From: Candidatus Heimdallarchaeota archaeon
GTDB taxonomy: Archaea; Asgardarchaeota; Heimdallarchaeia; Heimdallarchaeales; Heimdallarchaeaceae
Direction: 5' to 3'
DNA: 64,000 bases
Assembly (NCBI GenBank): GCA_030603365.1
Contig: JAUVXV010000012.1
Location: 1-64,000, forward strand
Both the position numbers and the translations under genes were made by a program. This document shows, piece after piece, positions 1 to 64,000 of this stretch; within the stretch, counting starts at the first letter, position 1; each line of letters starts with the position of its first letter. Below the pieces are notes generated by a model. It saw only the letters and a program-made list of their open reading frames with translations. It ran no database searches and was not told the DNA's origin.

Positions 1-1988
1 ATCTCAGCTAAACAAGAATAGAAGTTACCCAAATCATTCTGAGTTTTAGCAAATAGAAGCGGTGAGTTCTTCAGTGTATATTTCTTTAGAGCTGCAGTAT
101 ACGATTTGATTGCTAATTTGATGAATTTAGTTCTCCATTCAATTAAAGAAGAATCTCCGATGAATGATTGAATATTCCAAAACTGTGAGGAATACAAACT
201 ATCTATGTTTCCTATGAAAAAAGCAGCATTACCTATTTTCACTATTTCCTCAGGAACGCTCTTGAATAAATTAACCAGCTTCTTGAAATTCGCTGGGATG
301 TCAGGTGCAAGGTTAGATCCAAAACCTAGAGCTTCGCGTAGATAAGGTTCTTCAACTGGCAATTCATAGTTTTCCATTACAAGCAATTTATCATTGTTTA
401 AAGCTCCTAACCATTCTTTCCACAAATACCTTCCCCCGAGGAAAGATTCGGTTTTATAAGCTGCTTTGATGTACCATTCTTTTGGAACTTTCTCTTCTTC
501 AGCTTCAGAATTTAAATCTACCATTTCTTTAAGTAGAGCTTCCTCAGCAGAGTAATTATCATAGTTTGTTTCAATAACAGTATCACCAACTTTTTGGATT
601 AAGACTCCTCTTTTCTTCATTGCGTGCGCAGCAACGAGCTGGTAATGACCTCCATAAACAGCGAAATCTAAAATTTGATGAATTCTTCCATCAGCTGTGT
701 GAAAAATATTTCTAACAGCTCTAACTGAAGTATTTCGAGCATATGCTATATCTATGAAAGTAAGATTGATTTCTTCTTTCAAATGCCAAACATACCACTG
801 GTTATCAGTGAGAATAAGCGGGTAGGGATTGTCCAAACGCATATAACCATATTTCAATAGGAAGCGATAAGCTTGACCAAATTGAACTATATCTCCCCCC
901 ATTATTAGATTATCAATTGAGATTGGATCTTTCTCATCGAGTAATTCAATTTTATTGAATTGGGTTTTTGGATTAATGGTAATTTTCAGTAAAGGTTTTT
1001 TCTCTTTCTCTTCCCAGAAATCCATTAATTTTGCAGAATCAGTCTTATCTGCTAGAAACTCCTTAATGTGTTGAAAATTCTTTATTTCGAAAATTTCAAC
1101 ATCACCGGGAATTGGTAATAGATCTCGTTTAATTTTCTCTCCTTCTTCCTTTATTGTTTCACCTAATGTAGCAGATGCTAAATTACGTGCATCATCTGGA
1201 ACCTTTTCTAAAGTAGCTTGTGAATCTTTCATTGCTGTTCTAACTTGCTTTATAGACATTTGTGGTCTTCGTACTTGCTCTAAAACAGGTTTAAGGCTAG
1301 CTTTTGCGTCACGAATTGTTGTTTTGAGGTCCTGTTTTGATAAAGAATGACGCTTTTCTTCAGCAGATAACTTTGTTAACCCCTTCTTAGTATCCCGAAT
1401 CTCTGTTTGTAAATCCTGTTTTGATAGAACATGCTTTATTTGATTATCCACTACAGGTCTTAAACTTGAAATAACATCTTTTATAGCTAGTTCTAAGTCT
1501 TGTTTTGATAACGAGCGCTTCTTAACACTATCAGAAACTGGACTTAAGCTATTAAGGGCATCCTGAACTGCTGTTTCAAGGTCTTTCTTCAAAACACGTT
1601 TCTTAGCAGTTTCTTCTGGAATTTCTGTTAAGCTAGCTTTTGCATCTCTAATCTCTGATTTCAAATCTTGCTTTACTAGAGCATAACTCATATCTTCAGA
1701 AGAGACTGGAATTAAATTGTCAATTACATCATGAATTGCTGATTCAATATCTTCCTTTAGAACTCGCTTATTACTCTGAACTTGATCTGACAAAGGCTTC
1801 AGTTTCCCAATTGCATCCTTTATCGCGATCTCAAGATCCTCTTTTGTTGTTTCTTCTTTTTCTATTTTCTCAACTTTTTTCAATTTAGATTTTAGTTCAT
1901 CTTTTGAGCTTTCCAGAAGCAAAGCTGTTGGAGACTTAGTTTTCTTACTAGTAGATTTTTTAGAGCGTTTATTTTTTTTCTTGGACAT
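1..1988 (-). CDS. 28-residue-repeat protein with possible TPR C-terminus (partial)
   Basis: The reading frame is open from an ATG at 1988 to the left edge of the window, giving 662 complete codons, so the C-terminus is missing. I do not recognise the protein as a whole. It starts with a Lys/Ser-rich segment (residues 1-20), then eight units of 28 residues (one of 29) from about residue 49 to 273, each built on K-x-DL-x-x-x-I-x-DA-x-x-x-L-x-P. These look like amphipathic helices or a coiled-coil solenoid. The rest is mixed alpha/beta, and the last visible residues (AKTQNDLGNFYSCLAE) resemble a TPR helix. No membrane segment or signal peptide is seen. A copy of the T-rich regulatory element lies 84 bp upstream, suggesting shared control with the signalling island to its right. 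Function unknown. Confidence 0.8.
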   Translation of the reverse strand, partial: MSKKKNKRSKKSTSKKTKSPTALLLESSKDELKSKLKKVEKIEKEETTKEDLEIAIKDAIGKLKPLSDQVQSNKRVLKEDIESAIHDVIDNLIPVSSEDMSYALVKQDLKSEIRDAKASLTEIPEETAKKRVLKKDLETAVQDALNSLSPVSDSVKKRSLSKQDLELAIKDVISSLRPVVDNQIKHVLSKQDLQTEIRDTKKGLTKLSAEEKRHSLSKQDLKTTIRDAKASLKPVLEQVRRPQMSIKQVRTAMKDSQATLEKVPDDARNLASATLGETIKEEGEKIKRDLLPIPGDVEIFEIKNFQHIKEFLADKTDSAKLMDFWEEKEKKPLLKITINPKTQFNKIELLDEKDPISIDNLIMGGDIVQFGQAYRFLLKYGYMRLDNPYPLILTDNQWYVWHLKEEINLTFIDIAYARNTSVRAVRNIFHTADGRIHQILDFAVYGGHYQLVAAHAMKKRGVLIQKVGDTVIETNYDNYSAEEALLKEMVDLNSEAEEEKVPKEWYIKAAYKTESFLGGRYLWKEWLGALNNDKLLVMENYELPVEEPYLREALGFGSNLAPDIPANFKKLVNLFKSVPEEIVKIGNAAFFIGNIDSLYSSQFWNIQSFIGDSSLIEWRTKFIKLAIKSYTAALKKYTLKNSPLLFAKTQNDLGNFYSCLAE
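1170..1844 (-). repeat. Eight tandem 84-bp coding repeats (28-residue units)
   Basis: In translation the units keep a strict 28-residue period (the first is 29), with the core K-Q/E-DL-x-x-x-I-x-D-A at the start of each. The nucleotide copies have diverged, so this is an old protein repeat, not a recent DNA expansion or a CRISPR array. Confidence 0.8.
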
Positions 1989-2072
1989 ACAATTCACCTG
2001 CTTTTTTGAAATGCCTTTTTAAAAGGTTTTATTGTCTAATTTTATCTGTAGTAACAATTGTTAATATAATTC

Positions 2073-2113
2073 TGAAAGAAAAGTGAAAAAATATGGAAAA
2101 ATATGGCAAAAAC
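2073..2113 (-). promoter_or_regulatory. T-rich regulatory element, copy A
   Basis: Read towards the gene starting at 1988, this has the form TTTTTCCATATTTTTTCACT followed by TTTCTTTCA. It matches copy B (5418-5458) at 37 of 41 positions counted by eye. It lies 84 bp upstream of the minus-strand repeat-protein gene, in the same orientation relative to its gene as the other three copies. Confidence 0.6.
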
Positions 2114-2150
2114 AAAAGTATCAGATTAGAATCTATTAAATTGAACATTT

Positions 2151-3107
2151 TTATATTTTATACTCTTGAATTTCCTTATAATTACCATCTGGTATCTTGA
2201 AAGTTTGTATAATGAAATCTATCAATTCTTCCTTTGAATTGGATTCTCTTTTCTCAAGATGTTCATATATGATTTCAATCAACCTCTGTGCTTCTATATT
2301 AGAATCATTTGGTTCTGTAATCAGAGAAATTACAATTTCACCTCTTTCTTGAAAAGCAATTTGTCCATAATTCGAGACAACACTAGCAACTCTCTCATCT
2401 CTTAAAGAGTTGTTTTTATCATTTAGTACTTCAGATAACAAATCCAGAACTGAAATAAGATTATTTCTTACATCAGAGAAATCTAAGAACAATTTGATGT
2501 TACCAAAAATGGACGATATAATTAAACCTTTAGGAGATATCGTTTGTCCTACAGTGATTTCTTGCATTTTTCTAGTAAACCATCCCATTGCATTATCAAC
2601 ATTCATTGCTGTTTTAACGCTAATTTCAAAAATCTGAAAACTTATTTTTGGAAAATTACTGAGTTTTTGTAAATCTAGTACTTCAATAATCTCATCAAGC
2701 TCCATAGAAACTAAATCAGCTTTATTTGCGAGGAAAGCTAAAGCAATTCTGCGATCTACCTCTAAGTTATTAATGAGATACCAAAACCATTCTCTACCCT
2801 CTTCAGTTCGTTTTCTATTAGAAGCATCAAAAATAAAGAGAATGCCATAGCTATTAGCGGCATAGTTCAACCAAAATTGTCTTCTTAAGGTTTGATGGCC
2901 CCCCACGTCAAATAACTTTAGGAGACTATCACCAGCTCTATAGGTTTCAAAGTTTACTCCAATTGTTGGTGAAGTGTTATCTACCCATTTACCTGTAGCT
3001 AACCTTAATGCTAAGCATGTTTTACCTGCTTCATCTAATCCTAGTAAAGTAACTGGAATTCCTTTCTTACTGAAACTTAAACTTGTCATTTTCTCAACCT
3101 TTTTCAT
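2151..3107 (-). CDS. Arf-family small GTPase with C-terminal extension, His-type
   Basis: A 318-residue Arf/Ras-type GTPase. The N-terminal about 190 residues carry all G motifs: P-loop GLDEAGKT, switch I Thr in SPTIG, G3 DVGGHQ, G4 NKAD and a G5-like SVKT. The position that is the catalytic Gln in Arf proteins (DVGGQ) is His. The last about 120 residues are an extra alpha/beta domain of the kind (longin or roadblock-like) often attached to Asgard GTPases; that assignment is inferred from strand pattern only. It is the last gene of a three-gene minus operon (GTPase, GAF/PAS-like protein, GTPase). The first ATG (3107) is used; Met7 is an alternative. There is no lipidation motif or membrane segment. 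It presumably acts as a GTP-dependent switch; its partners are unknown. Confidence 0.88.
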   Translation of the reverse strand: MKKVEKMTSLSFSKKGIPVTLLGLDEAGKTCLALRLATGKWVDNTSPTIGVNFETYRAGDSLLKLFDVGGHQTLRRQFWLNYAANSYGILFIFDASNRKRTEEGREWFWYLINNLEVDRRIALAFLANKADLVSMELDEIIEVLDLQKLSNFPKISFQIFEISVKTAMNVDNAMGWFTRKMQEITVGQTISPKGLIISSIFGNIKLFLDFSDVRNNLISVLDLLSEVLNDKNNSLRDERVASVVSNYGQIAFQERGEIVISLITEPNDSNIEAQRLIEIIYEHLEKRESNSKEELIDFIIQTFKIPDGNYKEIQEYKI

Positions 3108-3136
3108 TTTATTATCTTTTTCTATTTCCTTAATCC

Positions 3137-4453
3137 TTAATCGATAAATACGAGGTCTCTAAATTGTGAGAGTTCTTCTCTATTCATTCTATTTGGAAAC
3201 TCAAAATTACTCATCAAATTCTCAAAACTCTTTTCTATTTTCTTATTGGGTAAAAGAAATTCTATCTTTCTGTCGGGTAATATCACAGCAATAAGATAAT
3301 ACTGTCTTCCCTTCATTCGATGATCAAGTGGGATATCATCTTTCCCAAAGAAAGCATAAATGATAGTCCTATAATTTTCAAGTTTTGGTGCGGGAATGGG
3401 ACCAAAAACGCCAACTGGTTGTGAGTTTCCTTGTGCAATACTTGTATAGCACATGGTAGAAAAGTATTCAGAAGCAATGCTAATGCTGCGTAAATCCTCT
3501 CTAATCAATTCTCCTCCAAATGAAGCAAATCGGAAAATAGCTACTCCAATATTGTCTTCATTAGCCATTGATATTCTAAGATTTTTTATTTCTTCCTGTT
3601 GCTTGAGATAGTAACTGGCATCTTCTAAGGTAAGTATGAAGGTTTTTCTATCATCATCAGTTACTTGAGTTATAGCTACATGACATGGAAATTCTATCCC
3701 ATCTTTCCTTCGGATTTGATAGATTAATCCATCCATCACATTCCCTTCAAGTATAATAAATGTGAAATCTGGAAAGATGTTGTTGATAAGTGTTGAAGAT
3801 TCCTGTAATTCCTGTAAACTATATCCAATCATCATTTCAAACATTTGATTAGCAAAAAGAAACACTCCTTTTGAATCAATTGAGGCAATTCCTGAGGCGA
3901 TACTTTGAAGGATCTTTGTTGATTCCTTAGATTCAAGATTCCTCTTCTTTTGATGATTAGCATTCTTCAAACTAATATGGATCACTGGTAGAATTTCTAG
4001 AACTTCATCAATTATTTGTTGCGCATCAAAAGATGCTTGAATAAGAGGAATTTCTATCATGAATTCTAAAGAGCTCCTTAGAACATATGGGCAAAAGATT
4101 GTTGGTATGTTTTTTCTTAATGATATGGACCTTTTTCTTAAAGCAGGCTTAGTAATTGAATAGATTCTAGAAATGAGTTTTTCATCCAAAATAGCAATAG
4201 TTTCAAGTTTTTCAGAATTTCTATTATAAGCAGTTACTCTATCTCCTATTTTATTAGTAAAATAGAAAGAACAATTTTCACAATTGTAAATATCAAGCAA
4301 TAAATTGAATACTTTTTCTACTACATCAGAAATTGATGATACTTCTGCTAAGGTTTGAAAGAAGCTAAAGAATGATCTAGTTTTGTTGTCAGGGCTCTGG
4401 AAGTTTTTTTCCTTGTATTTGGTAATTTGAGCTGAGTTCGTCAAACTTATCAC
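3137..4453 (-). CDS. GAF/PAS sensor-like protein with novel C-terminal domain
   Basis: A 438-residue soluble protein lying between two Arf-like GTPases in one minus operon. Residues about 25-165 look GAF-like (dyad of helices, then CENCSFYF and an IPLI strand). Residues about 180-295 form a PAS domain (GIASIDSKGVFLFANQMFEMMIGYS, ending in an FILTLED strand). The C-terminal about 130 residues contain strands TIIYAFFGKD and YYLIAVILPD followed by a helix. That arrangement could be longin-like and is similar in feel to the tails of the neighbouring GTPases. There is no kinase H-box and no DNA-binding domain. Its position suggests it senses a ligand and acts on the flanking GTPases, perhaps as a regulator or GEF/GAP-like partner; this is inference. 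Confidence 0.75.
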   Translation of the reverse strand: MISLTNSAQITKYKEKNFQSPDNKTRSFFSFFQTLAEVSSISDVVEKVFNLLLDIYNCENCSFYFTNKIGDRVTAYNRNSEKLETIAILDEKLISRIYSITKPALRKRSISLRKNIPTIFCPYVLRSSLEFMIEIPLIQASFDAQQIIDEVLEILPVIHISLKNANHQKKRNLESKESTKILQSIASGIASIDSKGVFLFANQMFEMMIGYSLQELQESSTLINNIFPDFTFIILEGNVMDGLIYQIRRKDGIEFPCHVAITQVTDDDRKTFILTLEDASYYLKQQEEIKNLRISMANEDNIGVAIFRFASFGGELIREDLRSISIASEYFSTMCYTSIAQGNSQPVGVFGPIPAPKLENYRTIIYAFFGKDDIPLDHRMKGRQYYLIAVILPDRKIEFLLPNKKIEKSFENLMSNFEFPNRMNREELSQFRDLVFID

Positions 4454-4474
4454 TCTTTACATTCATATTATGAT

Positions 4475-5374
4475 CTAGAATTCCCACTTAACTGAGTCAA
4501 TTAGATTCTTTATTGTATCCTTATCTATTTTTAATTCTCTCTTCATTCGGGACAGAACTTCGAAAAACAATGTCAATCCAGTTTCTCTAGCTATGCTTTG
4601 TTCATCATCCTGATTAACATATAAGATTGCATAGTAATCCCCCTTCTTAAGCATATGAACCACATAATTGTCAATTTTTATAGATGGTAAGGAGTCAATC
4701 ATTTTCAGAGAGTGAGCTCGGAATACTTGCTTTACTTCTTGAATTTCAGTTTTCTTTTCATTTTCGATGAATATCTCATCAAATATAGGTTCAAGTCTGT
4801 CATCCAAAATCTCAAATGCATATACATTCACTGAAGGTTTAGCTTCCATTCTTCTCCTGATAGATTGAGATAACCATGTCCAACATTCCTTGATATTTTT
4901 TCCAGTTACGCTTGATGTTTCAAAGATTCTAAAACTTTTCAGCGGTGATTCACTGAATTTTGTAAGATCAAGTTCTTCAACTATATCTTCTAGACTGAGT
5001 GAGTCTTCTAGGTCAGATTTATTCGCAAAGAAAGCAAAGTTTGCGTCTTTAGGAATCCATTCTTCTACTTTCCACAACCACTCTTTCACCAGTTTCATTC
5101 TATTCTTATCAGTTCTGTCAAATACAAATATACAGCCTTGGCAAGAAGAAACGAAATTTTCCCAGAAAGTTGACCTGAAGGATTGTTGTCCTCCTAAATC
5201 TACAACATCAAAACGATAATCATTTTCTTTAATAATAGAAAGGTCATATCCAACAGTTGGTTGGAAATCATCTTTGAATTCTCCAGTTTTTAAACGATGA
5301 ATGAAGGTAGTTTTCCCAGCTTTTTCTAATCCAGTGATTGCAATCAATGGATGAATTTTCTTTTTAATACTCAT
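4475..5374 (-). CDS. Arf-family small GTPase with C-terminal extension, Gln-type
   Basis: A 299-residue GTPase, first gene of the minus operon 5374 to 2151. The motifs are P-loop GLEKAGKT, switch I QPTVG, G3 DLGGQQ (the Arf-type Gln is kept), G4 NKSD and G5 TSSVTG. The C-terminal about 115 residues are a separate alpha/beta domain (VYAFEILDD ... YYAILYVNQDD) that may be longin-like. The start is the ATG at 5374. Element B and a possible TATA (CAATATAG) lie just upstream. In gene order it matches the Gln-type GTPase at 17793, each being followed by a His-type partner, so the two operons look related by duplication. Confidence 0.88.
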   Translation of the reverse strand: MSIKKKIHPLIAITGLEKAGKTTFIHRLKTGEFKDDFQPTVGYDLSIIKENDYRFDVVDLGGQQSFRSTFWENFVSSCQGCIFVFDRTDKNRMKLVKEWLWKVEEWIPKDANFAFFANKSDLEDSLSLEDIVEELDLTKFSESPLKSFRIFETSSVTGKNIKECWTWLSQSIRRRMEAKPSVNVYAFEILDDRLEPIFDEIFIENEKKTEIQEVKQVFRAHSLKMIDSLPSIKIDNYVVHMLKKGDYYAILYVNQDDEQSIARETGLTLFFEVLSRMKRELKIDKDTIKNLIDSVKWEF

Positions 5375-5417
5375 ACATATCCCAATTAATTTACCGTAAA
5401 ATACATTAATTCTATAT

Positions 5418-5458
5418 TGAAAGAAAAGTGAAAAAACATGGAAAAATAGGGAAAAGAC
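5418..5458 (-). promoter_or_regulatory. T-rich regulatory element, copy B, in a divergent promoter
   Basis: Read towards the minus operon this is a T-rich run holding TTTTCC, TTTTTCCATG and TTTTTTCAC units about 10 bp apart, ending CTTTCAATATAGAATTA, the last part a likely TATA region for the gene at 5374. The same 162-bp gap also carries the promoter of the plus-strand 12-PAS gene (TTTAAACTTTATCGTTTTATAG around 5512-5532), so the element could serve both. Confidence 0.6.
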
Positions 5459-5551
5459 TTTTTTATCATAAAAACCACTGTTATAGTTAGTGCTTTGTAA
5501 TCACATAAGGGTTTAAACTTTATCGTTTTATAGCTATTGAAGAAGGGGATA

Positions 5552-8500
5552 ATGATGTGCATAGGTGTTATAAGCTCTCAATTACTGCTAGATACAGCAG
5601 ATTTTATTTATGTTGCAATTGATGTTGATCAGAAAGTCACTCTCATTAATAGAAAGGGATGTGAGATTCTTGGTTATTCAGAGGATGAAATTATTGGTAA
5701 GAACTGGTTCGATAATTTTCTTCCTAAAGAAGTTGCTGGGGATTTCAAATCTAATTTTGTTAGACGAATTACTGAAAACAAAGAGACCAAACTAGCTAAG
5801 AGCTATACTCTATTGACAAAAGAAGGAGAGGAGAGATTAATTTCTTGGCACAGCACTTTTTTCAATGATGAAGAGGGAAATTTAGTTGGTGCTTTATGTT
5901 CAGGAGAGGATATCACAGATTATACTAGAACGAAACAGATGCTCGAAGCAAATGAAAGAAAATTTAGCAAATGTTTTAATCATTCTAATGATGGCTATGC
6001 ATTAAGAAAGTTAGATGGAACTATTTTGGACGCAAATCTCAAATTTCTCGAATTATTTGGTTACAAGAAAGATGAAGTGATTTCTAAGAATATTAAAGAA
6101 ATCGAATTACTAGAAGATTCTAAAGAATTAAGTCGATTGATAAAAGAAATTGGTAAAGAAGGATTTCTTCAAGTGGAAACAACAGCAAGGAAAAAGGATG
6201 GAACAACATTCCCCATTGAACTAAACGGAATCACATTTGATTTAGAGGGAGAGAAAGTAGTCTTTAACATCATTCGAGATTTAACAGAAAGTAGGAAGAG
6301 AGAAACTGTTTTAAGGGAAAGTGAAGAGAGATTTCGAGGATTGTTCGAAACTGCTGCAATTGGTATGGCAATAGTAGATCTGGAGGGGAAGCCAGTCGCT
6401 AGTAATGAAGCTTTACAAAAAATGCTAGGATATACAAATGAGGAACTATGTAGTATGACTTTTACTGAGTTTACTCATCCTGACGATGCTACAGTTGATA
6501 TGGATCTTTATATGGAGTTAATTGCAGGTAAAAGGAAGTACTATCAGATAGAGAAAAGATACATTACAAAGAATAAAAAACTCATCTGGGGAAATCTAAC
6601 AGCTACTCTAATTCGAGATGAAAATGGTGAGCCACTTTACGGTATTGGTATGGTAGAAGAAATAACTCAGCTGAAAGAAACTATAATAGCTTTAGCAGAA
6701 AGTGAATCAAAATATAGGACATTACTCGAAAGTCTACCTCAGAAAATTTTCCATAAGGATGCTGATCTGAAATATGTTTCATGCAATGAGAATTTAGCTA
6801 ATGATCTAAATATTAAACCGTCTGAGATAAAGGGAAAAACTGATTTTGATTTCTTTACAAGTGAACTTGCAGAGAAATACAGAGCTGAAGATAAGAGAAT
6901 AATGAAAGAAAGAAAAGTTGAAACAATAGAAGAAAAAACCGTAAAAAATGGAAAGGAATATACAAGTGAAACTACTAAAATTCCATTATATGATGAAAAA
7001 GGAGAAAGTGTAGGAGTCATTGGAATTTATTATGATATTTCAGAAAGGGTAAAAACTGAACGAGAATTACAAGAGAGCGAGGAAAAATATCGCAGTTTTG
7101 TACAGAATTTCCAAGGAATTGCATTCAGGAGAACATTGGATTTCAAACCCATTTTCTTCCATGGAGCTGTAGAAGAAATCACTGGCTACACAGAGGAAGA
7201 GTTTGTATCTACCTCACTTACTTGGGATAAACTCATTCATCCAGAGGATATTGTAAAGATAAAAGAGCTATTAGAGAAATTAAGTAATGTTCCAGATTTA
7301 TTTAATGAAGGAGAATATAGAATTATCCATAAGAATGGAGAGATTAAATGGATTAATGAGATAGTTAGGAATATTTGTGATGAGAAAGGAAAACCAATAT
7401 ATGTACAGGGGTGTATACATGATCATACTGAAAGAAAAGTTATAGAAGAGAAAATTAAGGAAAACGAGGAAAAGTTTCGTACTCTTTTTACTGAAATGAA
7501 GCAAGCTTACTCCTTATATGAAGCTATATATGATAAAAGAGGAGACATTGAAGATGCAATATTAATAGAAGCTAATCCAGAATATGAAAAAATAGTAAAC
7601 AAGAAGAGAGAGGAAATAATTGGTAAGAAAATATCAGAAATCTATCCTAACTTAAAGAAACAAGAGGTTAATCCAATAGCAATACTAGGAAGAACCGCAA
7701 TAACAGGAGAAACTGTAATATCAGAATACTATAACAAAGATGTTGGTAAATGGCTTTTAGCTAAATCTTTTTCTCCAATGAAAGATCATGCTGCAATATT
7801 ATTTGAGGATATCACAGAAAAACGTAAAATGGAGAAAGAATTAGAGAAAGAAAGAAAAGCAACACAACAATATTTAGACATTGTAAATATCATCCTAACT
7901 GTAATCGATGCAAATGAAAATGTCATATTAGTCAACAAAAAAGGATGCGAGCTTTTAGGCTATGAACACGAAGAGATAATTGGGAAAAATTGGTTTGAAA
8001 ATTATCTGCCAAAAAGAGTTCGAGAAGAAACAAAAGAAATTTATCAAGACTTATTAGCTGGTAAACTAACCCACTCTGAGTCCCATGAGAACCTCATTCT
8101 CACTAAAGATGGTGAAGAGAGACTAATAGCATGGGATAATACCTATATTAGGGATGAGGAAGGAACAATTGTTAGTACTTTAAGTTCTGGAAGAGACATA
8201 ACTGAGATGAATAAAGCTCAAAAAGAACTTAAAGAAAACGAAGAAAAATTCAGAAGTATCTTCAACCATTCTAATGACGGATATATTTTAAGATCAGTTG
8301 AAGGTGTAGTTTTAGAAGCAAATCCTAGATTTCTTGAGATATTTGGGTACGAATCTACTGAAGTCATTTCTACTAATATAAGGTTAATCAACACATATGA
8401 AACTGAGGAAGATCATATAAGTAGAAAGCAAGAAATCGATGAGAAAGGGTATGCTCAGTTTGAAACTTTTGCTACCAGAAAAGACGGTTCTATTTTCCCA

Positions 8501-10780
8501 ATGGAAGTAAATGCAATTAAATTATTGCTTAGTAATGAGGAAGTGGTCTTTGTAATTGTTAGAGACATTACTGAAAGGAAAAAAGCAGAAACAAAGATCA
8601 AATCTTCAGAAGCATTATACAAAGCACTTTTTGACAATACAGGAACTGCGATGATGCTAGCAGAAGAAGACTTTACCATAACACTAGTCAATGAACTATT
8701 TTTGGAAAAGTCAGGTTTATCACAAGAAGAATTGTTAGGGAAAAAGTGGACAGATTTTATTCAAAAAGCAGAAAAAGAAAATATAATTAAAGCTATTAAA
8801 AGGATGGTTACAGATTTTATCCCACCAATAATTTTTGAAACCTCGGAATTTTGGATACTTGGAGAAAATAAGACTTTACTGGTATCTATAGGCATTAATC
8901 CTGAAACGAGACAACACATAGCTTCGCTTATTGATATAACTGAAAAGAAGAAACTTGAAAAAGAACTCTCTACAAGTGAAGAAAAATATAGAGAGCTATT
9001 CAACAATGTTCCTATTGCTCTGAGTCAAACCAAACCTAGCGGTGAGATAGTAGAATGCAACTCTGCTTTCATCAATATTTTTGGATACAAAAATGCTGAA
9101 GAACTAAAAAAGGTCAATGTAGAGGAATTATACTTTGATCGAAGTGAACGAAAAGCAGTTCTAGCTGCAAAAGATAAAGCAGGATACTCTGAGTTTTTAC
9201 TTCAAAAGATGAAAAAGAAGGATGAAACCCCTATATGGGTGGAAATGAACTCAAAAATATCCTACGACGACAACCAAAATGTTTCACATTATGATACATA
9301 CTTGAAAGATGTAACAGATAAAAAAGAGATAGAAGAGAGGTTGAAGCAAAGCGAAGAAAAATTCAGAAGCATTTTCAACCATTCAGTTGACGGATATATG
9401 CTCCGTGATGAATATGGAATAATTCTGGAACATAACCCAATGTTACTGGAAATTTTTGGTTATGATGAAGAAGATCTAGATGGTATGGATATTACAAAAT
9501 TCGAAATGAAAGAAAATACTGAAGATTTTATGAAAATAAGAGATATGCTTGCTTCAAAAGGTCATGCTTTTCTTGAAACAAGATTCATGAAAAAGGATAA
9601 GACATGGATTTCAACAGCAGTTTCAGCAATTAAGTTTGATCTAGCTGGAAGGGATGTCGTCTTCTCAATATTAAGAGATATTTCAAAACGGAAAGAAACA
9701 GAAGAATTGTTGAAAACAAGCGAAGAAAGACTCAGAACTTTGTTTGAAAACATCCCCATTGCGATTTCAATAAATTCCTCAGAAGGTGAAAAAATAGATA
9801 TTAATCCGGCTTATTGTAAGACTTTTGGATATGCTAATAAAGAAGAATGCTTATCAAAACCTTCAACTGAGCGCTGGTTTAATCCCCGAGATCGTGAAAG
9901 GCTTTATGATTCATTACGCCAGAGGAATTTTGTTAATAATTTTGAAGCAAAACGTTTCAAAAATGATGGAAGTGAATTTTGGGGGTCAGTCTCAGCTGTA
10001 GCACATTTAGATGCTAAAGGAGAAAAAGTATATTTTATGTCAATAAGAGACATCACTACAGAAAAACAAAGAGAGGAAGATCTGAAAAAACAAACCTTGA
10101 GATATTATTTGAAAGAATCGCAATTATATCTATCTGAAGAAGAGCGACCATATATCTCAAAAGAAGCCTTTATTGATTTATTGAAAGTAGGGTATAATGG
10201 TTTAGTTCTTTCAAGATTACCTGAAACTGAATGGAAGAAAGATACAAAATATGAATTCGATTTCTTAAGATTAGCTGAAAAAGGGCATTTGAAAACTATC
10301 TCTTCCGATCTAAGCAAGATAGAACAACTTATAGAAGAACTACCCAACAAACATGTAATTGTTATTGATAGACTAGATTATCTCATTTCTAAGAATGGGT
10401 TTGAAACCACTCTGTTCTTTATCTTCAGATTAATGGACATTGCCTACCTTTCTAATCACATAATTATTGTATCACTTGATCCTGCAACTCTAAATGAAAA
10501 AGAAAGGAAATCAATGAGAAAGGAGATGCGAATAATTGAATCCGTAGCTGAAGCTTCATTACCTGAAGAACTAATCGAAATTCTGGATTTTGTTCATAGG
10601 AGGAACAATGCTGGATACAAACCTTCCTATACAGATATTGTTGAAACTTTCAAAATAAGTAGACCTACTGCAAGGAAACGAATAAAGGATTTAATTAACG
10701 ATGAGTTCATATTTGAATTAACAAAAGGAAGAAGCAAAGTTCTAGGAATAACAACAAAAGGAAAAGCTATTTTTGATTAA
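5552..10780 (+). CDS. Giant multi-PAS sensor with DUF835 and winged-helix output
   Basis: About 1,742 residues and no membrane segment. Twelve consecutive PAS domains of about 115-125 residues each run from about residue 10 to 1510, most ending in the D-I-T-E-R/K linker. They are followed by a DUF835-like domain (about 1525-1665) and a C-terminal winged helix (about 1675-1742; SYTDIVETFKISRPTARKRI is the helix-turn-helix). DUF835 with PAS domains is known from archaea. There is no histidine-kinase core, so it looks like a one-component cytosolic sensor that may bind DNA directly. PAS1-PAS2 closely resemble PAS7-PAS8, indicating duplication of a block. A TTG at 5537 extends the frame by five codons, but the ATG at 5552 is preferred because AGAAGGGGA precedes it and the TATA-like TTTTATAG ends at 5532. 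It is transcribed divergently from the GTPase operon. Confidence 0.88.
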   Translation: MMCIGVISSQLLLDTADFIYVAIDVDQKVTLINRKGCEILGYSEDEIIGKNWFDNFLPKEVAGDFKSNFVRRITENKETKLAKSYTLLTKEGEERLISWHSTFFNDEEGNLVGALCSGEDITDYTRTKQMLEANERKFSKCFNHSNDGYALRKLDGTILDANLKFLELFGYKKDEVISKNIKEIELLEDSKELSRLIKEIGKEGFLQVETTARKKDGTTFPIELNGITFDLEGEKVVFNIIRDLTESRKRETVLRESEERFRGLFETAAIGMAIVDLEGKPVASNEALQKMLGYTNEELCSMTFTEFTHPDDATVDMDLYMELIAGKRKYYQIEKRYITKNKKLIWGNLTATLIRDENGEPLYGIGMVEEITQLKETIIALAESESKYRTLLESLPQKIFHKDADLKYVSCNENLANDLNIKPSEIKGKTDFDFFTSELAEKYRAEDKRIMKERKVETIEEKTVKNGKEYTSETTKIPLYDEKGESVGVIGIYYDISERVKTERELQESEEKYRSFVQNFQGIAFRRTLDFKPIFFHGAVEEITGYTEEEFVSTSLTWDKLIHPEDIVKIKELLEKLSNVPDLFNEGEYRIIHKNGEIKWINEIVRNICDEKGKPIYVQGCIHDHTERKVIEEKIKENEEKFRTLFTEMKQAYSLYEAIYDKRGDIEDAILIEANPEYEKIVNKKREEIIGKKISEIYPNLKKQEVNPIAILGRTAITGETVISEYYNKDVGKWLLAKSFSPMKDHAAILFEDITEKRKMEKELEKERKATQQYLDIVNIILTVIDANENVILVNKKGCELLGYEHEEIIGKNWFENYLPKRVREETKEIYQDLLAGKLTHSESHENLILTKDGEERLIAWDNTYIRDEEGTIVSTLSSGRDITEMNKAQKELKENEEKFRSIFNHSNDGYILRSVEGVVLEANPRFLEIFGYESTEVISTNIRLINTYETEEDHISRKQEIDEKGYAQFETFATRKDGSIFPMEVNAIKLLLSNEEVVFVIVRDITERKKAETKIKSSEALYKALFDNTGTAMMLAEEDFTITLVNELFLEKSGLSQEELLGKKWTDFIQKAEKENIIKAIKRMVTDFIPPIIFETSEFWILGENKTLLVSIGINPETRQHIASLIDITEKKKLEKELSTSEEKYRELFNNVPIALSQTKPSGEIVECNSAFINIFGYKNAEELKKVNVEELYFDRSERKAVLAAKDKAGYSEFLLQKMKKKDETPIWVEMNSKISYDDNQNVSHYDTYLKDVTDKKEIEERLKQSEEKFRSIFNHSVDGYMLRDEYGIILEHNPMLLEIFGYDEEDLDGMDITKFEMKENTEDFMKIRDMLASKGHAFLETRFMKKDKTWISTAVSAIKFDLAGRDVVFSILRDISKRKETEELLKTSEERLRTLFENIPIAISINSSEGEKIDINPAYCKTFGYANKEECLSKPSTERWFNPRDRERLYDSLRQRNFVNNFEAKRFKNDGSEFWGSVSAVAHLDAKGEKVYFMSIRDITTEKQREEDLKKQTLRYYLKESQLYLSEEERPYISKEAFIDLLKVGYNGLVLSRLPETEWKKDTKYEFDFLRLAEKGHLKTISSDLSKIEQLIEELPNKHVIVIDRLDYLISKNGFETTLFFIFRLMDIAYLSNHIIIVSLDPATLNEKERKSMRKEMRIIESVAEASLPEELIEILDFVHRRNNAGYKPSYTDIVETFKISRPTARKRIKDLINDEFIFELTKGRSKVLGITTKGKAIFD

Positions 10781-10782
10781 CT

Positions 10783-10822
10783 TCTTTTCCCTATTTTTCC
10801 ACATTTTATCATTTATATTTCT
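10783..10822 (+). promoter_or_regulatory. T-rich regulatory element, copy C
   Basis: Begins three bases after the stop of the 12-PAS gene and reads TCTTTTCCCTATTTTTCCAC, the most diverged copy (about 33 of 41 positions match copy B by eye). It lies 85 bp upstream of the hybrid histidine kinase gene and in the same orientation to it; TATA-like AATTCAGTTATAAAG follows. Confidence 0.55.
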
Positions 10823-10907
10823 AAATTCAGTTATAAAGATAAGGGGTTGGTAAACTAAAACGAATATCTGATAAGATTAAAATCACTTTCAAAGGATTGG
10901 GATCAAA

Positions 10908-13900
10908 TTGCCTACTAAAACAGAAAATAAGAATGAAACTGAGACGAGTTCCAATGTATTATCCGATTTTTATGGAAGGTTTGATGACTTAGGAGAAGAC
11001 CTTATGAAACTATCTTCTCAAGAGCATATTTGTACTATTTATCGAAAAGATGAAGACAAGATAGATTCTATTATGGAATTCCTTAAAACAGGCATAGTAA
11101 AAAACGAGAGAAGTGTAATTATAGTTGACAAAAAATCAAAAGAAGATATTCTAAAAAAGATGAAGTCTATAGAAGATATTAAGAATCTTCTCAATACTTC
11201 AGCTATAGTGTTCGTAGGTTCAGAAGATATTTATGGTAACAAATCTGATTTTAATCTAGCTAGAACCATTGAATCAATTGAACCTTATTTGGAAGTTCCA
11301 CAAGAAGACAACTTCAATGGTTTAAGGATAATTGTTGAAATTTTACCTCTTAAAAACAAAGACACAACTGTGAATATGAGTTTGGAATTTCATTCAAGTA
11401 TCGACAAACTCATTTCAAACAGAAATATTAATTTTTTCTGTTTATACAACGAATATAGATTCGAATCCAAAACGTTATTAGATGTTATTTTCTCGCACTC
11501 TAAGTTAATTTTTAATGGTTTTTTATGTGAAAATTCTTTTTCAATGGATCCTCAGCAGCTTCAATTAAAACTAGAAGATAGGTTAGATGACGCACTCTAC
11601 AAAAAAACTGTCTATGAGATTGTTCAAGGTGAGGTAACTAAACAAAAGAGAGTAAAAACAGATTATTACTTTCAAAAAGAAACTCTCAAAGGCATTAATG
11701 ATTCTGTCTTTATTTTAGATTTTGAAGGCAATATACTTGAAGTAAACGAAGCTGCATACACAACAAGAGGATATACAGAAGAAGAGATACTAAGTCTGAA
11801 TATTTTAGACATAATGAGCTCAGAAAACAAAGACTTATTTGATTCGAGGATCGAAGAACTAAAGGAAAAGAGGGAGATAACATTTGAAACTACTCATTAT
11901 TGTAAAAATGGAACAATATTAGATGTGGAGTTTAAAACTAAAATAATCAGTTATGATGATCAACAGTATATTTTAAGTGCTGGAAGAGATATAACAGAAA
12001 GAAAAATAGTTGAAAAAGAAGCAAAAACTAGCGAAGAAAAATACAGAAGTATCTTCAACAATGCCAATGATGCCATTTTTTTATTAGAAGAATGTGAGGA
12101 TGGTAGATTTAACAAAATCGTTGAAGCAAACAAACAAGCTGTAAAAATGTATGGCTATTCAAAAGAAGAATTATTTAAAATGAGCCCCAATGATTTTAAT
12201 GCTACTGGGTATGTTGAAACTGAAGAAACCTTAAATGAATTCTTAAAAGAAAGAAGAATAAGATTTGAAAGAACACACAAAACAAAAAATGGTAAAATAA
12301 TTAATGTTGAAATTAGTTCTCAGTTGTTTGAATTAGATGGAGAAACAGTTAGTCATGCAATGGTACAAGATATTACAGATAGAAAGAAGGCTCAAAGAGA
12401 ACTTAAAGACAGCGAAGAAAAATTCAGGATGATTTTTAATAGTGTTAATGATGCAGTGTATCTTTTTAGTATTGAAGGGAATCTGTTGCCATCCAATTTT
12501 ATTGAAATCAATGATGTTGCTTGCAAGATGCTAGGTCACACTAAAGATGAATTTAGAAAGATGTCTCCAATCGATTTAGCATCAAAGGGAAATAAACAAA
12601 GAATTTCAGAGGTTTTGAGTAAACTTACAAAGGCAGGAAACATTACTTTTGAAAGTACTCATATTACAAAAGAAGGAAAACATATCCCAGTAGAAATCAG
12701 TTCTCATACCTTCCAATATCATAACAATCAAATGGTGCTTTCAATCGTTAGAGATATTACCGAAAGGAAAAAGAGTGAAGAAAAATTAAGAAGGTTGAAC
12801 GAAGAACTAGAAGAAAAAGTTGTTCAGAGAACTTACCAAATGGAGACATTGTACAATATTATTAAGGAAATATCTGAAACCTTCGATTTAAATGAAGCAA
12901 TGAGAATTATCACAAAATATATTTCAAAATTGGTTGATTATGACATTATTTTTCAGCTGATTACCCAAGAGGAGTTAAATCACATTCATATAGAAGCGCC
13001 CAAAGGGGATAAGGGAGTAATTGATGATTTTATAAAAAACGTCAAAGAAGAATTTGCAGAACTAAATCCTGATGCTTTGAATAATCGCGATGCAACAACT
13101 ATTATAACTTCAGATAAAAAGACAATTCAAAACATATTGTCACACATATCCATACCGCTTATTGCTGAGGATAAAGTAGTTGGATATGTTGTAATAGGCT
13201 CAGAACAAAAGGATGCTTATATTGAAGAAGAGATCTGGTTCTTGTATAAAATCGCAGACAACATTTCTCATACTCTTCAAAGATTAAAAGTAATTCTAAC
13301 TGCAAAGGATGAATTAGAAACAGTTCTTAATCATACATCCGATAGCGTCATACTCATTAATAATAATGATTCGGTAGTGATGACCAACAAAGCTGGAGGT
13401 AGATTTTTAGAGTTGATTAATTGTTCAGAGACGGATGGTATAGATAATGAAATATTAAACCTTGAAGAGCTTAAAGGGATTGACAAAAAAGAATTATCTC
13501 TGTATGGTAGAACCTACTATGTTTCCATGAATCCAATTAAGACTGATTTTGTTCATGGTTGGCTTCTAATTATTCATGACATAACTGAAGAAAGAGAGCT
13601 GCAGAAGAAGATACTGCATCAAGAGAGATTAGCTACATTAGGAAAGATAACTGGTGGTATCGCTCATGATTTTAACAATATTCTTGCCACTATTATCGGT
13701 GCAGCTGATTTCTCTTTGATGAATGCTGATAATATTGAATCGAAAGAGTTTCTGAATTTAATAATCAGACAAAGCGAGAAGGGAGCATCATTGATAAGAC
13801 AGATGTTAGATTTTACTAGACAGGCAGTGATAAGACCAAAACCTATTTCTTTACTTAATTTTATAACAGAATTTTCTAGGGTAATTAGATCTTCCTTACC

Positions 13901-14753
13901 AGAAAATATCTCTCTCTCGGTTAACACTAAAGATTGGACAGTTTTCATGGACCAGGTACAATTGCAGCAAGTTTTTTTGAATCTTATATTCAATTCAAGA
14001 GATGCCATCAGTAAAGAAGGAAACATCAAAATCTTTATCGAAGAAATTGAGCATTCAAACATCATAGATTTCGAAGGAATGGAAATTGATAAAAGTCAGG
14101 ATTACATTCATTTCATGGTTGAAGACAATGGGGAAGGAATGAATAAACAAACAAAAAAGATGATCTTTGAACCCTTTTTCACAACAAAAGATCCAGGAAA
14201 AGGAAGTGGGTTAGGATTAGCACAGGTTTATGGTATTGTAAGGCAGTCAAATGGATATATCGATGTAGAAAGTGAAATGAAGTTAGGAACAAAAGTCCAT
14301 TTTTATATTCCAAAGTATGAGGGTTTAGTAGAAGAAGAGATTGTAGAAACAGCAAGATCAGGAGAAGGAAGAATTTTACTAGTTGAAGACGATGAAGACG
14401 TAAGAGAGATTACCAAAATAATGTTAGAGAACTACGGATATATAGTAGTTACTGCAGAAAACGGGAAAATAGCTCTAGATTTATATAACGATTCTTTTGA
14501 TGTAGTCTTAACAGACATTATTATGCCTGTTATGGGAGGAGAAAAACTGATTGAGAAGTTGTTAGAAATAGATCCACAAATAAAATGCTTAGCTATGACA
14601 GGATATTCAGATACGAATGTTCCAAAAGGTGTCAAAGTTCTAAATAAACCAATAACAAGTTCAAAACTAGTCAACTACATTCAAAACGAGCTTGTACAAG
14701 AAAATAGTCAAGAAAAGATAGTTCAGTATAAGAAAAGAGAGGATGGTGGTTAA
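10908..14753 (+). CDS. Hybrid histidine kinase: MEDS-PAS3-GAF-PAS-HisKA-HATPase-REC
   Basis: A 1,281-residue cytosolic hybrid kinase. Residues about 36-212 match the MEDS sensory domain (EHICTIYRKDED near the start, FLCENSF near the end). PAS domains follow at about 261-370, 376-495 and 504-620, a GAF domain at about 645-795, and a shorter PAS at about 805-900. The HisKA H-box GGIAHDFNN puts the phospho-His near residue 920. The HATPase has its N-box (NLIFNSRDAI) and G-boxes (DNGEGM, GSGLGLAQV). A receiver fills about 1155-1270, with LVEDDED and phospho-Asp in VLTDIIMP near 1202. The start is a TTG; no earlier in-frame ATG exists, and the next Met lies inside the MEDS region. It begins a four-gene unit (kinase, two receivers, kinase) and overlaps the next gene by 11 bp. 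The input signal is unknown. Confidence 0.9.
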   Translation: MPTKTENKNETETSSNVLSDFYGRFDDLGEDLMKLSSQEHICTIYRKDEDKIDSIMEFLKTGIVKNERSVIIVDKKSKEDILKKMKSIEDIKNLLNTSAIVFVGSEDIYGNKSDFNLARTIESIEPYLEVPQEDNFNGLRIIVEILPLKNKDTTVNMSLEFHSSIDKLISNRNINFFCLYNEYRFESKTLLDVIFSHSKLIFNGFLCENSFSMDPQQLQLKLEDRLDDALYKKTVYEIVQGEVTKQKRVKTDYYFQKETLKGINDSVFILDFEGNILEVNEAAYTTRGYTEEEILSLNILDIMSSENKDLFDSRIEELKEKREITFETTHYCKNGTILDVEFKTKIISYDDQQYILSAGRDITERKIVEKEAKTSEEKYRSIFNNANDAIFLLEECEDGRFNKIVEANKQAVKMYGYSKEELFKMSPNDFNATGYVETEETLNEFLKERRIRFERTHKTKNGKIINVEISSQLFELDGETVSHAMVQDITDRKKAQRELKDSEEKFRMIFNSVNDAVYLFSIEGNLLPSNFIEINDVACKMLGHTKDEFRKMSPIDLASKGNKQRISEVLSKLTKAGNITFESTHITKEGKHIPVEISSHTFQYHNNQMVLSIVRDITERKKSEEKLRRLNEELEEKVVQRTYQMETLYNIIKEISETFDLNEAMRIITKYISKLVDYDIIFQLITQEELNHIHIEAPKGDKGVIDDFIKNVKEEFAELNPDALNNRDATTIITSDKKTIQNILSHISIPLIAEDKVVGYVVIGSEQKDAYIEEEIWFLYKIADNISHTLQRLKVILTAKDELETVLNHTSDSVILINNNDSVVMTNKAGGRFLELINCSETDGIDNEILNLEELKGIDKKELSLYGRTYYVSMNPIKTDFVHGWLLIIHDITEERELQKKILHQERLATLGKITGGIAHDFNNILATIIGAADFSLMNADNIESKEFLNLIIRQSEKGASLIRQMLDFTRQAVIRPKPISLLNFITEFSRVIRSSLPENISLSVNTKDWTVFMDQVQLQQVFLNLIFNSRDAISKEGNIKIFIEEIEHSNIIDFEGMEIDKSQDYIHFMVEDNGEGMNKQTKKMIFEPFFTTKDPGKGSGLGLAQVYGIVRQSNGYIDVESEMKLGTKVHFYIPKYEGLVEEEIVETARSGEGRILLVEDDEDVREITKIMLENYGYIVVTAENGKIALDLYNDSFDVVLTDIIMPVMGGEKLIEKLLEIDPQIKCLAMTGYSDTNVPKGVKVLNKPITSSKLVNYIQNELVQENSQEKIVQYKKREDGG

Positions 14754-15144
14754 AATCTGTTTTTGCAGAAAGAGTGAAAATCTTATTGTTAAATATAAAG
14801 AAAAGAAAAGAATTCTACTAGTAGAGGATGATGATATGTTACGTGAGATAACTGCATTAATTCTTAGAAAATTCCAATTTGACGTTCTTGAAGCTGTTAA
14901 TGGTTTCGATGCATTGCAATTGTTTGATGAGACTATTGATCTGGTCTTAACAGATATTGTCATGCCGAAAATGGATGGTATTGAACTAATTCTAGAGTTG
15001 CAAAAAAAGGATCCAGATCTGAAATGTATTGCGATAACAGGTTTTTCCAATGTAAATGTTCCAGAAGATATTGAGGTTCTTCAGAAACCAGTAGGGGGCA
15101 AAAAGCTTGCTACAATCTTAAATGAAAGACTAGCAGCAGCATAA
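14743..15144 (+). CDS. Stand-alone response regulator receiver
   Basis: A 133-residue single REC domain with no output domain. The acidic pocket is LVEDDD, the phospho-Asp lies in LVLTDIVMP, the conserved Thr in AITGF, and the Lys in LQKPV. The preceding kinase gene overlaps it by 11 bp, indicating coupled translation. The first about 20 residues (cysteine-containing) precede the domain and may be untranslated if a later start is used. It closely resembles both the kinase's own receiver and the next gene, so the three look like tandem duplicates. It probably carries phosphate between the hybrid kinase and another partner. Confidence 0.88.
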   Translation: MVVKICFCRKSENLIVKYKEKKRILLVEDDDMLREITALILRKFQFDVLEAVNGFDALQLFDETIDLVLTDIVMPKMDGIELILELQKKDPDLKCIAITGFSNVNVPEDIEVLQKPVGGKKLATILNERLAAA

Positions 15145-15175
15145 GAAATATCAATATAACAATGAGGTAGAAGAA

Positions 15176-15595
15176 ATGGTAGCCAAAGTATCACTAGATG
15201 ATTATGATTTCAAAAAACATAAACATAATGATAAAATAGCTCGAATCCTTCTAGTTGAAGATGATATAGAATTAAATTTAATTATTAAAATAATACTAGG
15301 AAGATTAGGATTTGAAGTCATATCTACTTCAGATGGTAGAACTGCACTGAATTTATATAATAAATCATATGATCTAGTCATTACAGACATTGTGATGCCT
15401 GAAATGGGAGGAGTAGAACTAATCCAAAGGTTAAGGGATCAAAATCCAGAATTAAGATGTATAGCAATTACTGGATACACAAATCAAGCAGTTCCTGAAG
15501 AAATACCTGTTTTGAATAAACCATTTTCAACCACATTACTATTACAATACATAAATGAAGTCTTGAATATTCAAACGACTATAGAAACTCAATAA
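15176..15595 (+). CDS. Stand-alone response regulator receiver
   Basis: A 139-residue single REC domain: acidic LVEDDIE, phospho-Asp in LVITDIVMP, Thr in AITGYT, Lys in LNKPF, and no output domain. The ATG at 15176 is preceded by GAGGTAGAAGA, a reasonable ribosome site. It shares with its two neighbours the unusual segment V-P-x-x-x-x-VL-x-KP before beta-5/alpha-5. Two free receivers between two kinases suggest a branched phosphorelay. Confidence 0.88.
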   Translation: MVAKVSLDDYDFKKHKHNDKIARILLVEDDIELNLIIKIILGRLGFEVISTSDGRTALNLYNKSYDLVITDIVMPEMGGVELIQRLRDQNPELRCIAITGYTNQAVPEEIPVLNKPFSTTLLLQYINEVLNIQTTIETQ

Positions 15596-15675
15596 ATGGA
15601 AATTATTGCATAATAGGTTGTCTTAATTTACTAGGTAGAGAAGATAAAAAATCTAATTGAAAATGGGGTTGAAGT

Positions 15676-17199
15676 ATGGTAAACCAAAAGAAAATAGATT
15701 ATGGAAATCAATTGTTTTCTATAAGTGAAGATATTTTCAACGAGATTAGTAAAAATATTCAAGTTGGTATTTCAATTGTAGATCATGGACATTATATCTT
15801 TATGAATAAAAAATTCAAAGAAATTTTCAGTATTACTGTTAAAGAAGAAAACAGGTCTTTCTCCATATTAGACTACATTGCACCTGAAGATGCTAACAGA
15901 ATTTACAAAATTATTGATTCATCACTTAAAACAAACCAAATGCCTACAGAACTTCAATTTTGGATTATTAGGGGAGATGGAGAAAGAAGATTCATAAACA
16001 ATAAATATACAGTCTTTAAGGGGGGAGAAAAAACTAATACTCACTTAATATTAACAATAGATTGCACTAAGCTAAAATTAACATATGATGCGTTAAGTAC
16101 GAGTGAAAAGAAACTTAGGGAATTGTTCAATAATGCGAATGATGCGATTTTCTTTTCAAGAATAAGAGGAGACGAATTTCTAAGTAATTTCATAGAAGTG
16201 AATGATTTCGCTTGTAATTTGCTAGAGTATACAAAAGAGGAATTACTTGAATTGAGTTCACTAGATATATCAGCTCCAGAAATGAAAGAAGCTAATAAAG
16301 AGATCATTCAACAAATTATAAGAGAAGAGCAAGGAACTTTTGAAACAATACTAATAAGCAAAACAGGGAAAGAAGTACCCGTTGAAATCAGGTCTAACTT
16401 TTTCAATCTAGAAGGGGAAGGAGTCATTTTTACAGTTGCTAGAGATTTAACTGAGCGAAGAAAAGCTGAAAATGAAATCAGGAATCTTAATGAATCATTG
16501 AAGATAATAAATAGCATTTTACGTCATGATTTAAACAATAACCTTTCCGTTATTAAAGGAGCAATTTCCGCTTATAATGATGTTAAAGAACATTCATTTC
16601 TGGAGATGACACTGAAAGCAACTCACAAAAGTTCTGAACTTATACAGAAGATGGGAGAATTAGAGGACGCGCTTATACAAAAGGAAAATCTAACAATACT
16701 AGATTCTGAAGATTTTCTTAATAGAATTATTTCAAGCTATTCACTCTTTAAAGTCACTTTTGAGATAGAAGGTAACGGTAGTTTTTATGTTGATGCAGCT
16801 TTTACCTCAGTAATCGATAATATAATCAATAATGCTATAAAACATGGTCAAGCTGATAAAATTAAAATTTCGATCAAATCTAGTAATGGATTTTGTACGA
16901 TTCAGATAGCTGATAATGGTTCTGGAATATTAGATGAACATAAGAATCATGTATTTGAGCGTAGTTTTAAATATGGTAAAACCGCTGGAACTGGTCTTGG
17001 GTTATATATTGTTAAGAAAAACTTGGAGCGGTATGGGGGCGAGATTACAGTCAAGGATAATTTTCCTAAGGGTACAATTTTTGAGATTAAATTGAAGAAT
17101 AGAGAAGAAAAAGGATTTAAATATAAGTATTTTCCATGTTTTTCCATGTTTTTTCACATCACTTTCAATATAGTATTATTATTTTATAGGGCATTATAA
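15676..17199 (+). CDS. PAS-PAS sensor histidine kinase
   Basis: A 507-residue cytosolic kinase. PAS domains lie at about 15-130 and 145-265. The H-box is ILRHDLNNNLSVIKG (His near 283), the archaeal/haloarchaeal-type sequence. The HATPase runs from about 370 to 475, with N-box IINNAIKHG, G1 DNGSG and G2 GTGLGLYIV. The final about 30 residues after EIKLKN are read through the T-rich element D and encode an odd hydrophobic tail (FSMFFHITFNIVLLFY); the family normally ends at the HATPase, so the tail may be an accident of a lost stop codon. It ends the kinase-receiver-receiver-kinase unit. Confidence 0.88.
   Translation: MVNQKKIDYGNQLFSISEDIFNEISKNIQVGISIVDHGHYIFMNKKFKEIFSITVKEENRSFSILDYIAPEDANRIYKIIDSSLKTNQMPTELQFWIIRGDGERRFINNKYTVFKGGEKTNTHLILTIDCTKLKLTYDALSTSEKKLRELFNNANDAIFFSRIRGDEFLSNFIEVNDFACNLLEYTKEELLELSSLDISAPEMKEANKEIIQQIIREEQGTFETILISKTGKEVPVEIRSNFFNLEGEGVIFTVARDLTERRKAENEIRNLNESLKIINSILRHDLNNNLSVIKGAISAYNDVKEHSFLEMTLKATHKSSELIQKMGELEDALIQKENLTILDSEDFLNRIISSYSLFKVTFEIEGNGSFYVDAAFTSVIDNIINNAIKHGQADKIKISIKSSNGFCTIQIADNGSGILDEHKNHVFERSFKYGKTAGTGLGLYIVKKNLERYGGEITVKDNFPKGTIFEIKLKNREEKGFKYKYFPCFSMFFHITFNIVLLFYRAL
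17130..17167 (+). promoter_or_regulatory. T-rich regulatory element, copy D, inside the kinase 3' end
   Basis: TTTTCCATGT occurs twice in direct tandem, then TTTTTTCACAT and CACTTTCA, giving a clear 10-bp period. It continues into CAATATAGTATTA, nearly the same TATA region as copy B (CAATATAGAATTA). It lies 71 bp upstream of the degenerate-receiver gene at 17239 and overlaps the coding frame of the preceding kinase. Confidence 0.6.
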
Positions 17200-17238
17200 A
17201 TTGAGAAAAATAATTATAGAAAGAGATGTGAAGTTAAA

Positions 17239-17760
17239 TTGAAATCGAAAATCAAAGATACCAAAAAAGAAAGAGCAACTTCGAATAATAGCATAAAAAG
17301 TTATTTGGACCTAAATTCAGAAAAATCTAACTATAAAATAATAAAGCAATTAAATGAGTTTATAAAATCTGAACTTAAGTCATTAAGATTTCGAAACAGA
17401 AAAATAATCAGAAGTGTTCTAGTTGTTGCTGGAAAATTACAAACAAGATTTCTTTGCGATTTGATTATTAAACAATATGGTTTCTCAGTCTCCACTATTT
17501 CTAATGTAGATGAACTCTTAGATATAATTGCTAGCAATTACGTAGCAATTCTTTTTGATGAAACAGACTACAATTCGAGAGATTTGAAAATTATTGAAAT
17601 AATAAAAGTGACCAGTCCAGGAGTAAAACTATTGTCATTTTCAGCAAATCCAAAATTCAATCGTCAACAAAATATTTTTCCTTCTCATAAAATAGCTTCA
17701 AAAAATAGAGTAGTAAAAGGGAGAAGTGAATTGTTATCTGAGGTATCAACTACGTTATAG
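17239..17760 (+). CDS. Degenerate receiver-like protein
   Basis: A 173-residue protein starting at a TTG (AAGAGATGTGAAG lies upstream). Residues about 1-55 are charged and helical. From about residue 58 the sequence follows the receiver fold: VLVVAG, a helix, YGFSVSTI, VDELLDII, AILFDET, and VKLLSFSAN. The acidic pair of the pocket is replaced by Ala-Gly, the Lys motif is not clear, and only an Asp in LFDET remains at the phospho-acceptor position. It is the first gene before two GTPases under element D. It may be a pseudo-receiver adaptor linking phosphorelay and GTPases; this is inferred from position. Confidence 0.65.
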   Translation: MKSKIKDTKKERATSNNSIKSYLDLNSEKSNYKIIKQLNEFIKSELKSLRFRNRKIIRSVLVVAGKLQTRFLCDLIIKQYGFSVSTISNVDELLDIIASNYVAILFDETDYNSRDLKIIEIIKVTSPGVKLLSFSANPKFNRQQNIFPSHKIASKNRVVKGRSELLSEVSTTL

Positions 17761-17792
17761 AAAAGGAAAATACTATTAATGAGAGTGCAAAG

Positions 17793-18695
17793 ATGGGAAC
17801 TAGAAAACAACCAGTTAATTTTGTGATACTAGGTTTAGAGAATGCAGGAAAAACCACTCTATTAAGAAATATCTCAGGCAAAGAATTTGCTGAGACTTTC
17901 ACCACCATTGGTATGAATATCGAGCAGTTAAGACACAAAGGACTGAATTTTCAAGCAATTGATATCGGAGGACAACTTCATTTTCGTGAAACACTGTGGC
18001 AATATTACACGACTTTAGCAAAAGGTGTTATTTTTGTATTTGATATTTTTGACAGGAAAAAATTCTTCGAAGCAAAACAATGGTTTGAATACATATCAGA
18101 AAGACTCGCCAAAAAAGCAGTTCTAATGTTTCTAGCTAACAAAGTAGATCTGAAAGATGAAGATGACACATATCTAACAACTGAAGAAATAATAACTATG
18201 TTTAAACTTGATAATGTCTCCAAATATCCTGAAAGATCCTTTAGAATATGGGAAACATCAGCTAAAACTGGTGAAAATGTAAATGATGCAATTTCATGGA
18301 TGTTCAATAAACTAGTGGAGTTTGTCAAAGAGGAGTCAAGAATCTCTTTTGTATTGATTTTAGATCAAAATAATAAAACCGTTTATAAGACATCTATTGC
18401 TGAAAAAACCGATGAATTTGAGAGAGTCATTAACAAAATCATCATTCAGATGAAAGTTCTTGGTGCAAATGAAAACATGATCTCAATACAAGATTATATC
18501 GCAAGTGTTAGAACAGAAAAAAATTACAGTGTAGTTGTTGGGGCTGAAAATGGAGTGTCCAAAGATGACCTTTCAACTGCAGCTCTATCTATAACTCAGC
18601 TAATAAAAAATAACTTTTATCCCCCTGAACAATTCAAAGAACAATTAGAAGAAGTTGTGAATATCGCTCTTCTTCAACAATTAAACAAGAAATAA
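17793..18695 (+). CDS. Arf-family small GTPase with C-terminal extension, Gln-type
   Basis: A 300-residue GTPase: P-loop GLENAGKT, switch I FTTIGMN, G3 DIGGQL with the Arf-type Gln, G4 NKVD, and G5 TSAKTG. The C-terminal about 115 residues begin with strands FVLILDQNNKTVYKT and end in helices, compatible with a longin or roadblock-like domain. The ATG at 17793 is used. Thirteen bases separate it from the next GTPase gene, so the pair is co-transcribed. It is the counterpart of the Gln-type GTPase at 4475. Confidence 0.88.
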   Translation: MGTRKQPVNFVILGLENAGKTTLLRNISGKEFAETFTTIGMNIEQLRHKGLNFQAIDIGGQLHFRETLWQYYTTLAKGVIFVFDIFDRKKFFEAKQWFEYISERLAKKAVLMFLANKVDLKDEDDTYLTTEEIITMFKLDNVSKYPERSFRIWETSAKTGENVNDAISWMFNKLVEFVKEESRISFVLILDQNNKTVYKTSIAEKTDEFERVINKIIIQMKVLGANENMISIQDYIASVRTEKNYSVVVGAENGVSKDDLSTAALSITQLIKNNFYPPEQFKEQLEEVVNIALLQQLNKK

Positions 18696-18708
18696 AGGTA
18701 TAGTTAAA

Positions 18709-19650
18709 ATGGAAAGAACAACTATAGCAATTACCGGGTTGCCGGGAGCAGGAAAAACATGTTTCACACAGAGACTTCTAACAGGAAATCACATTACATC
18801 CCAACCTACTTTTGGAGTGGATGTAGAATTTGCTTCTTATAAAGGTCTTCCTTTACAAATCTGGGATATGGGTGGACATTTGGCATTTAGAACACATATT
18901 TGGGAAAATTATATCAAAATGTCCTCTGGATTAATATATATTTTTGATGCTTCAGATTTATCCCAAATAGAAGAAAGTGCTGAATGGTTCTGGAAATGTT
19001 TCTCTTGGATAGAAGATAAGAAAGCCCCCATTTTGTTTTTAGCCAATAAATGGGATTTAGTTGAAGATGAAGAGAGAGTCATGAGTTCTATTGTTGAAGG
19101 ATTTAGATTAAATGAAATTGCGCTCAAATCACTTGATTCCCCTTTCAGATTTTTCTTTATATCAGTCAAAACAGGAGCATACTTCTCAGATGCTCTAAAT
19201 TGGTTAATTGTAAAACAATTTATCGAAAAACGAATAACCCATAACAAAATAATCTCATTGGATATTTTCGTAAAAATTGGAGACAGTTTAGCACATATTC
19301 ACGATAATTCTCAAGAAAGAAATGAAGTCCTGAATACTATTGACATATACAAAAAGAAATTTGAACAATCTGAAAGTGAGAAATTAAATCTACTGGAGGA
19401 GATTAGTTATGAAGGTTATAAAGTGCTTCATATATCTCATTCCTTTATGTCTCTTCTTGTAATATCCAAAGAGGATTTTATAGATAGAGCAGGATTTACA
19501 AACATTTTGGAAAAAATAGAAACAGAAAAATCATTTGAGGACATAAATGGGTTCTATACCCTATACGAAAGCGTAAAGAAATTAATCTCAAAGAATTTTC
19601 ACACAAAAATTTCATCCACACTCAGTTGTGACTTGTTAATTACTAATTAA
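18709..19650 (+). CDS. Arf-family small GTPase with C-terminal extension, His-type
   Basis: A 313-residue GTPase: P-loop GLPGAGKT, switch I SQPTFGVD, G3 DMGGHL (His in place of Gln), G4 NKWD, and G5-like SVKTG. The C-terminal about 120 residues are a diverged alpha/beta tail. AAAGGTATAG precedes the ATG. It is last in the element-D unit and is the partner of the Gln-type GTPase 13 bp upstream, paralleling the 4475/2151 pair. Confidence 0.88.
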   Translation: MERTTIAITGLPGAGKTCFTQRLLTGNHITSQPTFGVDVEFASYKGLPLQIWDMGGHLAFRTHIWENYIKMSSGLIYIFDASDLSQIEESAEWFWKCFSWIEDKKAPILFLANKWDLVEDEERVMSSIVEGFRLNEIALKSLDSPFRFFFISVKTGAYFSDALNWLIVKQFIEKRITHNKIISLDIFVKIGDSLAHIHDNSQERNEVLNTIDIYKKKFEQSESEKLNLLEEISYEGYKVLHISHSFMSLLVISKEDFIDRAGFTNILEKIETEKSFEDINGFYTLYESVKKLISKNFHTKISSTLSCDLLITN

Positions 19651-19690
19651 ATATGAGTTCAATTTGAAACTAAAAAGGATTTAAGTTTCG

Positions 19691-19721
19691 TTTTTTTTCT
19701 CTTTTTAAAGTATTTTTTTTT
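19691..19721 (+). terminator. T-rich terminator after the GTPase pair
   Basis: Three runs of T (8, 5 and 9) in 31 bases, 40 bp after the stop at 19650, in the gap between two convergent units. T-rich tracts act as intrinsic terminators in archaea. Confidence 0.5.
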
Positions 19722-19783
19722 AGTAGGTTATATAGACACATATTTTGTAACTGACTATCAACGAGATTCATAATTAAGCTTTT

Positions 19784-20242
19784 TTATGATATTAAAGCAA
19801 TTACTTTTTTAACTGCTCCCTCTATCTCTTTAGAAGGGGCTTGCATAAATTCTACTGATTTAACCTGAGCTCCTATAAACAAGAACTCTTTTTTTTGAAT
19901 TTCAACTAACTCTTTTATCTGAGGTAAAGGAATTGAATGACTTGTTAAGGGTCTGATATAATCCGATATATCAGCTGTTACTAAAACTGAACCTGGTTTG
20001 GCACCATAATTTATAGCATCTATGATCACCACAGCATCATAGTTGTCCTTGCTTATTATGTCTACAAGAAAAATAGATATATCCTCACATTCTTCAGAAA
20101 AAACATTCTTTGGATATAACCTCACTAATTTATCTGAAACCATCAATCCAAAAGCATCATCTGCTCTATCTCTATTTCCAAAACAAAAGAAAGCAATTCT
20201 AGAAGGTTCAATTTTATGAAAAAAAGAGAGGGAAGGTGACAC
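19784..20242 (-). CDS. Hydrogenase maturation protease for the group 3b enzyme
   Basis: A 152-residue member of the HyaD/HybD/HycI protease family, which clips the C-terminal peptide of the large subunit after Ni insertion. FCFGNRDRADDAFG near residue 20 is the GN-x-x-x-x-DD-x-xG motif, and VVIIDAINYGAKPG carries the second acidic site. It starts immediately after the hydA stop (20243), so it is translated with its substrate. A second protease (35824) serves the other operon, as expected from one protease per large subunit. Confidence 0.88.
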   Translation of the reverse strand: MSPSLSFFHKIEPSRIAFFCFGNRDRADDAFGLMVSDKLVRLYPKNVFSEECEDISIFLVDIISKDNYDAVVIIDAINYGAKPGSVLVTADISDYIRPLTSHSIPLPQIKELVEIQKKEFLFIGAQVKSVEFMQAPSKEIEGAVKKVIALIS

Positions 20243-21532
20243 TTATTGTTTCACCAGTTTAACCATGTGACAGCTACAACTTATGCAAGGATCATATGCG
20301 CGTGCAATCATTTCTAATTGAAGTTCGGTATCAGGATGGTCTTCAGCAATCAGCTTCTCTGCTGCTTTCCAAATGAATTGTTCAACATCATCTAGGAATT
20401 GAGCAGTAGGAGTTATTATATCAGCTTTGACAATCTTTTCATCTTTGATTTCATAGGTGTGATATAAGGTGCCTCTTGGAGCTTCCACAGCAGCTGTGCC
20501 TTTTCCATCCATTTCGTAATCAGTTATTATTTCAGAATCTGGTAAAGCTTTGATTCGTTCTATCAATCCTGGTATTTGTTCAAAGCACCAGAGAGTTTCA
20601 ATTAATTGTGCCATATTGTTATAAATTGGATTAACTTTCCACTTATCATTGTAGTATTTGTCGAATTTCTCTTTTGCTTCTCCAGTAAGTCTGTCTCCAA
20701 TAAGGATTAATCTAGCTAATGCACCAACAGTAAATGGTTTATCGTTGTATTTTGATCTCTTAGCATAACTATGTTCTACAACTCTTTCATTTGTCAGTTT
20801 TTTATAATCCTCTACAGGATATTCTTCTCCTGTTGAGATAAGAATTGTTTCTCCTTCAAAACCAAATTTGCCATCAGCTGGATTGCAGCACATGAATTGA
20901 GTTTCTCTTTCACAATATTCTGGAATTGGTAATGTACCCCAAACATCAATGAAAGCAGAAACCTTTTCCTTAAATTCAACTGCTTTTTCCGCAAAATAAT
21001 CTAATTCTTCATCAGTTGGAACTCTTCCAAAACCGCCAATCAGAGCATTTTCTCCATGGATTTTTCTTCCATGAAGTAGTTTCATCAGTTCAGTTCCATA
21101 TTTCTTCATTACTACTGCTTCAACTACAGTGTCTGTATGAGTAGGAAGCATTGCAATAGCAGAAGCTTGTTTAAAGAAATCAGGTAGTGCAAGATAGTAA
21201 ACATGCAGTACATGGCTTTCTATATATTCTGCATAGTGCCAAAGGTGTCTAAGTAATTGGGTTTTTTCTGGAACTTTTACTTTGAGAGCTTTTTCAATCG
21301 CGCTAATTGAAGCATTTCTATGAGATACTGTACAAATTGCACAAATCCTAGCTACTAAAGAAATGTTTTCATGAATAGTTTTACCTCTAACAAGGGCTTC
21401 AATCATTCTTGGACCTTCGAAAATATCCACTAGAACTTTGTCTACTTTTCCATCTTTTGTATAGACTTGAATTCCCCCATCTCCTTCAACTCTAGCAAGC
21501 ACATCTACACTAATTGTTTTTTCACTCATCAT
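20243..21532 (-). CDS. hydA: [NiFe]-hydrogenase large (alpha) subunit, group 3b
   Basis: A 429-residue catalytic subunit. Its Ni-binding cysteines are RICAICTVSH near residue 63 and DPCISCSCH at the C-terminus, leaving a seven-residue tail (MVKLVKQ) for protease removal. The gene order beta-gamma-delta-alpha upstream is that of the archaeal cytosolic NAD(P)-linked bidirectional hydrogenase (sulfhydrogenase) of group 3b. It oxidises or forms H2 and exchanges electrons with NAD(P)H through the gamma subunit. It overlaps hydD by 4 bp. Confidence 0.92.
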   Translation of the reverse strand: MMSEKTISVDVLARVEGDGGIQVYTKDGKVDKVLVDIFEGPRMIEALVRGKTIHENISLVARICAICTVSHRNASISAIEKALKVKVPEKTQLLRHLWHYAEYIESHVLHVYYLALPDFFKQASAIAMLPTHTDTVVEAVVMKKYGTELMKLLHGRKIHGENALIGGFGRVPTDEELDYFAEKAVEFKEKVSAFIDVWGTLPIPEYCERETQFMCCNPADGKFGFEGETILISTGEEYPVEDYKKLTNERVVEHSYAKRSKYNDKPFTVGALARLILIGDRLTGEAKEKFDKYYNDKWKVNPIYNNMAQLIETLWCFEQIPGLIERIKALPDSEIITDYEMDGKGTAAVEAPRGTLYHTYEIKDEKIVKADIITPTAQFLDDVEQFIWKAAEKLIAEDHPDTELQLEMIARAYDPCISCSCHMVKLVKQ

Positions 21533-22323
21533 TTTTCACCCTTTAAAGCTAGCTCTGTAGCTTCGCCTCCAAACATCATCAGCTTCCTTTTCGCATCTTC
21601 TTCAGTTAAACCGATTTCAATTAACTTCTCAATCATTGATTCGAAGTTCGCACCTTCGTATGCTCCAAAGCATCCAACACAAGGAACACCAAAGGTAGGA
21701 CAACAAGCATCACAACCTCCAGCTGTAACTGGACCTAAACAATATTCTCCGTGTAATAAGAAGCAATCATTCCCTTGGAATTTGCATTCAACGCACACAG
21801 GATAAGGATATTTAGAAGGTTTTAAGCCACTAATCAATTTAGTATATATTGGAATGAAATTTTCCTTAGCAACAGGACATCCTGGGATTGAAAAATCAAC
21901 TTCTATGAACTTATGAATAGGTTTTGCAGGAATTGGATTTCCTACTAATTCACTGAATTCAGGAATCTTTCCATCTTTACCATATACAAGCAGCATCCTT
22001 TCTTTGAATTCTTTTTCGTTATCACCAAGATATTGAATCCCGCCATGAGTTGCGCAGGTTCCAAGAGCTACCACAATGTCTGCCTTTTCTCTAATTTCTT
22101 TAAGTTCTGCAAGCTGTTTGTCAGTGTTAATACTACCCTCAACAAGAGCAATATCTACATGTTCAACCTCTTGATGGGATTGAGCCATATGGAAGAATTT
22201 TATATCAGCACTTGTAAAGAAATCAACCAATTCATCTTCCATGTGAAGTATAGCAAGTTGATCGCCAGCACAACCTGAAAATCCGAAAACACCTACAACA
22301 GGTTTCTTTTCTCTCTGCCACAT
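21529..22323 (-). CDS. hydD: [NiFe]-hydrogenase small (delta) subunit, group 3b
   Basis: A 264-residue small subunit carrying the Fe-S relay. The cysteine motifs are GFSGCAGDQ, GTCATHGG, IPGCPVAKE and the C-terminal cluster set CLGPVTAGGCDACC and PCVGCFG. It accepts electrons from the Ni-Fe site and passes them to the beta/gamma subunits. No Tat signal is present, as expected for a cytosolic enzyme. It overlaps hydA by 4 bp and is 1 bp from hydG. Confidence 0.92.
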   Translation of the reverse strand: MWQREKKPVVGVFGFSGCAGDQLAILHMEDELVDFFTSADIKFFHMAQSHQEVEHVDIALVEGSINTDKQLAELKEIREKADIVVALGTCATHGGIQYLGDNEKEFKERMLLVYGKDGKIPEFSELVGNPIPAKPIHKFIEVDFSIPGCPVAKENFIPIYTKLISGLKPSKYPYPVCVECKFQGNDCFLLHGEYCLGPVTAGGCDACCPTFGVPCVGCFGAYEGANFESMIEKLIEIGLTEEDAKRKLMMFGGEATELALKGEK

Positions 22324-22324
22324 C

Positions 22325-23179
22325 TTAGATCAGCTCCTTAATATGTTGAACATCATAATAGGTAAAAACTGGTCCTTCCAAACAGGTATATCTTCCACCT
22401 ATTGCACAATGTCCGCAATGCCCTTGTCCACATTTCATCCTTCTTTCTAAGGTCATCAAAATCTGGTCTTTTGGTATTTTCAGTTTAAGTAACTCTTGAA
22501 TAACATATTTATACATAATTGGTGGTCCGCAAATTATTGCAGTTGTTTTCTCGCTGACTATTCTATCTGCAATTTTAGGGAATAATGTAGTTACTACACC
22601 TTCATGGTAAGGCCATTCTCCAGTATCATCTTTATCAACAGATAAATGGGATTCTATGATCCCTCTTTGAGCCATAGCTATGATATCCTCTCTATATAAC
22701 ATATCAGCTGGACTTCTAGCGCCATTCAAGAAAAATACTTGATTAAATTCTTCTCTTCTGTCTTCTACGTAAAGAAGCACTGATCTTAATGGAATAGCTC
22801 CCAAACCACCCGAAACAATTATCAGATCCCTTTCCCTTAGACTCTCCATGTTAAATCCATCTCCATAAGGACCTCGTAAATGGACTGTATCACCTACTTT
22901 TAGTTTGAATAAAGCTTCTGTAAATGAACCTACCCTTCTCACTCCAAATTCAATGAAATCTGTTCTTGTTGGTGGCGAGGATATAGAGAATACTGCTTCA
23001 CCAACACCTGGTAAAGACATAATTGCAAATTGACCAGGTTTATAATCTTCTTCTATTATGCTTTCATCTAAGAATTTTACTTTGAAATATCTTGTATCTT
23101 CTGTTAAATCTTTCAAAGCAAGTATTTTTGCTGGTTGTGTTACGTAAGCATGATCTCCTTCTCTAGTTGTTATTGTCAT
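22325..23179 (-). CDS. hydG: Hydrogenase gamma subunit, FAD/NAD(P) oxidoreductase
   Basis: A 284-residue ferredoxin-NADP reductase-like subunit. The FAD-binding region has AVFSISSPPTR, the nucleotide-binding region GGLGAIPLRSV and the CGPPIMYK segment, and the C-terminus has a [2Fe-2S]-type set CGQGHCGHC followed by TCLEGPVF. It links the hydrogenase to NAD(P)H. It shares a base with the hydB stop. A clear paralogue is encoded at 29657 in the other operon. Confidence 0.9.
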   Translation of the reverse strand: MTITTREGDHAYVTQPAKILALKDLTEDTRYFKVKFLDESIIEEDYKPGQFAIMSLPGVGEAVFSISSPPTRTDFIEFGVRRVGSFTEALFKLKVGDTVHLRGPYGDGFNMESLRERDLIIVSGGLGAIPLRSVLLYVEDRREEFNQVFFLNGARSPADMLYREDIIAMAQRGIIESHLSVDKDDTGEWPYHEGVVTTLFPKIADRIVSEKTTAIICGPPIMYKYVIQELLKLKIPKDQILMTLERRMKCGQGHCGHCAIGGRYTCLEGPVFTYYDVQHIKELI

Positions 23180-24342
23180 TATTCACAAACCTCCTGATTT
23201 TCACATACTTCTTCATACAGTGCTTCAGAAACTGTTATCACATTGATATTTACTGGACAATAGGTTACACATCTTCCACAACCAACACAGCTTGGTTGTC
23301 CCCATCTTCCGATGTATTCTTTCAATTTGTGAGTGTAATATAATTTCAAACGAGATGTTCTGTCTGGTCTGAAATCATGACCTCCCGCAACCATAGAATA
23401 ACAAGGAAGTGTACAACTATCTAGAATCCGCTCTCTAAATCCATCTTCTGTGTTCATACTTATTCTATCTTCAACATTGAAGCAATTACACGTTGGACAT
23501 ACTAGACTACATGTTCCACAAGATAGACATTTTTCGCCAAATTGATCCCATACTTTACTATCGTAATTCAGATGAATTATGTCTGCTAAGTATTTGAAAG
23601 AAGGTATTTCGCTCTTGAACATTTCTGACCTCTTTTGTTGCCATCTTACGTATTCTTGAATTTCTTCTTCTGAAATTTCTTCAGTTAGAAAATCTTCAGC
23701 TTCAATTGCAATACTTAGACCTTTGTCTGATCCTACCCACACAAGATAATGCCCTGCTAATTCTGTAAAGAACAAATCAAAACCGTCTTCTACCATATCA
23801 GTACCTGTTGATTTACAGATGCAATTATCATCAGGTAAGCATGAATGACCTATTATTATCAGATTATTTCTTCGTTTTTCGTAATATGGATCTTTTATGT
23901 TCCCTAGGAATAATCTATCCAGGATTTTAATTCCATGAATATCACAGGGATGTACTCCAATAACTATTTGAGGTTCATCACTGACAAATACATCAGCTTG
24001 ACCAGACTTATCATAACGAAGAGTAGGATATCTAGGTGGTGTAAGGAATTTTTTCGGACCTATTACAGTTCTTTGATAATCGAAATCAAGATCTTCAAAT
24101 TTCTCGATTTCTTCAAAGGAATATTTCCCGTTTCCCTTTACTGGTCCATAGAGCTGCCCTTTAGTTTTTATTAGCTCAATAAACTCTGGAAACCTATCCT
24201 TAGACATCTTATAAGTTTTCATGTCAAGAGAATTTTTAACATAATACTTATAAGGTAATCTATAGGGATATCTGCTGAAAATGGAGAATTTTAGAGACAT
24301 GTAATCAAGCAATTTTGAGTTAAACTCCAAGATTTTTGACAT
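23179..24342 (-). CDS. hydB: Hydrogenase beta subunit, 4Fe-4S electron transfer
   Basis: A 387-residue first gene of the minus hydrogenase operon. The C-terminal third has two [4Fe-4S] motifs, CLSCGTCSLVCPTCNC and CVGCGRCVTYCPV; the N-terminal part holds the family core GVHPCDIHGIKILD. It transfers electrons between HydD and HydG. The homologue at 28636 in the right-hand operon has the same layout. The start ATG at 24342 is followed by MSKILEF; a TATA-like TTAATTTATG lies about 50 bp upstream, implying a short leader. Confidence 0.9.
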   Translation of the reverse strand: MSKILEFNSKLLDYMSLKFSIFSRYPYRLPYKYYVKNSLDMKTYKMSKDRFPEFIELIKTKGQLYGPVKGNGKYSFEEIEKFEDLDFDYQRTVIGPKKFLTPPRYPTLRYDKSGQADVFVSDEPQIVIGVHPCDIHGIKILDRLFLGNIKDPYYEKRRNNLIIIGHSCLPDDNCICKSTGTDMVEDGFDLFFTELAGHYLVWVGSDKGLSIAIEAEDFLTEEISEEEIQEYVRWQQKRSEMFKSEIPSFKYLADIIHLNYDSKVWDQFGEKCLSCGTCSLVCPTCNCFNVEDRISMNTEDGFRERILDSCTLPCYSMVAGGHDFRPDRTSRLKLYYTHKLKEYIGRWGQPSCVGCGRCVTYCPVNINVITVSEALYEEVCENQEVCE

Positions 24343-24498
24343 TTACAAAATTTGCAAAAAAGTCTTATCTGTGTAAATTTTTGACACATAAATTAATACA
24401 AAACTGAGTTATTAATTGATTGAAATATGTATTAACAATACGTATGATACCTTGTACAATTGGTTTAAAACTTCCTTTAACAGCCTATATGTAGCGCC

Positions 24499-24526
24499 AA
24501 ATGTTTGTTTAATTATTCAAACATTT
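24499..24526. promoter_or_regulatory. Inverted repeat, likely operator of the right hydrogenase operon
   Basis: AAATGTTTG and CAAACATTT form perfect 9-bp arms around a 10-bp AT spacer. The site sits about 27 bp upstream of TATA (24553), a position suited to an activator or a regulator touching the BRE. The cognate protein is unknown. Confidence 0.55.
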
Positions 24527-24618
24527 TATTTGTAAGAAAAACTTATAACACATTATATAGATGAACTTATTAATTAAACATCGATAGAATGCTTGAAAGA
24601 GCATCGAATATCCACTTT

Positions 24619-24643
24619 ATGACACAAGTCACCTTTGTGTTAT
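24619..24643 (+). promoter_or_regulatory. Hairpin in the 5' leader of the mvh-type operon
   Basis: ATGACACAA pairs with TTGTGTTAT across a 7-base loop (9 pairs, one G-U). A weaker hairpin (ATGCT/AGCAT) precedes it and another (GGAAT/ATTCC) follows, all between the TATA and the ATG at 24720. The leader is therefore probably structured and may have a regulatory role; no known riboswitch was recognised. Confidence 0.4.
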
Positions 24644-24719
24644 AAGCCCTGGAATTTCTTAGATTCCTTTGTTACTTCATTAGATTTACTAACCTCTATT
24701 ACTTCCTAAAGGTGAATAA

Positions 24720-25733
24720 ATGAATAAAAAAGAAATTGAAGAGAAAAATAGTTCTGATAGTGATAGCAAGTTACAGCTAGCTTTTTATTGGGCTGCTAGC
24801 TGTGGTGGTTGCGAAATTGCTGTATTGGATATAAATGAAAAAATCTTGGATGTTGTTGCTATTGCTGACATTCTTTTTTGGCCTGTAGCGCTAGACTTCA
24901 AGTACAAAGATGTTGAAGCGATGGATGATAATCAAATAGATGTCTGTTTCTTTAATGGAGCTGTAAGAACTTCTGAACAAAAGCATCTAGCAGAATTGCT
25001 TAGAAAAAAATCGAAGACTATGGTAGCTTTTGGTGCTTGTGCAGTTAATGGAGGTATTCCAGGTTTAGCTAATTTAGCAAGTCGTGAGGAAATCTTTCAT
25101 GTCTCTTACCTTGAGAATCCTTCCACAGCTAATCCTCAAGGAACATTGCCTAAGACTGAAGTTGAAGTAAAAGAAGGAATTCTAACTCTTCCTGAATTTT
25201 ACGATGAAGTAAGGAGTCTCAACCAAGTTATTGATGTTGATTATTATTTGCCTGGTTGTCCTCCTCATCCTGATATGATCATGGCAACTATTGGTGCTAT
25301 TGCTGAAAATAATTTGCCTGAAAAAGGATCAGTAATAGGTCCATTAAAATCTGTTTGTGATGAGTGCAGATTTGAAAAAACAGACAAGAAAATTACTGAA
25401 ATTAAGAGAATCTATGAATTAGAAACAATTGAAGATAAATGCCTTTTAGAACAAGGTGTTATTTGTTTAGGTCCGGCTACTAGAGGTGGGTGTGGAGCTC
25501 AATGTATGGAAGCATTTATGCCTTGTACTGGTTGTGGAGGACCTACGCCAAATTCAATAGATCAAGGAGCAAGCATGATGTCAGCTTTAACTTCTATACT
25601 TGGTCTGGAAGGAGAGGAAGAGATGAAGGAAGAGGAAGTAGAGAAGCTAATTGAACAGATAGTAGACCCAGTTGGTACTTTTTACAAATATTGCTTACCA
25701 ACAGCTATAATCAATAGGAAGGCGAAAGAATGA
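24720..25733 (+). CDS. mvhG: [NiFe]-hydrogenase small subunit, MvhG-like (group 3c)
   Basis: A 337-residue small subunit. Cysteine motifs are ASCGGCE near residue 23, FGACAVNGG, LPGCPPHPD, and a C-terminal set CLEQ-type, CLGPATRGGCGAQC, PCTGCGGP. It relays electrons from the Ni-Fe site towards MvhD. It opens a twelve-gene unit that also holds HdrA proteins, which points to the group 3c Mvh type. The ATG follows CTAAAGGTGAATAA, a good ribosome site. It overlaps mvhA by 4 bp. The N-terminus has a short Ser/Asp-rich extension. Confidence 0.9.
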   Translation: MNKKEIEEKNSSDSDSKLQLAFYWAASCGGCEIAVLDINEKILDVVAIADILFWPVALDFKYKDVEAMDDNQIDVCFFNGAVRTSEQKHLAELLRKKSKTMVAFGACAVNGGIPGLANLASREEIFHVSYLENPSTANPQGTLPKTEVEVKEGILTLPEFYDEVRSLNQVIDVDYYLPGCPPHPDMIMATIGAIAENNLPEKGSVIGPLKSVCDECRFEKTDKKITEIKRIYELETIEDKCLLEQGVICLGPATRGGCGAQCMEAFMPCTGCGGPTPNSIDQGASMMSALTSILGLEGEEEMKEEEVEKLIEQIVDPVGTFYKYCLPTAIINRKAKE

Positions 25734-27196
25734 AAAAAACTATTACAATTAATCCAATAACAAGATTAGAGGGACATGGAAAGATTGTCATCTTTCTTAA
25801 TGATGATGGGAATGTTGAAAACGTTTATCTCCAGATACCAGAATTGAGAGGGTTTGAACGCTTTGCTCAAGGTAGAAGAGCAGAAGATATGCCTCAAATA
25901 ACTTCTAGAATTTGTGGAGTATGTCCTGTAGCTCATCATTTTGCCTCGGCAAAAGCTTTAGACAGAGCATTTAATGTTGATCCCCCTCTGGTAGCTAAGA
26001 AATTAAGAGAGTTGATGTATTCTGGTTACTTTATTTATGATCACATTCTACACTTTTATTATCTAGGTGGTCCTGATTTTGTAGTTGGTCCAGATGCACC
26101 TGCTGCAAAAAGAAACATTCTTGGAGTAATTGAAAAAGCTGGTATAGAGATTGGAAAAGAGGTTATCAAACACCGAGCATATGGTCAGAAAATCACTGCT
26201 ATTTTAGGTGGAAAAGCAACTCACCCAGTTTGTGGATTACCTGGTGGAGTGTCTAAAGCTCTTTCCGCTGAAGAAGTTGATGAAATAAAAACGATGGTAG
26301 ACTCTTGTGTAGACTTTGCTCAATTCTCCTTAAAGCTCTTTGATGATATCGTTCTTCAAAATGAAGATTATGTTAATCTGATAGTAAGTGATCCTTATAC
26401 TCTGAAAACCTATAACATGGGTCTAGTAGATGAAAATAACCTTGTCAATTTCTATGACGGTCTTATCAGAGTTACTGATACAGTTGGAAAAGAGTTCCTC
26501 AAGTTTGATGTAAACGATTACTTTGAGCATATTGATGAACATGTTGAAGAATGGAGTTACATAAAATTCCCTTACCTAAAGAAAATTGGATGGAATGGTT
26601 TTGTTGATGGTCAAGATAACGGTGTATTTCGTGTAGGTCCATTGGGCAGATTAAACGCTGCTGATGGAATGGCTACACCTTTAGCTAATGATGAATACAA
26701 GAGAATGTATAAAACACTTGGAGGAAAACCTATTAATTCAACATTAGCTTTCCATTGGGCTAGATTAATAGAACTCTTGTATGCAACTGAGAGAGCTAAA
26801 GAACTAATCCATGAACCAGATATTACTTCTAAAGAAATTCGAAATCCAGTTGGTAAGCCAGGCGAAGGAATTGGTGTAACTGAAGCTGCTCGTGGAACAC
26901 TCATTCATCATTACAAACTTGATGAAAAGGGTTTGATAGAAAAAGCTAATCTGATTGTCGCTACAACCAACAATTCTGCTGCAATTAGTATGTCTATAAG
27001 AGAAGCAGCTAAGGGAGTCATTCGGAATGGTGAGATTAATGATGGAATACTCAACATGGTAGAAATGGCATTCCGAGCATATGACCCTTGTTTTGCTTGT
27101 GCAACTCATTCTTTACCAGGTAAGATGCCTTTAGAAGTGCAAGTATACTCGCATGATGCGAAACTAATCAAGACAATAAAAAGAGGAGGAGAGTAA
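25730..27196 (+). CDS. mvhA: [NiFe]-hydrogenase large subunit, MvhA-like (group 3c)
   Basis: A 488-residue catalytic subunit with RICGVCPVAHH near residue 62 and DPCFACATH near the C-terminus; the about 28 residues after this His are the expected cleaved tail. Together with MvhG and MvhD it splits H2 and feeds electrons to HdrA-type flavoproteins. A separate maturation protease is encoded at 35824. It is more similar in motif form to Mvh/Frh than to the HydA of the neighbouring operon. Confidence 0.9.
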   Translation: MKKTITINPITRLEGHGKIVIFLNDDGNVENVYLQIPELRGFERFAQGRRAEDMPQITSRICGVCPVAHHFASAKALDRAFNVDPPLVAKKLRELMYSGYFIYDHILHFYYLGGPDFVVGPDAPAAKRNILGVIEKAGIEIGKEVIKHRAYGQKITAILGGKATHPVCGLPGGVSKALSAEEVDEIKTMVDSCVDFAQFSLKLFDDIVLQNEDYVNLIVSDPYTLKTYNMGLVDENNLVNFYDGLIRVTDTVGKEFLKFDVNDYFEHIDEHVEEWSYIKFPYLKKIGWNGFVDGQDNGVFRVGPLGRLNAADGMATPLANDEYKRMYKTLGGKPINSTLAFHWARLIELLYATERAKELIHEPDITSKEIRNPVGKPGEGIGVTEAARGTLIHHYKLDEKGLIEKANLIVATTNNSAAISMSIREAAKGVIRNGEINDGILNMVEMAFRAYDPCFACATHSLPGKMPLEVQVYSHDAKLIKTIKRGGE

Positions 27197-27649
27197 TTGA
27201 CAACAACACAACCAAAAGCAGAAGTAAAAGAATTTGAACCAAACATAATAGGATTTTTGTGTAATTGGTGTAGCTATGCAGGAGCAGATTTAGCTGGTAC
27301 GAGCAGGATACAATATTCACCAAATATCAAGATTATCAAAGTCATGTGTTCTGGAAGAGTCAATCCAATGTTTGTTGTTAATGCACTTCAACAGGGTGCT
27401 GATGGTGTTCTTATAGGTGGATGCCATCCTGGAGATTGTCATTATCAACATGGCAACTATCTTGCAAGAAGACGTATTGGTGTATTAAAGAAAGTATTAG
27501 AATTCATGGGAATCGATGAAAGAAGGGTTCGCATGACATGGGTTTCTGCAGCAGAAGGAAGAAAGTTTGCTGAAGTAATTGAAGAGATTACTGATGATAT
27601 TAGAAAATTAGGACCCTTGAAACAGCTAAAGAGGGTGAATGAATGGTAG
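27197..27649 (+). CDS. mvhD: MvhD-type [2Fe-2S] electron-transfer subunit
   Basis: A 150-residue MvhD family protein linking the hydrogenase (or another donor) to HdrA. The cysteines lie in FLCNWCSYAG, VMCSGRV and GGCHPGDCHY. The start is the TTG directly after the mvhA stop, preceded by GAGGAGAG. Its 3' end overlaps the next gene by 7 bp. A second MvhD is encoded at 36375. Confidence 0.9.
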   Translation: MTTTQPKAEVKEFEPNIIGFLCNWCSYAGADLAGTSRIQYSPNIKIIKVMCSGRVNPMFVVNALQQGADGVLIGGCHPGDCHYQHGNYLARRRIGVLKKVLEFMGIDERRVRMTWVSAAEGRKFAEVIEEITDDIRKLGPLKQLKRVNEW

Positions 27650-28626
27650 ATCAGAAACTATTGGTAGAAGAAGTTAAAAAGATAGTTTCACAGGAAGATG
27701 TGAAATATGTTATAGGTTATAAGAAAGGAACATATGGATTCGCAATAAGTCCAGCTTTTGCATATTCACCTGAGTATGTAGATAAATTTATTTTCAATCC
27801 CTTATGTAAGAAAAATTTAGCAGTTTATCCTATTCTAGAAGAGAAACTACCTCTTAAGAAAGGAGAAAAAGCAGATACTAGAAAAATAGGTGTCATAGTA
27901 AAGGGATGTGACTCTAGAGCTTTAAATCAAATAATTCAAGAAAAGGGACAAAAAAGAGAGAATTTAGTAATAATTGGCATTCCATGTACAGGAGTTATCG
28001 ATCAGAAAAAAATTATCTCTAAATTCCCTAATGTAACTGATTATACAGATATTGAAGAAAAAAATGGTAACTATAAAATCTCAATAAATGGAGAGGTTCA
28101 TAATATCCCGAAGGAGGAGTTATTAGCTGATTTTTGCACAAGTTGTGTTGCACCCAATCCTGTCATTTATGATATTCTAATAGGTGATGAAGTAGAACCT
28201 TGGGAACCTCAAGAACACAATAATCTAAAGGAATTAAATGAGAAAACTATTGAAGAAAAATGGGCATATTGGGAAGAACATTTCCAGCGATGTATTCGCT
28301 GTTATGCCTGTAGAGAAGCATGTCCATTATGTTATTGTAAAGAGTGTATGGCTGATATGTTGACACCTCAGTGGATTAGAAGATCTGTTAATCTTTCTGA
28401 AAACACTGCTTGGAATATAATGAGAGCTTACCACCTAGCTGGAAGATGCGTTGGATGTGGAGAATGTGAGAGTGTATGTCCTGTCAATATACCTCTAATG
28501 GAATTAAATAAACAGATAGAGAATGATGTGAAAGAGATGTTTAATTACACAGCTGGTATGGATGTAGATGAAAAACCATTATTTGGAATGTTCAGACCAG
28601 ACGACCCAGAGGAGTTTATTTTGTGA
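27643..28626 (+). CDS. FrhB/FdhB-like iron-sulphur oxidoreductase subunit
   Basis: A 327-residue protein. The N-terminal half resembles the FrhB/FdhB family (KIGVIVKGCDSRAL ... IGIPCTGVI), the subunits that handle flavin and F420 or another carrier; a lone CTSC follows. The C-terminal half has cluster motifs CIRCYACREACPLCYCKEC and CVGCGECESVCPVN. Its place between MvhD and a HydB/FlxB-like subunit suggests an electron-input or output arm of the HdrA complex; FlxC is a possible equivalent. There are no CCG motifs, so it is not HdrB. The carrier it uses cannot be read from the sequence. Confidence 0.72.
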   Translation: MVDQKLLVEEVKKIVSQEDVKYVIGYKKGTYGFAISPAFAYSPEYVDKFIFNPLCKKNLAVYPILEEKLPLKKGEKADTRKIGVIVKGCDSRALNQIIQEKGQKRENLVIIGIPCTGVIDQKKIISKFPNVTDYTDIEEKNGNYKISINGEVHNIPKEELLADFCTSCVAPNPVIYDILIGDEVEPWEPQEHNNLKELNEKTIEEKWAYWEEHFQRCIRCYACREACPLCYCKECMADMLTPQWIRRSVNLSENTAWNIMRAYHLAGRCVGCGECESVCPVNIPLMELNKQIENDVKEMFNYTAGMDVDEKPLFGMFRPDDPEEFIL

Positions 28627-28635
28627 GGTGATGAA

Positions 28636-29664
28636 ATGGAAAGCTTAGTATTGTCAAAGAACAAATTACCCGAATTGATTAATAAAATCTCTTCAGAACA
28701 CATTTTATATGGACCAACAGAAGAAAATAATTATTCTTCGTTCAAACAAATTCTGAATTTTGATGAAATGAACCTATCTTATTTGTTGTCTCGTGTATCA
28801 CCTAAATCTATCCTTTTCAAGCAAACAGAAACTTTGTTTAAATTCATACCTGGTAGGAAAGGATCAGTAAAATCCTCAGAAATTCCAGAAGAGAAGAGTG
28901 TTATCTTTGCAATTCGTCCCTGTGATGCAAGAAGTTTCTCAATTCTAGATGGTGTATTCAATGGTGATTACGAAGATCCTTTCTATATTTCAAAGAGAAA
29001 AAATACTGTGCTGATTGGATTAACATGTAACAAACCTGAACAAAACTGTTTTTGTACAACATTCGATGATAGTCCAGGTTCTTCAAAAAATCTAGATATT
29101 CTTCTAACTGAACTAAATAACAATTATCTAGTTGAAGTGGTTACAGAAAAAGGCAATAATTTACTCAAAAATATGCGTTCTTTACTAAAAGAAGCAAGTA
29201 AAGAAGAAATTCAAGAAAGAAAGGAAATAGAGGAACATGCTATAAGCACAATTAATCGTAAAATGAATTTAGAAGGTATCGTTCCTAAACTTGATAAAAT
29301 GTTCGATCACGAGCTTTGGCATAACACAGCTTTCAAGTGCATAGGATGTGGCATTTGTACTTTCTTATGTCCAACTTGCCATTGTTTTGACATGCAAGAT
29401 GAAGGTACATTAAAAGAAGGTGCTAGAATTCGGGTATGGGATTCTTGTATGTATCCAGAATACACTCATCATGCTTCAGGTCATAATCCACGACCTGCTA
29501 GAATGAATAGAGTAAGAAATAGAGTTTATCATAAGTTCAGTTACTTCCCTAAGAATGAAGATGTTACTGCTTGCACGGGTTGTGCGAGATGTATCGATTA
29601 TTGTCCTGTTAATATCGATATAATAGATGTTATTGATAAAGTGGGGGCTATATTAATTGAATAA
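28636..29664 (+). CDS. HydB/FlxB-like 4Fe-4S subunit
   Basis: A 342-residue paralogue of HydB at 23179: core FAIRPCDARSFSILD, and two C-terminal [4Fe-4S] motifs CIGCGICTFLCPTCHC and CTGCARCIDYCPVN. In flx-hdr clusters of bacteria such a subunit sits between the NAD(P)-binding FlxA and the Hdr proteins. GAGGTGATGAA provides the ribosome site. The next gene overlaps its end by 8 bp. Confidence 0.85.
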   Translation: MESLVLSKNKLPELINKISSEHILYGPTEENNYSSFKQILNFDEMNLSYLLSRVSPKSILFKQTETLFKFIPGRKGSVKSSEIPEEKSVIFAIRPCDARSFSILDGVFNGDYEDPFYISKRKNTVLIGLTCNKPEQNCFCTTFDDSPGSSKNLDILLTELNNNYLVEVVTEKGNNLLKNMRSLLKEASKEEIQERKEIEEHAISTINRKMNLEGIVPKLDKMFDHELWHNTAFKCIGCGICTFLCPTCHCFDMQDEGTLKEGARIRVWDSCMYPEYTHHASGHNPRPARMNRVRNRVYHKFSYFPKNEDVTACTGCARCIDYCPVNIDIIDVIDKVGAILIE

Positions 29665-30496
29665 AAATCCGTATATGCCAATATTAGCTACGATTTCTTC
29701 AATAAAGCTAGAATCTACAGGTGAGAGACCAATAAAGACTTTCAAAATGGTTCTCCAAGATGAAAATGCTAGAAAGAACTTCTCTTTTCTCCCCGGTCAA
29801 TTTGTAATGGTAAGTATATTTGGTACAGGAGAAAGTACGTTCGCTATTTCATCTTCTCCTACACAGAAAGATTACATAGAAGTGAGTGTCTTAAAATATG
29901 GAAAAAACACACAAGCTCTGCACCAAGCTGATGTAGGTGATACCGTTGGTTTGAGAGGACCATATGGTAATAGTTTTGATGTTAAAGGATGGGAAGGGAA
30001 GAACATACTTTTTATCGGAGGAGGTATAGGGCAAGCTCCTCTTCGATCAGTTATTAATTATACTTTAGACAATAGAGACAAATACAAAAATATAGACATT
30101 ATTTATGGAGCTAGAACCACAAAAGATCTCTGTTATAAGGATGAGTTTGCAGAAATGAAACAAAGAGATGATGTCCAAACTCATCTCTCTATTGATGTAG
30201 AAGAAGAAGGATGGGATGAGTTTGTAGGATTTGTTCCAGCAAATCTAAAAAGGTTGAATCCTTCCCCTAAAAACACGATAGCTCTAACTTGTGGTCCTCC
30301 AATTATGATAAAATTTGTATTGCAAAATCTAGAAGAACTTGGATTCACTGAAGAGCAAATTTTCACAACGCTTGAGATGCGTATGAAGTGTGGAATTGGC
30401 ATTTGTGGTAGATGCAATATAGGCAATACGTATGTGTGTATAGATGGTCCTGTTTTTTCACTAAAGCAATTGAAGAAAATAGAAGGAGATATGTAA
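29657..30496 (+). CDS. HydG/FlxA-like FAD/NAD(P) oxidoreductase subunit
   Basis: A 279-residue ferredoxin-NADP reductase-like protein: FAISSSPTQKD for FAD, GGGIGQAPLRSV for NAD(P), CGPPIM, and a [2Fe-2S] set CGIGICGRC with VCIDGPVF. It is the paralogue of HydG at 22325. It starts at a TTG inside the end of the previous gene. It gives the complex a route to NAD(P)H in addition to H2. Confidence 0.87.
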   Translation: MNKNPYMPILATISSIKLESTGERPIKTFKMVLQDENARKNFSFLPGQFVMVSIFGTGESTFAISSSPTQKDYIEVSVLKYGKNTQALHQADVGDTVGLRGPYGNSFDVKGWEGKNILFIGGGIGQAPLRSVINYTLDNRDKYKNIDIIYGARTTKDLCYKDEFAEMKQRDDVQTHLSIDVEEEGWDEFVGFVPANLKRLNPSPKNTIALTCGPPIMIKFVLQNLEELGFTEEQIFTTLEMRMKCGIGICGRCNIGNTYVCIDGPVFSLKQLKKIEGDM

Positions 30497-30504
30497 GAGG
30501 TGTT

Positions 30505-32454
30505 ATGATGAAAATAGGTGTATATGTCTGTGAATGTGGTATTAACATTGCTGCAACAGTCGATGTTCCTGAAGTTGTTGAAAAAGTTAAATCATTTCCA
30601 AATGTAGAGATTTGTCGTTATAATAAATACACTTGTTCAGATCCTGGACAAGAATCTATCAGAAAAGACATCAAAGAATTGAATCTCGACAGAGTTGTTG
30701 TTGCTTCCTGTTCACCTAGAATGCATGAACCAACCTTCAGAGCAGTTGTAGAAGAGACAGGTATTAACCCATATTGTTTCGAAATGGTAAACATTAGAGA
30801 GCATGTATCTTGGGTACATAAAGATAAGGAAAAAGCTACAGAAAAAGCTGTTGCTTTAATTGCTGGTGCAGTTGCTAGAGCACAATTTCTAGAACCTTTA
30901 GAACGAAAGGAAGTAAGTGTTATCCCTAAATCATTAGTTGTAGGGGGTGGAATAGCGGGTATTCAAGCAGCTCTTGAAATAGCTACTGATGGTTTCCAAG
31001 TATATCTTGTTGAACAAAGTCCAAGTCTAGGAGGAAGGATGGCACAGTTAGATAAAACATTTCCAACATTAGATTGTTCAGCATGTATTTTGACACCTAA
31101 AATGGTTGACGTTGCAAGACACCCAAACATAGAACTACTAACGTATTCCGAGATTGAAAAGGTTGATGGGTATATTGGTAATTTCAAAGTTACTGTTAAG
31201 AAAAAACCACGTTATGTTGATACAGACAAATGCGTTGGATGTGGACTATGTGCTGAAGCTTGTAGATTGAAAGGACGAGTTTTAAACGAATTTGATGAAA
31301 ATCTGAGTAAGAGAAGCGCTATTTATATCCCCTTCCCACAAGCAGTACCACTGAAGTATACCATAGATTCAAATCGATGCAATATGTTGAGATTTGGCAA
31401 ATGTGGTGATGAACTACTCTGTGTTGAGGCTTGTGAACAGAATGCTATAGATTTTGAACAAAAAGAGGAATTCGTAGAACTTGATGTAGGAACAATTGTT
31501 GTTGCTACAGGTTATGATAATTTTGATCCTTCAAATGAACCTAAGTATGGTTATAAGGAAAACCCAAATGTCATCACTGGAATGGAATTTGAGAGATTAG
31601 TAAATGCAGCAGGGCCAACTGAAGGGCATCTAGAAATTAACGGAAAGGAACCTGAAAATGTTGTCTTCATTCAATGTGTTGGTTCTAGAGACAAGGAAGG
31701 ACATGAATATTGTTCCAGGGTTTGTTGTATGTATACTGCAAAACAAGCTCATATGGTGAGAGATAAGTTTCCAGATGCAATAATTTCAGTTTATTTCACA
31801 GATGTTCGAGCATTTGGAAAGGGATTTGAGGAATTTTATAATCGTGTTCTGGATGAAGATATCAACTATCTCAGAAGAGAGTTGGATGACTCAATAGAGG
31901 TAGTTGGAAACGAAAAAGGAGTTATTGTAAAAGCTGAAGGTCATCCCGATATTCATGCAGATCTTGTTGTTTTAGCTACGGGTTTAGTACCTAAAAGTGA
32001 TAATAAGGAAATAGCTAGGAAACTCAATATTAGCTTAAGTGGTGATGGTTTCTTTATGGAAGCTCATCCTAAACTTCGACCATTAGATACTTTTACTGAT
32101 GGAGTCTTCTTAGCAGGATGTTGTCAAAGTCCAAAAGATATACCAGATGCAGTTGCTCAAGCAAGTGGTGCTGCGGTTAGAGCTGCTTCTCCTCTAGCTC
32201 AAGGCAAGGTGGTTGTTGAAGCAATTACTGCGATAATAGACGAAGATTTATGCAGTGGTTGTAGAATTTGTGAAAATCTTTGTGCATATACTGCATTAGA
32301 ATTTGTAAGTGATGACAAAATCATGAAGATAAATGATGTATTATGCAAAGGTTGTGGTTCATGTGCAGCTGCATGCCCAACAGGTGCAATAACAATGAAG
32401 CACTATAGTAATAAACAAGTGCTTGCACAAATTGGAGGTATTCTCAATCAATAG
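30505..32454 (+). CDS. hdrA: Heterodisulfide reductase subunit A (HdrA)
   Basis: A 650-residue flavoprotein core of electron-bifurcating Hdr complexes. The N-terminal HdrA domain (GVYVCECGINI) runs to about 135; FAD binding is at GGGIAGIQ near 146. Cysteine clusters lie at CVGCGLCAEAC (about 242), a CNMLRFGKC/CVEAC region, and two C-terminal [4Fe-4S] sets CSGCRICENLC (about 582) and CKGCGSCAAAC (about 613). The open frame extends upstream into the previous gene, but the true start is the ATG pair at 30505/30508 after AGAGGTG. No HdrB or HdrC follows; instead a second, larger HdrA does. Confidence 0.92.
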   Translation: MMKIGVYVCECGINIAATVDVPEVVEKVKSFPNVEICRYNKYTCSDPGQESIRKDIKELNLDRVVVASCSPRMHEPTFRAVVEETGINPYCFEMVNIREHVSWVHKDKEKATEKAVALIAGAVARAQFLEPLERKEVSVIPKSLVVGGGIAGIQAALEIATDGFQVYLVEQSPSLGGRMAQLDKTFPTLDCSACILTPKMVDVARHPNIELLTYSEIEKVDGYIGNFKVTVKKKPRYVDTDKCVGCGLCAEACRLKGRVLNEFDENLSKRSAIYIPFPQAVPLKYTIDSNRCNMLRFGKCGDELLCVEACEQNAIDFEQKEEFVELDVGTIVVATGYDNFDPSNEPKYGYKENPNVITGMEFERLVNAAGPTEGHLEINGKEPENVVFIQCVGSRDKEGHEYCSRVCCMYTAKQAHMVRDKFPDAIISVYFTDVRAFGKGFEEFYNRVLDEDINYLRRELDDSIEVVGNEKGVIVKAEGHPDIHADLVVLATGLVPKSDNKEIARKLNISLSGDGFFMEAHPKLRPLDTFTDGVFLAGCCQSPKDIPDAVAQASGAAVRAASPLAQGKVVVEAITAIIDEDLCSGCRICENLCAYTALEFVSDDKIMKINDVLCKGCGSCAAACPTGAITMKHYSNKQVLAQIGGILNQ

Positions 32455-32463
32455 GAGCTGATT

Positions 32464-35400
32464 ATGGTGAAAATAGGAGTATATGTCTGTGAATGTGGGA
32501 TCAATATTGGAGCTACTGTAAATGTAGAAGAAGTAGCAGAAAAAGCCAAAGATTTCCCTGATGTTGTAGTGAGTAGATATTACAAATACATGTGTTCTGA
32601 TCCAGGTCAAGAGCTGATAAAACAAGATATAGAAGATCTTAAGCTTGATCGTATTGTAGTTGCTTCCTGTTCTCCAAGAATGCATGAACCAACCTTTAGA
32701 GCTGTTGTTGAAGATAAAGGAATGAACCCATATTGTCTTGAGATGGTTAATATAAGAGAGCAAGTTTCATGGGTGCACAAAAATATTCCAGTAGGTACTG
32801 AAAAAGCAATAGCATTGGTAAGAAGTGCGGTTCTCAAAGCAGCTCTTCTCCAACCTTTACAAAAGAAGAAGGTTGATGTCACTCCAACTGCTATGGTTAT
32901 AGGTGGAGGTATTGCTGGAATTCAATCAGCTATAGACATTGGAAATATGGGATTCAAAACATATCTAGTTGAGAAGACACCTAGTATTGGTGGTACAATG
33001 GCACAATTGGATAAAACTTTCCCAACATTGGACTGTTCAGCTTGTATTCTGACGCCCAAGATGGTAGATATTGCAAGACATCCAAACATAGAACTAATGA
33101 CTTATTCAGAGATAGAAAGCGTTGAAGGTTTTATTGGTAACTTTAAGGTGACTGTGAAGCATAAAGCTAGATATATTGATGTTACCAAATGTACCGCTTG
33201 TGGCGATTGTACAGAAAATTGTCCAGTTGTAGAATTTGATGAATATAACATGAACATGACAAACCGTAAAGCTATATACATACCATTTCCTCAAGCTGTT
33301 CCTCAAAAATATACTATCGCAAAATTGGATGAATATTCACCCTGCAAAGTAACTTGTCCTGCAAACAACAATGCTCAGGGATACATTCAGCTTATTGGTG
33401 TGGGTAAATATAAAGAAGCACTTGAATTAATTAGAGACAAAAATCCTTTTCCATCAGTTTGTGGTCGTGTATGTCACCACCCTTGTGAGGAAGTTTGTAA
33501 AAGAGCTGACATTGATGAACCTCTCTCAATAATGCAATTGAAAAGATTCGCAGCTGATTATAATCGAATCAATAAAGAAGATCCTCCACTAGTAATTGAA
33601 CCCTCAAAAGATGAGAAAATTGCAATTATCGGTGCAGGCCCTTCAGGATTATCATGTGCAATAAGATTGCTGGAAGAAGGTTACTCTGTTACTGTTTATG
33701 ATGAAAGTGATGTTCCTGGTGGTATAATGACAAGTTGCCTTCCCTCATATCGTCTTCCAGTTGATTTAGCAATGTATGATATAAACAGATTGCTTGATCA
33801 GGGAATCAATCTAATAAAGAATACCAAAGTCGGAAAAGATATCTCTTTTGAGGAAATTCAAAATCAATACGATGCCGTATTTGTGGGAATTGGAGCACAA
33901 CTCCCAGCAGTATTAGAGGTTGAAGGATCAGATGTTTCGGGGATTTTACAAGGAATGACATTCCTAAAAGAAGCTAAAAAAGGAATAAAATCACCAGAAT
34001 TTGGAGAAAAAATAATCATTATAGGTGGAGGTAATGTTGCGATGGATTGTGCTAAAGTCGCATTGAGAATGGGAGGAAAAGAAGTTAGTGTTGTTTGTTT
34101 AGAAACTAGAGATCTTGCTCTGAAAGACAGAATGCCTGCAGATATATGGGAGATAGAAGAATCAGAAGAAGAAGGAATAATATTCTATAATGAACTTGGT
34201 CCAAGAAAGATAATCAGTTCAAAAGGTAAAGTTACTGGTTTAGAGACTATGATATGTACTTCGGTTTATGAAGAAGATGGAGCATTCAAACCTGAATTCC
34301 ATGATGACCCTGCTCCGGAAATTGCAGGTGATACAATTATTTTTGCTATAGGACAAAAATCTGACCTTACAGGTTTTGAAGCATTAGAAACAAATCCTGG
34401 TGGTAGAACTATATACATCGATACCATAACATTTCAAACAAGTATTCCAAGCGTTTTTGCTGGAGGGGACATAATACCAGGAATACCTTCAGTTGTAAAT
34501 GCTATTGGTACAGGTGCAGAAGCTGCAATATCCATCGATAGATATTTGCGTAAGGTAGACATCAAAGAAGGTAGAGTCAGAGACATAACAAAAATAGATG
34601 TTGTTAGATTAGATAAAGAAAAACGTCCTAGAATGAAAATGAATCGTGCTCCTGTTGAAGAGAGAATCAAAGATTTCCGTGAGATAGATTTAGGATACTC
34701 TGAAGAAGAAGCTGTCCAAGAAGCGTTACGTTGTATTTCATGTTCCATTTGTTCTGAATGTATGCAATGTGTTGAAACATGTGAAGCAGAAGCAATCGTA
34801 CATGATCAACAACATGAATTCGTGGAACTAGATATAGGTGCCATAATTGTTGCCACTGGATTTGATTCATTTGATCCTACAACTAAACCTGAATATGGTT
34901 ATGGTGAAACTCCGAATGTTATTTCTGCAATGGAGTTTGAGCGATTAGTTTCAGCATCAGGACCTACAACTGGGCATATTGAGATTAATGGAAAAGAACC
35001 AGAAAATGTTGTTTTCATTCAGTGTGTTGGTTCTAGGGACAAAGAAGGGCATGAATATTGTTCCAGAGTCTGTTGCATGTATACAGCAAAACAAGCTCAT
35101 ATGGTCAGAGACAAATTACCAAACTCAAATCTGACTGTATATAATACAGATGTTAGAGCATTTGGAAAAGGATTTGAAGAATTTTACAACAGAGTTCAAG
35201 CAGAGAATATTAACTACCTTAGACGAGAATTAGATGATCCTATCAGTGTAGTTGGTAACGAAGAAGGAGTAATTGTTAAAGCTGAAGGTCACCCTGATAT
35301 TCATGCAGATTTAGTTGTACTCGCAACTGGATTAGTTCCTCGAGAAGATTCGAAAGAACTCTCTAGATTGCTTAATATTAACATGAGTGCAGATGGATAT

Positions 35401-35820
35401 TTCTTAGAAGCTCACCCAAAATTACGTCCAGTTGACACTTTTACAGATGGTATCTTTCTTGCAGGATGTTGTCAGAGTCCTAAAGATATTCCTGACACTG
35501 TTGCTCAAGCAAGTAGTGCTGCATCTCGTGCATGTAACATTCTTTCTCAGAAGCAACTTGAGATCGAAGCAACAGTAGCTAAGGTAGACGAAAGCTTGTG
35601 TAGAGGATGTGCTTTCTGTGTTGAATCATGTCCTTATTCAGCTATAGAAATCAAAATAGTTGAACAATTTGGACATACATTTGAAGTAGCCCATGTAAAT
35701 GAAGCGCTTTGTAAAGGATGTGGTTCTTGTTCAGCAGCTTGTCTTAATGGAGCTATATATCACCAAGGCTATACTGATAATCAGATACTAGCACAAATTC
35801 AAGCATTAGGAGAAGAATAA
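32464..35820 (+). CDS. HdrA with inserted GltD-like NADPH oxidoreductase
   Basis: An 1,118-residue protein. Residues 1-288 and about 755-1118 are a complete HdrA close to the upstream gene (same GVYVCECGINI start, CTACGDCTENC, and C-terminal clusters CRGCAFC and CKGCGSC). Residues about 288-730 are a full glutamate-synthase small-subunit-like unit with its own Fe-S region (CKVTCPA, CGRVCHHPCEEVC), FAD site IIGAGPSGLSCA (about 388) and NADPH site IIIGGGNVAMDCA (about 519). The insertion sits exactly between the KYTI strand and the second HdrA cluster (CISCSICSECMQCVETC). It would couple NADPH to the HdrA flavin; the direction is unknown. It starts 9 bp after hdrA, with AGGAG upstream. Confidence 0.9.
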   Translation: MVKIGVYVCECGINIGATVNVEEVAEKAKDFPDVVVSRYYKYMCSDPGQELIKQDIEDLKLDRIVVASCSPRMHEPTFRAVVEDKGMNPYCLEMVNIREQVSWVHKNIPVGTEKAIALVRSAVLKAALLQPLQKKKVDVTPTAMVIGGGIAGIQSAIDIGNMGFKTYLVEKTPSIGGTMAQLDKTFPTLDCSACILTPKMVDIARHPNIELMTYSEIESVEGFIGNFKVTVKHKARYIDVTKCTACGDCTENCPVVEFDEYNMNMTNRKAIYIPFPQAVPQKYTIAKLDEYSPCKVTCPANNNAQGYIQLIGVGKYKEALELIRDKNPFPSVCGRVCHHPCEEVCKRADIDEPLSIMQLKRFAADYNRINKEDPPLVIEPSKDEKIAIIGAGPSGLSCAIRLLEEGYSVTVYDESDVPGGIMTSCLPSYRLPVDLAMYDINRLLDQGINLIKNTKVGKDISFEEIQNQYDAVFVGIGAQLPAVLEVEGSDVSGILQGMTFLKEAKKGIKSPEFGEKIIIIGGGNVAMDCAKVALRMGGKEVSVVCLETRDLALKDRMPADIWEIEESEEEGIIFYNELGPRKIISSKGKVTGLETMICTSVYEEDGAFKPEFHDDPAPEIAGDTIIFAIGQKSDLTGFEALETNPGGRTIYIDTITFQTSIPSVFAGGDIIPGIPSVVNAIGTGAEAAISIDRYLRKVDIKEGRVRDITKIDVVRLDKEKRPRMKMNRAPVEERIKDFREIDLGYSEEEAVQEALRCISCSICSECMQCVETCEAEAIVHDQQHEFVELDIGAIIVATGFDSFDPTTKPEYGYGETPNVISAMEFERLVSASGPTTGHIEINGKEPENVVFIQCVGSRDKEGHEYCSRVCCMYTAKQAHMVRDKLPNSNLTVYNTDVRAFGKGFEEFYNRVQAENINYLRRELDDPISVVGNEEGVIVKAEGHPDIHADLVVLATGLVPREDSKELSRLLNINMSADGYFLEAHPKLRPVDTFTDGIFLAGCCQSPKDIPDTVAQASSAASRACNILSQKQLEIEATVAKVDESLCRGCAFCVESCPYSAIEIKIVEQFGHTFEVAHVNEALCKGCGSCSAACLNGAIYHQGYTDNQILAQIQALGEE

Positions 35821-35823
35821 AAT

Positions 35824-36315
35824 TTGAAAACAGTAATCATAGGTTTGGGTAATCCCATAGTTGGGGATGATGCGATAGGTATCAAAGTAATGGAATACAT
35901 TAGGGATACCTTTACTCTTCCTATGAACACTGAGATTCTAGCCGATATTTCAATTGCAGGTTTAGGATTAGTTGAACTATTTAGAGGATATAACAAAGTG
36001 ATTCTAATTGATTCAATTCAGACCGGAAAACATCCCATAGGAACAGTGATTCTTCTCAGACATGAGGAATTTTCCTTAGCCTTACATACATATGATCATC
36101 ACAATATGGACATTTTTACCTCTTTAGAATTCAGTAATCAAATATTTGATGATATTCCTAAAGATATCGAGATTATCGGTATAGAGATAATCAATCCAAT
36201 GGAATTTAGTGATAAGTTATCTTTAGAATTACAAAATAAATTTGAAGAAATTGTTAATCAAGTTTACAAATTAATTCTTGAACAATTGAGAGAGGAGATT
36301 AAAGCAAATGCTTAG
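35824..36315 (+). CDS. Hydrogenase maturation protease for the MvhA-type enzyme
   Basis: A 163-residue HyaD/HycI family protease: IIGLGNPIVGDDAIG near the N-terminus, VILIDSIQTGKHPIG, and a downstream DHHNMD histidine. It trims the large subunit after Ni insertion. The start is TTG, four bases after the preceding stop. Within this operon its likely substrate is MvhA at 25730. Confidence 0.88.
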   Translation: MKTVIIGLGNPIVGDDAIGIKVMEYIRDTFTLPMNTEILADISIAGLGLVELFRGYNKVILIDSIQTGKHPIGTVILLRHEEFSLALHTYDHHNMDIFTSLEFSNQIFDDIPKDIEIIGIEIINPMEFSDKLSLELQNKFEEIVNQVYKLILEQLREEIKANA

Positions 36316-36374
36316 TAAATTATCAAATTCAAAAAACATATTAAACATAAATAAAGAAATTGGAGAAAACTAAA

Positions 36375-36791
36375 ATGGATGAATATGAACCTAATATAAT
36401 TGGATTTCTCTGTAATTGGTGTTCGTATGCAGGAGCAGATCTTGCAGGAACTAGTAGAATAAGCTATCCCACAAATATTAAGATAATTCGAGTGATGTGT
36501 TCTGGAAGGGTAGATCCTGCTTTCGTACTCGAAGCCCTCAAGAAAGGTGCAGATGGTGTACTAGTTTCAGGTTGCCATTTTGGAGAATGCCATTACAAAT
36601 CAGGAAATTATAAAGCTAATCGTCGAATTAAACTTACTAAGAAATTCCTTGAAGAAATGGGAATCAATCCAAATAGAGTCCGATTTGAGTTTATATCTGC
36701 TTCAGAAGGAAATAGATTTGCAGAAGTTGTAACGGAGTTTGTAGACGAATTAAAAGAACTTGGCCCCCTTTCTTTACAATTGATACAATAA
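36375..36791 (+). CDS. Second MvhD-type [2Fe-2S] subunit
   Basis: A 138-residue paralogue of MvhD at 27197, keeping all cysteines (FLCNWCSYAG, VMCSGRV, GCHFGECHY). The frame reaches a TTG at 36360, but the ATG at 36375 is chosen because TTGGAGAA precedes it at normal distance. Having two MvhDs and two HdrAs suggests two alternative complexes, one fed by H2 and one by another donor. Confidence 0.88.
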   Translation: MDEYEPNIIGFLCNWCSYAGADLAGTSRISYPTNIKIIRVMCSGRVDPAFVLEALKKGADGVLVSGCHFGECHYKSGNYKANRRIKLTKKFLEEMGINPNRVRFEFISASEGNRFAEVVTEFVDELKELGPLSLQLIQ

Positions 36792-36836
36792 CAATGAGGA
36801 AATGTTTTTTTACTAGTCATACTCTCTTCAAGTGAT

Positions 36837-37820
36837 ATGCCGAACATTTTAGTAACAGGGGCTTCTGGATGTACAGGTAGAGGAGTTTTGCTTTATCTTG
36901 CTGCTAAGGGGTACAAAGAAATTTTTGGCATGGTTAGAAAAGAATCTTTAGAAAAAGTACCAAACGTAAAATATGTTTTAGCTGATTTATCAGATAAACA
37001 GTCTCTTGATAAAATATTCAAAGAAAATAACATTGATACAATCTGGCATTTAGCAGCAGCCGTACATCGAAATGTAAAGAAGAAAGATTTCTTCAAGATT
37101 AATTATGAAGGAACAAAAAACATTATGCAATCAGCTATTGAAAACGAGATCAAGCATTTTGTTTTTGCCAGTACAACTGCTGTCTATGGTAAGATAGTTG
37201 ATTCACCAGCTACTGAAAAACATAGAATTAAACCTAATGGATTATATGCAAAATCTAAACTTGAAGCAGAACTAATGATAAAACAAACATGTAATAAAAA
37301 TGGTATAAAAGGAGGAAATCTCAGAATACCTTTAATCACAGGAAAATATGATAGACATTTTTATCCAATAGTGAGTAAATTAGTTAGAATTAATATCATG
37401 CCTATTATTGGGAATCCTAGGCATAAAGTTTCAGTCGTACATCCGTACGATATTGCAAAAGCAATGGAAGTAATAACTAAAAATCATTCAGAAGAATATG
37501 AAGATTATAACATTATATCATGTAATGAATCATTCAAGGAACTATTACTTGAAATGGAGAAACATCTTATTGGAAAAAGGAGGTTTAAGTACTTTATTCC
37601 ATATCCAATAGTCTATGCAGCTGTGTGGATGTTTGAGAAGATCCATTGGCTTTTCCATCCAAGGAAGCAAGCATTGATTAACAGAGAGTATGCAAGGATG
37701 ATGGGAAAAGAATGGATATTTGATTGTGAAAAACTTAACCAAATAGGGTACACCCCTAGCATGAATTTAGAAGACATAGTTAAAGACGCAGTTTTCGAAG
37801 AGCCAATTCCAGTACCTTAG
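36837..37820 (+). CDS. NAD(P)-dependent epimerase/dehydratase-like SDR
   Basis: A 327-residue extended short-chain dehydrogenase. The Rossmann motif TGASGCTGRG lies at the N-terminus, the Asp of the ADP-binding loop in LADLSD, the catalytic Ser/Thr in FASTTAVYG, and YAKSK gives the catalytic Tyr and Lys. The C-terminal region has an aromatic segment (FIPYPIVYAAVWMFEKIHWLF) that could touch membrane or a lipid substrate, as in 3-beta-hydroxysteroid dehydrogenase-like members. The substrate is unknown. It follows the hydrogenase operon by 45 bp and is probably a separate function. Confidence 0.8.
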   Translation: MPNILVTGASGCTGRGVLLYLAAKGYKEIFGMVRKESLEKVPNVKYVLADLSDKQSLDKIFKENNIDTIWHLAAAVHRNVKKKDFFKINYEGTKNIMQSAIENEIKHFVFASTTAVYGKIVDSPATEKHRIKPNGLYAKSKLEAELMIKQTCNKNGIKGGNLRIPLITGKYDRHFYPIVSKLVRINIMPIIGNPRHKVSVVHPYDIAKAMEVITKNHSEEYEDYNIISCNESFKELLLEMEKHLIGKRRFKYFIPYPIVYAAVWMFEKIHWLFHPRKQALINREYARMMGKEWIFDCEKLNQIGYTPSMNLEDIVKDAVFEEPIPVP

Positions 37821-37876
37821 ATTGTTTCACTCGATTACTCACAAAACTTTTGAAGTAGTCCTTTAAACTTCTTGAT

Positions 37877-38761
37877 ATGAGTACTGAAATCATTACTATA
37901 ACAGATGATTGTATAGGATGTGGCAGCTGTTCGGATGTTTGTCCTCGATATATCTTTGATATTGTTGACAAGAAAGCTGTAACTAATCAGAATCTTTTCC
38001 GCTGTCATGACTGTGGTCATTGTGTTGCAGTATGTCCTGAAAATGCTATAATCCAACACAGAATGATAGAGAAATCTCTAGAAGAAGATTTCCCTATGAA
38101 AGGAAAAACATTATCCTACGAACAGGTTCTGGAAATTATTCGTCAAAGAAGATCCATACGCTATTTTTCAAAGAAAAAAGTCACAAAGGAACAGATTGAA
38201 CAGTTGATAGCATTAGGAAGATATGCTCCAACCGGTCACAATGATAGAAAAGTCTGTTATACTATAATAAATGATAGAGAAAAACTCGAATATCTTTTAG
38301 ATACAATGATAGAATTATTCAAGAAACTCAAGAAACAGCTGAATAGTACTTTATGGAATTTTCTTGCAGTATTAGCAGGTAAGAAGAAATTCTTTGATAA
38401 AGCTAAGAAAAGCCTGTATCGATTAGAGAGTCACATTGAGCATTGGGAAAAAGGTATAGACAAAGTACTGCATTATTCATCCACTCTAATTCTTATTCAT
38501 ACTGATAACGAAACTTCTGCACCAATTGAGGATTGCAATATAGCAGCTCAGAATATAGCTTTAGGAGCAACAACACTAGGATTAGCAGCGACCTTCATAG
38601 GATATGTTCAAAAGAGCTGGGAAAATTCTAAAGAAATAAGAGAGATCATTAATTTACCAGAGAATCATACACTCTTTGCATGTTTAGCTGTTGGATTTCC
38701 AAGAAATAATTACAAAAGATTAGTTCCAAGACCAGAACCTTCTGTAACCTACTCAAGCTAA
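37877..38761 (+). CDS. Nitroreductase-family protein with N-terminal ferredoxin
   Basis: A 294-residue fusion: two [4Fe-4S] motifs (CIGCGSCSDVCP and CHDCGHCVAVCP) in the first about 60 residues, then a nitroreductase/FMN domain starting at IRQRRSIRYFS and ending in a GATTLGLAATFIGYV helix. Such proteins are predicted ferredoxin-dependent flavin reductases. It lies 56 bp after the epimerase gene. The substrate is unknown. Confidence 0.85.
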   Translation: MSTEIITITDDCIGCGSCSDVCPRYIFDIVDKKAVTNQNLFRCHDCGHCVAVCPENAIIQHRMIEKSLEEDFPMKGKTLSYEQVLEIIRQRRSIRYFSKKKVTKEQIEQLIALGRYAPTGHNDRKVCYTIINDREKLEYLLDTMIELFKKLKKQLNSTLWNFLAVLAGKKKFFDKAKKSLYRLESHIEHWEKGIDKVLHYSSTLILIHTDNETSAPIEDCNIAAQNIALGATTLGLAATFIGYVQKSWENSKEIREIINLPENHTLFACLAVGFPRNNYKRLVPRPEPSVTYSS

Positions 38762-38780
38762 TCAAACCCTTATTCTAGAA

Positions 38781-38830
38781 AAGAATTTTATATGATATTC
38801 GCTTTGCTTATATGTTGGACCTCGGTGAAC
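38781..38830 (+). promoter_or_regulatory. TPR-gene promoter and leader, copy 1
   Basis: AAGAATTTTATATGATATTC, then CTTATATGTTGGACCTCGGTGA. The same leader, TTTATATGTTAGACTTCGGTGA, precedes the fifth TPR gene at 49671. CGGTGA is the likely ribosome site. Shorter versions of the AGAGTTTTATT box precede the other TPR genes. Confidence 0.5.
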
Positions 38831-38834
38831 AGAA

Positions 38835-39851
38835 GTGTCTCATGAACAATCCAAGATAATTTTAGAATTGGAAGATTTGAAGATTAGAGGTAAATATGAC
38901 GAAATTTTAGATCAAGTCGATTTAGTACTTCAAAGGAAGGAAATAGCTGCAATCGAGAAGATCCGAGTTAAAATAATCAAGTGTGAGGTTATATCATTTT
39001 TAGGTCAAATAGAATTTGATTCAGAGAAACTAGATGAAAGTTATAGCTTATCAACAAATCTAATTACAGAAACTGAAAAACTTGGGGATATAGTTCTCAT
39101 CTTTGATGCTTATTACTGTAATACCAAGTGTCTGCTTGATAATGGAAAAAATGAGGAGTACTTAGAAGGTGTAAAAAAGCTTGAAGAGATTTTTGCTAAG
39201 CTAAAGGAAGAAAATGAGCTAATTGCAAATGAGAAAAGGGCTTCTCTTATGTTGGTATCTTCTTCTGTTGGTAAGGTAGAAGTAATTCTTGGTAAAAAGC
39301 AAACCTGGGATTTTAATGAAACAATTGCACTACTTGTAAAGGGGATAAAAGAGGCTAGAAAATCTGAAAATACAGAGATTCTATATAATTTATTATATTC
39401 ATTAGTAGATACTCATTTTCAAATCGGACAATATGATAAATCAATGGAAGTAGTGCATGAAGCAATGGAAATTGCTGAAGAAAATAATAATGAATATTTG
39501 ATAGCACACTCTTTGCGTGAAATCGGACTAATTTACTGGATGACAGGAAAATGGAATTCTTTTTTAAAGACTACTAAAAAAGCCTTAGAAATCAAAGAAA
39601 AGATTGGGAATCAAAGATTCTTAGCTCACTCAATTTATTTCTTAGGTTTTTTTTATGCGGAAACTGGTGATTGGAAAGAAGCTCTAAAGTGTTTTCAGAA
39701 AGCTTATGATATATGGTCTGAGAATGGTAAGAGAAGTGATGAAATACAAGGATTACATAACTTAGTTTTATGTTATAGACAGTTTGGAGAGCTGGATAAA
39801 GCGTTAGAGTACTTGAAGAATTTGTATGAAATTCAAAAGAAAAAAAAATGA
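38835..39851 (+). CDS. TPR protein, N-terminal half (frameshifted)
   Basis: 338 residues from a GTG start, rich in tetratricopeptide helices (IYWMTGKWNSFLKTTKKALEI is typical). It stops at a TGA right after nine As (39840-39848). The adjoining frame (39826-40770) continues the homology to the 657-residue paralogue at 49671 without a gap, so these two frames are one gene split by a length change in the A tract. Eight or eleven As would restore the frame. It is the first of five tandem paralogues. Confidence 0.75.
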   Translation: MSHEQSKIILELEDLKIRGKYDEILDQVDLVLQRKEIAAIEKIRVKIIKCEVISFLGQIEFDSEKLDESYSLSTNLITETEKLGDIVLIFDAYYCNTKCLLDNGKNEEYLEGVKKLEEIFAKLKEENELIANEKRASLMLVSSSVGKVEVILGKKQTWDFNETIALLVKGIKEARKSENTEILYNLLYSLVDTHFQIGQYDKSMEVVHEAMEIAEENNNEYLIAHSLREIGLIYWMTGKWNSFLKTTKKALEIKEKIGNQRFLAHSIYFLGFFYAETGDWKEALKCFQKAYDIWSENGKRSDEIQGLHNLVLCYRQFGELDKALEYLKNLYEIQKKKK

Positions 39852-40770
39852 TATTAAGTCCTATTTTACACTCAACAGTATGGCAGATATATATCTTGAA
39901 AAGGGGGAGCTGGATAAAGCATTAGAACTGTCCGAAGAATCGCTTAAGTTCAACATGCAAATAGGTGCTAAAAGAGATATTGCAATAAATTGTGATTTAA
40001 TTAGTACGGTTTATGAGAGAAAAGGATCATTTAAGAAAGCTTTGAACTATCGGGAAAAAACAATCAAGATATATACTGAATTAGGAAATAAAACTCATCT
40101 CACAGATAGTTTATACAGGAACTTAATACTTGCTTCAAATTACAATAAAATGGATCTGGCAAAAGAATACTATAATAGAATTGAAATGATTGTTGAGGAA
40201 ATTGATCATAAAAATTACAAACAATTAACTCTGCTTGCTGAAGGTGTTATTTTAAAGGGTAGCAAAGAAACTCGAGATAGAGATCGCGCTGAATTAATAT
40301 TTGATCATCTCCTTCAAGAAGATGTAAAATATATGCTTAGAATTGAAATTCTTCTTCAATTATCTGATTTATTATTGTTTGAGCTCAAAGCAACCTCTAA
40401 TGAGAGATATCTATCTAAACTTCAGAAGAACATTAGTAACTTAGTTGACATTGGCATGGAGAACAATATTCCACTAATTGTTGTAGAAAGCTTATGGTTT
40501 AAATCACAATTATCTCTATTGAACCTTGATTTTGATAAAACTAGAGAGCTGTTAACACAAGCTCTTAACATCGCTGAAGATAAAGGACTAAATCATTTAG
40601 CATTAAAGGTAACTAGATCTAAGGAAGAACTCATTCGACGGATAATAGAACTGGAAAATCTTGAGCTAGCTTCTCCATCACTTTCTGAAAAGATGGAACT
40701 AATTGATATTGATAAGGGTTTTAAGGAAATTAAGAGTTCAGAAATGTTTCAGTTCAAACAAAATATTTAG
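39826..40770 (+). CDS. TPR protein, C-terminal half (frameshifted)
   Basis: Continuation of the gene starting at 38835, in the next frame. Homology to the paralogue resumes at SYFTLNSMADIY, immediately after the A tract; the ATG at 39826 lies inside the upstream frame and need not be a real start. It carries the rest of the TPRs and the family's conserved C-terminal domain (RDRAELIFDHLLQED ... ESLWFKSQLSLLNLDFDK ... FKEIKSSEMFQFKQNI). The good conservation suggests a recent mutation, a sequencing error or a tolerated slip, not an old pseudogene. Confidence 0.7.
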   Translation: MKFKRKKNDIKSYFTLNSMADIYLEKGELDKALELSEESLKFNMQIGAKRDIAINCDLISTVYERKGSFKKALNYREKTIKIYTELGNKTHLTDSLYRNLILASNYNKMDLAKEYYNRIEMIVEEIDHKNYKQLTLLAEGVILKGSKETRDRDRAELIFDHLLQEDVKYMLRIEILLQLSDLLLFELKATSNERYLSKLQKNISNLVDIGMENNIPLIVVESLWFKSQLSLLNLDFDKTRELLTQALNIAEDKGLNHLALKVTRSKEELIRRIIELENLELASPSLSEKMELIDIDKGFKEIKSSEMFQFKQNI

Positions 40771-40851
40771 CATCATAGAAATAAAGATATTTTGGGAACA
40801 CTTTTAGTTCTTGAACACTATAGTATATTGTATTCACAAAGGTGACTAGTG

Positions 40852-42816
40852 ATGGAAAAGAGCTTCACTTACAGACTAAATGATCTATATGAAGAACTAG
40901 TTGAAGGAAAATATCATGAGCTAATTGAAAAAACAGATGAGATTATACAAAATGAAGAAGCTCCTGTTGAAGAAAGAATTGAAGCAATGCTAGCTAGAAG
41001 CTGGAGTCTCTACTATCTTTCCATTTTTGAATTCAGAGAGGAGTATAATGAACAAGCATTGGAAACAATATCAGAAGCCTTTCAGAAGAGTTCAGAAGTT
41101 GGAAACACTTTACTTATGTTTGAAACAATTTATATGAAAATATGGTCCTTCTCTAAAAATTATAAACATGAAGAAGTATTAGAAAACATCGAAATAGCTG
41201 AAGAGATTTATGGGAAATTAAAAGCAGAATATCCTGATCTATTGAAAGAAAAGAAAGTGTTTCTACTCAGCCTATATGATTTAGGATTAATTCATAAAGA
41301 AGATGTTATTGAAAATTATAAATGGGATTTTCAGGAATCAATTGATTGTCTGGAAGAAGCTTTACAGTTAAATGCTGATTCAAGGGGAAAAGGAACTGTA
41401 TTGAGTAAAATATTAATTTTGATTTTATATCGTCAAATTAGCTTGTCACATGATAGAATAAGTGAGTATAATAAGGCAGTAGAATACAGAAAGAAAGCAC
41501 TAACAATCGCAGAAGAAAACAAGAATGAATATTGGATGAGCTTTATTCTTCAGTTAATAGGAAGGGCATACTGGAGGAAGGGAGAATATAATCTTTACTT
41601 AGAATATACATACAAAGCTCGAGAAATTTCAGAGAAACAAGGTAATATAAGAGGTATAGGATCATCTCACCATAATATTGGGATCTATTATGGAGAGATA
41701 GGTGAGTGGAAAAAATGTCTTGAACATTCACAAAAAGCTTATGATATACTGTCAGAGGATGGTAAAAGAGAAGGAAGTTATATTATTGCACAATTAACTA
41801 ACAACATTGCTGCTTGTAATGTTTGTATGGGAGACTTTGATAAAGCTCTGACACACTTTGATAAGGGTATTGAAATTAGTAAAAAAATAGGAAATGAAGA
41901 ACTAGTTTTGAATAATCTTGGAAACAAAGCGATTGTTCACAAAGAGATAGGAGAATTAGATGTTGCTTTGAAAATTCAAGAAGAAAGGTTAGAATATTAC
42001 GAAAGAAGAGGTTTCAAAAGTTTAGTATGTAATGCTCTATGGAACATAGCCTTAATTTATCAAGCTAAAGGATTATTCAATAAAGCACACGAACATTTTA
42101 AAGAAACATTGCAAATTTATGATGATTTAGGTAATAGAAGTCAAGGTGTTTCTATATTGTATAGTCTTGTTCTTCTAGGAGTGGAGTTTGACAAAATAGA
42201 ATTAGCAAAAGAATATTATCAAGAGCTAGAAAAAAGATCAGAGGATGTTGAGTACAAAATTACAAAAAATCAAATTCTTCAAGCAGAAGCTGCAATTTTG
42301 GCAAGAAGTTCAGTTGCTAGAGATAGAATTAGAGCAGAAGTAATCTATGAACAATTGCTAAATGAACAACTTGAATATCAGACTCATTTAGGGATAATTT
42401 TCCATCTTTGTGAACTTCTTTTATCAGAATTGAAAGCTAGTTCTGATGAAAGAATTCTAGCCAAACTTCAGAAATATGTAGACAAAATGATAGAATTGTC
42501 AACTAAGAATTATTTTACTCTGCTGATTGTTGAAAGTCTTTGGTTTAAAGCTCAACTTTCCTTGCTAAACCTAGATTTTGAAAAAGCTAAGGAGTTACTC
42601 ACTCAAGCTTTGAACATAGCTGAGGAGAAGGGGTTGAATCGTCTTACTTTGAAAATTATGAAAGCAAAAGAGCAATTAGTCCAACAATTAATGGAATTAG
42701 AAGACATGGAAAAAGAATCGCCAACTATTTCTAAAAGGATGGATACTATCAAAATCGAGAATGGTTTCAAAGAAATAACTAGTTCACAAATGTATCAGTT
42801 CAAACAAAATATCTGA
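40852..42816 (+). CDS. TPR protein, family member 2
   Basis: About 654 residues, soluble. Roughly residues 60-440 are TPR-type helix pairs (for example GEWKKCLEHSQKAYDIL, GDFDKALTHFDKGIEIS). Residues about 455-650 are a domain shared by all five paralogues, containing RDRIRAEVIYEQLL, ESLWFKAQLSLLNLDFEKAKELL and the end FKEITSSQMYQFKQNI. The ATG at 40852 follows AGGTGACTAGTG; a GTG one codon earlier is possible. Presumably a protein-interaction scaffold; no catalytic motif is seen. Confidence 0.85.
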   Translation: MEKSFTYRLNDLYEELVEGKYHELIEKTDEIIQNEEAPVEERIEAMLARSWSLYYLSIFEFREEYNEQALETISEAFQKSSEVGNTLLMFETIYMKIWSFSKNYKHEEVLENIEIAEEIYGKLKAEYPDLLKEKKVFLLSLYDLGLIHKEDVIENYKWDFQESIDCLEEALQLNADSRGKGTVLSKILILILYRQISLSHDRISEYNKAVEYRKKALTIAEENKNEYWMSFILQLIGRAYWRKGEYNLYLEYTYKAREISEKQGNIRGIGSSHHNIGIYYGEIGEWKKCLEHSQKAYDILSEDGKREGSYIIAQLTNNIAACNVCMGDFDKALTHFDKGIEISKKIGNEELVLNNLGNKAIVHKEIGELDVALKIQEERLEYYERRGFKSLVCNALWNIALIYQAKGLFNKAHEHFKETLQIYDDLGNRSQGVSILYSLVLLGVEFDKIELAKEYYQELEKRSEDVEYKITKNQILQAEAAILARSSVARDRIRAEVIYEQLLNEQLEYQTHLGIIFHLCELLLSELKASSDERILAKLQKYVDKMIELSTKNYFTLLIVESLWFKAQLSLLNLDFEKAKELLTQALNIAEEKGLNRLTLKIMKAKEQLVQQLMELEDMEKESPTISKRMDTIKIENGFKEITSSQMYQFKQNI

Positions 42817-42903
42817 CATTAATACTATAATCAGGTAATTTTTAGGGGAAGAGTTTTATTTATTTGAAGAGTTAACGTTTATGTTTCATAAAGGGGAAAA
42901 ACA

Positions 42904-44907
42904 GTGGCCGAATCAATCTCTAAGGAATTAAAGGAAATAGAACACTTAACAATAATAGGAAAATACTATGAAGCTATAAAGAACACTGAGAATATTCTAG
43001 AGTTAAAAGAGCTTAGTGAAAAAGAAAGAGTTCGAGCATTGATTTTACAGAGTAAGAGTTTCTCTATGCTAGGGAAATTTGAATTTAGGGAGGAATATCT
43101 TCAGAGAAGCTTAGAATTATCATTGTTAGCTTTTAACAAAAGCAAGAAATTAAATGATCTAGTTTTTACAGCTGAAGCTCTTACTTGGAATGTATGGGTT
43201 TCCAGTTTTGGTCTGGAATCTATGGGGGTCCAAAAATTTGAACCTAATGATTTTTTAGAAAAAGAAAAGCAATTAAATGATATATACGAGGAAATGAAGA
43301 TAAAAGAGATCTCTGTTCCTAAAAAAACAGAAGCTCTGATTCTTTTAGTTTTGTCATTAGAATCTTATGGTAAAGCAGAAATTATTGAACAATACTCTTG
43401 GGACAGAAAAGAAGATCTAGAGTTATTAGAAAAAGGTTTGAAACTAATAAATGAAGTAGATAATAAAGAAAATAGAATGTTCTTGTACTGGTTCAAGGCT
43501 CAAATATTCAATGATATTGGTGACTACGATAATGCAAGAAATTCCTATGAATTTGGATTAAGTATTGCTGAGGAGTTAAGTAATGAATATTTTATCAGTT
43601 TTTTTCTTTATCAGATTGGAATGATTTATTGGCAGATGGGAGAACTTAACCTATTGTATGATTTCATGATTAAATCCCTGGAATTTAGAGATAAATTAGG
43701 GAATATTCGAGGAACTGGTCAGATATATTTTCGTCTAGGTGTTTTCTATGGAGAAACTGGAGAATGGAAAAGAGCTCTTGAGCATTTCCAAAAAGGATAT
43801 GATATTTTATCAGAAAAAGGTAAAATAGAGAGCTATAACTCCTTGCTGATGAATATCGGTGTATGTTTCTCTCTAATGGGAGACGTTGAGAAAGCTTTGA
43901 AATATTCTCAAATAGCTTACGAAACGAATAGAAAACTAGGTAAGACACGTTTTGCATATCAAAATCTCACAAATATAGGTTTGATACATGCTAGTAAAGG
44001 AGATTTGGATAAAGCTTTGGAGCTATATGAAGAGATTCTAGCCTATTATGAAAAAACAGGATATAAAATAGGAATATTTGGAACATTTAATAATATGGGA
44101 AGGTTGTATTTTCGTAAAGGAATGTTCTATAAAGCTATTGAATTTTGTGAAAAAGCTCTTGTTTTTTTTCAAGATATAGGAAACAAAACTGCTATAATTT
44201 CAACTCTGAATTATTTAGCTATAATATCATCAGAGCATAATAGAAGAGATTTAGCAGAAGTTTATCAAGAGAAACTAGTGGAAATTGCTGAAGATGTTGA
44301 GTACAAGAATATTAAACGATTATCTCTTGTATCAGAAGCTGTAATACTCAAAAATAGTACAAAATCAAGAGAGAGGATTAGAGCTGAAGTACTATTAGAT
44401 CAACTATTACAGGAAGATTTACATCTTGATTTACAAACAGAAGTTCTCTTTCATCTCTGTGATTTATTACTAAAAGAATTAAAAGCAACGTCTGATGAGA
44501 AGATTTTGGTTAAGCTTCAGAAATATGTCAGTAGATTAATAGAAATTGGAACCGCTGTAAACTTTCCCTACTTGACTTGTGAGATTTTGTGGTTTAAATC
44601 CCAATTATCTTTAATAGATGCAGATTTAGATACTGTAAAAGAATTATTAAACCAAGCTCAAGAAATTGCAGAGGAGAAAGGATTTAATCTGTTAGCACTT
44701 AAGATAATCAAAGCAAAAGAACAACTAATTAAGCAAACAATTGAACTAGAAGATCTGGGGATGGAAACATCATCAATCTCACAGAAAATGAATGTTATAA
44801 AGGTTGAAAACGGTTTCAAGAGGATTAAGAATGATGAGAGGTTTGCACTAAATATAGAAAAATTGGTAAGAGCAGATCAAGCGCATCAGTTGAAACATCA
44901 TGTTTAG
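42904..44907 (+). CDS. TPR protein, family member 3
   Basis: 667 residues from a GTG start preceded by AAAGGGGAAAA. It has TPR helices through most of its length (GEWKRALEHFQKGYDIL, GDLDKALELYEEILAYYEKTG) and the shared C-terminal domain (RERIRAEVLLDQLL, EILWFKSQLSLIDADL, then VENGFKRIK). The extreme C-terminus is longer than in members 1 and 2. An AGAGTTTTATT box lies about 50 bp upstream. Role unknown, probably protein-protein interaction. Confidence 0.85.
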   Translation: MAESISKELKEIEHLTIIGKYYEAIKNTENILELKELSEKERVRALILQSKSFSMLGKFEFREEYLQRSLELSLLAFNKSKKLNDLVFTAEALTWNVWVSSFGLESMGVQKFEPNDFLEKEKQLNDIYEEMKIKEISVPKKTEALILLVLSLESYGKAEIIEQYSWDRKEDLELLEKGLKLINEVDNKENRMFLYWFKAQIFNDIGDYDNARNSYEFGLSIAEELSNEYFISFFLYQIGMIYWQMGELNLLYDFMIKSLEFRDKLGNIRGTGQIYFRLGVFYGETGEWKRALEHFQKGYDILSEKGKIESYNSLLMNIGVCFSLMGDVEKALKYSQIAYETNRKLGKTRFAYQNLTNIGLIHASKGDLDKALELYEEILAYYEKTGYKIGIFGTFNNMGRLYFRKGMFYKAIEFCEKALVFFQDIGNKTAIISTLNYLAIISSEHNRRDLAEVYQEKLVEIAEDVEYKNIKRLSLVSEAVILKNSTKSRERIRAEVLLDQLLQEDLHLDLQTEVLFHLCDLLLKELKATSDEKILVKLQKYVSRLIEIGTAVNFPYLTCEILWFKSQLSLIDADLDTVKELLNQAQEIAEEKGFNLLALKIIKAKEQLIKQTIELEDLGMETSSISQKMNVIKVENGFKRIKNDERFALNIEKLVRADQAHQLKHHV

Positions 44908-44981
44908 AGAAATTTTAATTAAATACCACTAATACAGAAAAGAGTTTTATTCTAGTTTCACCTATAATATATATTCCATAG

Positions 44982-46955
44982 GTGAAAAAGCTGTCTTTAA
45001 CTATAATTGAAAAAATAGAAGGGCTCAAATCACTTTATCTTTGTGGAAAGTATCATGAAGTTCTAAATGATATTAAAGGTCTTGTAATGAAGGATTATGA
45101 AGAAAAAAATGTTGTTGATCTATTAATCTTACAGAGTAGATGTCTTTATCGATTAAGAGTATTCGAATGGGAACCGAAATATAATGATGAAGGTTACAAG
45201 AAAATTAATGAAGCTTATGTAAGAAGTAAAAAATTGAATGATATTGATCTCATTTTTGATTCTCTTTACACAAAGATATGGTATACCAGTCTCAAAGACA
45301 AACACGATGAAGTAATGATGTTATTTGACGAAGCAACATCCGTCCTTGATGAAATTGAAATCATGTTTCCTGAATCCTATGATTTCAGAAAAGCTATGTT
45401 GCTATCTTTAGCTGAGCTAAAACAATATAATATACAGAAATTGGATAAGAAAATCAATAGTGACTATAACCAGCTTGTTAAAATTTTCAATGAGGCTTTA
45501 TCACTTGCTACAAAAAATAAGATCCCAGAAGATCCACTTTCTAAAGAACTACCTCTATTTCTTTTAGGTAGTCTAGGAATTTTTCACAATATTAATAACG
45601 ATTATGAAAAAGCACTCTATTATTTCAATCAGGCTTTAGAGGTTGTTGATAAAATCGGTAATGAACATTGGAGAAGTGAGTTGTTCTATAGAATAGCAAT
45701 GATGTCTTGGATAAAAGGTGACTATGATTCTTTTCTAGATTATGCTACAAAATCAATGGAAATAAGAAAAGAAATTGGTAATGTGAGAGGTTATGGACGA
45801 TCTTGTGGAGATTTAGGAATATACTATTGTGAAATAGGTGAATACAAAAAAGCTCTTGAACAATTTCAGAAAGCCTATAACATCCTCTCAGAAGATGGTA
45901 AAAGAGAGGATGACTTCTACCATTTAGACAATATTGGAGTTGCATATTTCTATCTAGGAGAAGTTGATAAATCATTAGAATATTATCAAAAATCACACAA
46001 GATTCTTCTAAAAATAGGTAACGAGTATGGCGTTTATCACATTCTTGGAAACATAGCAGGAACATACCAACTTCAAGGGAAATTGGATAAATCCTTAAAG
46101 ATTCAAGAAGAAAGAGTAGATTATTATAAGAAAAAAGGATATAAAGTTGAGTTATCACAGGCTCTATATTGTATTCATCTGGTCTATAGAGATAAAGGCC
46201 AAGTCAATAAAGCTTTAGAGATACTCAAGAAATCATTGACTATTAGAAAAAAAATAGGTAATCCATTCCATATTGTATCTACTCTTTATGAATTGATCAA
46301 GTTTACCTCCAAAAATAATTGGAAAGAAATAGCTGAACAATACTTTGAGGAATTAAAAGTAGTTATGAAAGATATTAAACATGAAAAAACAAAGCGTTAT
46401 CTATTGCTTACTGAAGGTTTAATCCTGAAAAACAGTGCAGAAATAAGGGAAAGAATAAGAGCAGAGGTGCTCTTTGATACACTCCTGCAGGAAGATCTAA
46501 ATTATCATCTTCTTGTAGAGATTTTGTTTAATTTATGCGATTTATTATTATCTGATTTAAAGCGTACGGGGGATGAAAAAACCCTTAATAAGCTTCAAAA
46601 TCATATAGATACTCTAATTCAAACTAGTACTAAAAATAACATATATCAATTAAAAATTGAAAGTTTGTGGTTCAAAGCTCAGTTGTCAATACTAGATGGC
46701 AAATTTGAAGATGCACAACAACTCCTTTCACAATCTTTAGCTCTAGCAGAGGACAAGGGATATAACATGTTAATTGTGAAAATTAACAACTCTAAAGATG
46801 ATGCAATTAAGAGAATAATTGACCTTGAGAAAGAAGCTGTAAGTTTATCAATTCAGGATAAAATGGGAATTCTAAAGCTTGAGAACGGTTTTAAGGCTAT
46901 TAAGGAAGCAAAAGTTTTCGATGCTTCTGATCTTCAATTAAAACAGCATGTTTAA
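44982..46955 (+). CDS. TPR protein, family member 4
   Basis: 657 residues from a GTG inside CATAGGTGAAAAAG. It has the same plan as its neighbours: helical N-terminus, TPRs (GEYKKALEQFQKAYNIL, GEVDKSLEYYQKSHKIL), and the common C-terminal domain (RERIRAEVLFDTLL, ESLWFKAQLSILDGKFED, then LENGFKAIKEA). Promoter box AGAGTTTTATT at 44941. It converges on the TrmB-like gene with only 25 bp between the stops. Confidence 0.85.
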   Translation: MKKLSLTIIEKIEGLKSLYLCGKYHEVLNDIKGLVMKDYEEKNVVDLLILQSRCLYRLRVFEWEPKYNDEGYKKINEAYVRSKKLNDIDLIFDSLYTKIWYTSLKDKHDEVMMLFDEATSVLDEIEIMFPESYDFRKAMLLSLAELKQYNIQKLDKKINSDYNQLVKIFNEALSLATKNKIPEDPLSKELPLFLLGSLGIFHNINNDYEKALYYFNQALEVVDKIGNEHWRSELFYRIAMMSWIKGDYDSFLDYATKSMEIRKEIGNVRGYGRSCGDLGIYYCEIGEYKKALEQFQKAYNILSEDGKREDDFYHLDNIGVAYFYLGEVDKSLEYYQKSHKILLKIGNEYGVYHILGNIAGTYQLQGKLDKSLKIQEERVDYYKKKGYKVELSQALYCIHLVYRDKGQVNKALEILKKSLTIRKKIGNPFHIVSTLYELIKFTSKNNWKEIAEQYFEELKVVMKDIKHEKTKRYLLLTEGLILKNSAEIRERIRAEVLFDTLLQEDLNYHLLVEILFNLCDLLLSDLKRTGDEKTLNKLQNHIDTLIQTSTKNNIYQLKIESLWFKAQLSILDGKFEDAQQLLSQSLALAEDKGYNMLIVKINNSKDDAIKRIIDLEKEAVSLSIQDKMGILKLENGFKAIKEAKVFDASDLQLKQHV

Positions 46956-46980
46956 GATACAATAATTATGTTATTTCTTC

Positions 46981-47922
46981 TTATTTTTTGTTCTTCTTAA
47001 CATATTCCAATAGATTCAGGATAATTCGAGAGTCTGATTCTGGAAGAATAACTACTTTTTCAATTCCCTCACTACCTTTGACTGTTATTTCTAATCTTCC
47101 ATCAGGATGGATGATGGATGATTCAATCGCAGGAATAGGTCTAGCATAGGTTGTTCCTCCTGGAATTTTCACAAATAATCTCTTATTTGATATCCATAAT
47201 GTTCCATTTTGCCCTATAACAGGACCTACTACATCACGAACTGAATCAATGTAGAGTATCTTCTCTCCTTCTAACTCTTGAATATCATTCATTTCTGAAG
47301 TAAGAGATCTATTAATAGAAGATAATGCCATCAGCTGATCTATTGCTAATGAGAACAAGGGATCCTCTATAGAAACAAACTGTACTCTATCTCCTTTATC
47401 AATCAGAGCAATGAGTCTATGTCTTGCAAAAGCTACTAAGGCATCTGAATCTCCACCTGTGGCATAGAAATTAAATTTATTTCCTTGAAAGAATCTGTTA
47501 AACAGACTCTCATCACTAGAAAAAATGTAGATATAATCCTCTGCTCTGAGCTTTTCAGTAAAATTTCCTATTGAATGAAATCCATATTCGTGTGCTCCAC
47601 CAGCTGTTTCATATGATCTTTCTAAAGCATCTGATAGACTAGTAGATGCATCGCTGAATTGTTTAATAAAATCTTTGAATCTTTTAATAGGTTTATCAGC
47701 AAAGTAAATTACAGGTTTAGTATCTTCATCCTTTCCTACGAATCCTTTGTTATATAATTCTTCTAATACACCATATATCTTAGCTTGTGGTATCTTGGTT
47801 GCTTTGGCTAACTCAGGTGCACTTGCTTTTCCTAATTTTACTATTTCTAAGAAAGCTCTTGATCCGTACTCAGAGAATCCTAGTAGTTTTAGTTTGTCTA
47901 CTAAATCACTTTGCTTTGACAT
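46981..47922 (-). CDS. TrmB-like transcriptional regulator
   Basis: A 313-residue archaeal regulator. Residues about 5-75 are a TrmB winged helix (LGFSEYGSRAFLEIVKLG, then KATKIPQAKIYGVLEELYNKGFV). Residues about 100-310 form a C-terminal sensor region of the PLD-like/TrmB type (YIYIFSSDESLFNRFF ... LWISNKRLFVKIPGG). TrmB proteins usually bind sugars, but this ligand-binding part gives no clear substrate. It is divergent from the membrane protein gene at 48067, and the gap holds two near-identical palindromes that are its likely operators, implying control of its neighbour and of itself. Confidence 0.88.
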   Translation of the reverse strand: MSKQSDLVDKLKLLGFSEYGSRAFLEIVKLGKASAPELAKATKIPQAKIYGVLEELYNKGFVGKDEDTKPVIYFADKPIKRFKDFIKQFSDASTSLSDALERSYETAGGAHEYGFHSIGNFTEKLRAEDYIYIFSSDESLFNRFFQGNKFNFYATGGDSDALVAFARHRLIALIDKGDRVQFVSIEDPLFSLAIDQLMALSSINRSLTSEMNDIQELEGEKILYIDSVRDVVGPVIGQNGTLWISNKRLFVKIPGGTTYARPIPAIESSIIHPDGRLEITVKGSEGIEKVVILPESDSRIILNLLEYVKKNKK

Positions 47923-47967
47923 TCTGGTATACCTTAACTACGTGTCTTTAAAAACATATCTGTTCAT

Positions 47968-47985
47968 TTACTACTGCGGTAGTAA
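47968..47985. promoter_or_regulatory. Operator palindrome 1 (likely TrmB-like site)
   Basis: TTACTACTGCGGTAGTAA: perfect 7-bp arms around 4 bases. It lies upstream of the BRE/TATA of the 48067 gene and upstream of the divergent regulator promoter, so it could affect both. Confidence 0.7.
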
Positions 47986-48000
47986 GTCGAATGACAATCC

Positions 48001-48009
48001 TTATATATG
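48001..48009 (+). promoter_or_regulatory. TATA box of the membrane protein gene
   Basis: TTATATATG, 58 bp before the ATG at 48067, lying between the two operator palindromes; transcription would start near 48030, within operator 2. Confidence 0.6.
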
Positions 48010-48016
48010 TCGGCAC

Positions 48017-48034
48017 TTACTACTGGAGTAGTAA
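48017..48034. promoter_or_regulatory. Operator palindrome 2 (likely TrmB-like site)
   Basis: TTACTACTGGAGTAGTAA: the same 7-bp arms as operator 1, centres 49 bp apart. It covers the predicted transcription start, which fits repression. A degenerate third half (TAACTACCGTGG) follows at about 48044 but overlaps the ribosome site. Confidence 0.7.
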
Positions 48035-48066
48035 CATAAAAAGTAACTACCGTGGTGTGAAAAAAA

Positions 48067-49470
48067 ATGTCAAAATCAAGAATGCGATACATGAACGGTC
48101 TGGTCGTTGTGGCTATAGTTTTCATTAGCTTAGCAATCGTACCAGTTGGTGTTTTATCTGGTGTGATCTTCAGTGAAGGTGGATATAATATGCATGAATT
48201 CACTGTTGGTCCCAATGACAATCAAACTGTACATATGCAGGTTATGGGAGATCTTATGTTCTATTATGACGTAGCATCTTATCCTATTAGTTCTGAAGAC
48301 ATAGAGATTTATCTCTTAACTGATGCTCAATATATTAGTTGGAGTGGTGACAATACAACTCCTACTGAGTATGTACTTTCTACTACTGGAGACCTCCCAT
48401 TCAGGTGGATAGAGGCAAAAGGTGAAGATCATTATCTAATCGTATACAATTACGATGGTGTGGAAACACTCGATGTTGAGCTTCATTATGTAACAGCTGA
48501 CAGAGCTAAAGTAATCGCCTTATTATCTGTAGGAATATTCTTCTCTCTATGGGTAACTATTCTAACACTTTATACTATAGCATATATTCTAAAAGTATTA
48601 ATTTTCATTCCTATTTTTGGATTAAGATATACTAATGGTGATAGCAGAAGGAAAGAAAGAAGCTATAGTTATGACTATAGAGTTTCTCGAGCTCCTGCAG
48701 CTCCCGCTACCCCAGCAGCGCCAGCAGCACCTGCTGCAAAAGGTATCCCTGCTGTCAAAGCAGCACCAGCTGCTAGACCTATATTACCTAAAGCTCCTCA
48801 AGCACCTATTCCTGTTGGACCAGCTGCTCAAAACATTTCTGCTAACTATATTATAGCAGGAACAGCAAGAGATTATCCTAAAGATGATTTCAAAAGATTC
48901 TGGATGAAAACTTGGGATGGATCAGGAATTGCTGAGAAAGTTCTAGTAGTTATAGCACTATTCTTCTTACTAACTGGTGCAGTAACTACCACATGGTATA
49001 TTTTAGCTGTCTTCCCCTTAACTCTGCTTGGTATAGCAACAATAGTATTCTTCACAAATCGTAACCGACGTGAAAAACTGGTCAGATTAGTCGAAAGTCA
49101 TGGCGCAATCTACATCAGTGATGCTGCAAGAATACTTCGAACATCTACTGAGTTCATCAGAATGGATGCATGGAAGATAGTAAACCTTGGATTAGGCCCA
49201 ATAGCATTTGATACTCAAAACCATATCCTCTTTGACGTCACTAAAGTCGATCCATCCAAGGCTGGTAAAATGTCTCCAGAAGCTAAGAAAGTTCATGATG
49301 AGTTAGTATCTGAAGTCGCTGAGAAAGAAACAAAGGACAAAACAGAAGAAAAGAAAGTAGTTGAAGTTGTTTCAGGCGAAGAGGTTAAGTGCCCCTTCTG
49401 TGACAGTAATAACCCCCCTGACTCTTCATTCTGCATAAAATGCGGTGCAAGCCTAAAGCCTGCAAAATAA
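48067..49470 (+). CDS. Membrane protein with beta ectodomain, Pro/Ala linker and zinc ribbon
   Basis: 467 residues, not assigned to a known family. A signal-anchor or signal peptide lies at about 10-34. An outside beta-rich domain at about 35-150 has a GOLD/emp24-like feel (YDVASYPISSEDIEIYLL). A membrane segment follows at about 152-182, then a Pro/Ala linker (about 205-255), two more membrane segments (about 287-328), a winged-helix/PCI-like cytosolic part (about 335-395; YISDAARILRTSTEFIRMDAW) and a C-terminal zinc ribbon CPFC...CIKCG. It is probably controlled by the divergent TrmB-like regulator through the paired palindromes. GGTGTGAAAAAAATG gives the start. Confidence 0.75.
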   Translation: MSKSRMRYMNGLVVVAIVFISLAIVPVGVLSGVIFSEGGYNMHEFTVGPNDNQTVHMQVMGDLMFYYDVASYPISSEDIEIYLLTDAQYISWSGDNTTPTEYVLSTTGDLPFRWIEAKGEDHYLIVYNYDGVETLDVELHYVTADRAKVIALLSVGIFFSLWVTILTLYTIAYILKVLIFIPIFGLRYTNGDSRRKERSYSYDYRVSRAPAAPATPAAPAAPAAKGIPAVKAAPAARPILPKAPQAPIPVGPAAQNISANYIIAGTARDYPKDDFKRFWMKTWDGSGIAEKVLVVIALFFLLTGAVTTTWYILAVFPLTLLGIATIVFFTNRNRREKLVRLVESHGAIYISDAARILRTSTEFIRMDAWKIVNLGLGPIAFDTQNHILFDVTKVDPSKAGKMSPEAKKVHDELVSEVAEKETKDKTEEKKVVEVVSGEEVKCPFCDSNNPPDSSFCIKCGASLKPAK

Positions 49471-49471
49471 C

Positions 49472-49504
49472 TTTCTTCTACTTTTTTCTTCCTCTTTTCA
49501 TTTT
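49472..49504 (+). terminator. Pyrimidine-tract terminator, direct-repeat copy 1
   Basis: A C/T tract just after the stop at 49470. Its 33 bases match 51651-51683 with a single C/T difference, so it is both a likely terminator and one half of a direct repeat flanking the fifth TPR gene. Confidence 0.55.
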
Positions 49505-49521
49505 ATTTTTCTTTTTTTCTT

Positions 49522-49596
49522 CTACCTAATATGTTGATTGGGACATGTTATGAACCTTTCATCTCTTATTTCTCTATCTATAGATTCTACAAAAAC
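49522..49596 (-). pseudogene. Remnant of a metallophosphatase 3' end
   Basis: On the minus strand this translates to FVESIDREIRDERFITCPNQHIR and a stop. The intact phosphoesterase at 52376 ends FMEPVEREIRDESFITCPNQHIR and a stop. The nucleotide match is strong over about 66 bp, most of it in the last 45. Upstream the frame is broken by stops and a deletion, and the rest of the gene is absent. It is a relic of a duplicated or rearranged phosphoesterase gene. Confidence 0.75.
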
Positions 49597-49615
49597 TAAC
49601 TAAATTCATTTCTAC

Positions 49616-49666
49616 AAAAAGTTTTAATTGATAATTGTGTTGTTTATATGTTAGACTTCGGTGAGA
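49616..49666 (+). promoter_or_regulatory. TPR-gene promoter and leader, copy 5
   Basis: AAAAAGTTTTAATTGATAAT, then TTTATATGTTAGACTTCGGTGA, nearly the same as upstream of the first TPR gene at 38835, 10.8 kb away. It indicates that the fifth gene was copied with its promoter. Confidence 0.5.
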
Positions 49667-49670
49667 ATAT

Positions 49671-51644
49671 TTGGCAATAACAAAGTCGCAGGAAATTAAA
49701 GAAATAGAAGAATTAAAGATTAGTGGTAAATGCTACGAAGCTTTAGAGAGAATAGAAGAAATTCTGAAGAAGAAAGAAACATCTAAAGTTGAGAAAATCC
49801 AAATTAAAATATTAAAAAGTGAGATTCTCAATTTATTAGGTCTATTTGAAGCATATAGAGAAAAACATGAAGAAAGCTTAAAAATATCCTCTGAAGCATT
49901 AGTAGAAAGTGAAAAACTGGGGGAGATGGTTCTTGTCTTTGATTCTCTTCTATGGAAAAACGTGAATTTATTTATTTTAGGTAGATATAAGGAATTTGTG
50001 GAAGGAGTAAACAGACTTGAAGAAATCATCCTAAAATTAGAAGGGGAAAAATATTCGGTTTTAAGTGAAAAAAAAGCATACTTGTTATGGATAAAATCGC
50101 TTGTTGGACTTGGAAAATCAATGTATGTGGAAAATTATAAATGGAATATCCAAGAATCAATAGAAATTTTAGAAAAAGGAGTAAAAGAAGCTAAAAACAC
50201 TGAAAATATAGAAATTCTGGTGCGCTTGTTTTTTTGTTCATCATGGATGTATGAATTGGCAGGCAACTTTGATAAAGCTATAGAATTTAGTAATAAAGCA
50301 TTAGAGGTAGTAGAAGAATTAGGCAATGACTATTGGAAAGGTTATTTATTAGCACTAATTGCGATGAACTACTGTCGAAAAGGAGAATATGGTTCACTTT
50401 TGGAATACGCTAAGAAATCCCTAGAAGTAAGAGAAAAAGTCGGAAATGAAAGATTTCTAGCTGAATCCTATGCTCAAATAGGTGTTTATTACGGAGAGAC
50501 AGGCGAATGGAAAGAATGTTTAGAATACACACAAAAAGCTCATAATATTCTTACTGAGAACGGGAAGAGAGATAACGAACCAGGAATGTTGAATAATATT
50601 GCTGTTTGTTATAATCTATTAGGTGAAATAGACAAAGCGTTAGAATATCACGAGAAATTATATGAGATTCAAAAGAAAAACGAAAATATATCAGGATCTT
50701 ATTTTACTCTTGGAAATATTGCTGGAATATATTTTCACAAAGGTGAAATAGACAAAGCGTTAGAATTAACAGAACAAGTCCTTGATTTTTATGAGCGAAC
50801 AGGAGCAAAATTTTCGATAGCTGTACATCTAAATTTCATAAGTTTGATTTATAGTAGAAAAGGAGCATTCAACAAATCCTTAGAATATCTAGAGAAAGCT
50901 CTAGAGATTTATTTAGAACTCGGTAATAAAAGAAAGCTAGCTGATACTTTCTATAATTTCATAGTACTTGCTACAAAATATGATAAAATGGATTTAGCGA
51001 AGGAATACTATAAGAAACTTGAAGGAATAATTGAAGAGATTGAACACAAAAATGTCAAACGATTAGTTCTCATTGCTGAAGGGATAATATTAAAGAGCAG
51101 CAACGAATCTCGAGATAGAGACAGAGCAGAAGTATTGTTTGATCAGCTTCTTCAGGAAGATATAAATCCCTATCTTACAATGGAAGTTCTTTTACAACTA
51201 AGTGAACTACTATTAACTGAATTAAAAGAAACCTCAAATGAAAGATATCTAACTAAACTGCAAAGGAATATCAGCACATTAATTGAGATAGGAACTGAGA
51301 ACAATTTTCCACTAATTATTATTGAAAGCTTATGGTTTAAATCTCAGTTATCTTTGTTAAATTTGAATGTAGATAAGGCACGAGAATTACTTTCACAAGC
51401 GCTTGACATTGCTGAAAGAAAGGGACTAAACAGATTAGCCTTGAAAATAACTAATTCTAAGGAACAGTTGATCAGGCAAAAGATTGAACTTGAAGAGCTA
51501 GAAAAAGAATCTCCTACCATTTCCCAAAGAATGGAACTAGTTAAAGTTGAAAATGGTTTCAAAGAATTAAAACAAAAGGAAATATTCAAGTTCAAAATCG
51601 ATAAGGTCGAATCATCCAAGAAATTGCTTTCTTTGCAAATTTAG
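49671..51644 (+). CDS. TPR protein, family member 5
   Basis: 657 residues from a TTG start; the closest relative of the split first member (IQKKN...SYFTL region, C-terminal domain and promoter all match). It has TPRs through the middle (GEWKECLEYTQKAHNIL, GEIDKALEYHEKLYEIQ) and the shared C-terminal domain (RDRAEVLFDQLLQED, ESLWFKSQLSLLNLNVDKA, VENGFKELK). Two successive TPRs share an identical about 25-base stretch (GGTGAAATAGACAAAGCGTT...) 120 bp apart, a trace of recent internal duplication or conversion. It is separated from the other four by the TrmB-like/membrane protein pair. Confidence 0.85.
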   Translation: MAITKSQEIKEIEELKISGKCYEALERIEEILKKKETSKVEKIQIKILKSEILNLLGLFEAYREKHEESLKISSEALVESEKLGEMVLVFDSLLWKNVNLFILGRYKEFVEGVNRLEEIILKLEGEKYSVLSEKKAYLLWIKSLVGLGKSMYVENYKWNIQESIEILEKGVKEAKNTENIEILVRLFFCSSWMYELAGNFDKAIEFSNKALEVVEELGNDYWKGYLLALIAMNYCRKGEYGSLLEYAKKSLEVREKVGNERFLAESYAQIGVYYGETGEWKECLEYTQKAHNILTENGKRDNEPGMLNNIAVCYNLLGEIDKALEYHEKLYEIQKKNENISGSYFTLGNIAGIYFHKGEIDKALELTEQVLDFYERTGAKFSIAVHLNFISLIYSRKGAFNKSLEYLEKALEIYLELGNKRKLADTFYNFIVLATKYDKMDLAKEYYKKLEGIIEEIEHKNVKRLVLIAEGIILKSSNESRDRDRAEVLFDQLLQEDINPYLTMEVLLQLSELLLTELKETSNERYLTKLQRNISTLIEIGTENNFPLIIIESLWFKSQLSLLNLNVDKARELLSQALDIAERKGLNRLALKITNSKEQLIRQKIELEELEKESPTISQRMELVKVENGFKELKQKEIFKFKIDKVESSKKLLSLQI

Positions 51645-51650
51645 AAAGAT

Positions 51651-51683
51651 TTTCTTCTACTTTTTTCTTCCCCTTTTCATTTT
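51651..51683 (+). terminator. Pyrimidine-tract terminator, direct-repeat copy 2
   Basis: TTTCTTCTACTTTTTTCTTC and onward, 33 bases, directly after the fifth TPR gene; one mismatch to copy 1 at 49472. It lies between convergent genes. Confidence 0.55.
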
Positions 51684-51720
51684 TTTTATTATTTCTTCTT
51701 GGAATAATATTTAGTTTGAT

Positions 51721-52284
51721 TCAAATCAGAATTGGATCAACATATTTCCAATTTTTATCTGATTCTTTGAAGTTTTTACGCTCCTTTTCAGTTGTTATTT
51801 CTGTTTTAATTTGACAATAAGAGTCTCCACACAGAATATTTTTGGTATGAATAGCTTTGTTAGAAGAATCATTTGCCATAGAATGTGCTGCGTCGATATA
51901 ACAATAGAGTTTCCCTAATTCTTCTTCTTTCAACAAATTAAACACCTTAGCTAGACTACAATCATGAATCTCTAAAGAAGAGAAATCTATCTCCTCCTCC
52001 TCACTAAAGATATCCCGAGTATCTAAGAATTCTTCTCCTTTGTATACATATTTGTCATGAATACCATAAAATGGATGATCTTGATCTGTATGTTTAGAAT
52101 ATTCTTCTATTAATCTTCCATATTCCATTATACTTCTGACTATTAGCTCTTTTCCTTGTTCTTCACCAAATTGATCCACTAATACTTTTGAAAAGCCTAG
52201 ATGTAGAAGAGCTAAACGTGAAAATGAGACTTGAACTTGTTGAAATGCTTCCTCAAATGGAACAACTTCTTGTTTTTCTTTCAT
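51721..52284 (-). CDS. ATC-hydrolase-like protein
   Basis: 187 residues. The fold pattern (LALLHLGFSKVLVDQFGEEQGKELIVRSI helix pair, a Cys in HDCSLAKVF, and a C-terminal GDSYCQIK) resembles the L-2-amino-thiazoline-4-carboxylic acid hydrolase family. That family is broad and mostly uncharacterised, so the reaction is not claimed. The frame reaches an ATG at 52314, but a TATA-like TTTATAG (52314-52320 on the minus strand) overlaps that codon; the ATG at 52284 lies at the right distance and is preferred. It is immediately upstream of nothing in its strand and follows the phosphoesterase gene. Confidence 0.6.
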   Translation of the reverse strand: MKEKQEVVPFEEAFQQVQVSFSRLALLHLGFSKVLVDQFGEEQGKELIVRSIMEYGRLIEEYSKHTDQDHPFYGIHDKYVYKGEEFLDTRDIFSEEEEIDFSSLEIHDCSLAKVFNLLKEEELGKLYCYIDAAHSMANDSSNKAIHTKNILCGDSYCQIKTEITTEKERKNFKESDKNWKYVDPILI

Positions 52285-52375
52285 TGCTATACCATTTATT
52301 AATTGTAAAAACACTATAAATTGTTTTTCTATTGATTTTAGAGAAAAAAAAATGAGAGAGAATAATCTCTTTGAA

Positions 52376-54178
52376 TTATCTTATATGTTGGTTAGGACAT
52401 GTTATGAAACTTTCATCTCTAATTTCTCTTTCAACAGGTTCCATAAATGATTGATCAACTAGTTTACCTTTTGTATTGTAGAATCTCCACCAAATGGAGG
52501 TTTTCAGTTTGGCAATAATTTTTTCATCAATAAACTGCTCTTTTTCTTCTAGATCCACCATTATTTCTTTGTAATCTTCTTGATCTTCTTCAGTAAGGAA
52601 TAGATAGTAGTTCTTGATATCACTATTGAGTATCTGTTGTTTAACGGTATACAACCACTCGTCGAATCTTATTTTTTCATCTTCAGACATTATTCTATGG
52701 TTTGGTGGTACATAGGTTACCCCATACCCTCTAGCCTCTTCTCCTTCTTCATCTTTCATAATTTTGTAATCGGTTTTGTTTCTTAGACTATCAAAATAGT
52801 TGATAGGACCTTTACCTGAAACTCCTATGCACATATATTCAGTGCTTTTCCAAAGAGAACGTTGATACATATGGTCATGACCAAAGACTGCAGCACTTAC
52901 ACCATATTCATCAAACAGAGGTGTCAAACAACTTTGAGCTATTGTATCTGAATTATTAGTTGCTCTCCCAAAATAACCAATTGTAAAAATAGCTGAGTGC
53001 AAGAAGACATAACAGAATTGAGGAGCTATACCTTCATTTGCTCTTCTTCTCCATTTGCTTAGTTCATTATTCAGCCATTCCCATTGACGACTATCACAAG
53101 TTATGCTTTCATTACCCCAGGTTAATCCAACTGAATCTAGATGTATCATGAAAACATTACCTTCAGTATGAGAATAGAAAGCTCCTCCGTGTTTTCTTGG
53201 AGTTTGAATATACATGTGGAAATATTTCTGTGTTCTATTTGCTCCTCCAAACCATGAGCCTCTGCAAAATCCTCCGTTGAAATAATCATGATTTCCAATT
53301 GTAGGAGCAAAGGGTATGCGTGCAAGATTGGGGGATGCACAGGAGAATAGATCAGCCCAGTATTGGTGATAAGAACCATTATCTACATTATCACCACTTG
53401 TTGTAAAGACTTGATATCCTTTGTTGAAAGTATATTCCATTTCTTTGATATGAATATCTTTCATTAATTTCACTAGAGTTGGATTATTTCTAACTCCACA
53501 ACCTTTTCCTTTTCCACGCTTAAATCTAGCTTTAGAACCCCCATGAAGATCAGAGGTTGAAACAAAGAATACTGGTTGTTTAGTATCTTCTACAGCTGCT
53601 ACAAACTCAATTACTTTCGAAGCACCAATTAAGATCTCATTTTCATCATAACACTCTATTCTGTAATAGTAATCTTTCTTTTGTTCTAGATTCTCAATCA
53701 ATCCTAGGAACAGCTGAGGAGCTGATGAAACTGGATGATATGTAAATGATGAAGAATGCTTCATAGGTATAATGGCTAGCTCACATAAATCATCATTAAA
53801 CAGACGAATTAGGCATTTTCCCTTGAGTTTACTTAGGAAAGGCTTCTTCTTATTAATCTCAACAATTTCTTTTACTCTGTTAGGTTTTAGAAAACCATAA
53901 TCAAGATACAAAGTAACAAGAATTTTTGAAGGATCATCTTTAATTCTTAACTGATAATATTTGTCAATTACAAACTTAACAGGAGGAAGTTTCTCATCCT
54001 CTATTTCTTTAATAGAATAAGGTTTATACTCCACTTCTTCGAAATCTTCTAGCTCTATAGGATAGAAATTTTCTTCTTCCGCTAACCTTCTTCTAATAGA
54101 TTCTTTAATTTTTAGTCTATAACTTCTTGAAGGAATTTTATCTTCTGGAGGAATAATGTTAGATCTCTCTTTAGTCAT
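52376..54178 (-). CDS. Calcineurin-like metallophosphoesterase
   Basis: 600 residues. The metal-binding motifs appear in order: SDLHGG (about 211), GDNVDN (about 262), GNHDYF (about 294), FLHSAIF (about 391) and FGHDHMYQRS (about 434). An N-terminal part with a fibronectin-like strand region (YYRIECYDENEILIGAS) precedes the catalytic domain, as in purple acid phosphatases. No signal peptide is evident, so it is probably cytosolic or released otherwise. The substrate is unknown. A broken copy of its 3' end lies at 49522. Confidence 0.88.
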   Translation of the reverse strand: MTKERSNIIPPEDKIPSRSYRLKIKESIRRRLAEEENFYPIELEDFEEVEYKPYSIKEIEDEKLPPVKFVIDKYYQLRIKDDPSKILVTLYLDYGFLKPNRVKEIVEINKKKPFLSKLKGKCLIRLFNDDLCELAIIPMKHSSSFTYHPVSSAPQLFLGLIENLEQKKDYYYRIECYDENEILIGASKVIEFVAAVEDTKQPVFFVSTSDLHGGSKARFKRGKGKGCGVRNNPTLVKLMKDIHIKEMEYTFNKGYQVFTTSGDNVDNGSYHQYWADLFSCASPNLARIPFAPTIGNHDYFNGGFCRGSWFGGANRTQKYFHMYIQTPRKHGGAFYSHTEGNVFMIHLDSVGLTWGNESITCDSRQWEWLNNELSKWRRRANEGIAPQFCYVFLHSAIFTIGYFGRATNNSDTIAQSCLTPLFDEYGVSAAVFGHDHMYQRSLWKSTEYMCIGVSGKGPINYFDSLRNKTDYKIMKDEEGEEARGYGVTYVPPNHRIMSEDEKIRFDEWLYTVKQQILNSDIKNYYLFLTEEDQEDYKEIMVDLEEKEQFIDEKIIAKLKTSIWWRFYNTKGKLVDQSFMEPVEREIRDESFITCPNQHIR

Positions 54179-54232
54179 CTCATGTAGGACTATTGAAATC
54201 GTTCTTTAAAATTTTACTACAAAGGAATGTGT

Positions 54233-54841
54233 TTATCTCTTGAAATGACACATATCATTAACTGTTTCAATAAGAAAATCACTTTTATTGTCCTTTTTGG
54301 TGTATATAATCTCATTAATACAGCAGTTATCTTGCTTCAAATTGTCGAAAATAATCTCAGAAGCATCAAGAATCTTAGCAATGATGGATCTTATACATCC
54401 TCCATGTGTCATAATAAGTATGTTATCTTTATCTGCATTCATTTCTGCTATCTTTCTGAAAATATCCCAAACTCTGTTTACAAAAATATTTGTTATTTCT
54501 CCACTAGATTCAACCATCAGCTTATCGAATTCTTCAACTGTATCTAATTTATCCAAAAACTCTGAAACTCCCATACCATCGTACTCACCTAAAGTGTGTT
54601 CTCTGAGTTCCTCAAAGTAGATCACAGGAACATTAAGTGTAGATTTGATTATCTCTGTTGTTTCTTCAGTGCGCTTCAAATCTGAACTATAGATTATTTC
54701 AATCTGTTTAGATTCTAATATATTAGCAAGAACTTCTGCTTGCTGTTGGCCTGTTTTGTTTAGGGGTATAGGTAGATGACCCATTATCAGTCTATTCTTG
54801 TTATAATCGGTTTCCCCATGTCTACAAAGATAAATTTTCAT
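54233..54841 (-). CDS. Histidine phosphatase family protein
   Basis: 202 residues, the phosphoglycerate-mutase-like fold: catalytic LCRHGETDYN at residue 6, conserved Arg in SDLKRTEET, Glu in FEELREHTLGEYDG, and second His in ILIMTHGG. These enzymes remove phosphate from small molecules or proteins. It stands as a separate minus-strand gene between the phosphoesterase and the ABC transporter. Confidence 0.88.
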   Translation of the reverse strand: MKIYLCRHGETDYNKNRLIMGHLPIPLNKTGQQQAEVLANILESKQIEIIYSSDLKRTEETTEIIKSTLNVPVIYFEELREHTLGEYDGMGVSEFLDKLDTVEEFDKLMVESSGEITNIFVNRVWDIFRKIAEMNADKDNILIMTHGGCIRSIIAKILDASEIIFDNLKQDNCCINEIIYTKKDNKSDFLIETVNDMCHFKR

Positions 54842-54905
54842 TAGATTAGCAAAAACTGAATGGATTAAAAAGATTAGGGAAGGGAAGAGAACCTTTTAGG
54901 ATTCC

Positions 54906-55925
54906 CTATCTAACAACTCTTGTTAGTTTAGCTCCACATCTAGGACATGAATAACTTCCCTTTGGGATCTCAACACCACATGTTGTACAATTCTTGATTT
55001 TTCTTTCTCTTTTTTCATCTGTTTTACCAAATGGTTTGAGTATTAATCCTTCCTCAATAATATCCCAAGTATATAGTAAGGTACCTTGAAGCTGTTTTAG
55101 AGCGTTTTCAGGTAAAGTAATTCTATTCTGATTATCCAACACTAAAAATCTTGAACTATCAAGGTTAGTTAGATCTATACCCTCAAGATGTTCACCAATG
55201 AGAATACCATCACGAATTTCCAATGTTCTGTCTGAGAAATCTCCTACAATGGGATCATGAGAACAAATGAGAAAAGAAGTCTCTGTTTCTTCTTTAAGAT
55301 CATTGAATAATTCTAGAATTTGAGTTGAGGTTTCAATATCCACATTTCCTGTTGGTTCATCAGCAAAAATCAAGCTAGGATTATTAGCAAGAGCTCTTGC
55401 GATAGCAACTCTTTGCTGCTCACCTCCTGAGATTCTTTTGGGAGTATGTGCCCTTCTATGCCATATTCCTAAAGTCTCCATTAGTTCTTTAACTCTTTGT
55501 TTTCTTTTAGCAAAGGGAGTATTTACAAGTTTCATTGGCATCTCTATATTCTTTTCAATTGTCAAGTAGGGTATGAGATTTTGCTCCTGGAAGATATAAC
55601 CAATATTATGTCTTCTGAACTCAAATTGATCTTCTTCAGGAAGTTTAGTAATATCTGTTCCATCTGAATAAAAGATTTGACCTGCTATAGGTTTAAGCAT
55701 ACCACCTAAAGCTAGAAGGAGGGTGCTCTTTCCTGAACCTGAAGGACCAATGATTCCAAGTATTTCGCTCTTATTTATGTCAAAACTAACTCCTTTAAGT
55801 GCTACTACTTTATTCTGATGTTCCAGCCCATATACATGATAAATATCAATTACTTGTAACGCTAGACTTTCTGGTAAGGGTTCGATCTGAACTTTTCTTT
55901 TTACATCTCCGTACATCATAATCAC
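54906..55925 (-). CDS. ABC transporter ATPase with AbrB-like and zinc-ribbon tail
   Basis: 339 residues. Residues about 15-235 are a MacB/LolD-type ATPase: Walker A GPSGSGKST, Q-loop FQEQN, signature ISGGEQQR, Walker B LIFADEPTG, and switch His in CSHD. The extra about 100 residues hold an AbrB/SpoVT-like beta hairpin (LDNQNRITLPENALKQL) and a C-terminal zinc ribbon CTTCG...CPRCG. Such a tail is unusual for this family and may aid dimer formation or bind a partner. It is the last gene of a three-gene export operon. Confidence 0.88.
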   Translation of the reverse strand: MIMMYGDVKRKVQIEPLPESLALQVIDIYHVYGLEHQNKVVALKGVSFDINKSEILGIIGPSGSGKSTLLLALGGMLKPIAGQIFYSDGTDITKLPEEDQFEFRRHNIGYIFQEQNLIPYLTIEKNIEMPMKLVNTPFAKRKQRVKELMETLGIWHRRAHTPKRISGGEQQRVAIARALANNPSLIFADEPTGNVDIETSTQILELFNDLKEETETSFLICSHDPIVGDFSDRTLEIRDGILIGEHLEGIDLTNLDSSRFLVLDNQNRITLPENALKQLQGTLLYTWDIIEEGLILKPFGKTDEKRERKIKNCTTCGVEIPKGSYSCPRCGAKLTRVVR

Positions 55926-55926
55926 C

Positions 55927-58737
55927 TCAGAATGTTCTCATTTCCTCCACTACATTGGTTCTTGAAGCAATAATTGCAGGCAGCAAGGTAGATAATAGAA
56001 TAATTACAAACGAACCAAGAATTGTTGCAATTAATATAAATGGTGGATAAACCAATTGTCTGTTAAATGACGTAATGCTGAAACTATCAAAGAATCCATT
56101 GAACTGATAGCCTAGTATGAAACCTATTAAAGTCCCTGATAATGTAGCAAGAATTGACATTGAAATTACTTCAGTTAATACTAGTTTAATCAGCTGATTC
56201 CGTGAAGCTCCTTCTGAAATTAATATTGCGAATTCCTTCTTTCTCTGGTTTATAATCATAAACATAAATAGAGAAACACCAATAACTATTGCAATCATGG
56301 AAATAAGGAAATTAATAGTTAAAAGCCCAGGAAAACCGAATCTCAATCCTTCTCGTTTTTTAACTAATTCGATTTCTTCCTCATGAGTTTGTGCATATAC
56401 AATCCATTCAAATTGTGAATTGAATTTCGCTGAAAGATTTTCTTCTACAGGATCTACTTCAGGTTTAAAATTTATTATTGCTCTTACAACTTCAAAAGTA
56501 AAGGGAGCATATGCAAAAATGAATTCTTCATCAACCAGCATAGTATAAAGAATATCTGTTTCGATAAAATCGATAATACCTCCAAATGCTCCAAAAGTAT
56601 AATCCATTATCTCACAAGGAGCATGATCTATGGTTATAGTAGCTTCAGCTTCATACACTGATTCATTATATATTGTGAAGTTAAATCTTGGATCTGCTTG
56701 AGTTTCCAGATATCTTGCAGTTTCTACTCCAACTCCAACATTTCTTAAAGGATCATCTTGAAGGGTTTGCAATCCTTCTTTCCAGTTTGAATATTCTACA
56801 ATAGAATCTGTATGCCATATTGCATGGTTTGCATATGTTGCTAAATTCGTTCCAAAACAGAGTACAGGTGTTGCACCTATATAGAAAACAGTCATGTAAA
56901 TTGGAATAACTGTTTCAATTTTGTCCTCATAACCAATAAAATCAGCTGCAGAGAGAGTTTTATACCCACCTAGAATATCAACCCTCATATCTCCACCAAT
57001 AGCGAAATCTGCATGTCTGATTATTTCTGCTGCTCCTGTTTCACCCTGTATAGCTCCAAAAACACATAAGGAAACAGATAAGCAAAGTAACACTGTCATT
57101 CTGGGAAAATTCTGATGTCTTCTCGATAGACTTCCTTTAAGCAGAACTCCTATATCTTTGAATATTTTAACCAAAGTCTTATCTAGTTTTTCGGGAATTT
57201 TAGTTGATAAACGACTAACTATCGAAGCTGCTCCGAACCAGAGTAATATTGGTGTAAAAGCTTGTAAAAGTTGTACTGTAAACCCAAATGCAACATTTGG
57301 ATTTGTATCTTCGATAACGGTAAAGAGGACACCAACTAATCCAATTAAGAAGAAAATAACGTCTCCGTAAATCTTCTTGAACCAGCTAATTTTCTCCTTT
57401 TCTACTGATGTAGCTACAGCAACCTCTTGTTGGATAAATGCATTGGTTTTCTTTCTCGTAGCTATGAAAAGAATCAATAGAGTTACAATTACCGTAGTAA
57501 TAATACTCCAAGCTTCAATGTTCAATGAAGAATAAGCAGTAGATAAAGTTGAGGTGTCTATGGCCATGAACCTATAGGTTGATAACACCATAGCTGCACC
57601 GAAAGTCCCTAAAAATATCCCTATAGCTTCTCCTAAAATTGCAATAAGAAACACTTCGAGATAAATCATACTCCGTATCTGTTTTGGGCTAGCTCCTTGA
57701 GCTTTGAGAACCGATATTTCGAATTTTCTTTCTCTTAAAGCTAACTCAGCACCTAAATTTATTAAAATAACCGATAGAATTATTGCTGGAATATAAAGGA
57801 CCGAATCAATAATTTGCATTATGATAATTAGTCCTTGATAAGCAAAAAGAGCTCCAGAAATCAGGTTTCTTCCCTCCAAAGGAATTTTCTGTTCCATTCT
57901 CTTAAGAACAATAGTAATATGTTCATTGAATTTTATCAAATTGCTTAATGGAAATTTAGTAAGGTCCAGTTTAGTGGGAAGATGGTACATATTAAACGCA
58001 GTTAGGTTACCAATAATACTGGAATTGAAACTTTCACTCTGAATCAATAAATAATCAGAATCTAGAAGTAATCCAGGATTGAAAAATCCTTTAACTGTAA
58101 GATTAAAAGAATAAGATAATACGCCCACATCATCATAAGTAAGACCATTGAATACGGTTTTATTTATGTAGAAAGAATATGGAAGTGTATCATTAATCTG
58201 AATTCCTAGATTCTTATACTGGTTTATTGATAGTAAAATACCATTATCCTCTAGATTATTCTCACCAGCGACCATATTTATTCGATCTATAATGGTACTG
58301 TTTTCAAACTCTGCATCAACAATCACAGGTTCAAAGAATGGTTGGTCAACATCAAAACCTATTGATGCTGAGAAATTAAAATCTGGTGTTACATATGAAT
58401 AGTAAATATTCCCTCTAGTTGTCTTATCATAATGAGAATGACGCCCATAAACAACTACACTATCAAGAAACTCTTCCTCTTGAATGATTAGATTAGCAAT
58501 TTCAGCTGGTGTTGCGTTGAAATCAGTATCAAATGGATGAAAAGTCACCTCAGCTTCAACATTATCAATCATATCTTGAACTGTAATTGAATTGATTATA
58601 GAACCATAGAAGAAAATACTTGAAAAAATTGCAGCACCAAGTACCATTCCTGCTCCAATTGATACACTTCTACGTTTATTGGAAAACATGGATCTAAAAG
58701 ATAGTCCAATGAAAGAAAAGAACCTTGGACGTTTCAT
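55927..58737 (-). CDS. FtsX/MacB-like ABC permease
   Basis: 936 residues. A hydrophobic segment near 22-45 is followed by a large outside domain (about 50-290), a group of membrane segments at about 300-430 (the FtsX motif region ELALRERKFEISVLKAQGAS), further segments near 455-505 and 550, a second outside domain, and a last three-helix group at about 800-930 (INQRKKEFAILISEGAS). This is a fused two-half FtsX-type permease, which exports or mechanically transmits signals and does not import. It shares the last base with its upstream ATPase gene. Confidence 0.87.
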   Translation of the reverse strand: MKRPRFFSFIGLSFRSMFSNKRRSVSIGAGMVLGAAIFSSIFFYGSIINSITVQDMIDNVEAEVTFHPFDTDFNATPAEIANLIIQEEEFLDSVVVYGRHSHYDKTTRGNIYYSYVTPDFNFSASIGFDVDQPFFEPVIVDAEFENSTIIDRINMVAGENNLEDNGILLSINQYKNLGIQINDTLPYSFYINKTVFNGLTYDDVGVLSYSFNLTVKGFFNPGLLLDSDYLLIQSESFNSSIIGNLTAFNMYHLPTKLDLTKFPLSNLIKFNEHITIVLKRMEQKIPLEGRNLISGALFAYQGLIIIMQIIDSVLYIPAIILSVILINLGAELALRERKFEISVLKAQGASPKQIRSMIYLEVFLIAILGEAIGIFLGTFGAAMVLSTYRFMAIDTSTLSTAYSSLNIEAWSIITTVIVTLLILFIATRKKTNAFIQQEVAVATSVEKEKISWFKKIYGDVIFFLIGLVGVLFTVIEDTNPNVAFGFTVQLLQAFTPILLWFGAASIVSRLSTKIPEKLDKTLVKIFKDIGVLLKGSLSRRHQNFPRMTVLLCLSVSLCVFGAIQGETGAAEIIRHADFAIGGDMRVDILGGYKTLSAADFIGYEDKIETVIPIYMTVFYIGATPVLCFGTNLATYANHAIWHTDSIVEYSNWKEGLQTLQDDPLRNVGVGVETARYLETQADPRFNFTIYNESVYEAEATITIDHAPCEIMDYTFGAFGGIIDFIETDILYTMLVDEEFIFAYAPFTFEVVRAIINFKPEVDPVEENLSAKFNSQFEWIVYAQTHEEEIELVKKREGLRFGFPGLLTINFLISMIAIVIGVSLFMFMIINQRKKEFAILISEGASRNQLIKLVLTEVISMSILATLSGTLIGFILGYQFNGFFDSFSITSFNRQLVYPPFILIATILGSFVIILLSTLLPAIIASRTNVVEEMRTF

Positions 58738-59480
58738 TATTGTTTCTCCTCCTTTTTACTATCTTTCTCTACTAATGATTGAGTTTGTTCTTGTAACACT
58801 TTTCCTTTCTGTAGGATGTATAATCGATCTGTTTCACGAGCACTAAGAGTGTCGTGTGTAACCATGATTATTGTTATTTTCTTTTCTTTAGTTAATTTCT
58901 TAAAAAGTTGGATTATTTCTTTACCTGTATGAGTATCAAGATTTCCTGTTGGTTCATCTGCATAGATGATATCAGGATCATGAGCTAAAGCTCGAGCAAC
59001 TGCAACTCGTTGTTGTTCGCCACCACTTAATTCCTCAGGTAAGTGATCAACTCTTGCATATAGTCCTACTATTTCCAGAAAATCTATTGACTTCTTTTCA
59101 GCTTCTTTTTCAGTTATTCCTCTTAATTTCATTGGAAGTTTGACGTTTTCTTTTGCAGTAAGATAAGGAATTAAAGCAAAATTCTGAAAAACAACAGAAG
59201 ATTTAGTTCTTCTGATTCGTAATCTATCTTTGTATTTTGTATTTTTAAGATCTACTCCAGCGACTTTTACCTCACCATCAGTAATAAGCTCCAAAGTTGC
59301 TAAAATGTTTAACAGAGTTGATTTTCCACTACCAGAGGGGCCCATAATACCTATGAATTCTCCCCTTTTTATTTTCATATCCACTCCAGTTAGAACATTA
59401 ACTAATTCTCCTCCAGGGAGCTGAAAATCTTTTATCAAAGCTGAAGTCTCTATAGAAACACTTCTAGATTTCTTAACCAT
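58737..59480 (-). CDS. ABC transporter ATPase, MacB/LolD type
   Basis: 247 residues: Walker A GPSGSGKST, Q-loop FQNFALIPYLT, signature LSGGEQQR, Walker B IIYADEPTG, and switch His in VTHD. It is the first gene of the export operon and abuts the permease. A TATA-like TATTTATAC lies about 25 bp upstream of the ATG, suggesting a very short leader. With the second ATPase it probably forms a heterodimer on the permease. Confidence 0.9.
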   Translation of the reverse strand: MVKKSRSVSIETSALIKDFQLPGGELVNVLTGVDMKIKRGEFIGIMGPSGSGKSTLLNILATLELITDGEVKVAGVDLKNTKYKDRLRIRRTKSSVVFQNFALIPYLTAKENVKLPMKLRGITEKEAEKKSIDFLEIVGLYARVDHLPEELSGGEQQRVAVARALAHDPDIIYADEPTGNLDTHTGKEIIQLFKKLTKEKKITIIMVTHDTLSARETDRLYILQKGKVLQEQTQSLVEKDSKKEEKQ

Positions 59481-59545
59481 TTCAATTTACATTTGCAGAA
59501 GTATAAATAAATATAGCTGAAAAAAAAGAGTAAAGAAAAATAAGT

Positions 59546-61294
59546 TTAGTCCAATAGAACTCCACTTAATTTCATATCATTTAAAATTCTATCAATCATT
59601 TGCTTCTGATCTGTTTCCACCTCGCTAGTTTCTACTTCAATTCCTAGTAATAACGAGTTAGTTTCATTATAAGTGATACTTACATGATCAATGTCAAGAT
59701 CTTTTAAATCAGGATCTACACCTATATCCCATACAAAAGTCACTATTGTATTATCTTTATTAAATTCGACATGTTTGGTAAGTATCTCTTTGTCTTCTAT
59801 ATAGTTTGCCAGTTTATCAACATTAATGCTTCTATTCAAAGTCATATTGATAACGAAATCTTTGAGAGCTTTTCTCTCCATTTTCCTTTTGCTCCATCGT
59901 AGATAAAAGACAATTCCTATCCAACATACAAGACTAATGATGAACATTATTAGAGTCCCGTATTTGGACATTAAACCCCCGAAAACAGTATCAGATGATC
60001 CGTATTCACCAACAGCAAAAGCAAAAACTTCTAGTATTATACTTCCTGCTAATATCAATTCAATCATGTCAATAGCTTCACCAGTTCTTGTATTTGCCTG
60101 AAGAACTTGATTCATACTCTTAGTATTTCTTGTCATTGCTTTGTTCATATTTCTCATTTGCATTTCAGATAGTGTTGAGATGTAATTTCTAATTCCTTCA
60201 AGTTCAGTTAGTAAACCATTGATTATCTTGTCTGCTTCCTTTACTCTTTCCCTTGAAATATTCAATCCTTTTTCAACGTCATATAAATCATTCAAATCAG
60301 AAATATTGTTTTCTTTATAAATTTGCATCAGTTCGAATGTCGAATCTTTTAGAAATTCTTGTATCTGACCTACCAAGCTGATTGTACTTGTAAGAAGAGT
60401 AATTTGCTCTTGAACTTTATTTAAAGCATCTGTATTACCTCTTACAGCTTCATCAACAAGATATTTGATATTATTTGCTTGGTCATAAAGTTCCCAGATT
60501 CTTGACATGAAACAATCAACAAAAGTACTAATAGCATGTTGAATGCCCCAGAGGGTTATTTGGTATTCATTTTCTTCTGTAAAATTATCTAATATAGCTA
60601 AAGTTCCTCTTGTACCCTTGAAGAAAAGATTTGAACCCTTTTGGTAAGGTTTGTGCCCTTCACCAATTAATTGACTAATTTCTATTTCGCAGTCTTCCCC
60701 ATCACAATATTCTTTCACATCATCATGTCTAATATTGATATCTTCACCTATATAGCAAATTGTTTTTGGTCTGTGCATTGGATTACCAAAAATTATTTCA
60801 ATGAAATTTCTTTGAAACTCAGTTAGAAGACTGTCTATAACCATAGAACTGTCTTGCGATATATCTGCTACAACTCGTGAAAGCTTATCCAGAGACATAA
60901 AACTATTTTGTCCTTCTATCTCACGTAGATTTAGAGAGTAGACTACAAAACCAGTTTTTGAGATGAAAATGGCCATTTCTTCTATTTGGACAATTCCTTC
61001 CTCCTCAGTTAGATCAATTACTGCTTCAAGATTAACGAAACTATCTAGAATATAATCTTGAACGAGTACTTTTGTATGTTTGCCAGTAGAGTAGAATATT
61101 GGTACATTTGGTGATTTATCAATTAGACCTGTTAGAAGGGTTTTATGGGCACCTTTTTCTATATCGAGTTTTTTATTAAGTTCTCTCATTTGATTTGAAT
61201 CAAAGGGTAGCCATTCTATTACAAATATCTTGGGATTTTTAATATAAAGAATTTCAGATAATTCATCTTTTATAGTGTGCGATGTATCTTCCAT
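59546..61294 (-). CDS. Coiled-coil membrane protein of unknown function
   Basis: 582 residues, no recognised family. The N-terminal about 230 residues are mixed alpha/beta; residues about 250-410 are long helices of coiled-coil type (LNKVQEQITLLTSTISLV ... MNKAMTRNTKSMNQVL). Two membrane segments follow at about 418-440 and 453-475 (LILAGSIILEVFAFAVG, LIMFIISLVCWIGIVFYL), then a soluble C-terminal domain of about 100 residues. A stalk helix leading into two membrane helices recalls CorA topology, but the GMN motif is absent and a domain follows. The gene ends 65 bp from the ABC operon and is co-transcribed with 61296. Confidence 0.7.
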   Translation of the reverse strand: MEDTSHTIKDELSEILYIKNPKIFVIEWLPFDSNQMRELNKKLDIEKGAHKTLLTGLIDKSPNVPIFYSTGKHTKVLVQDYILDSFVNLEAVIDLTEEEGIVQIEEMAIFISKTGFVVYSLNLREIEGQNSFMSLDKLSRVVADISQDSSMVIDSLLTEFQRNFIEIIFGNPMHRPKTICYIGEDINIRHDDVKEYCDGEDCEIEISQLIGEGHKPYQKGSNLFFKGTRGTLAILDNFTEENEYQITLWGIQHAISTFVDCFMSRIWELYDQANNIKYLVDEAVRGNTDALNKVQEQITLLTSTISLVGQIQEFLKDSTFELMQIYKENNISDLNDLYDVEKGLNISRERVKEADKIINGLLTELEGIRNYISTLSEMQMRNMNKAMTRNTKSMNQVLQANTRTGEAIDMIELILAGSIILEVFAFAVGEYGSSDTVFGGLMSKYGTLIMFIISLVCWIGIVFYLRWSKRKMERKALKDFVINMTLNRSINVDKLANYIEDKEILTKHVEFNKDNTIVTFVWDIGVDPDLKDLDIDHVSITYNETNSLLLGIEVETSEVETDQKQMIDRILNDMKLSGVLLD

Positions 61295-61295
61295 T

Positions 61296-61925
61296 TTATC
61301 TCCTCACAAGTTTATCTGCAATCCTAAGAAAGTAAGGTTTAGAAACATAACTTACATCCTCACTTTCCAAAAAGTCCAATTGAAAGTCAGAAACGTCACA
61401 TTCGGGACAATCAATTTTGATGTCCGGATCATCTCCCATATTCATATAGAAATCTAAGTGGGTTTTACAGTGTTCACAATAAAATAGGTTATGTACTTCA
61501 TCTTGAACATCTTGAGGAATAAGTTTCAGATATTTGAATCCTAAAACTGTGATTCGATAAGCAGTAACAAAGCCATGTTGTGATGTGCTTAAGCGTATTT
61601 TTTCTAGAAAATCTAATTCTCTTAAATCCTCAATATCATCTACACCTTCATAAGAGAGATTAACAGTAAAACTACTGCGTCCAAAGAGTTGTATTGAAGT
61701 TGGAGCATAGTCATATGTCTCATATGTTCCCTTCACAATCTGATAATAAATCACTGCCCACAGAGGGAGCTCTTTTACCCAAATTCTCTCATTATTTGTT
61801 TCCAGATAATGATCCCCGCCTTTTACCCATTTTGTGAGATAGTCAATTGTATAAAGCAAGATTTGTTGGTCTCTAGTTAGTCTTGCCATATCTAAGTTAT
61901 CCCCCATTGGTTGCTCGAAAGTCAT
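61296..61925 (-). CDS. Winged-helix-like protein with zinc ribbon
   Basis: 209 residues, function unknown. The N-terminal about 150 residues are helical then beta (VTAYRITVLGFKYLKLI looks like the wing end of a winged helix). The C-terminal part has a two-knuckle zinc site CEHC...CPEC (about 150-176). One base separates it from the coiled-coil membrane protein gene, so the two probably act together, for example a soluble partner of the membrane protein. Confidence 0.7.
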   Translation of the reverse strand: MTFEQPMGDNLDMARLTRDQQILLYTIDYLTKWVKGGDHYLETNNERIWVKELPLWAVIYYQIVKGTYETYDYAPTSIQLFGRSSFTVNLSYEGVDDIEDLRELDFLEKIRLSTSQHGFVTAYRITVLGFKYLKLIPQDVQDEVHNLFYCEHCKTHLDFYMNMGDDPDIKIDCPECDVSDFQLDFLESEDVSYVSKPYFLRIADKLVRR

Positions 61926-62011
61926 ACTTCAAAAACAAACCTTTAAGATATTTTAATCTTTCTGGAAAAACTTTTTTAATAAAGTAAAAAAAGAATTGAA
62001 AGATAAAATAA

Positions 62012-62656
62012 TCATCTTTTCTTCTCTAATTCTTTATCTTTTTTTGCGATTCTTTCAACTAAATCTTTGAAACCACGAGGTTCTTGATCTGAGTCAAATG
62101 TGAAAACAACAGGACGACGTTTACGTTCGACATCAAGTGCTCTAGCAATCTTTCCTGCTTCATATTTCTCTCTTACCTGGGATTTCTTTCCAATCCAGAC
62201 ATATATTTCGTCATAAGCATCTAAAACAAAGGAATCATTTGATTTTAGGTTCTTATATTTTATTGGAACCTCTTTAGTTTGAATTGTGCCATCGTCTTTT
62301 TGGATTATCTGAAGTAATTTATAATCAATATCCGCTTTCAATTCAAAGTGTTTTAAGAATCCAGGGGTATCACCTTCAATAACCTGAAAATCAAGTAATT
62401 CTTTGAATTCTTCAGGTTCATCTCCTTCCATAATTGTTTTGATAAGTAGATCTTTGTTTTCTTCTTCGACAACCTTAGCTGTCCAAGCACCTACAGCTTT
62501 ATCATCACAATAAGATTTAGACCCTAACCAAATCCAAATATGAGTGGATGTTGTAATAAGATAAACATCACCATTTAGAAATTTATAAGGTTCTTTTACT
62601 GGATTTAGCCTTTTTCTAACTACGTGATAAACATTCATGTTAACACTTATTTTCAT
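62012..62656 (-). CDS. Gelsolin-like two-domain protein
   Basis: 214 residues, two gelsolin-type repeats without other domains. Repeat 1 at about 22-105 has DVYLITTSTHIWIWLGSKS; repeat 2 at about 115-205 has DSFVLDAYDEIYVWIGKKSQ followed by the long helix EKYEAGKIARALDV. Short gelsolin-domain proteins are a hallmark of Asgard archaea, where they bind and regulate the actin homologues. The Asp/Glu residues typical of the calcium site are partly present. It is a single-gene unit, divergent from 62754. Confidence 0.9.
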   Translation of the reverse strand: MKISVNMNVYHVVRKRLNPVKEPYKFLNGDVYLITTSTHIWIWLGSKSYCDDKAVGAWTAKVVEEENKDLLIKTIMEGDEPEEFKELLDFQVIEGDTPGFLKHFELKADIDYKLLQIIQKDDGTIQTKEVPIKYKNLKSNDSFVLDAYDEIYVWIGKKSQVREKYEAGKIARALDVERKRRPVVFTFDSDQEPRGFKDLVERIAKKDKELEKKR

Positions 62657-62753
62657 CAGAGCATAAAAGATTTATGAAAAAAGCAATCGTATAACTTATT
62701 TTTTGATTGCTTAACTCGTAAGATTTTAATAGTTTTAAGAAGATAAAATCCTT

Positions 62754-63422
62754 ATGAGTAATCTAGGCAACGAAGAATCACTTTTTGCTGATGAAGAAGA
62801 TGAACCTTTGTGGAAACAGATAACAGAGAAAATTAAACCTTTTCTTACTCAAGAAGATATTGTTAACATGGATTTGGATAGTTTTTCTGCTCTAGTTAAA
62901 AGATTACATGGAATCAAAGAGCTTACAGAGCATGAGATGTCCTATGCAAAAAAGAATAGAGATTTGATTTTGATTAGAATGGGTCTTTTCCATAATATTC
63001 CAGATCTAACTGAAGATGATTTAGAGGTAGCGCTGAAGCAAATATCTGTCAGATTAGCAACCTACTATTATAGTAATAATGTAGCTAACTCGTTAGAAGA
63101 AGCTCAAAATATTGTTTTAGAAGTTATGCGACAAGGTTTTACAACCAGTGTAACCGTCAGCTTAAATCCTGAAGAAGAGATAATTAAACTTAGAGAGAAA
63201 CTAAGTATCATTTCAAGGGTTAATCTTGAAAATGCAAAAGACATTGCATCTTTACTAACCAAAACTAAGGATAAACTGATGAACATAGGAATATCAGGCT
63301 CTGTTTTTTATGAGATAGAAAAATTCTGTCAAATGCTTAAAAGGCAAAGAGAAGAAGATCTACCAACTAAAACTGAAATACTAGATGCCTCCTTTGAATG
63401 GCAAGTCAAAATTCAAAAGTGA
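62754..63422 (+). CDS. Hypothetical helical protein
   Basis: 222 residues, acidic N-terminus (EESLFADEEDEPLWKQI) then mostly helices; no recognised domain, cysteine motif or membrane segment. Expected TATA and GGTGA-type features are weak upstream. It overlaps nothing and is followed within 6 bp by the next gene, so the two form one unit. Function unknown. Confidence 0.7.
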   Translation: MSNLGNEESLFADEEDEPLWKQITEKIKPFLTQEDIVNMDLDSFSALVKRLHGIKELTEHEMSYAKKNRDLILIRMGLFHNIPDLTEDDLEVALKQISVRLATYYYSNNVANSLEEAQNIVLEVMRQGFTTSVTVSLNPEEEIIKLREKLSIISRVNLENAKDIASLLTKTKDKLMNIGISGSVFYEIEKFCQMLKRQREEDLPTKTEILDASFEWQVKIQK

Positions 63423-63427
63423 GTGTA

Positions 63428-64000
63428 ATGAAAGAAGATGCAGATATACCCAAAATACCTACAATAGAAAGTCAGGAAGATGAAATTGGTACTAATGACA
63501 AATCCGACCAAGAGACACCTGGACCTATGCACAATATATCTACAAAAATCAAAGAAACGGTAAATATAGATTTATTTCTACCTCAAATACACAAATGGAT
63601 TTCTGATAAAATCAAACCAGGACCAACACTAATAATTGGAGAAAAAATCGGTGAGTTTGCTGTAAATATTTCTGAAAAAGTCCCTAGTGTTATTGCAAGA
63701 GAAAGTACTTCTTCATATGTTAGTCCAAAAGCTGAAGTGAAAGACGAATCTGATTTAGGTAAAATAGATTTGAAACCTTTTGATTTAGAAAAATTATCAT
63801 CAATTCAAGATATTTTTATCAATATTATAGTAATTTTTACTTTACGTAAAATTGATAGAGAGCATCAACAACTTCTCTTGGCTCAATGTAAAAGAATGCT
63901 TGCTAGAGATGGGCAACTCATAGTTGTAGGAGAATTCTACCCTAAATCTGTGTTCCTCTTGCCTATTGCATTTACTAAAGAAAGTATCAGAATTTTCAAA
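63428..64000 (+). CDS. Possible SAM-dependent methyltransferase (partial)
   Basis: 191 codons to the right edge, no stop, so the C-terminus is missing. The first about 50 residues are acidic and likely disordered (PKIPTIESQEDEIGTND). From about residue 70 the pattern fits a class I methyltransferase: a motif I-like TLIIGEKIGEFAVNIS, a motif IV-like IFINIIVIFTLRKI, and a motif VI-like CKRMLARDGQLIVVGEFYP. The glycine-rich loop is not canonical (G-E-K-I-G), so the binding of AdoMet is unproven. The ATG follows AAGTGAGTGTA six bases after the previous stop. Confidence 0.6.
   Translation, partial: MKEDADIPKIPTIESQEDEIGTNDKSDQETPGPMHNISTKIKETVNIDLFLPQIHKWISDKIKPGPTLIIGEKIGEFAVNISEKVPSVIARESTSSYVSPKAEVKDESDLGKIDLKPFDLEKLSSIQDIFINIIVIFTLRKIDREHQQLLLAQCKRMLARDGQLIVVGEFYPKSVFLLPIAFTKESIRIFK

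Follow-up and report, generated by a model that had tools for sequence, protein, structure and literature searches.

In eukaryotes, longin-domain proteins set the nucleotide state or the partners of Rag and Arf GTPases. Heimdallarchaeota are often placed near eukaryotes, and to our knowledge little has been established about what acts upstream of the small GTPases of Asgard archaea. The Asgard strain MK-D1 encodes GTPase-longin and GTPase-roadblock fusions that are structurally Rag-like, and one Rag-like pair in an operon was modelled as a Gtr1/Gtr2-like heterodimer. The GTPase genes of this strain generally lie outside roadblock/longin operons, and PAS domains are not mentioned in that study (PMC10933270). 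In Myxococcus, the MglA-MglB-RomR/RomX module places a small GTPase under a roadblock-class platform and a receiver-domain protein (PMC9481161, PMC6785124). Some archaeal response regulators join a receiver (REC) to a lineage-restricted output domain (PMC5847659).

Here we consider a window of 64,000 nucleotides, the start of contig C4 in a host genome of 3.65 Mb on 17 contigs. With a probability of about one half, we suspect that its first part is a sensing-to-GTPase cassette of Heimdallarchaeota in which sensor output passes through a longin-like domain, here called X. As in Rag/Gtr and the Asgard Rag-like fusions (PMC10933270), its GTPases have an Arf/Rag-like core with an extra C-terminal domain and are encoded in tandem, suggesting heterodimers; what sets the cassette apart from the MK-D1 fusions is that genes for a PAS-longin sensor and a phosphorelay are set among its GTPase pairs. 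X resembles the longin regulators (GATOR1, FLCN-FNIP, Lst4 and C9orf72-SMCR8) in that its fold matches their PDB complexes, but no similarity to them was detected at the sequence level, and it differs from them in consisting of one small domain and in its fusions to receivers and PAS/GAF sensors. Compared with the MglA module, the cassette GTPases are Arf/Rag-like with extra domains, and in the fusion REC-X the receiver is joined to a longin-like domain. The likeness to the MglA module and to eukaryotic Rag/longin systems would be one of logic only; the parts differ, and we do not claim membership in either. REC-X also follows the plan of archaeal response regulators, but its X has a candidate target, and neither REC-X nor a longin-like output appears in the output-domain table of the archaeal census (PMC5847659). 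A literature search, with subscription papers mostly outside its scope, returned no paper joining these elements for Asgard archaea.

The window opens on the minus strand with the C-terminal part of a TPR-containing protein of ~910 aa (1-1997; weak TPR_12 match), truncated by the contig end and 91% identical to its relative in genome G020. It adjoins the first GTPase gene in relatives wherever that position is readable, and belongs to the cassette. GTPase G1 follows (2151-3107, minus), with an Arf/Rag-like core at residues 7-180 (PF00025, 4e-31) and a C-terminal domain of ~125 aa. The middle protein (3137-4453, minus) has a GAF-like domain (residues 41-136), a coil, a PAS domain (188-278) and the longin-like X (303-434), an unnamed domain of ~140 aa encoded at 3149-3574 on the same strand (alignment A1). 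GTPase G2 (4475-5374, minus; PF00025, 1e-32) has the same Arf/Rag-like core and C-terminal domain plan as G1.

All further cassette genes are on the plus strand, at spacings of -11 to 127 bp, and those from 5537 to 19650 probably form a single transcription unit. The first encodes a giant protein (5537-10780) with about a dozen PAS domains, DUF835 (PF05763, 2e-18) and a C-terminal winged helix. It is followed by a hybrid kinase (10908-14753; MEDS-PAS-PAS-PAS-GAF-HisKA-HATPase-REC, H-box GGIAHDFNN), the free receivers REC1 (14743-15144; PF00072, 9e-19) and REC2 (15176-15595; PF00072, 7e-18), both with intact phospho-acceptor residues, and a PAS-PAS-HATPase kinase (15676-17199; H-box LRHDLNN). 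A degenerate receiver, or pseudo-receiver (17239-17760), then precedes GTPases G3 (17793-18695) and G4 (18709-19650), each with an Arf/Rag-like core and a C-terminal domain. All genes listed in the initial annotation of this DNA were found where it had placed them, and its two kinases, two free receivers, giant PAS protein and GTPases gave domain matches. Absent from its listing were the extra C-terminal domain of the GTPases, the X of the middle protein and the TPR protein.

The X domain came to light in a BLAST search within the host genome, where residues 300-393 of the middle protein match a response regulator encoded on contig C15, in its output half. A profile of X made from related sequences, with distant members down to 1e-11, confirms that X is common to the middle protein and to this REC-X protein, and finds X in 39 of 148 genomes sampled from the Asgard phylum. 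REC-X fusions occur in the host (L008) and at L130, L131, L132, L137 and L138, including more distant genera; the fusion is present at every genus-member REC-X locus retrieved, and L064, L066 and L068 have a REC-linker-X form. Other architectures include PAS-X, X-PAS, PAS-X-GAF-GAF and TPR-X. X also forms the C-terminus of NosD-like beta-helix proteins (L059, L060, L061 and L085); these are probably receptors in the membrane whose X output lies in the cytosol. That GAF, PAS, REC and membrane-type sensor domains have X as a common output is directly supported by these fusions. A stand-alone X, a protein of 256 aa, lies right after a second tandem Rag-like pair in the host, G003, G002 and G015, 4-13 bp behind it in these four genomes of three genera.

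X has no family match in Pfam or NCBIfam, no sequence match in the PDB, and no sequence-level similarity to known longins or to a longin profile. When the full-length middle protein (AlphaFold2, mean pLDDT 88) was compared with PDB folds, only sensor proteins, mostly PAS, came out on top; this search was set aside, and X was therefore folded alone. The resulting model (mean pLDDT 90) is a confident beta-beta-alpha-beta-beta-beta-alpha-alpha fold, with strands at 10-16 and 21-27, a helix at 35-47, strands at 55-61, 68-78 and 90-100, and then helices, which fits the longin pattern bb-a-bbb-a(a). The first Foldseek match is a Lokiarchaeota longin domain (probability 0.99; the top longin matches are at 0.99 and 0.98), and the best 20 include the GATOR1-KICSTOR, C9orf72-SMCR8-ARF1, Lst4 and FLCN-FNIP2-Rag complexes; the E-values are modest, at 3e-3, and some PAS/LOV domains have nearly as good scores. 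A longin-like fold is thus predicted for X, well supported but not proven. The practical outcome of the analysis is a new domain family.

In all four GTPases, the P-loop GxxxxGKT, DxGG and NKxD motifs are intact (alignment A3), and a clear Arf-family core is followed by ~120-130 C-terminal residues. Pfam searches with the C-terminal domains gave no family, only noise (one Longin match, E 0.06), and the best PDB profile match, to AP-4 sigma, is weak (E 0.25). By analogy with the published Asgard examples, and with this weak match, the C-terminal domain may be longin-like. The Gtr1_RagA profile scored 20.4 bits on G1, under its cut-off of 22, while the Arf profile scored 108 bits. Given that the MK-D1 fusions are structurally Rag-like (PMC10933270), we call G1-G4 Rag-like, a name given on architecture alone. 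A comparison of X with the GTPase C-terminal domain (hhalign) found no similarity, and the two would be different families, even if both are longin-like. The second Rag-like pair of the host genome (L001, 8445-11233), the one followed by a free X, has a degenerate DxGG motif (EADE) in its second member, a possible pseudo-GTPase partner.

Among the 80 X genes examined, a GTPase gene lies no more than 3 kb away in 17, and for each of these the nearest such gene is on the strand of the X gene; the sample was partly chosen via X and the cassette, and is not unbiased. These neighbourhoods span several architectures, namely PAS-X flanked by G1 and G2, a free X following a pair, and REC-X. In G003, a member of another, related genus, a G4 orthologue (51%, 7e-96) lies 299 bp upstream of REC-X, and in G001 REC-X is 88 bp from a small GTPase; weaker cases are ~2 kb apart. 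Of the six X genes in the host genome, two are next to long GTPases (P ~0.0006-0.0025 under a simple model). The recurrence of X genes in operons with Rag-like GTPases is directly supported. For the remaining 63 of the 80, no GTPase lies within this distance, and X may thus also act with other partners. The best-supported GTPase partner in the cassette is the middle protein, not the degenerate receiver.

The named close relatives of the cassette locus are Heimdallarchaeota MAGs, and the gene neighbourhood, whose conservation the initial annotation had proposed to check, keeps its order in several species. GTPase-PAS-X-GTPase is found in the host, G020, G010, G023, G011 and G015, and is partly visible in G017 and G002. 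The G2-G3 interval is complete in the host, G010 and G023, where it holds the giant PAS protein, the hybrid kinase, REC1, REC2, the second kinase and the degenerate receiver; in G022 the contig starts inside the hybrid kinase. G020 has lost kinases and receivers and kept the GTPases; what is left of its interval is the degenerate receiver, the giant PAS protein and fragments with MEDS and PAS. In G011 and G015, only ~275 bp separate the divergent genes G2 and G3, with no gene in between, and G016 has G3-G4 without a receiver. These three genomes rule out that the four GTPases and the phosphorelay form one inseparable unit. At least five genomes (G011, G015, G016, G002 and G003) have orthologous GTPases but lack the phosphorelay beside them, and the GTPase-PAS-X-GTPase triplet predates the phosphorelay and is more widespread.

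This distribution is also what would be expected if the phosphorelay had been inserted beside a cluster of GTPase genes that moves as one, position being common and the pathway not. Such linkage gains some weight from chance: the host genome has nine REC matches (three in the cassette), nine HATPase_c matches (two in the cassette) and 43 Arf-family genes, of which about nine are of the long ~300-330-aa type and four of these are in the cassette. Simple arithmetic (~10 two-component loci, 6 long-GTPase loci, 3.65 Mb) then gives ~0.3 expected coincidences within 10 kb. Co-location alone is not beyond chance, and the argument is carried by conservation and domain sharing. Relocation fits passive linkage too, in that the cassette has moved as a block between two chromosomal sites: it lies beside hydrogenase genes in the host and G020, and between nadC-like and peptidase genes in G010 and G023, with parts of that site in G022 and G015, whereas on host contig C15 the nadC-like and peptidase genes are direct neighbours (L008, 3228-5156). 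G010 (L050, ~11040 onward) and G023 (L052) are 94% identical from the middle of the giant PAS gene through G4 and beyond and 80% identical before it, which reflects recombination between species or a chimaeric contig. Either is compatible with passive linkage; as evidence for horizontal transfer of the phosphorelay with G3 and G4 the split was dropped, a chimaera being possible with a G010 contig coverage of 1.4. Mere linkage nevertheless accounts poorly for the tight co-directional spacing, with the pseudo-receiver immediately ahead of G3 in each of five genomes. The G3 genes beside the phosphorelay or its remnant also cluster together in the tree (support 71-81; G016 not included), and other genomes again have receivers next to these GTPases (L130, L187). 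We consider passive linkage distinctly unlikely, and favour the sensing-to-GTPase cassette.

The receivers themselves are of two kinds. REC1, REC2 and the receiver of the host REC-X have the acidic pair, the phospho-acceptor Asp, Thr/Ser and Lys. The pseudo-receiver gave no Pfam match; it retains Asp, Ser and Lys, and its Mg-binding acidic pair is replaced by AGK, AGN or ARN in all five relatives. A search against a single distant receiver gave no match, and family profiles were needed. These align the pseudo-receiver family with the cassette's own receivers, the closest to it, at a probability of 93 and an E-value of 3e-7 over 101 columns (hhalign; control profile 0.2). Given this closeness and a common short region before the conserved Lys, the pseudo-receiver is probably a local duplicate minus the Mg-binding pair. 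It lies 1-32 bp upstream of G3 in four genomes and 77 bp upstream in G020, and is present only in the five genomes having the phosphorelay or its remnant. A second association of a receiver with these genes comes from G015 (L187, 1-4795): 35 bp downstream of a TPR protein of the cassette type there is a canonical free receiver, and a G4 homologue is close by.

These observations bear on the proposal of the initial annotation that the kinases gate the GTPases through the degenerate receiver or the GAF/PAS protein. The gene order kept across several species, the place of the pseudo-receiver directly ahead of G3 and its restriction to loci with the phosphorelay or its remnant speak for it, as does REC-X, which has the output domain of the middle protein and adjoins a G4 orthologue in another genus; the GTPase orthologues lacking a phosphorelay, and the loss of kinases and receivers in G020, speak against it. 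Sensor or receiver control of the GTPases is strengthened, but through domain X, and the gating of these GTPases by this phosphorelay is plausible and unproven. A further point against the GTPases as the phosphorelay's output is the DNA-binding output conserved in the same operon: the giant protein ends in DUF835 and a winged helix (wHTH) in all four genomes with a readable end (the host, G020, G010 and G023), also after the loss of kinases and receivers. The kinases and receivers could then modulate this DNA-binding protein, which would regulate cassette promoters, and the GTPases would be regulated genes or co-transcribed passengers, not direct phospho-targets. The giant protein gene is divergent from G2 (5374/5537), and the commonest archaeal pattern is free receivers and REC-PAS proteins (PMC5847659). 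However, this account leaves unexplained the degenerate receiver abutting G3, the REC-X gene beside a G4 orthologue and the PAS-X gene between GTPase genes, and we judge it rather unlikely. Transcriptional output and GTPase control may coexist.

In the sensing-to-GTPase reading, the core would be G1, the GAF-PAS-X protein and G2, plus G3 and G4, with the Rag-like GTPases encoded in pairs. The middle protein would be a soluble sensor with its C-terminal X as output; signal binding at GAF/PAS may alter the docking of X on the GTPase pair, which could in turn change the nucleotide state or the partners of the pair, possibly in a GEF or GAP role. X would be a general output module, driven elsewhere in the host genome by the phosphorylatable receiver of REC-X. 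The phosphorelay would have joined the cassette in one clade, its kinases phosphorylating REC1, REC2 and perhaps the REC-X encoded elsewhere. It would most likely bias G3 and G4 via the pseudo-receiver co-encoded with G3, with the pseudo-receiver or REC-X relaying the state, while transcriptional output by the DUF835-wHTH protein would run alongside. The domain content, the fusions, the conserved order and the REC-X gene beside G4 in another genus are read from sequence, and the fold of X is predicted.

The shared X suggests a route from bacterial-type signalling to eukaryote-like GTPases. Its PAS-X, REC-X and free forms beside GTPase pairs are concrete candidates for signal inputs, and with them Heimdallarchaeota may possess a pre-eukaryotic version of nutrient signalling under longin control. 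Only tentatively do we extend this to a direct wiring of Asgard His-Asp phosphorelays to Rag-like GTPases, in which the switchable GTPase regulator would be a phosphorylated receiver, either in fusion with a longin-type domain (REC-X) or encoded together with one. If such direct wiring is true, bacterial-type sensing would drive a eukaryote-type GTPase switch.

A few other features of the window were recorded. The kinase at 15676-17199 has a ~28-aa tail past the stop of its G010 relative, with loss of the ancestral stop as the probable origin. Two overlapping ORFs of 338 and 314 aa at 38835-40770 resemble a single copy, broken by a frameshift, of the ~655-aa TPR paralogues (40849-46955 and 49671-51644), and a protein of 214 aa at 62012-62656 looks gelsolin-like by eye.
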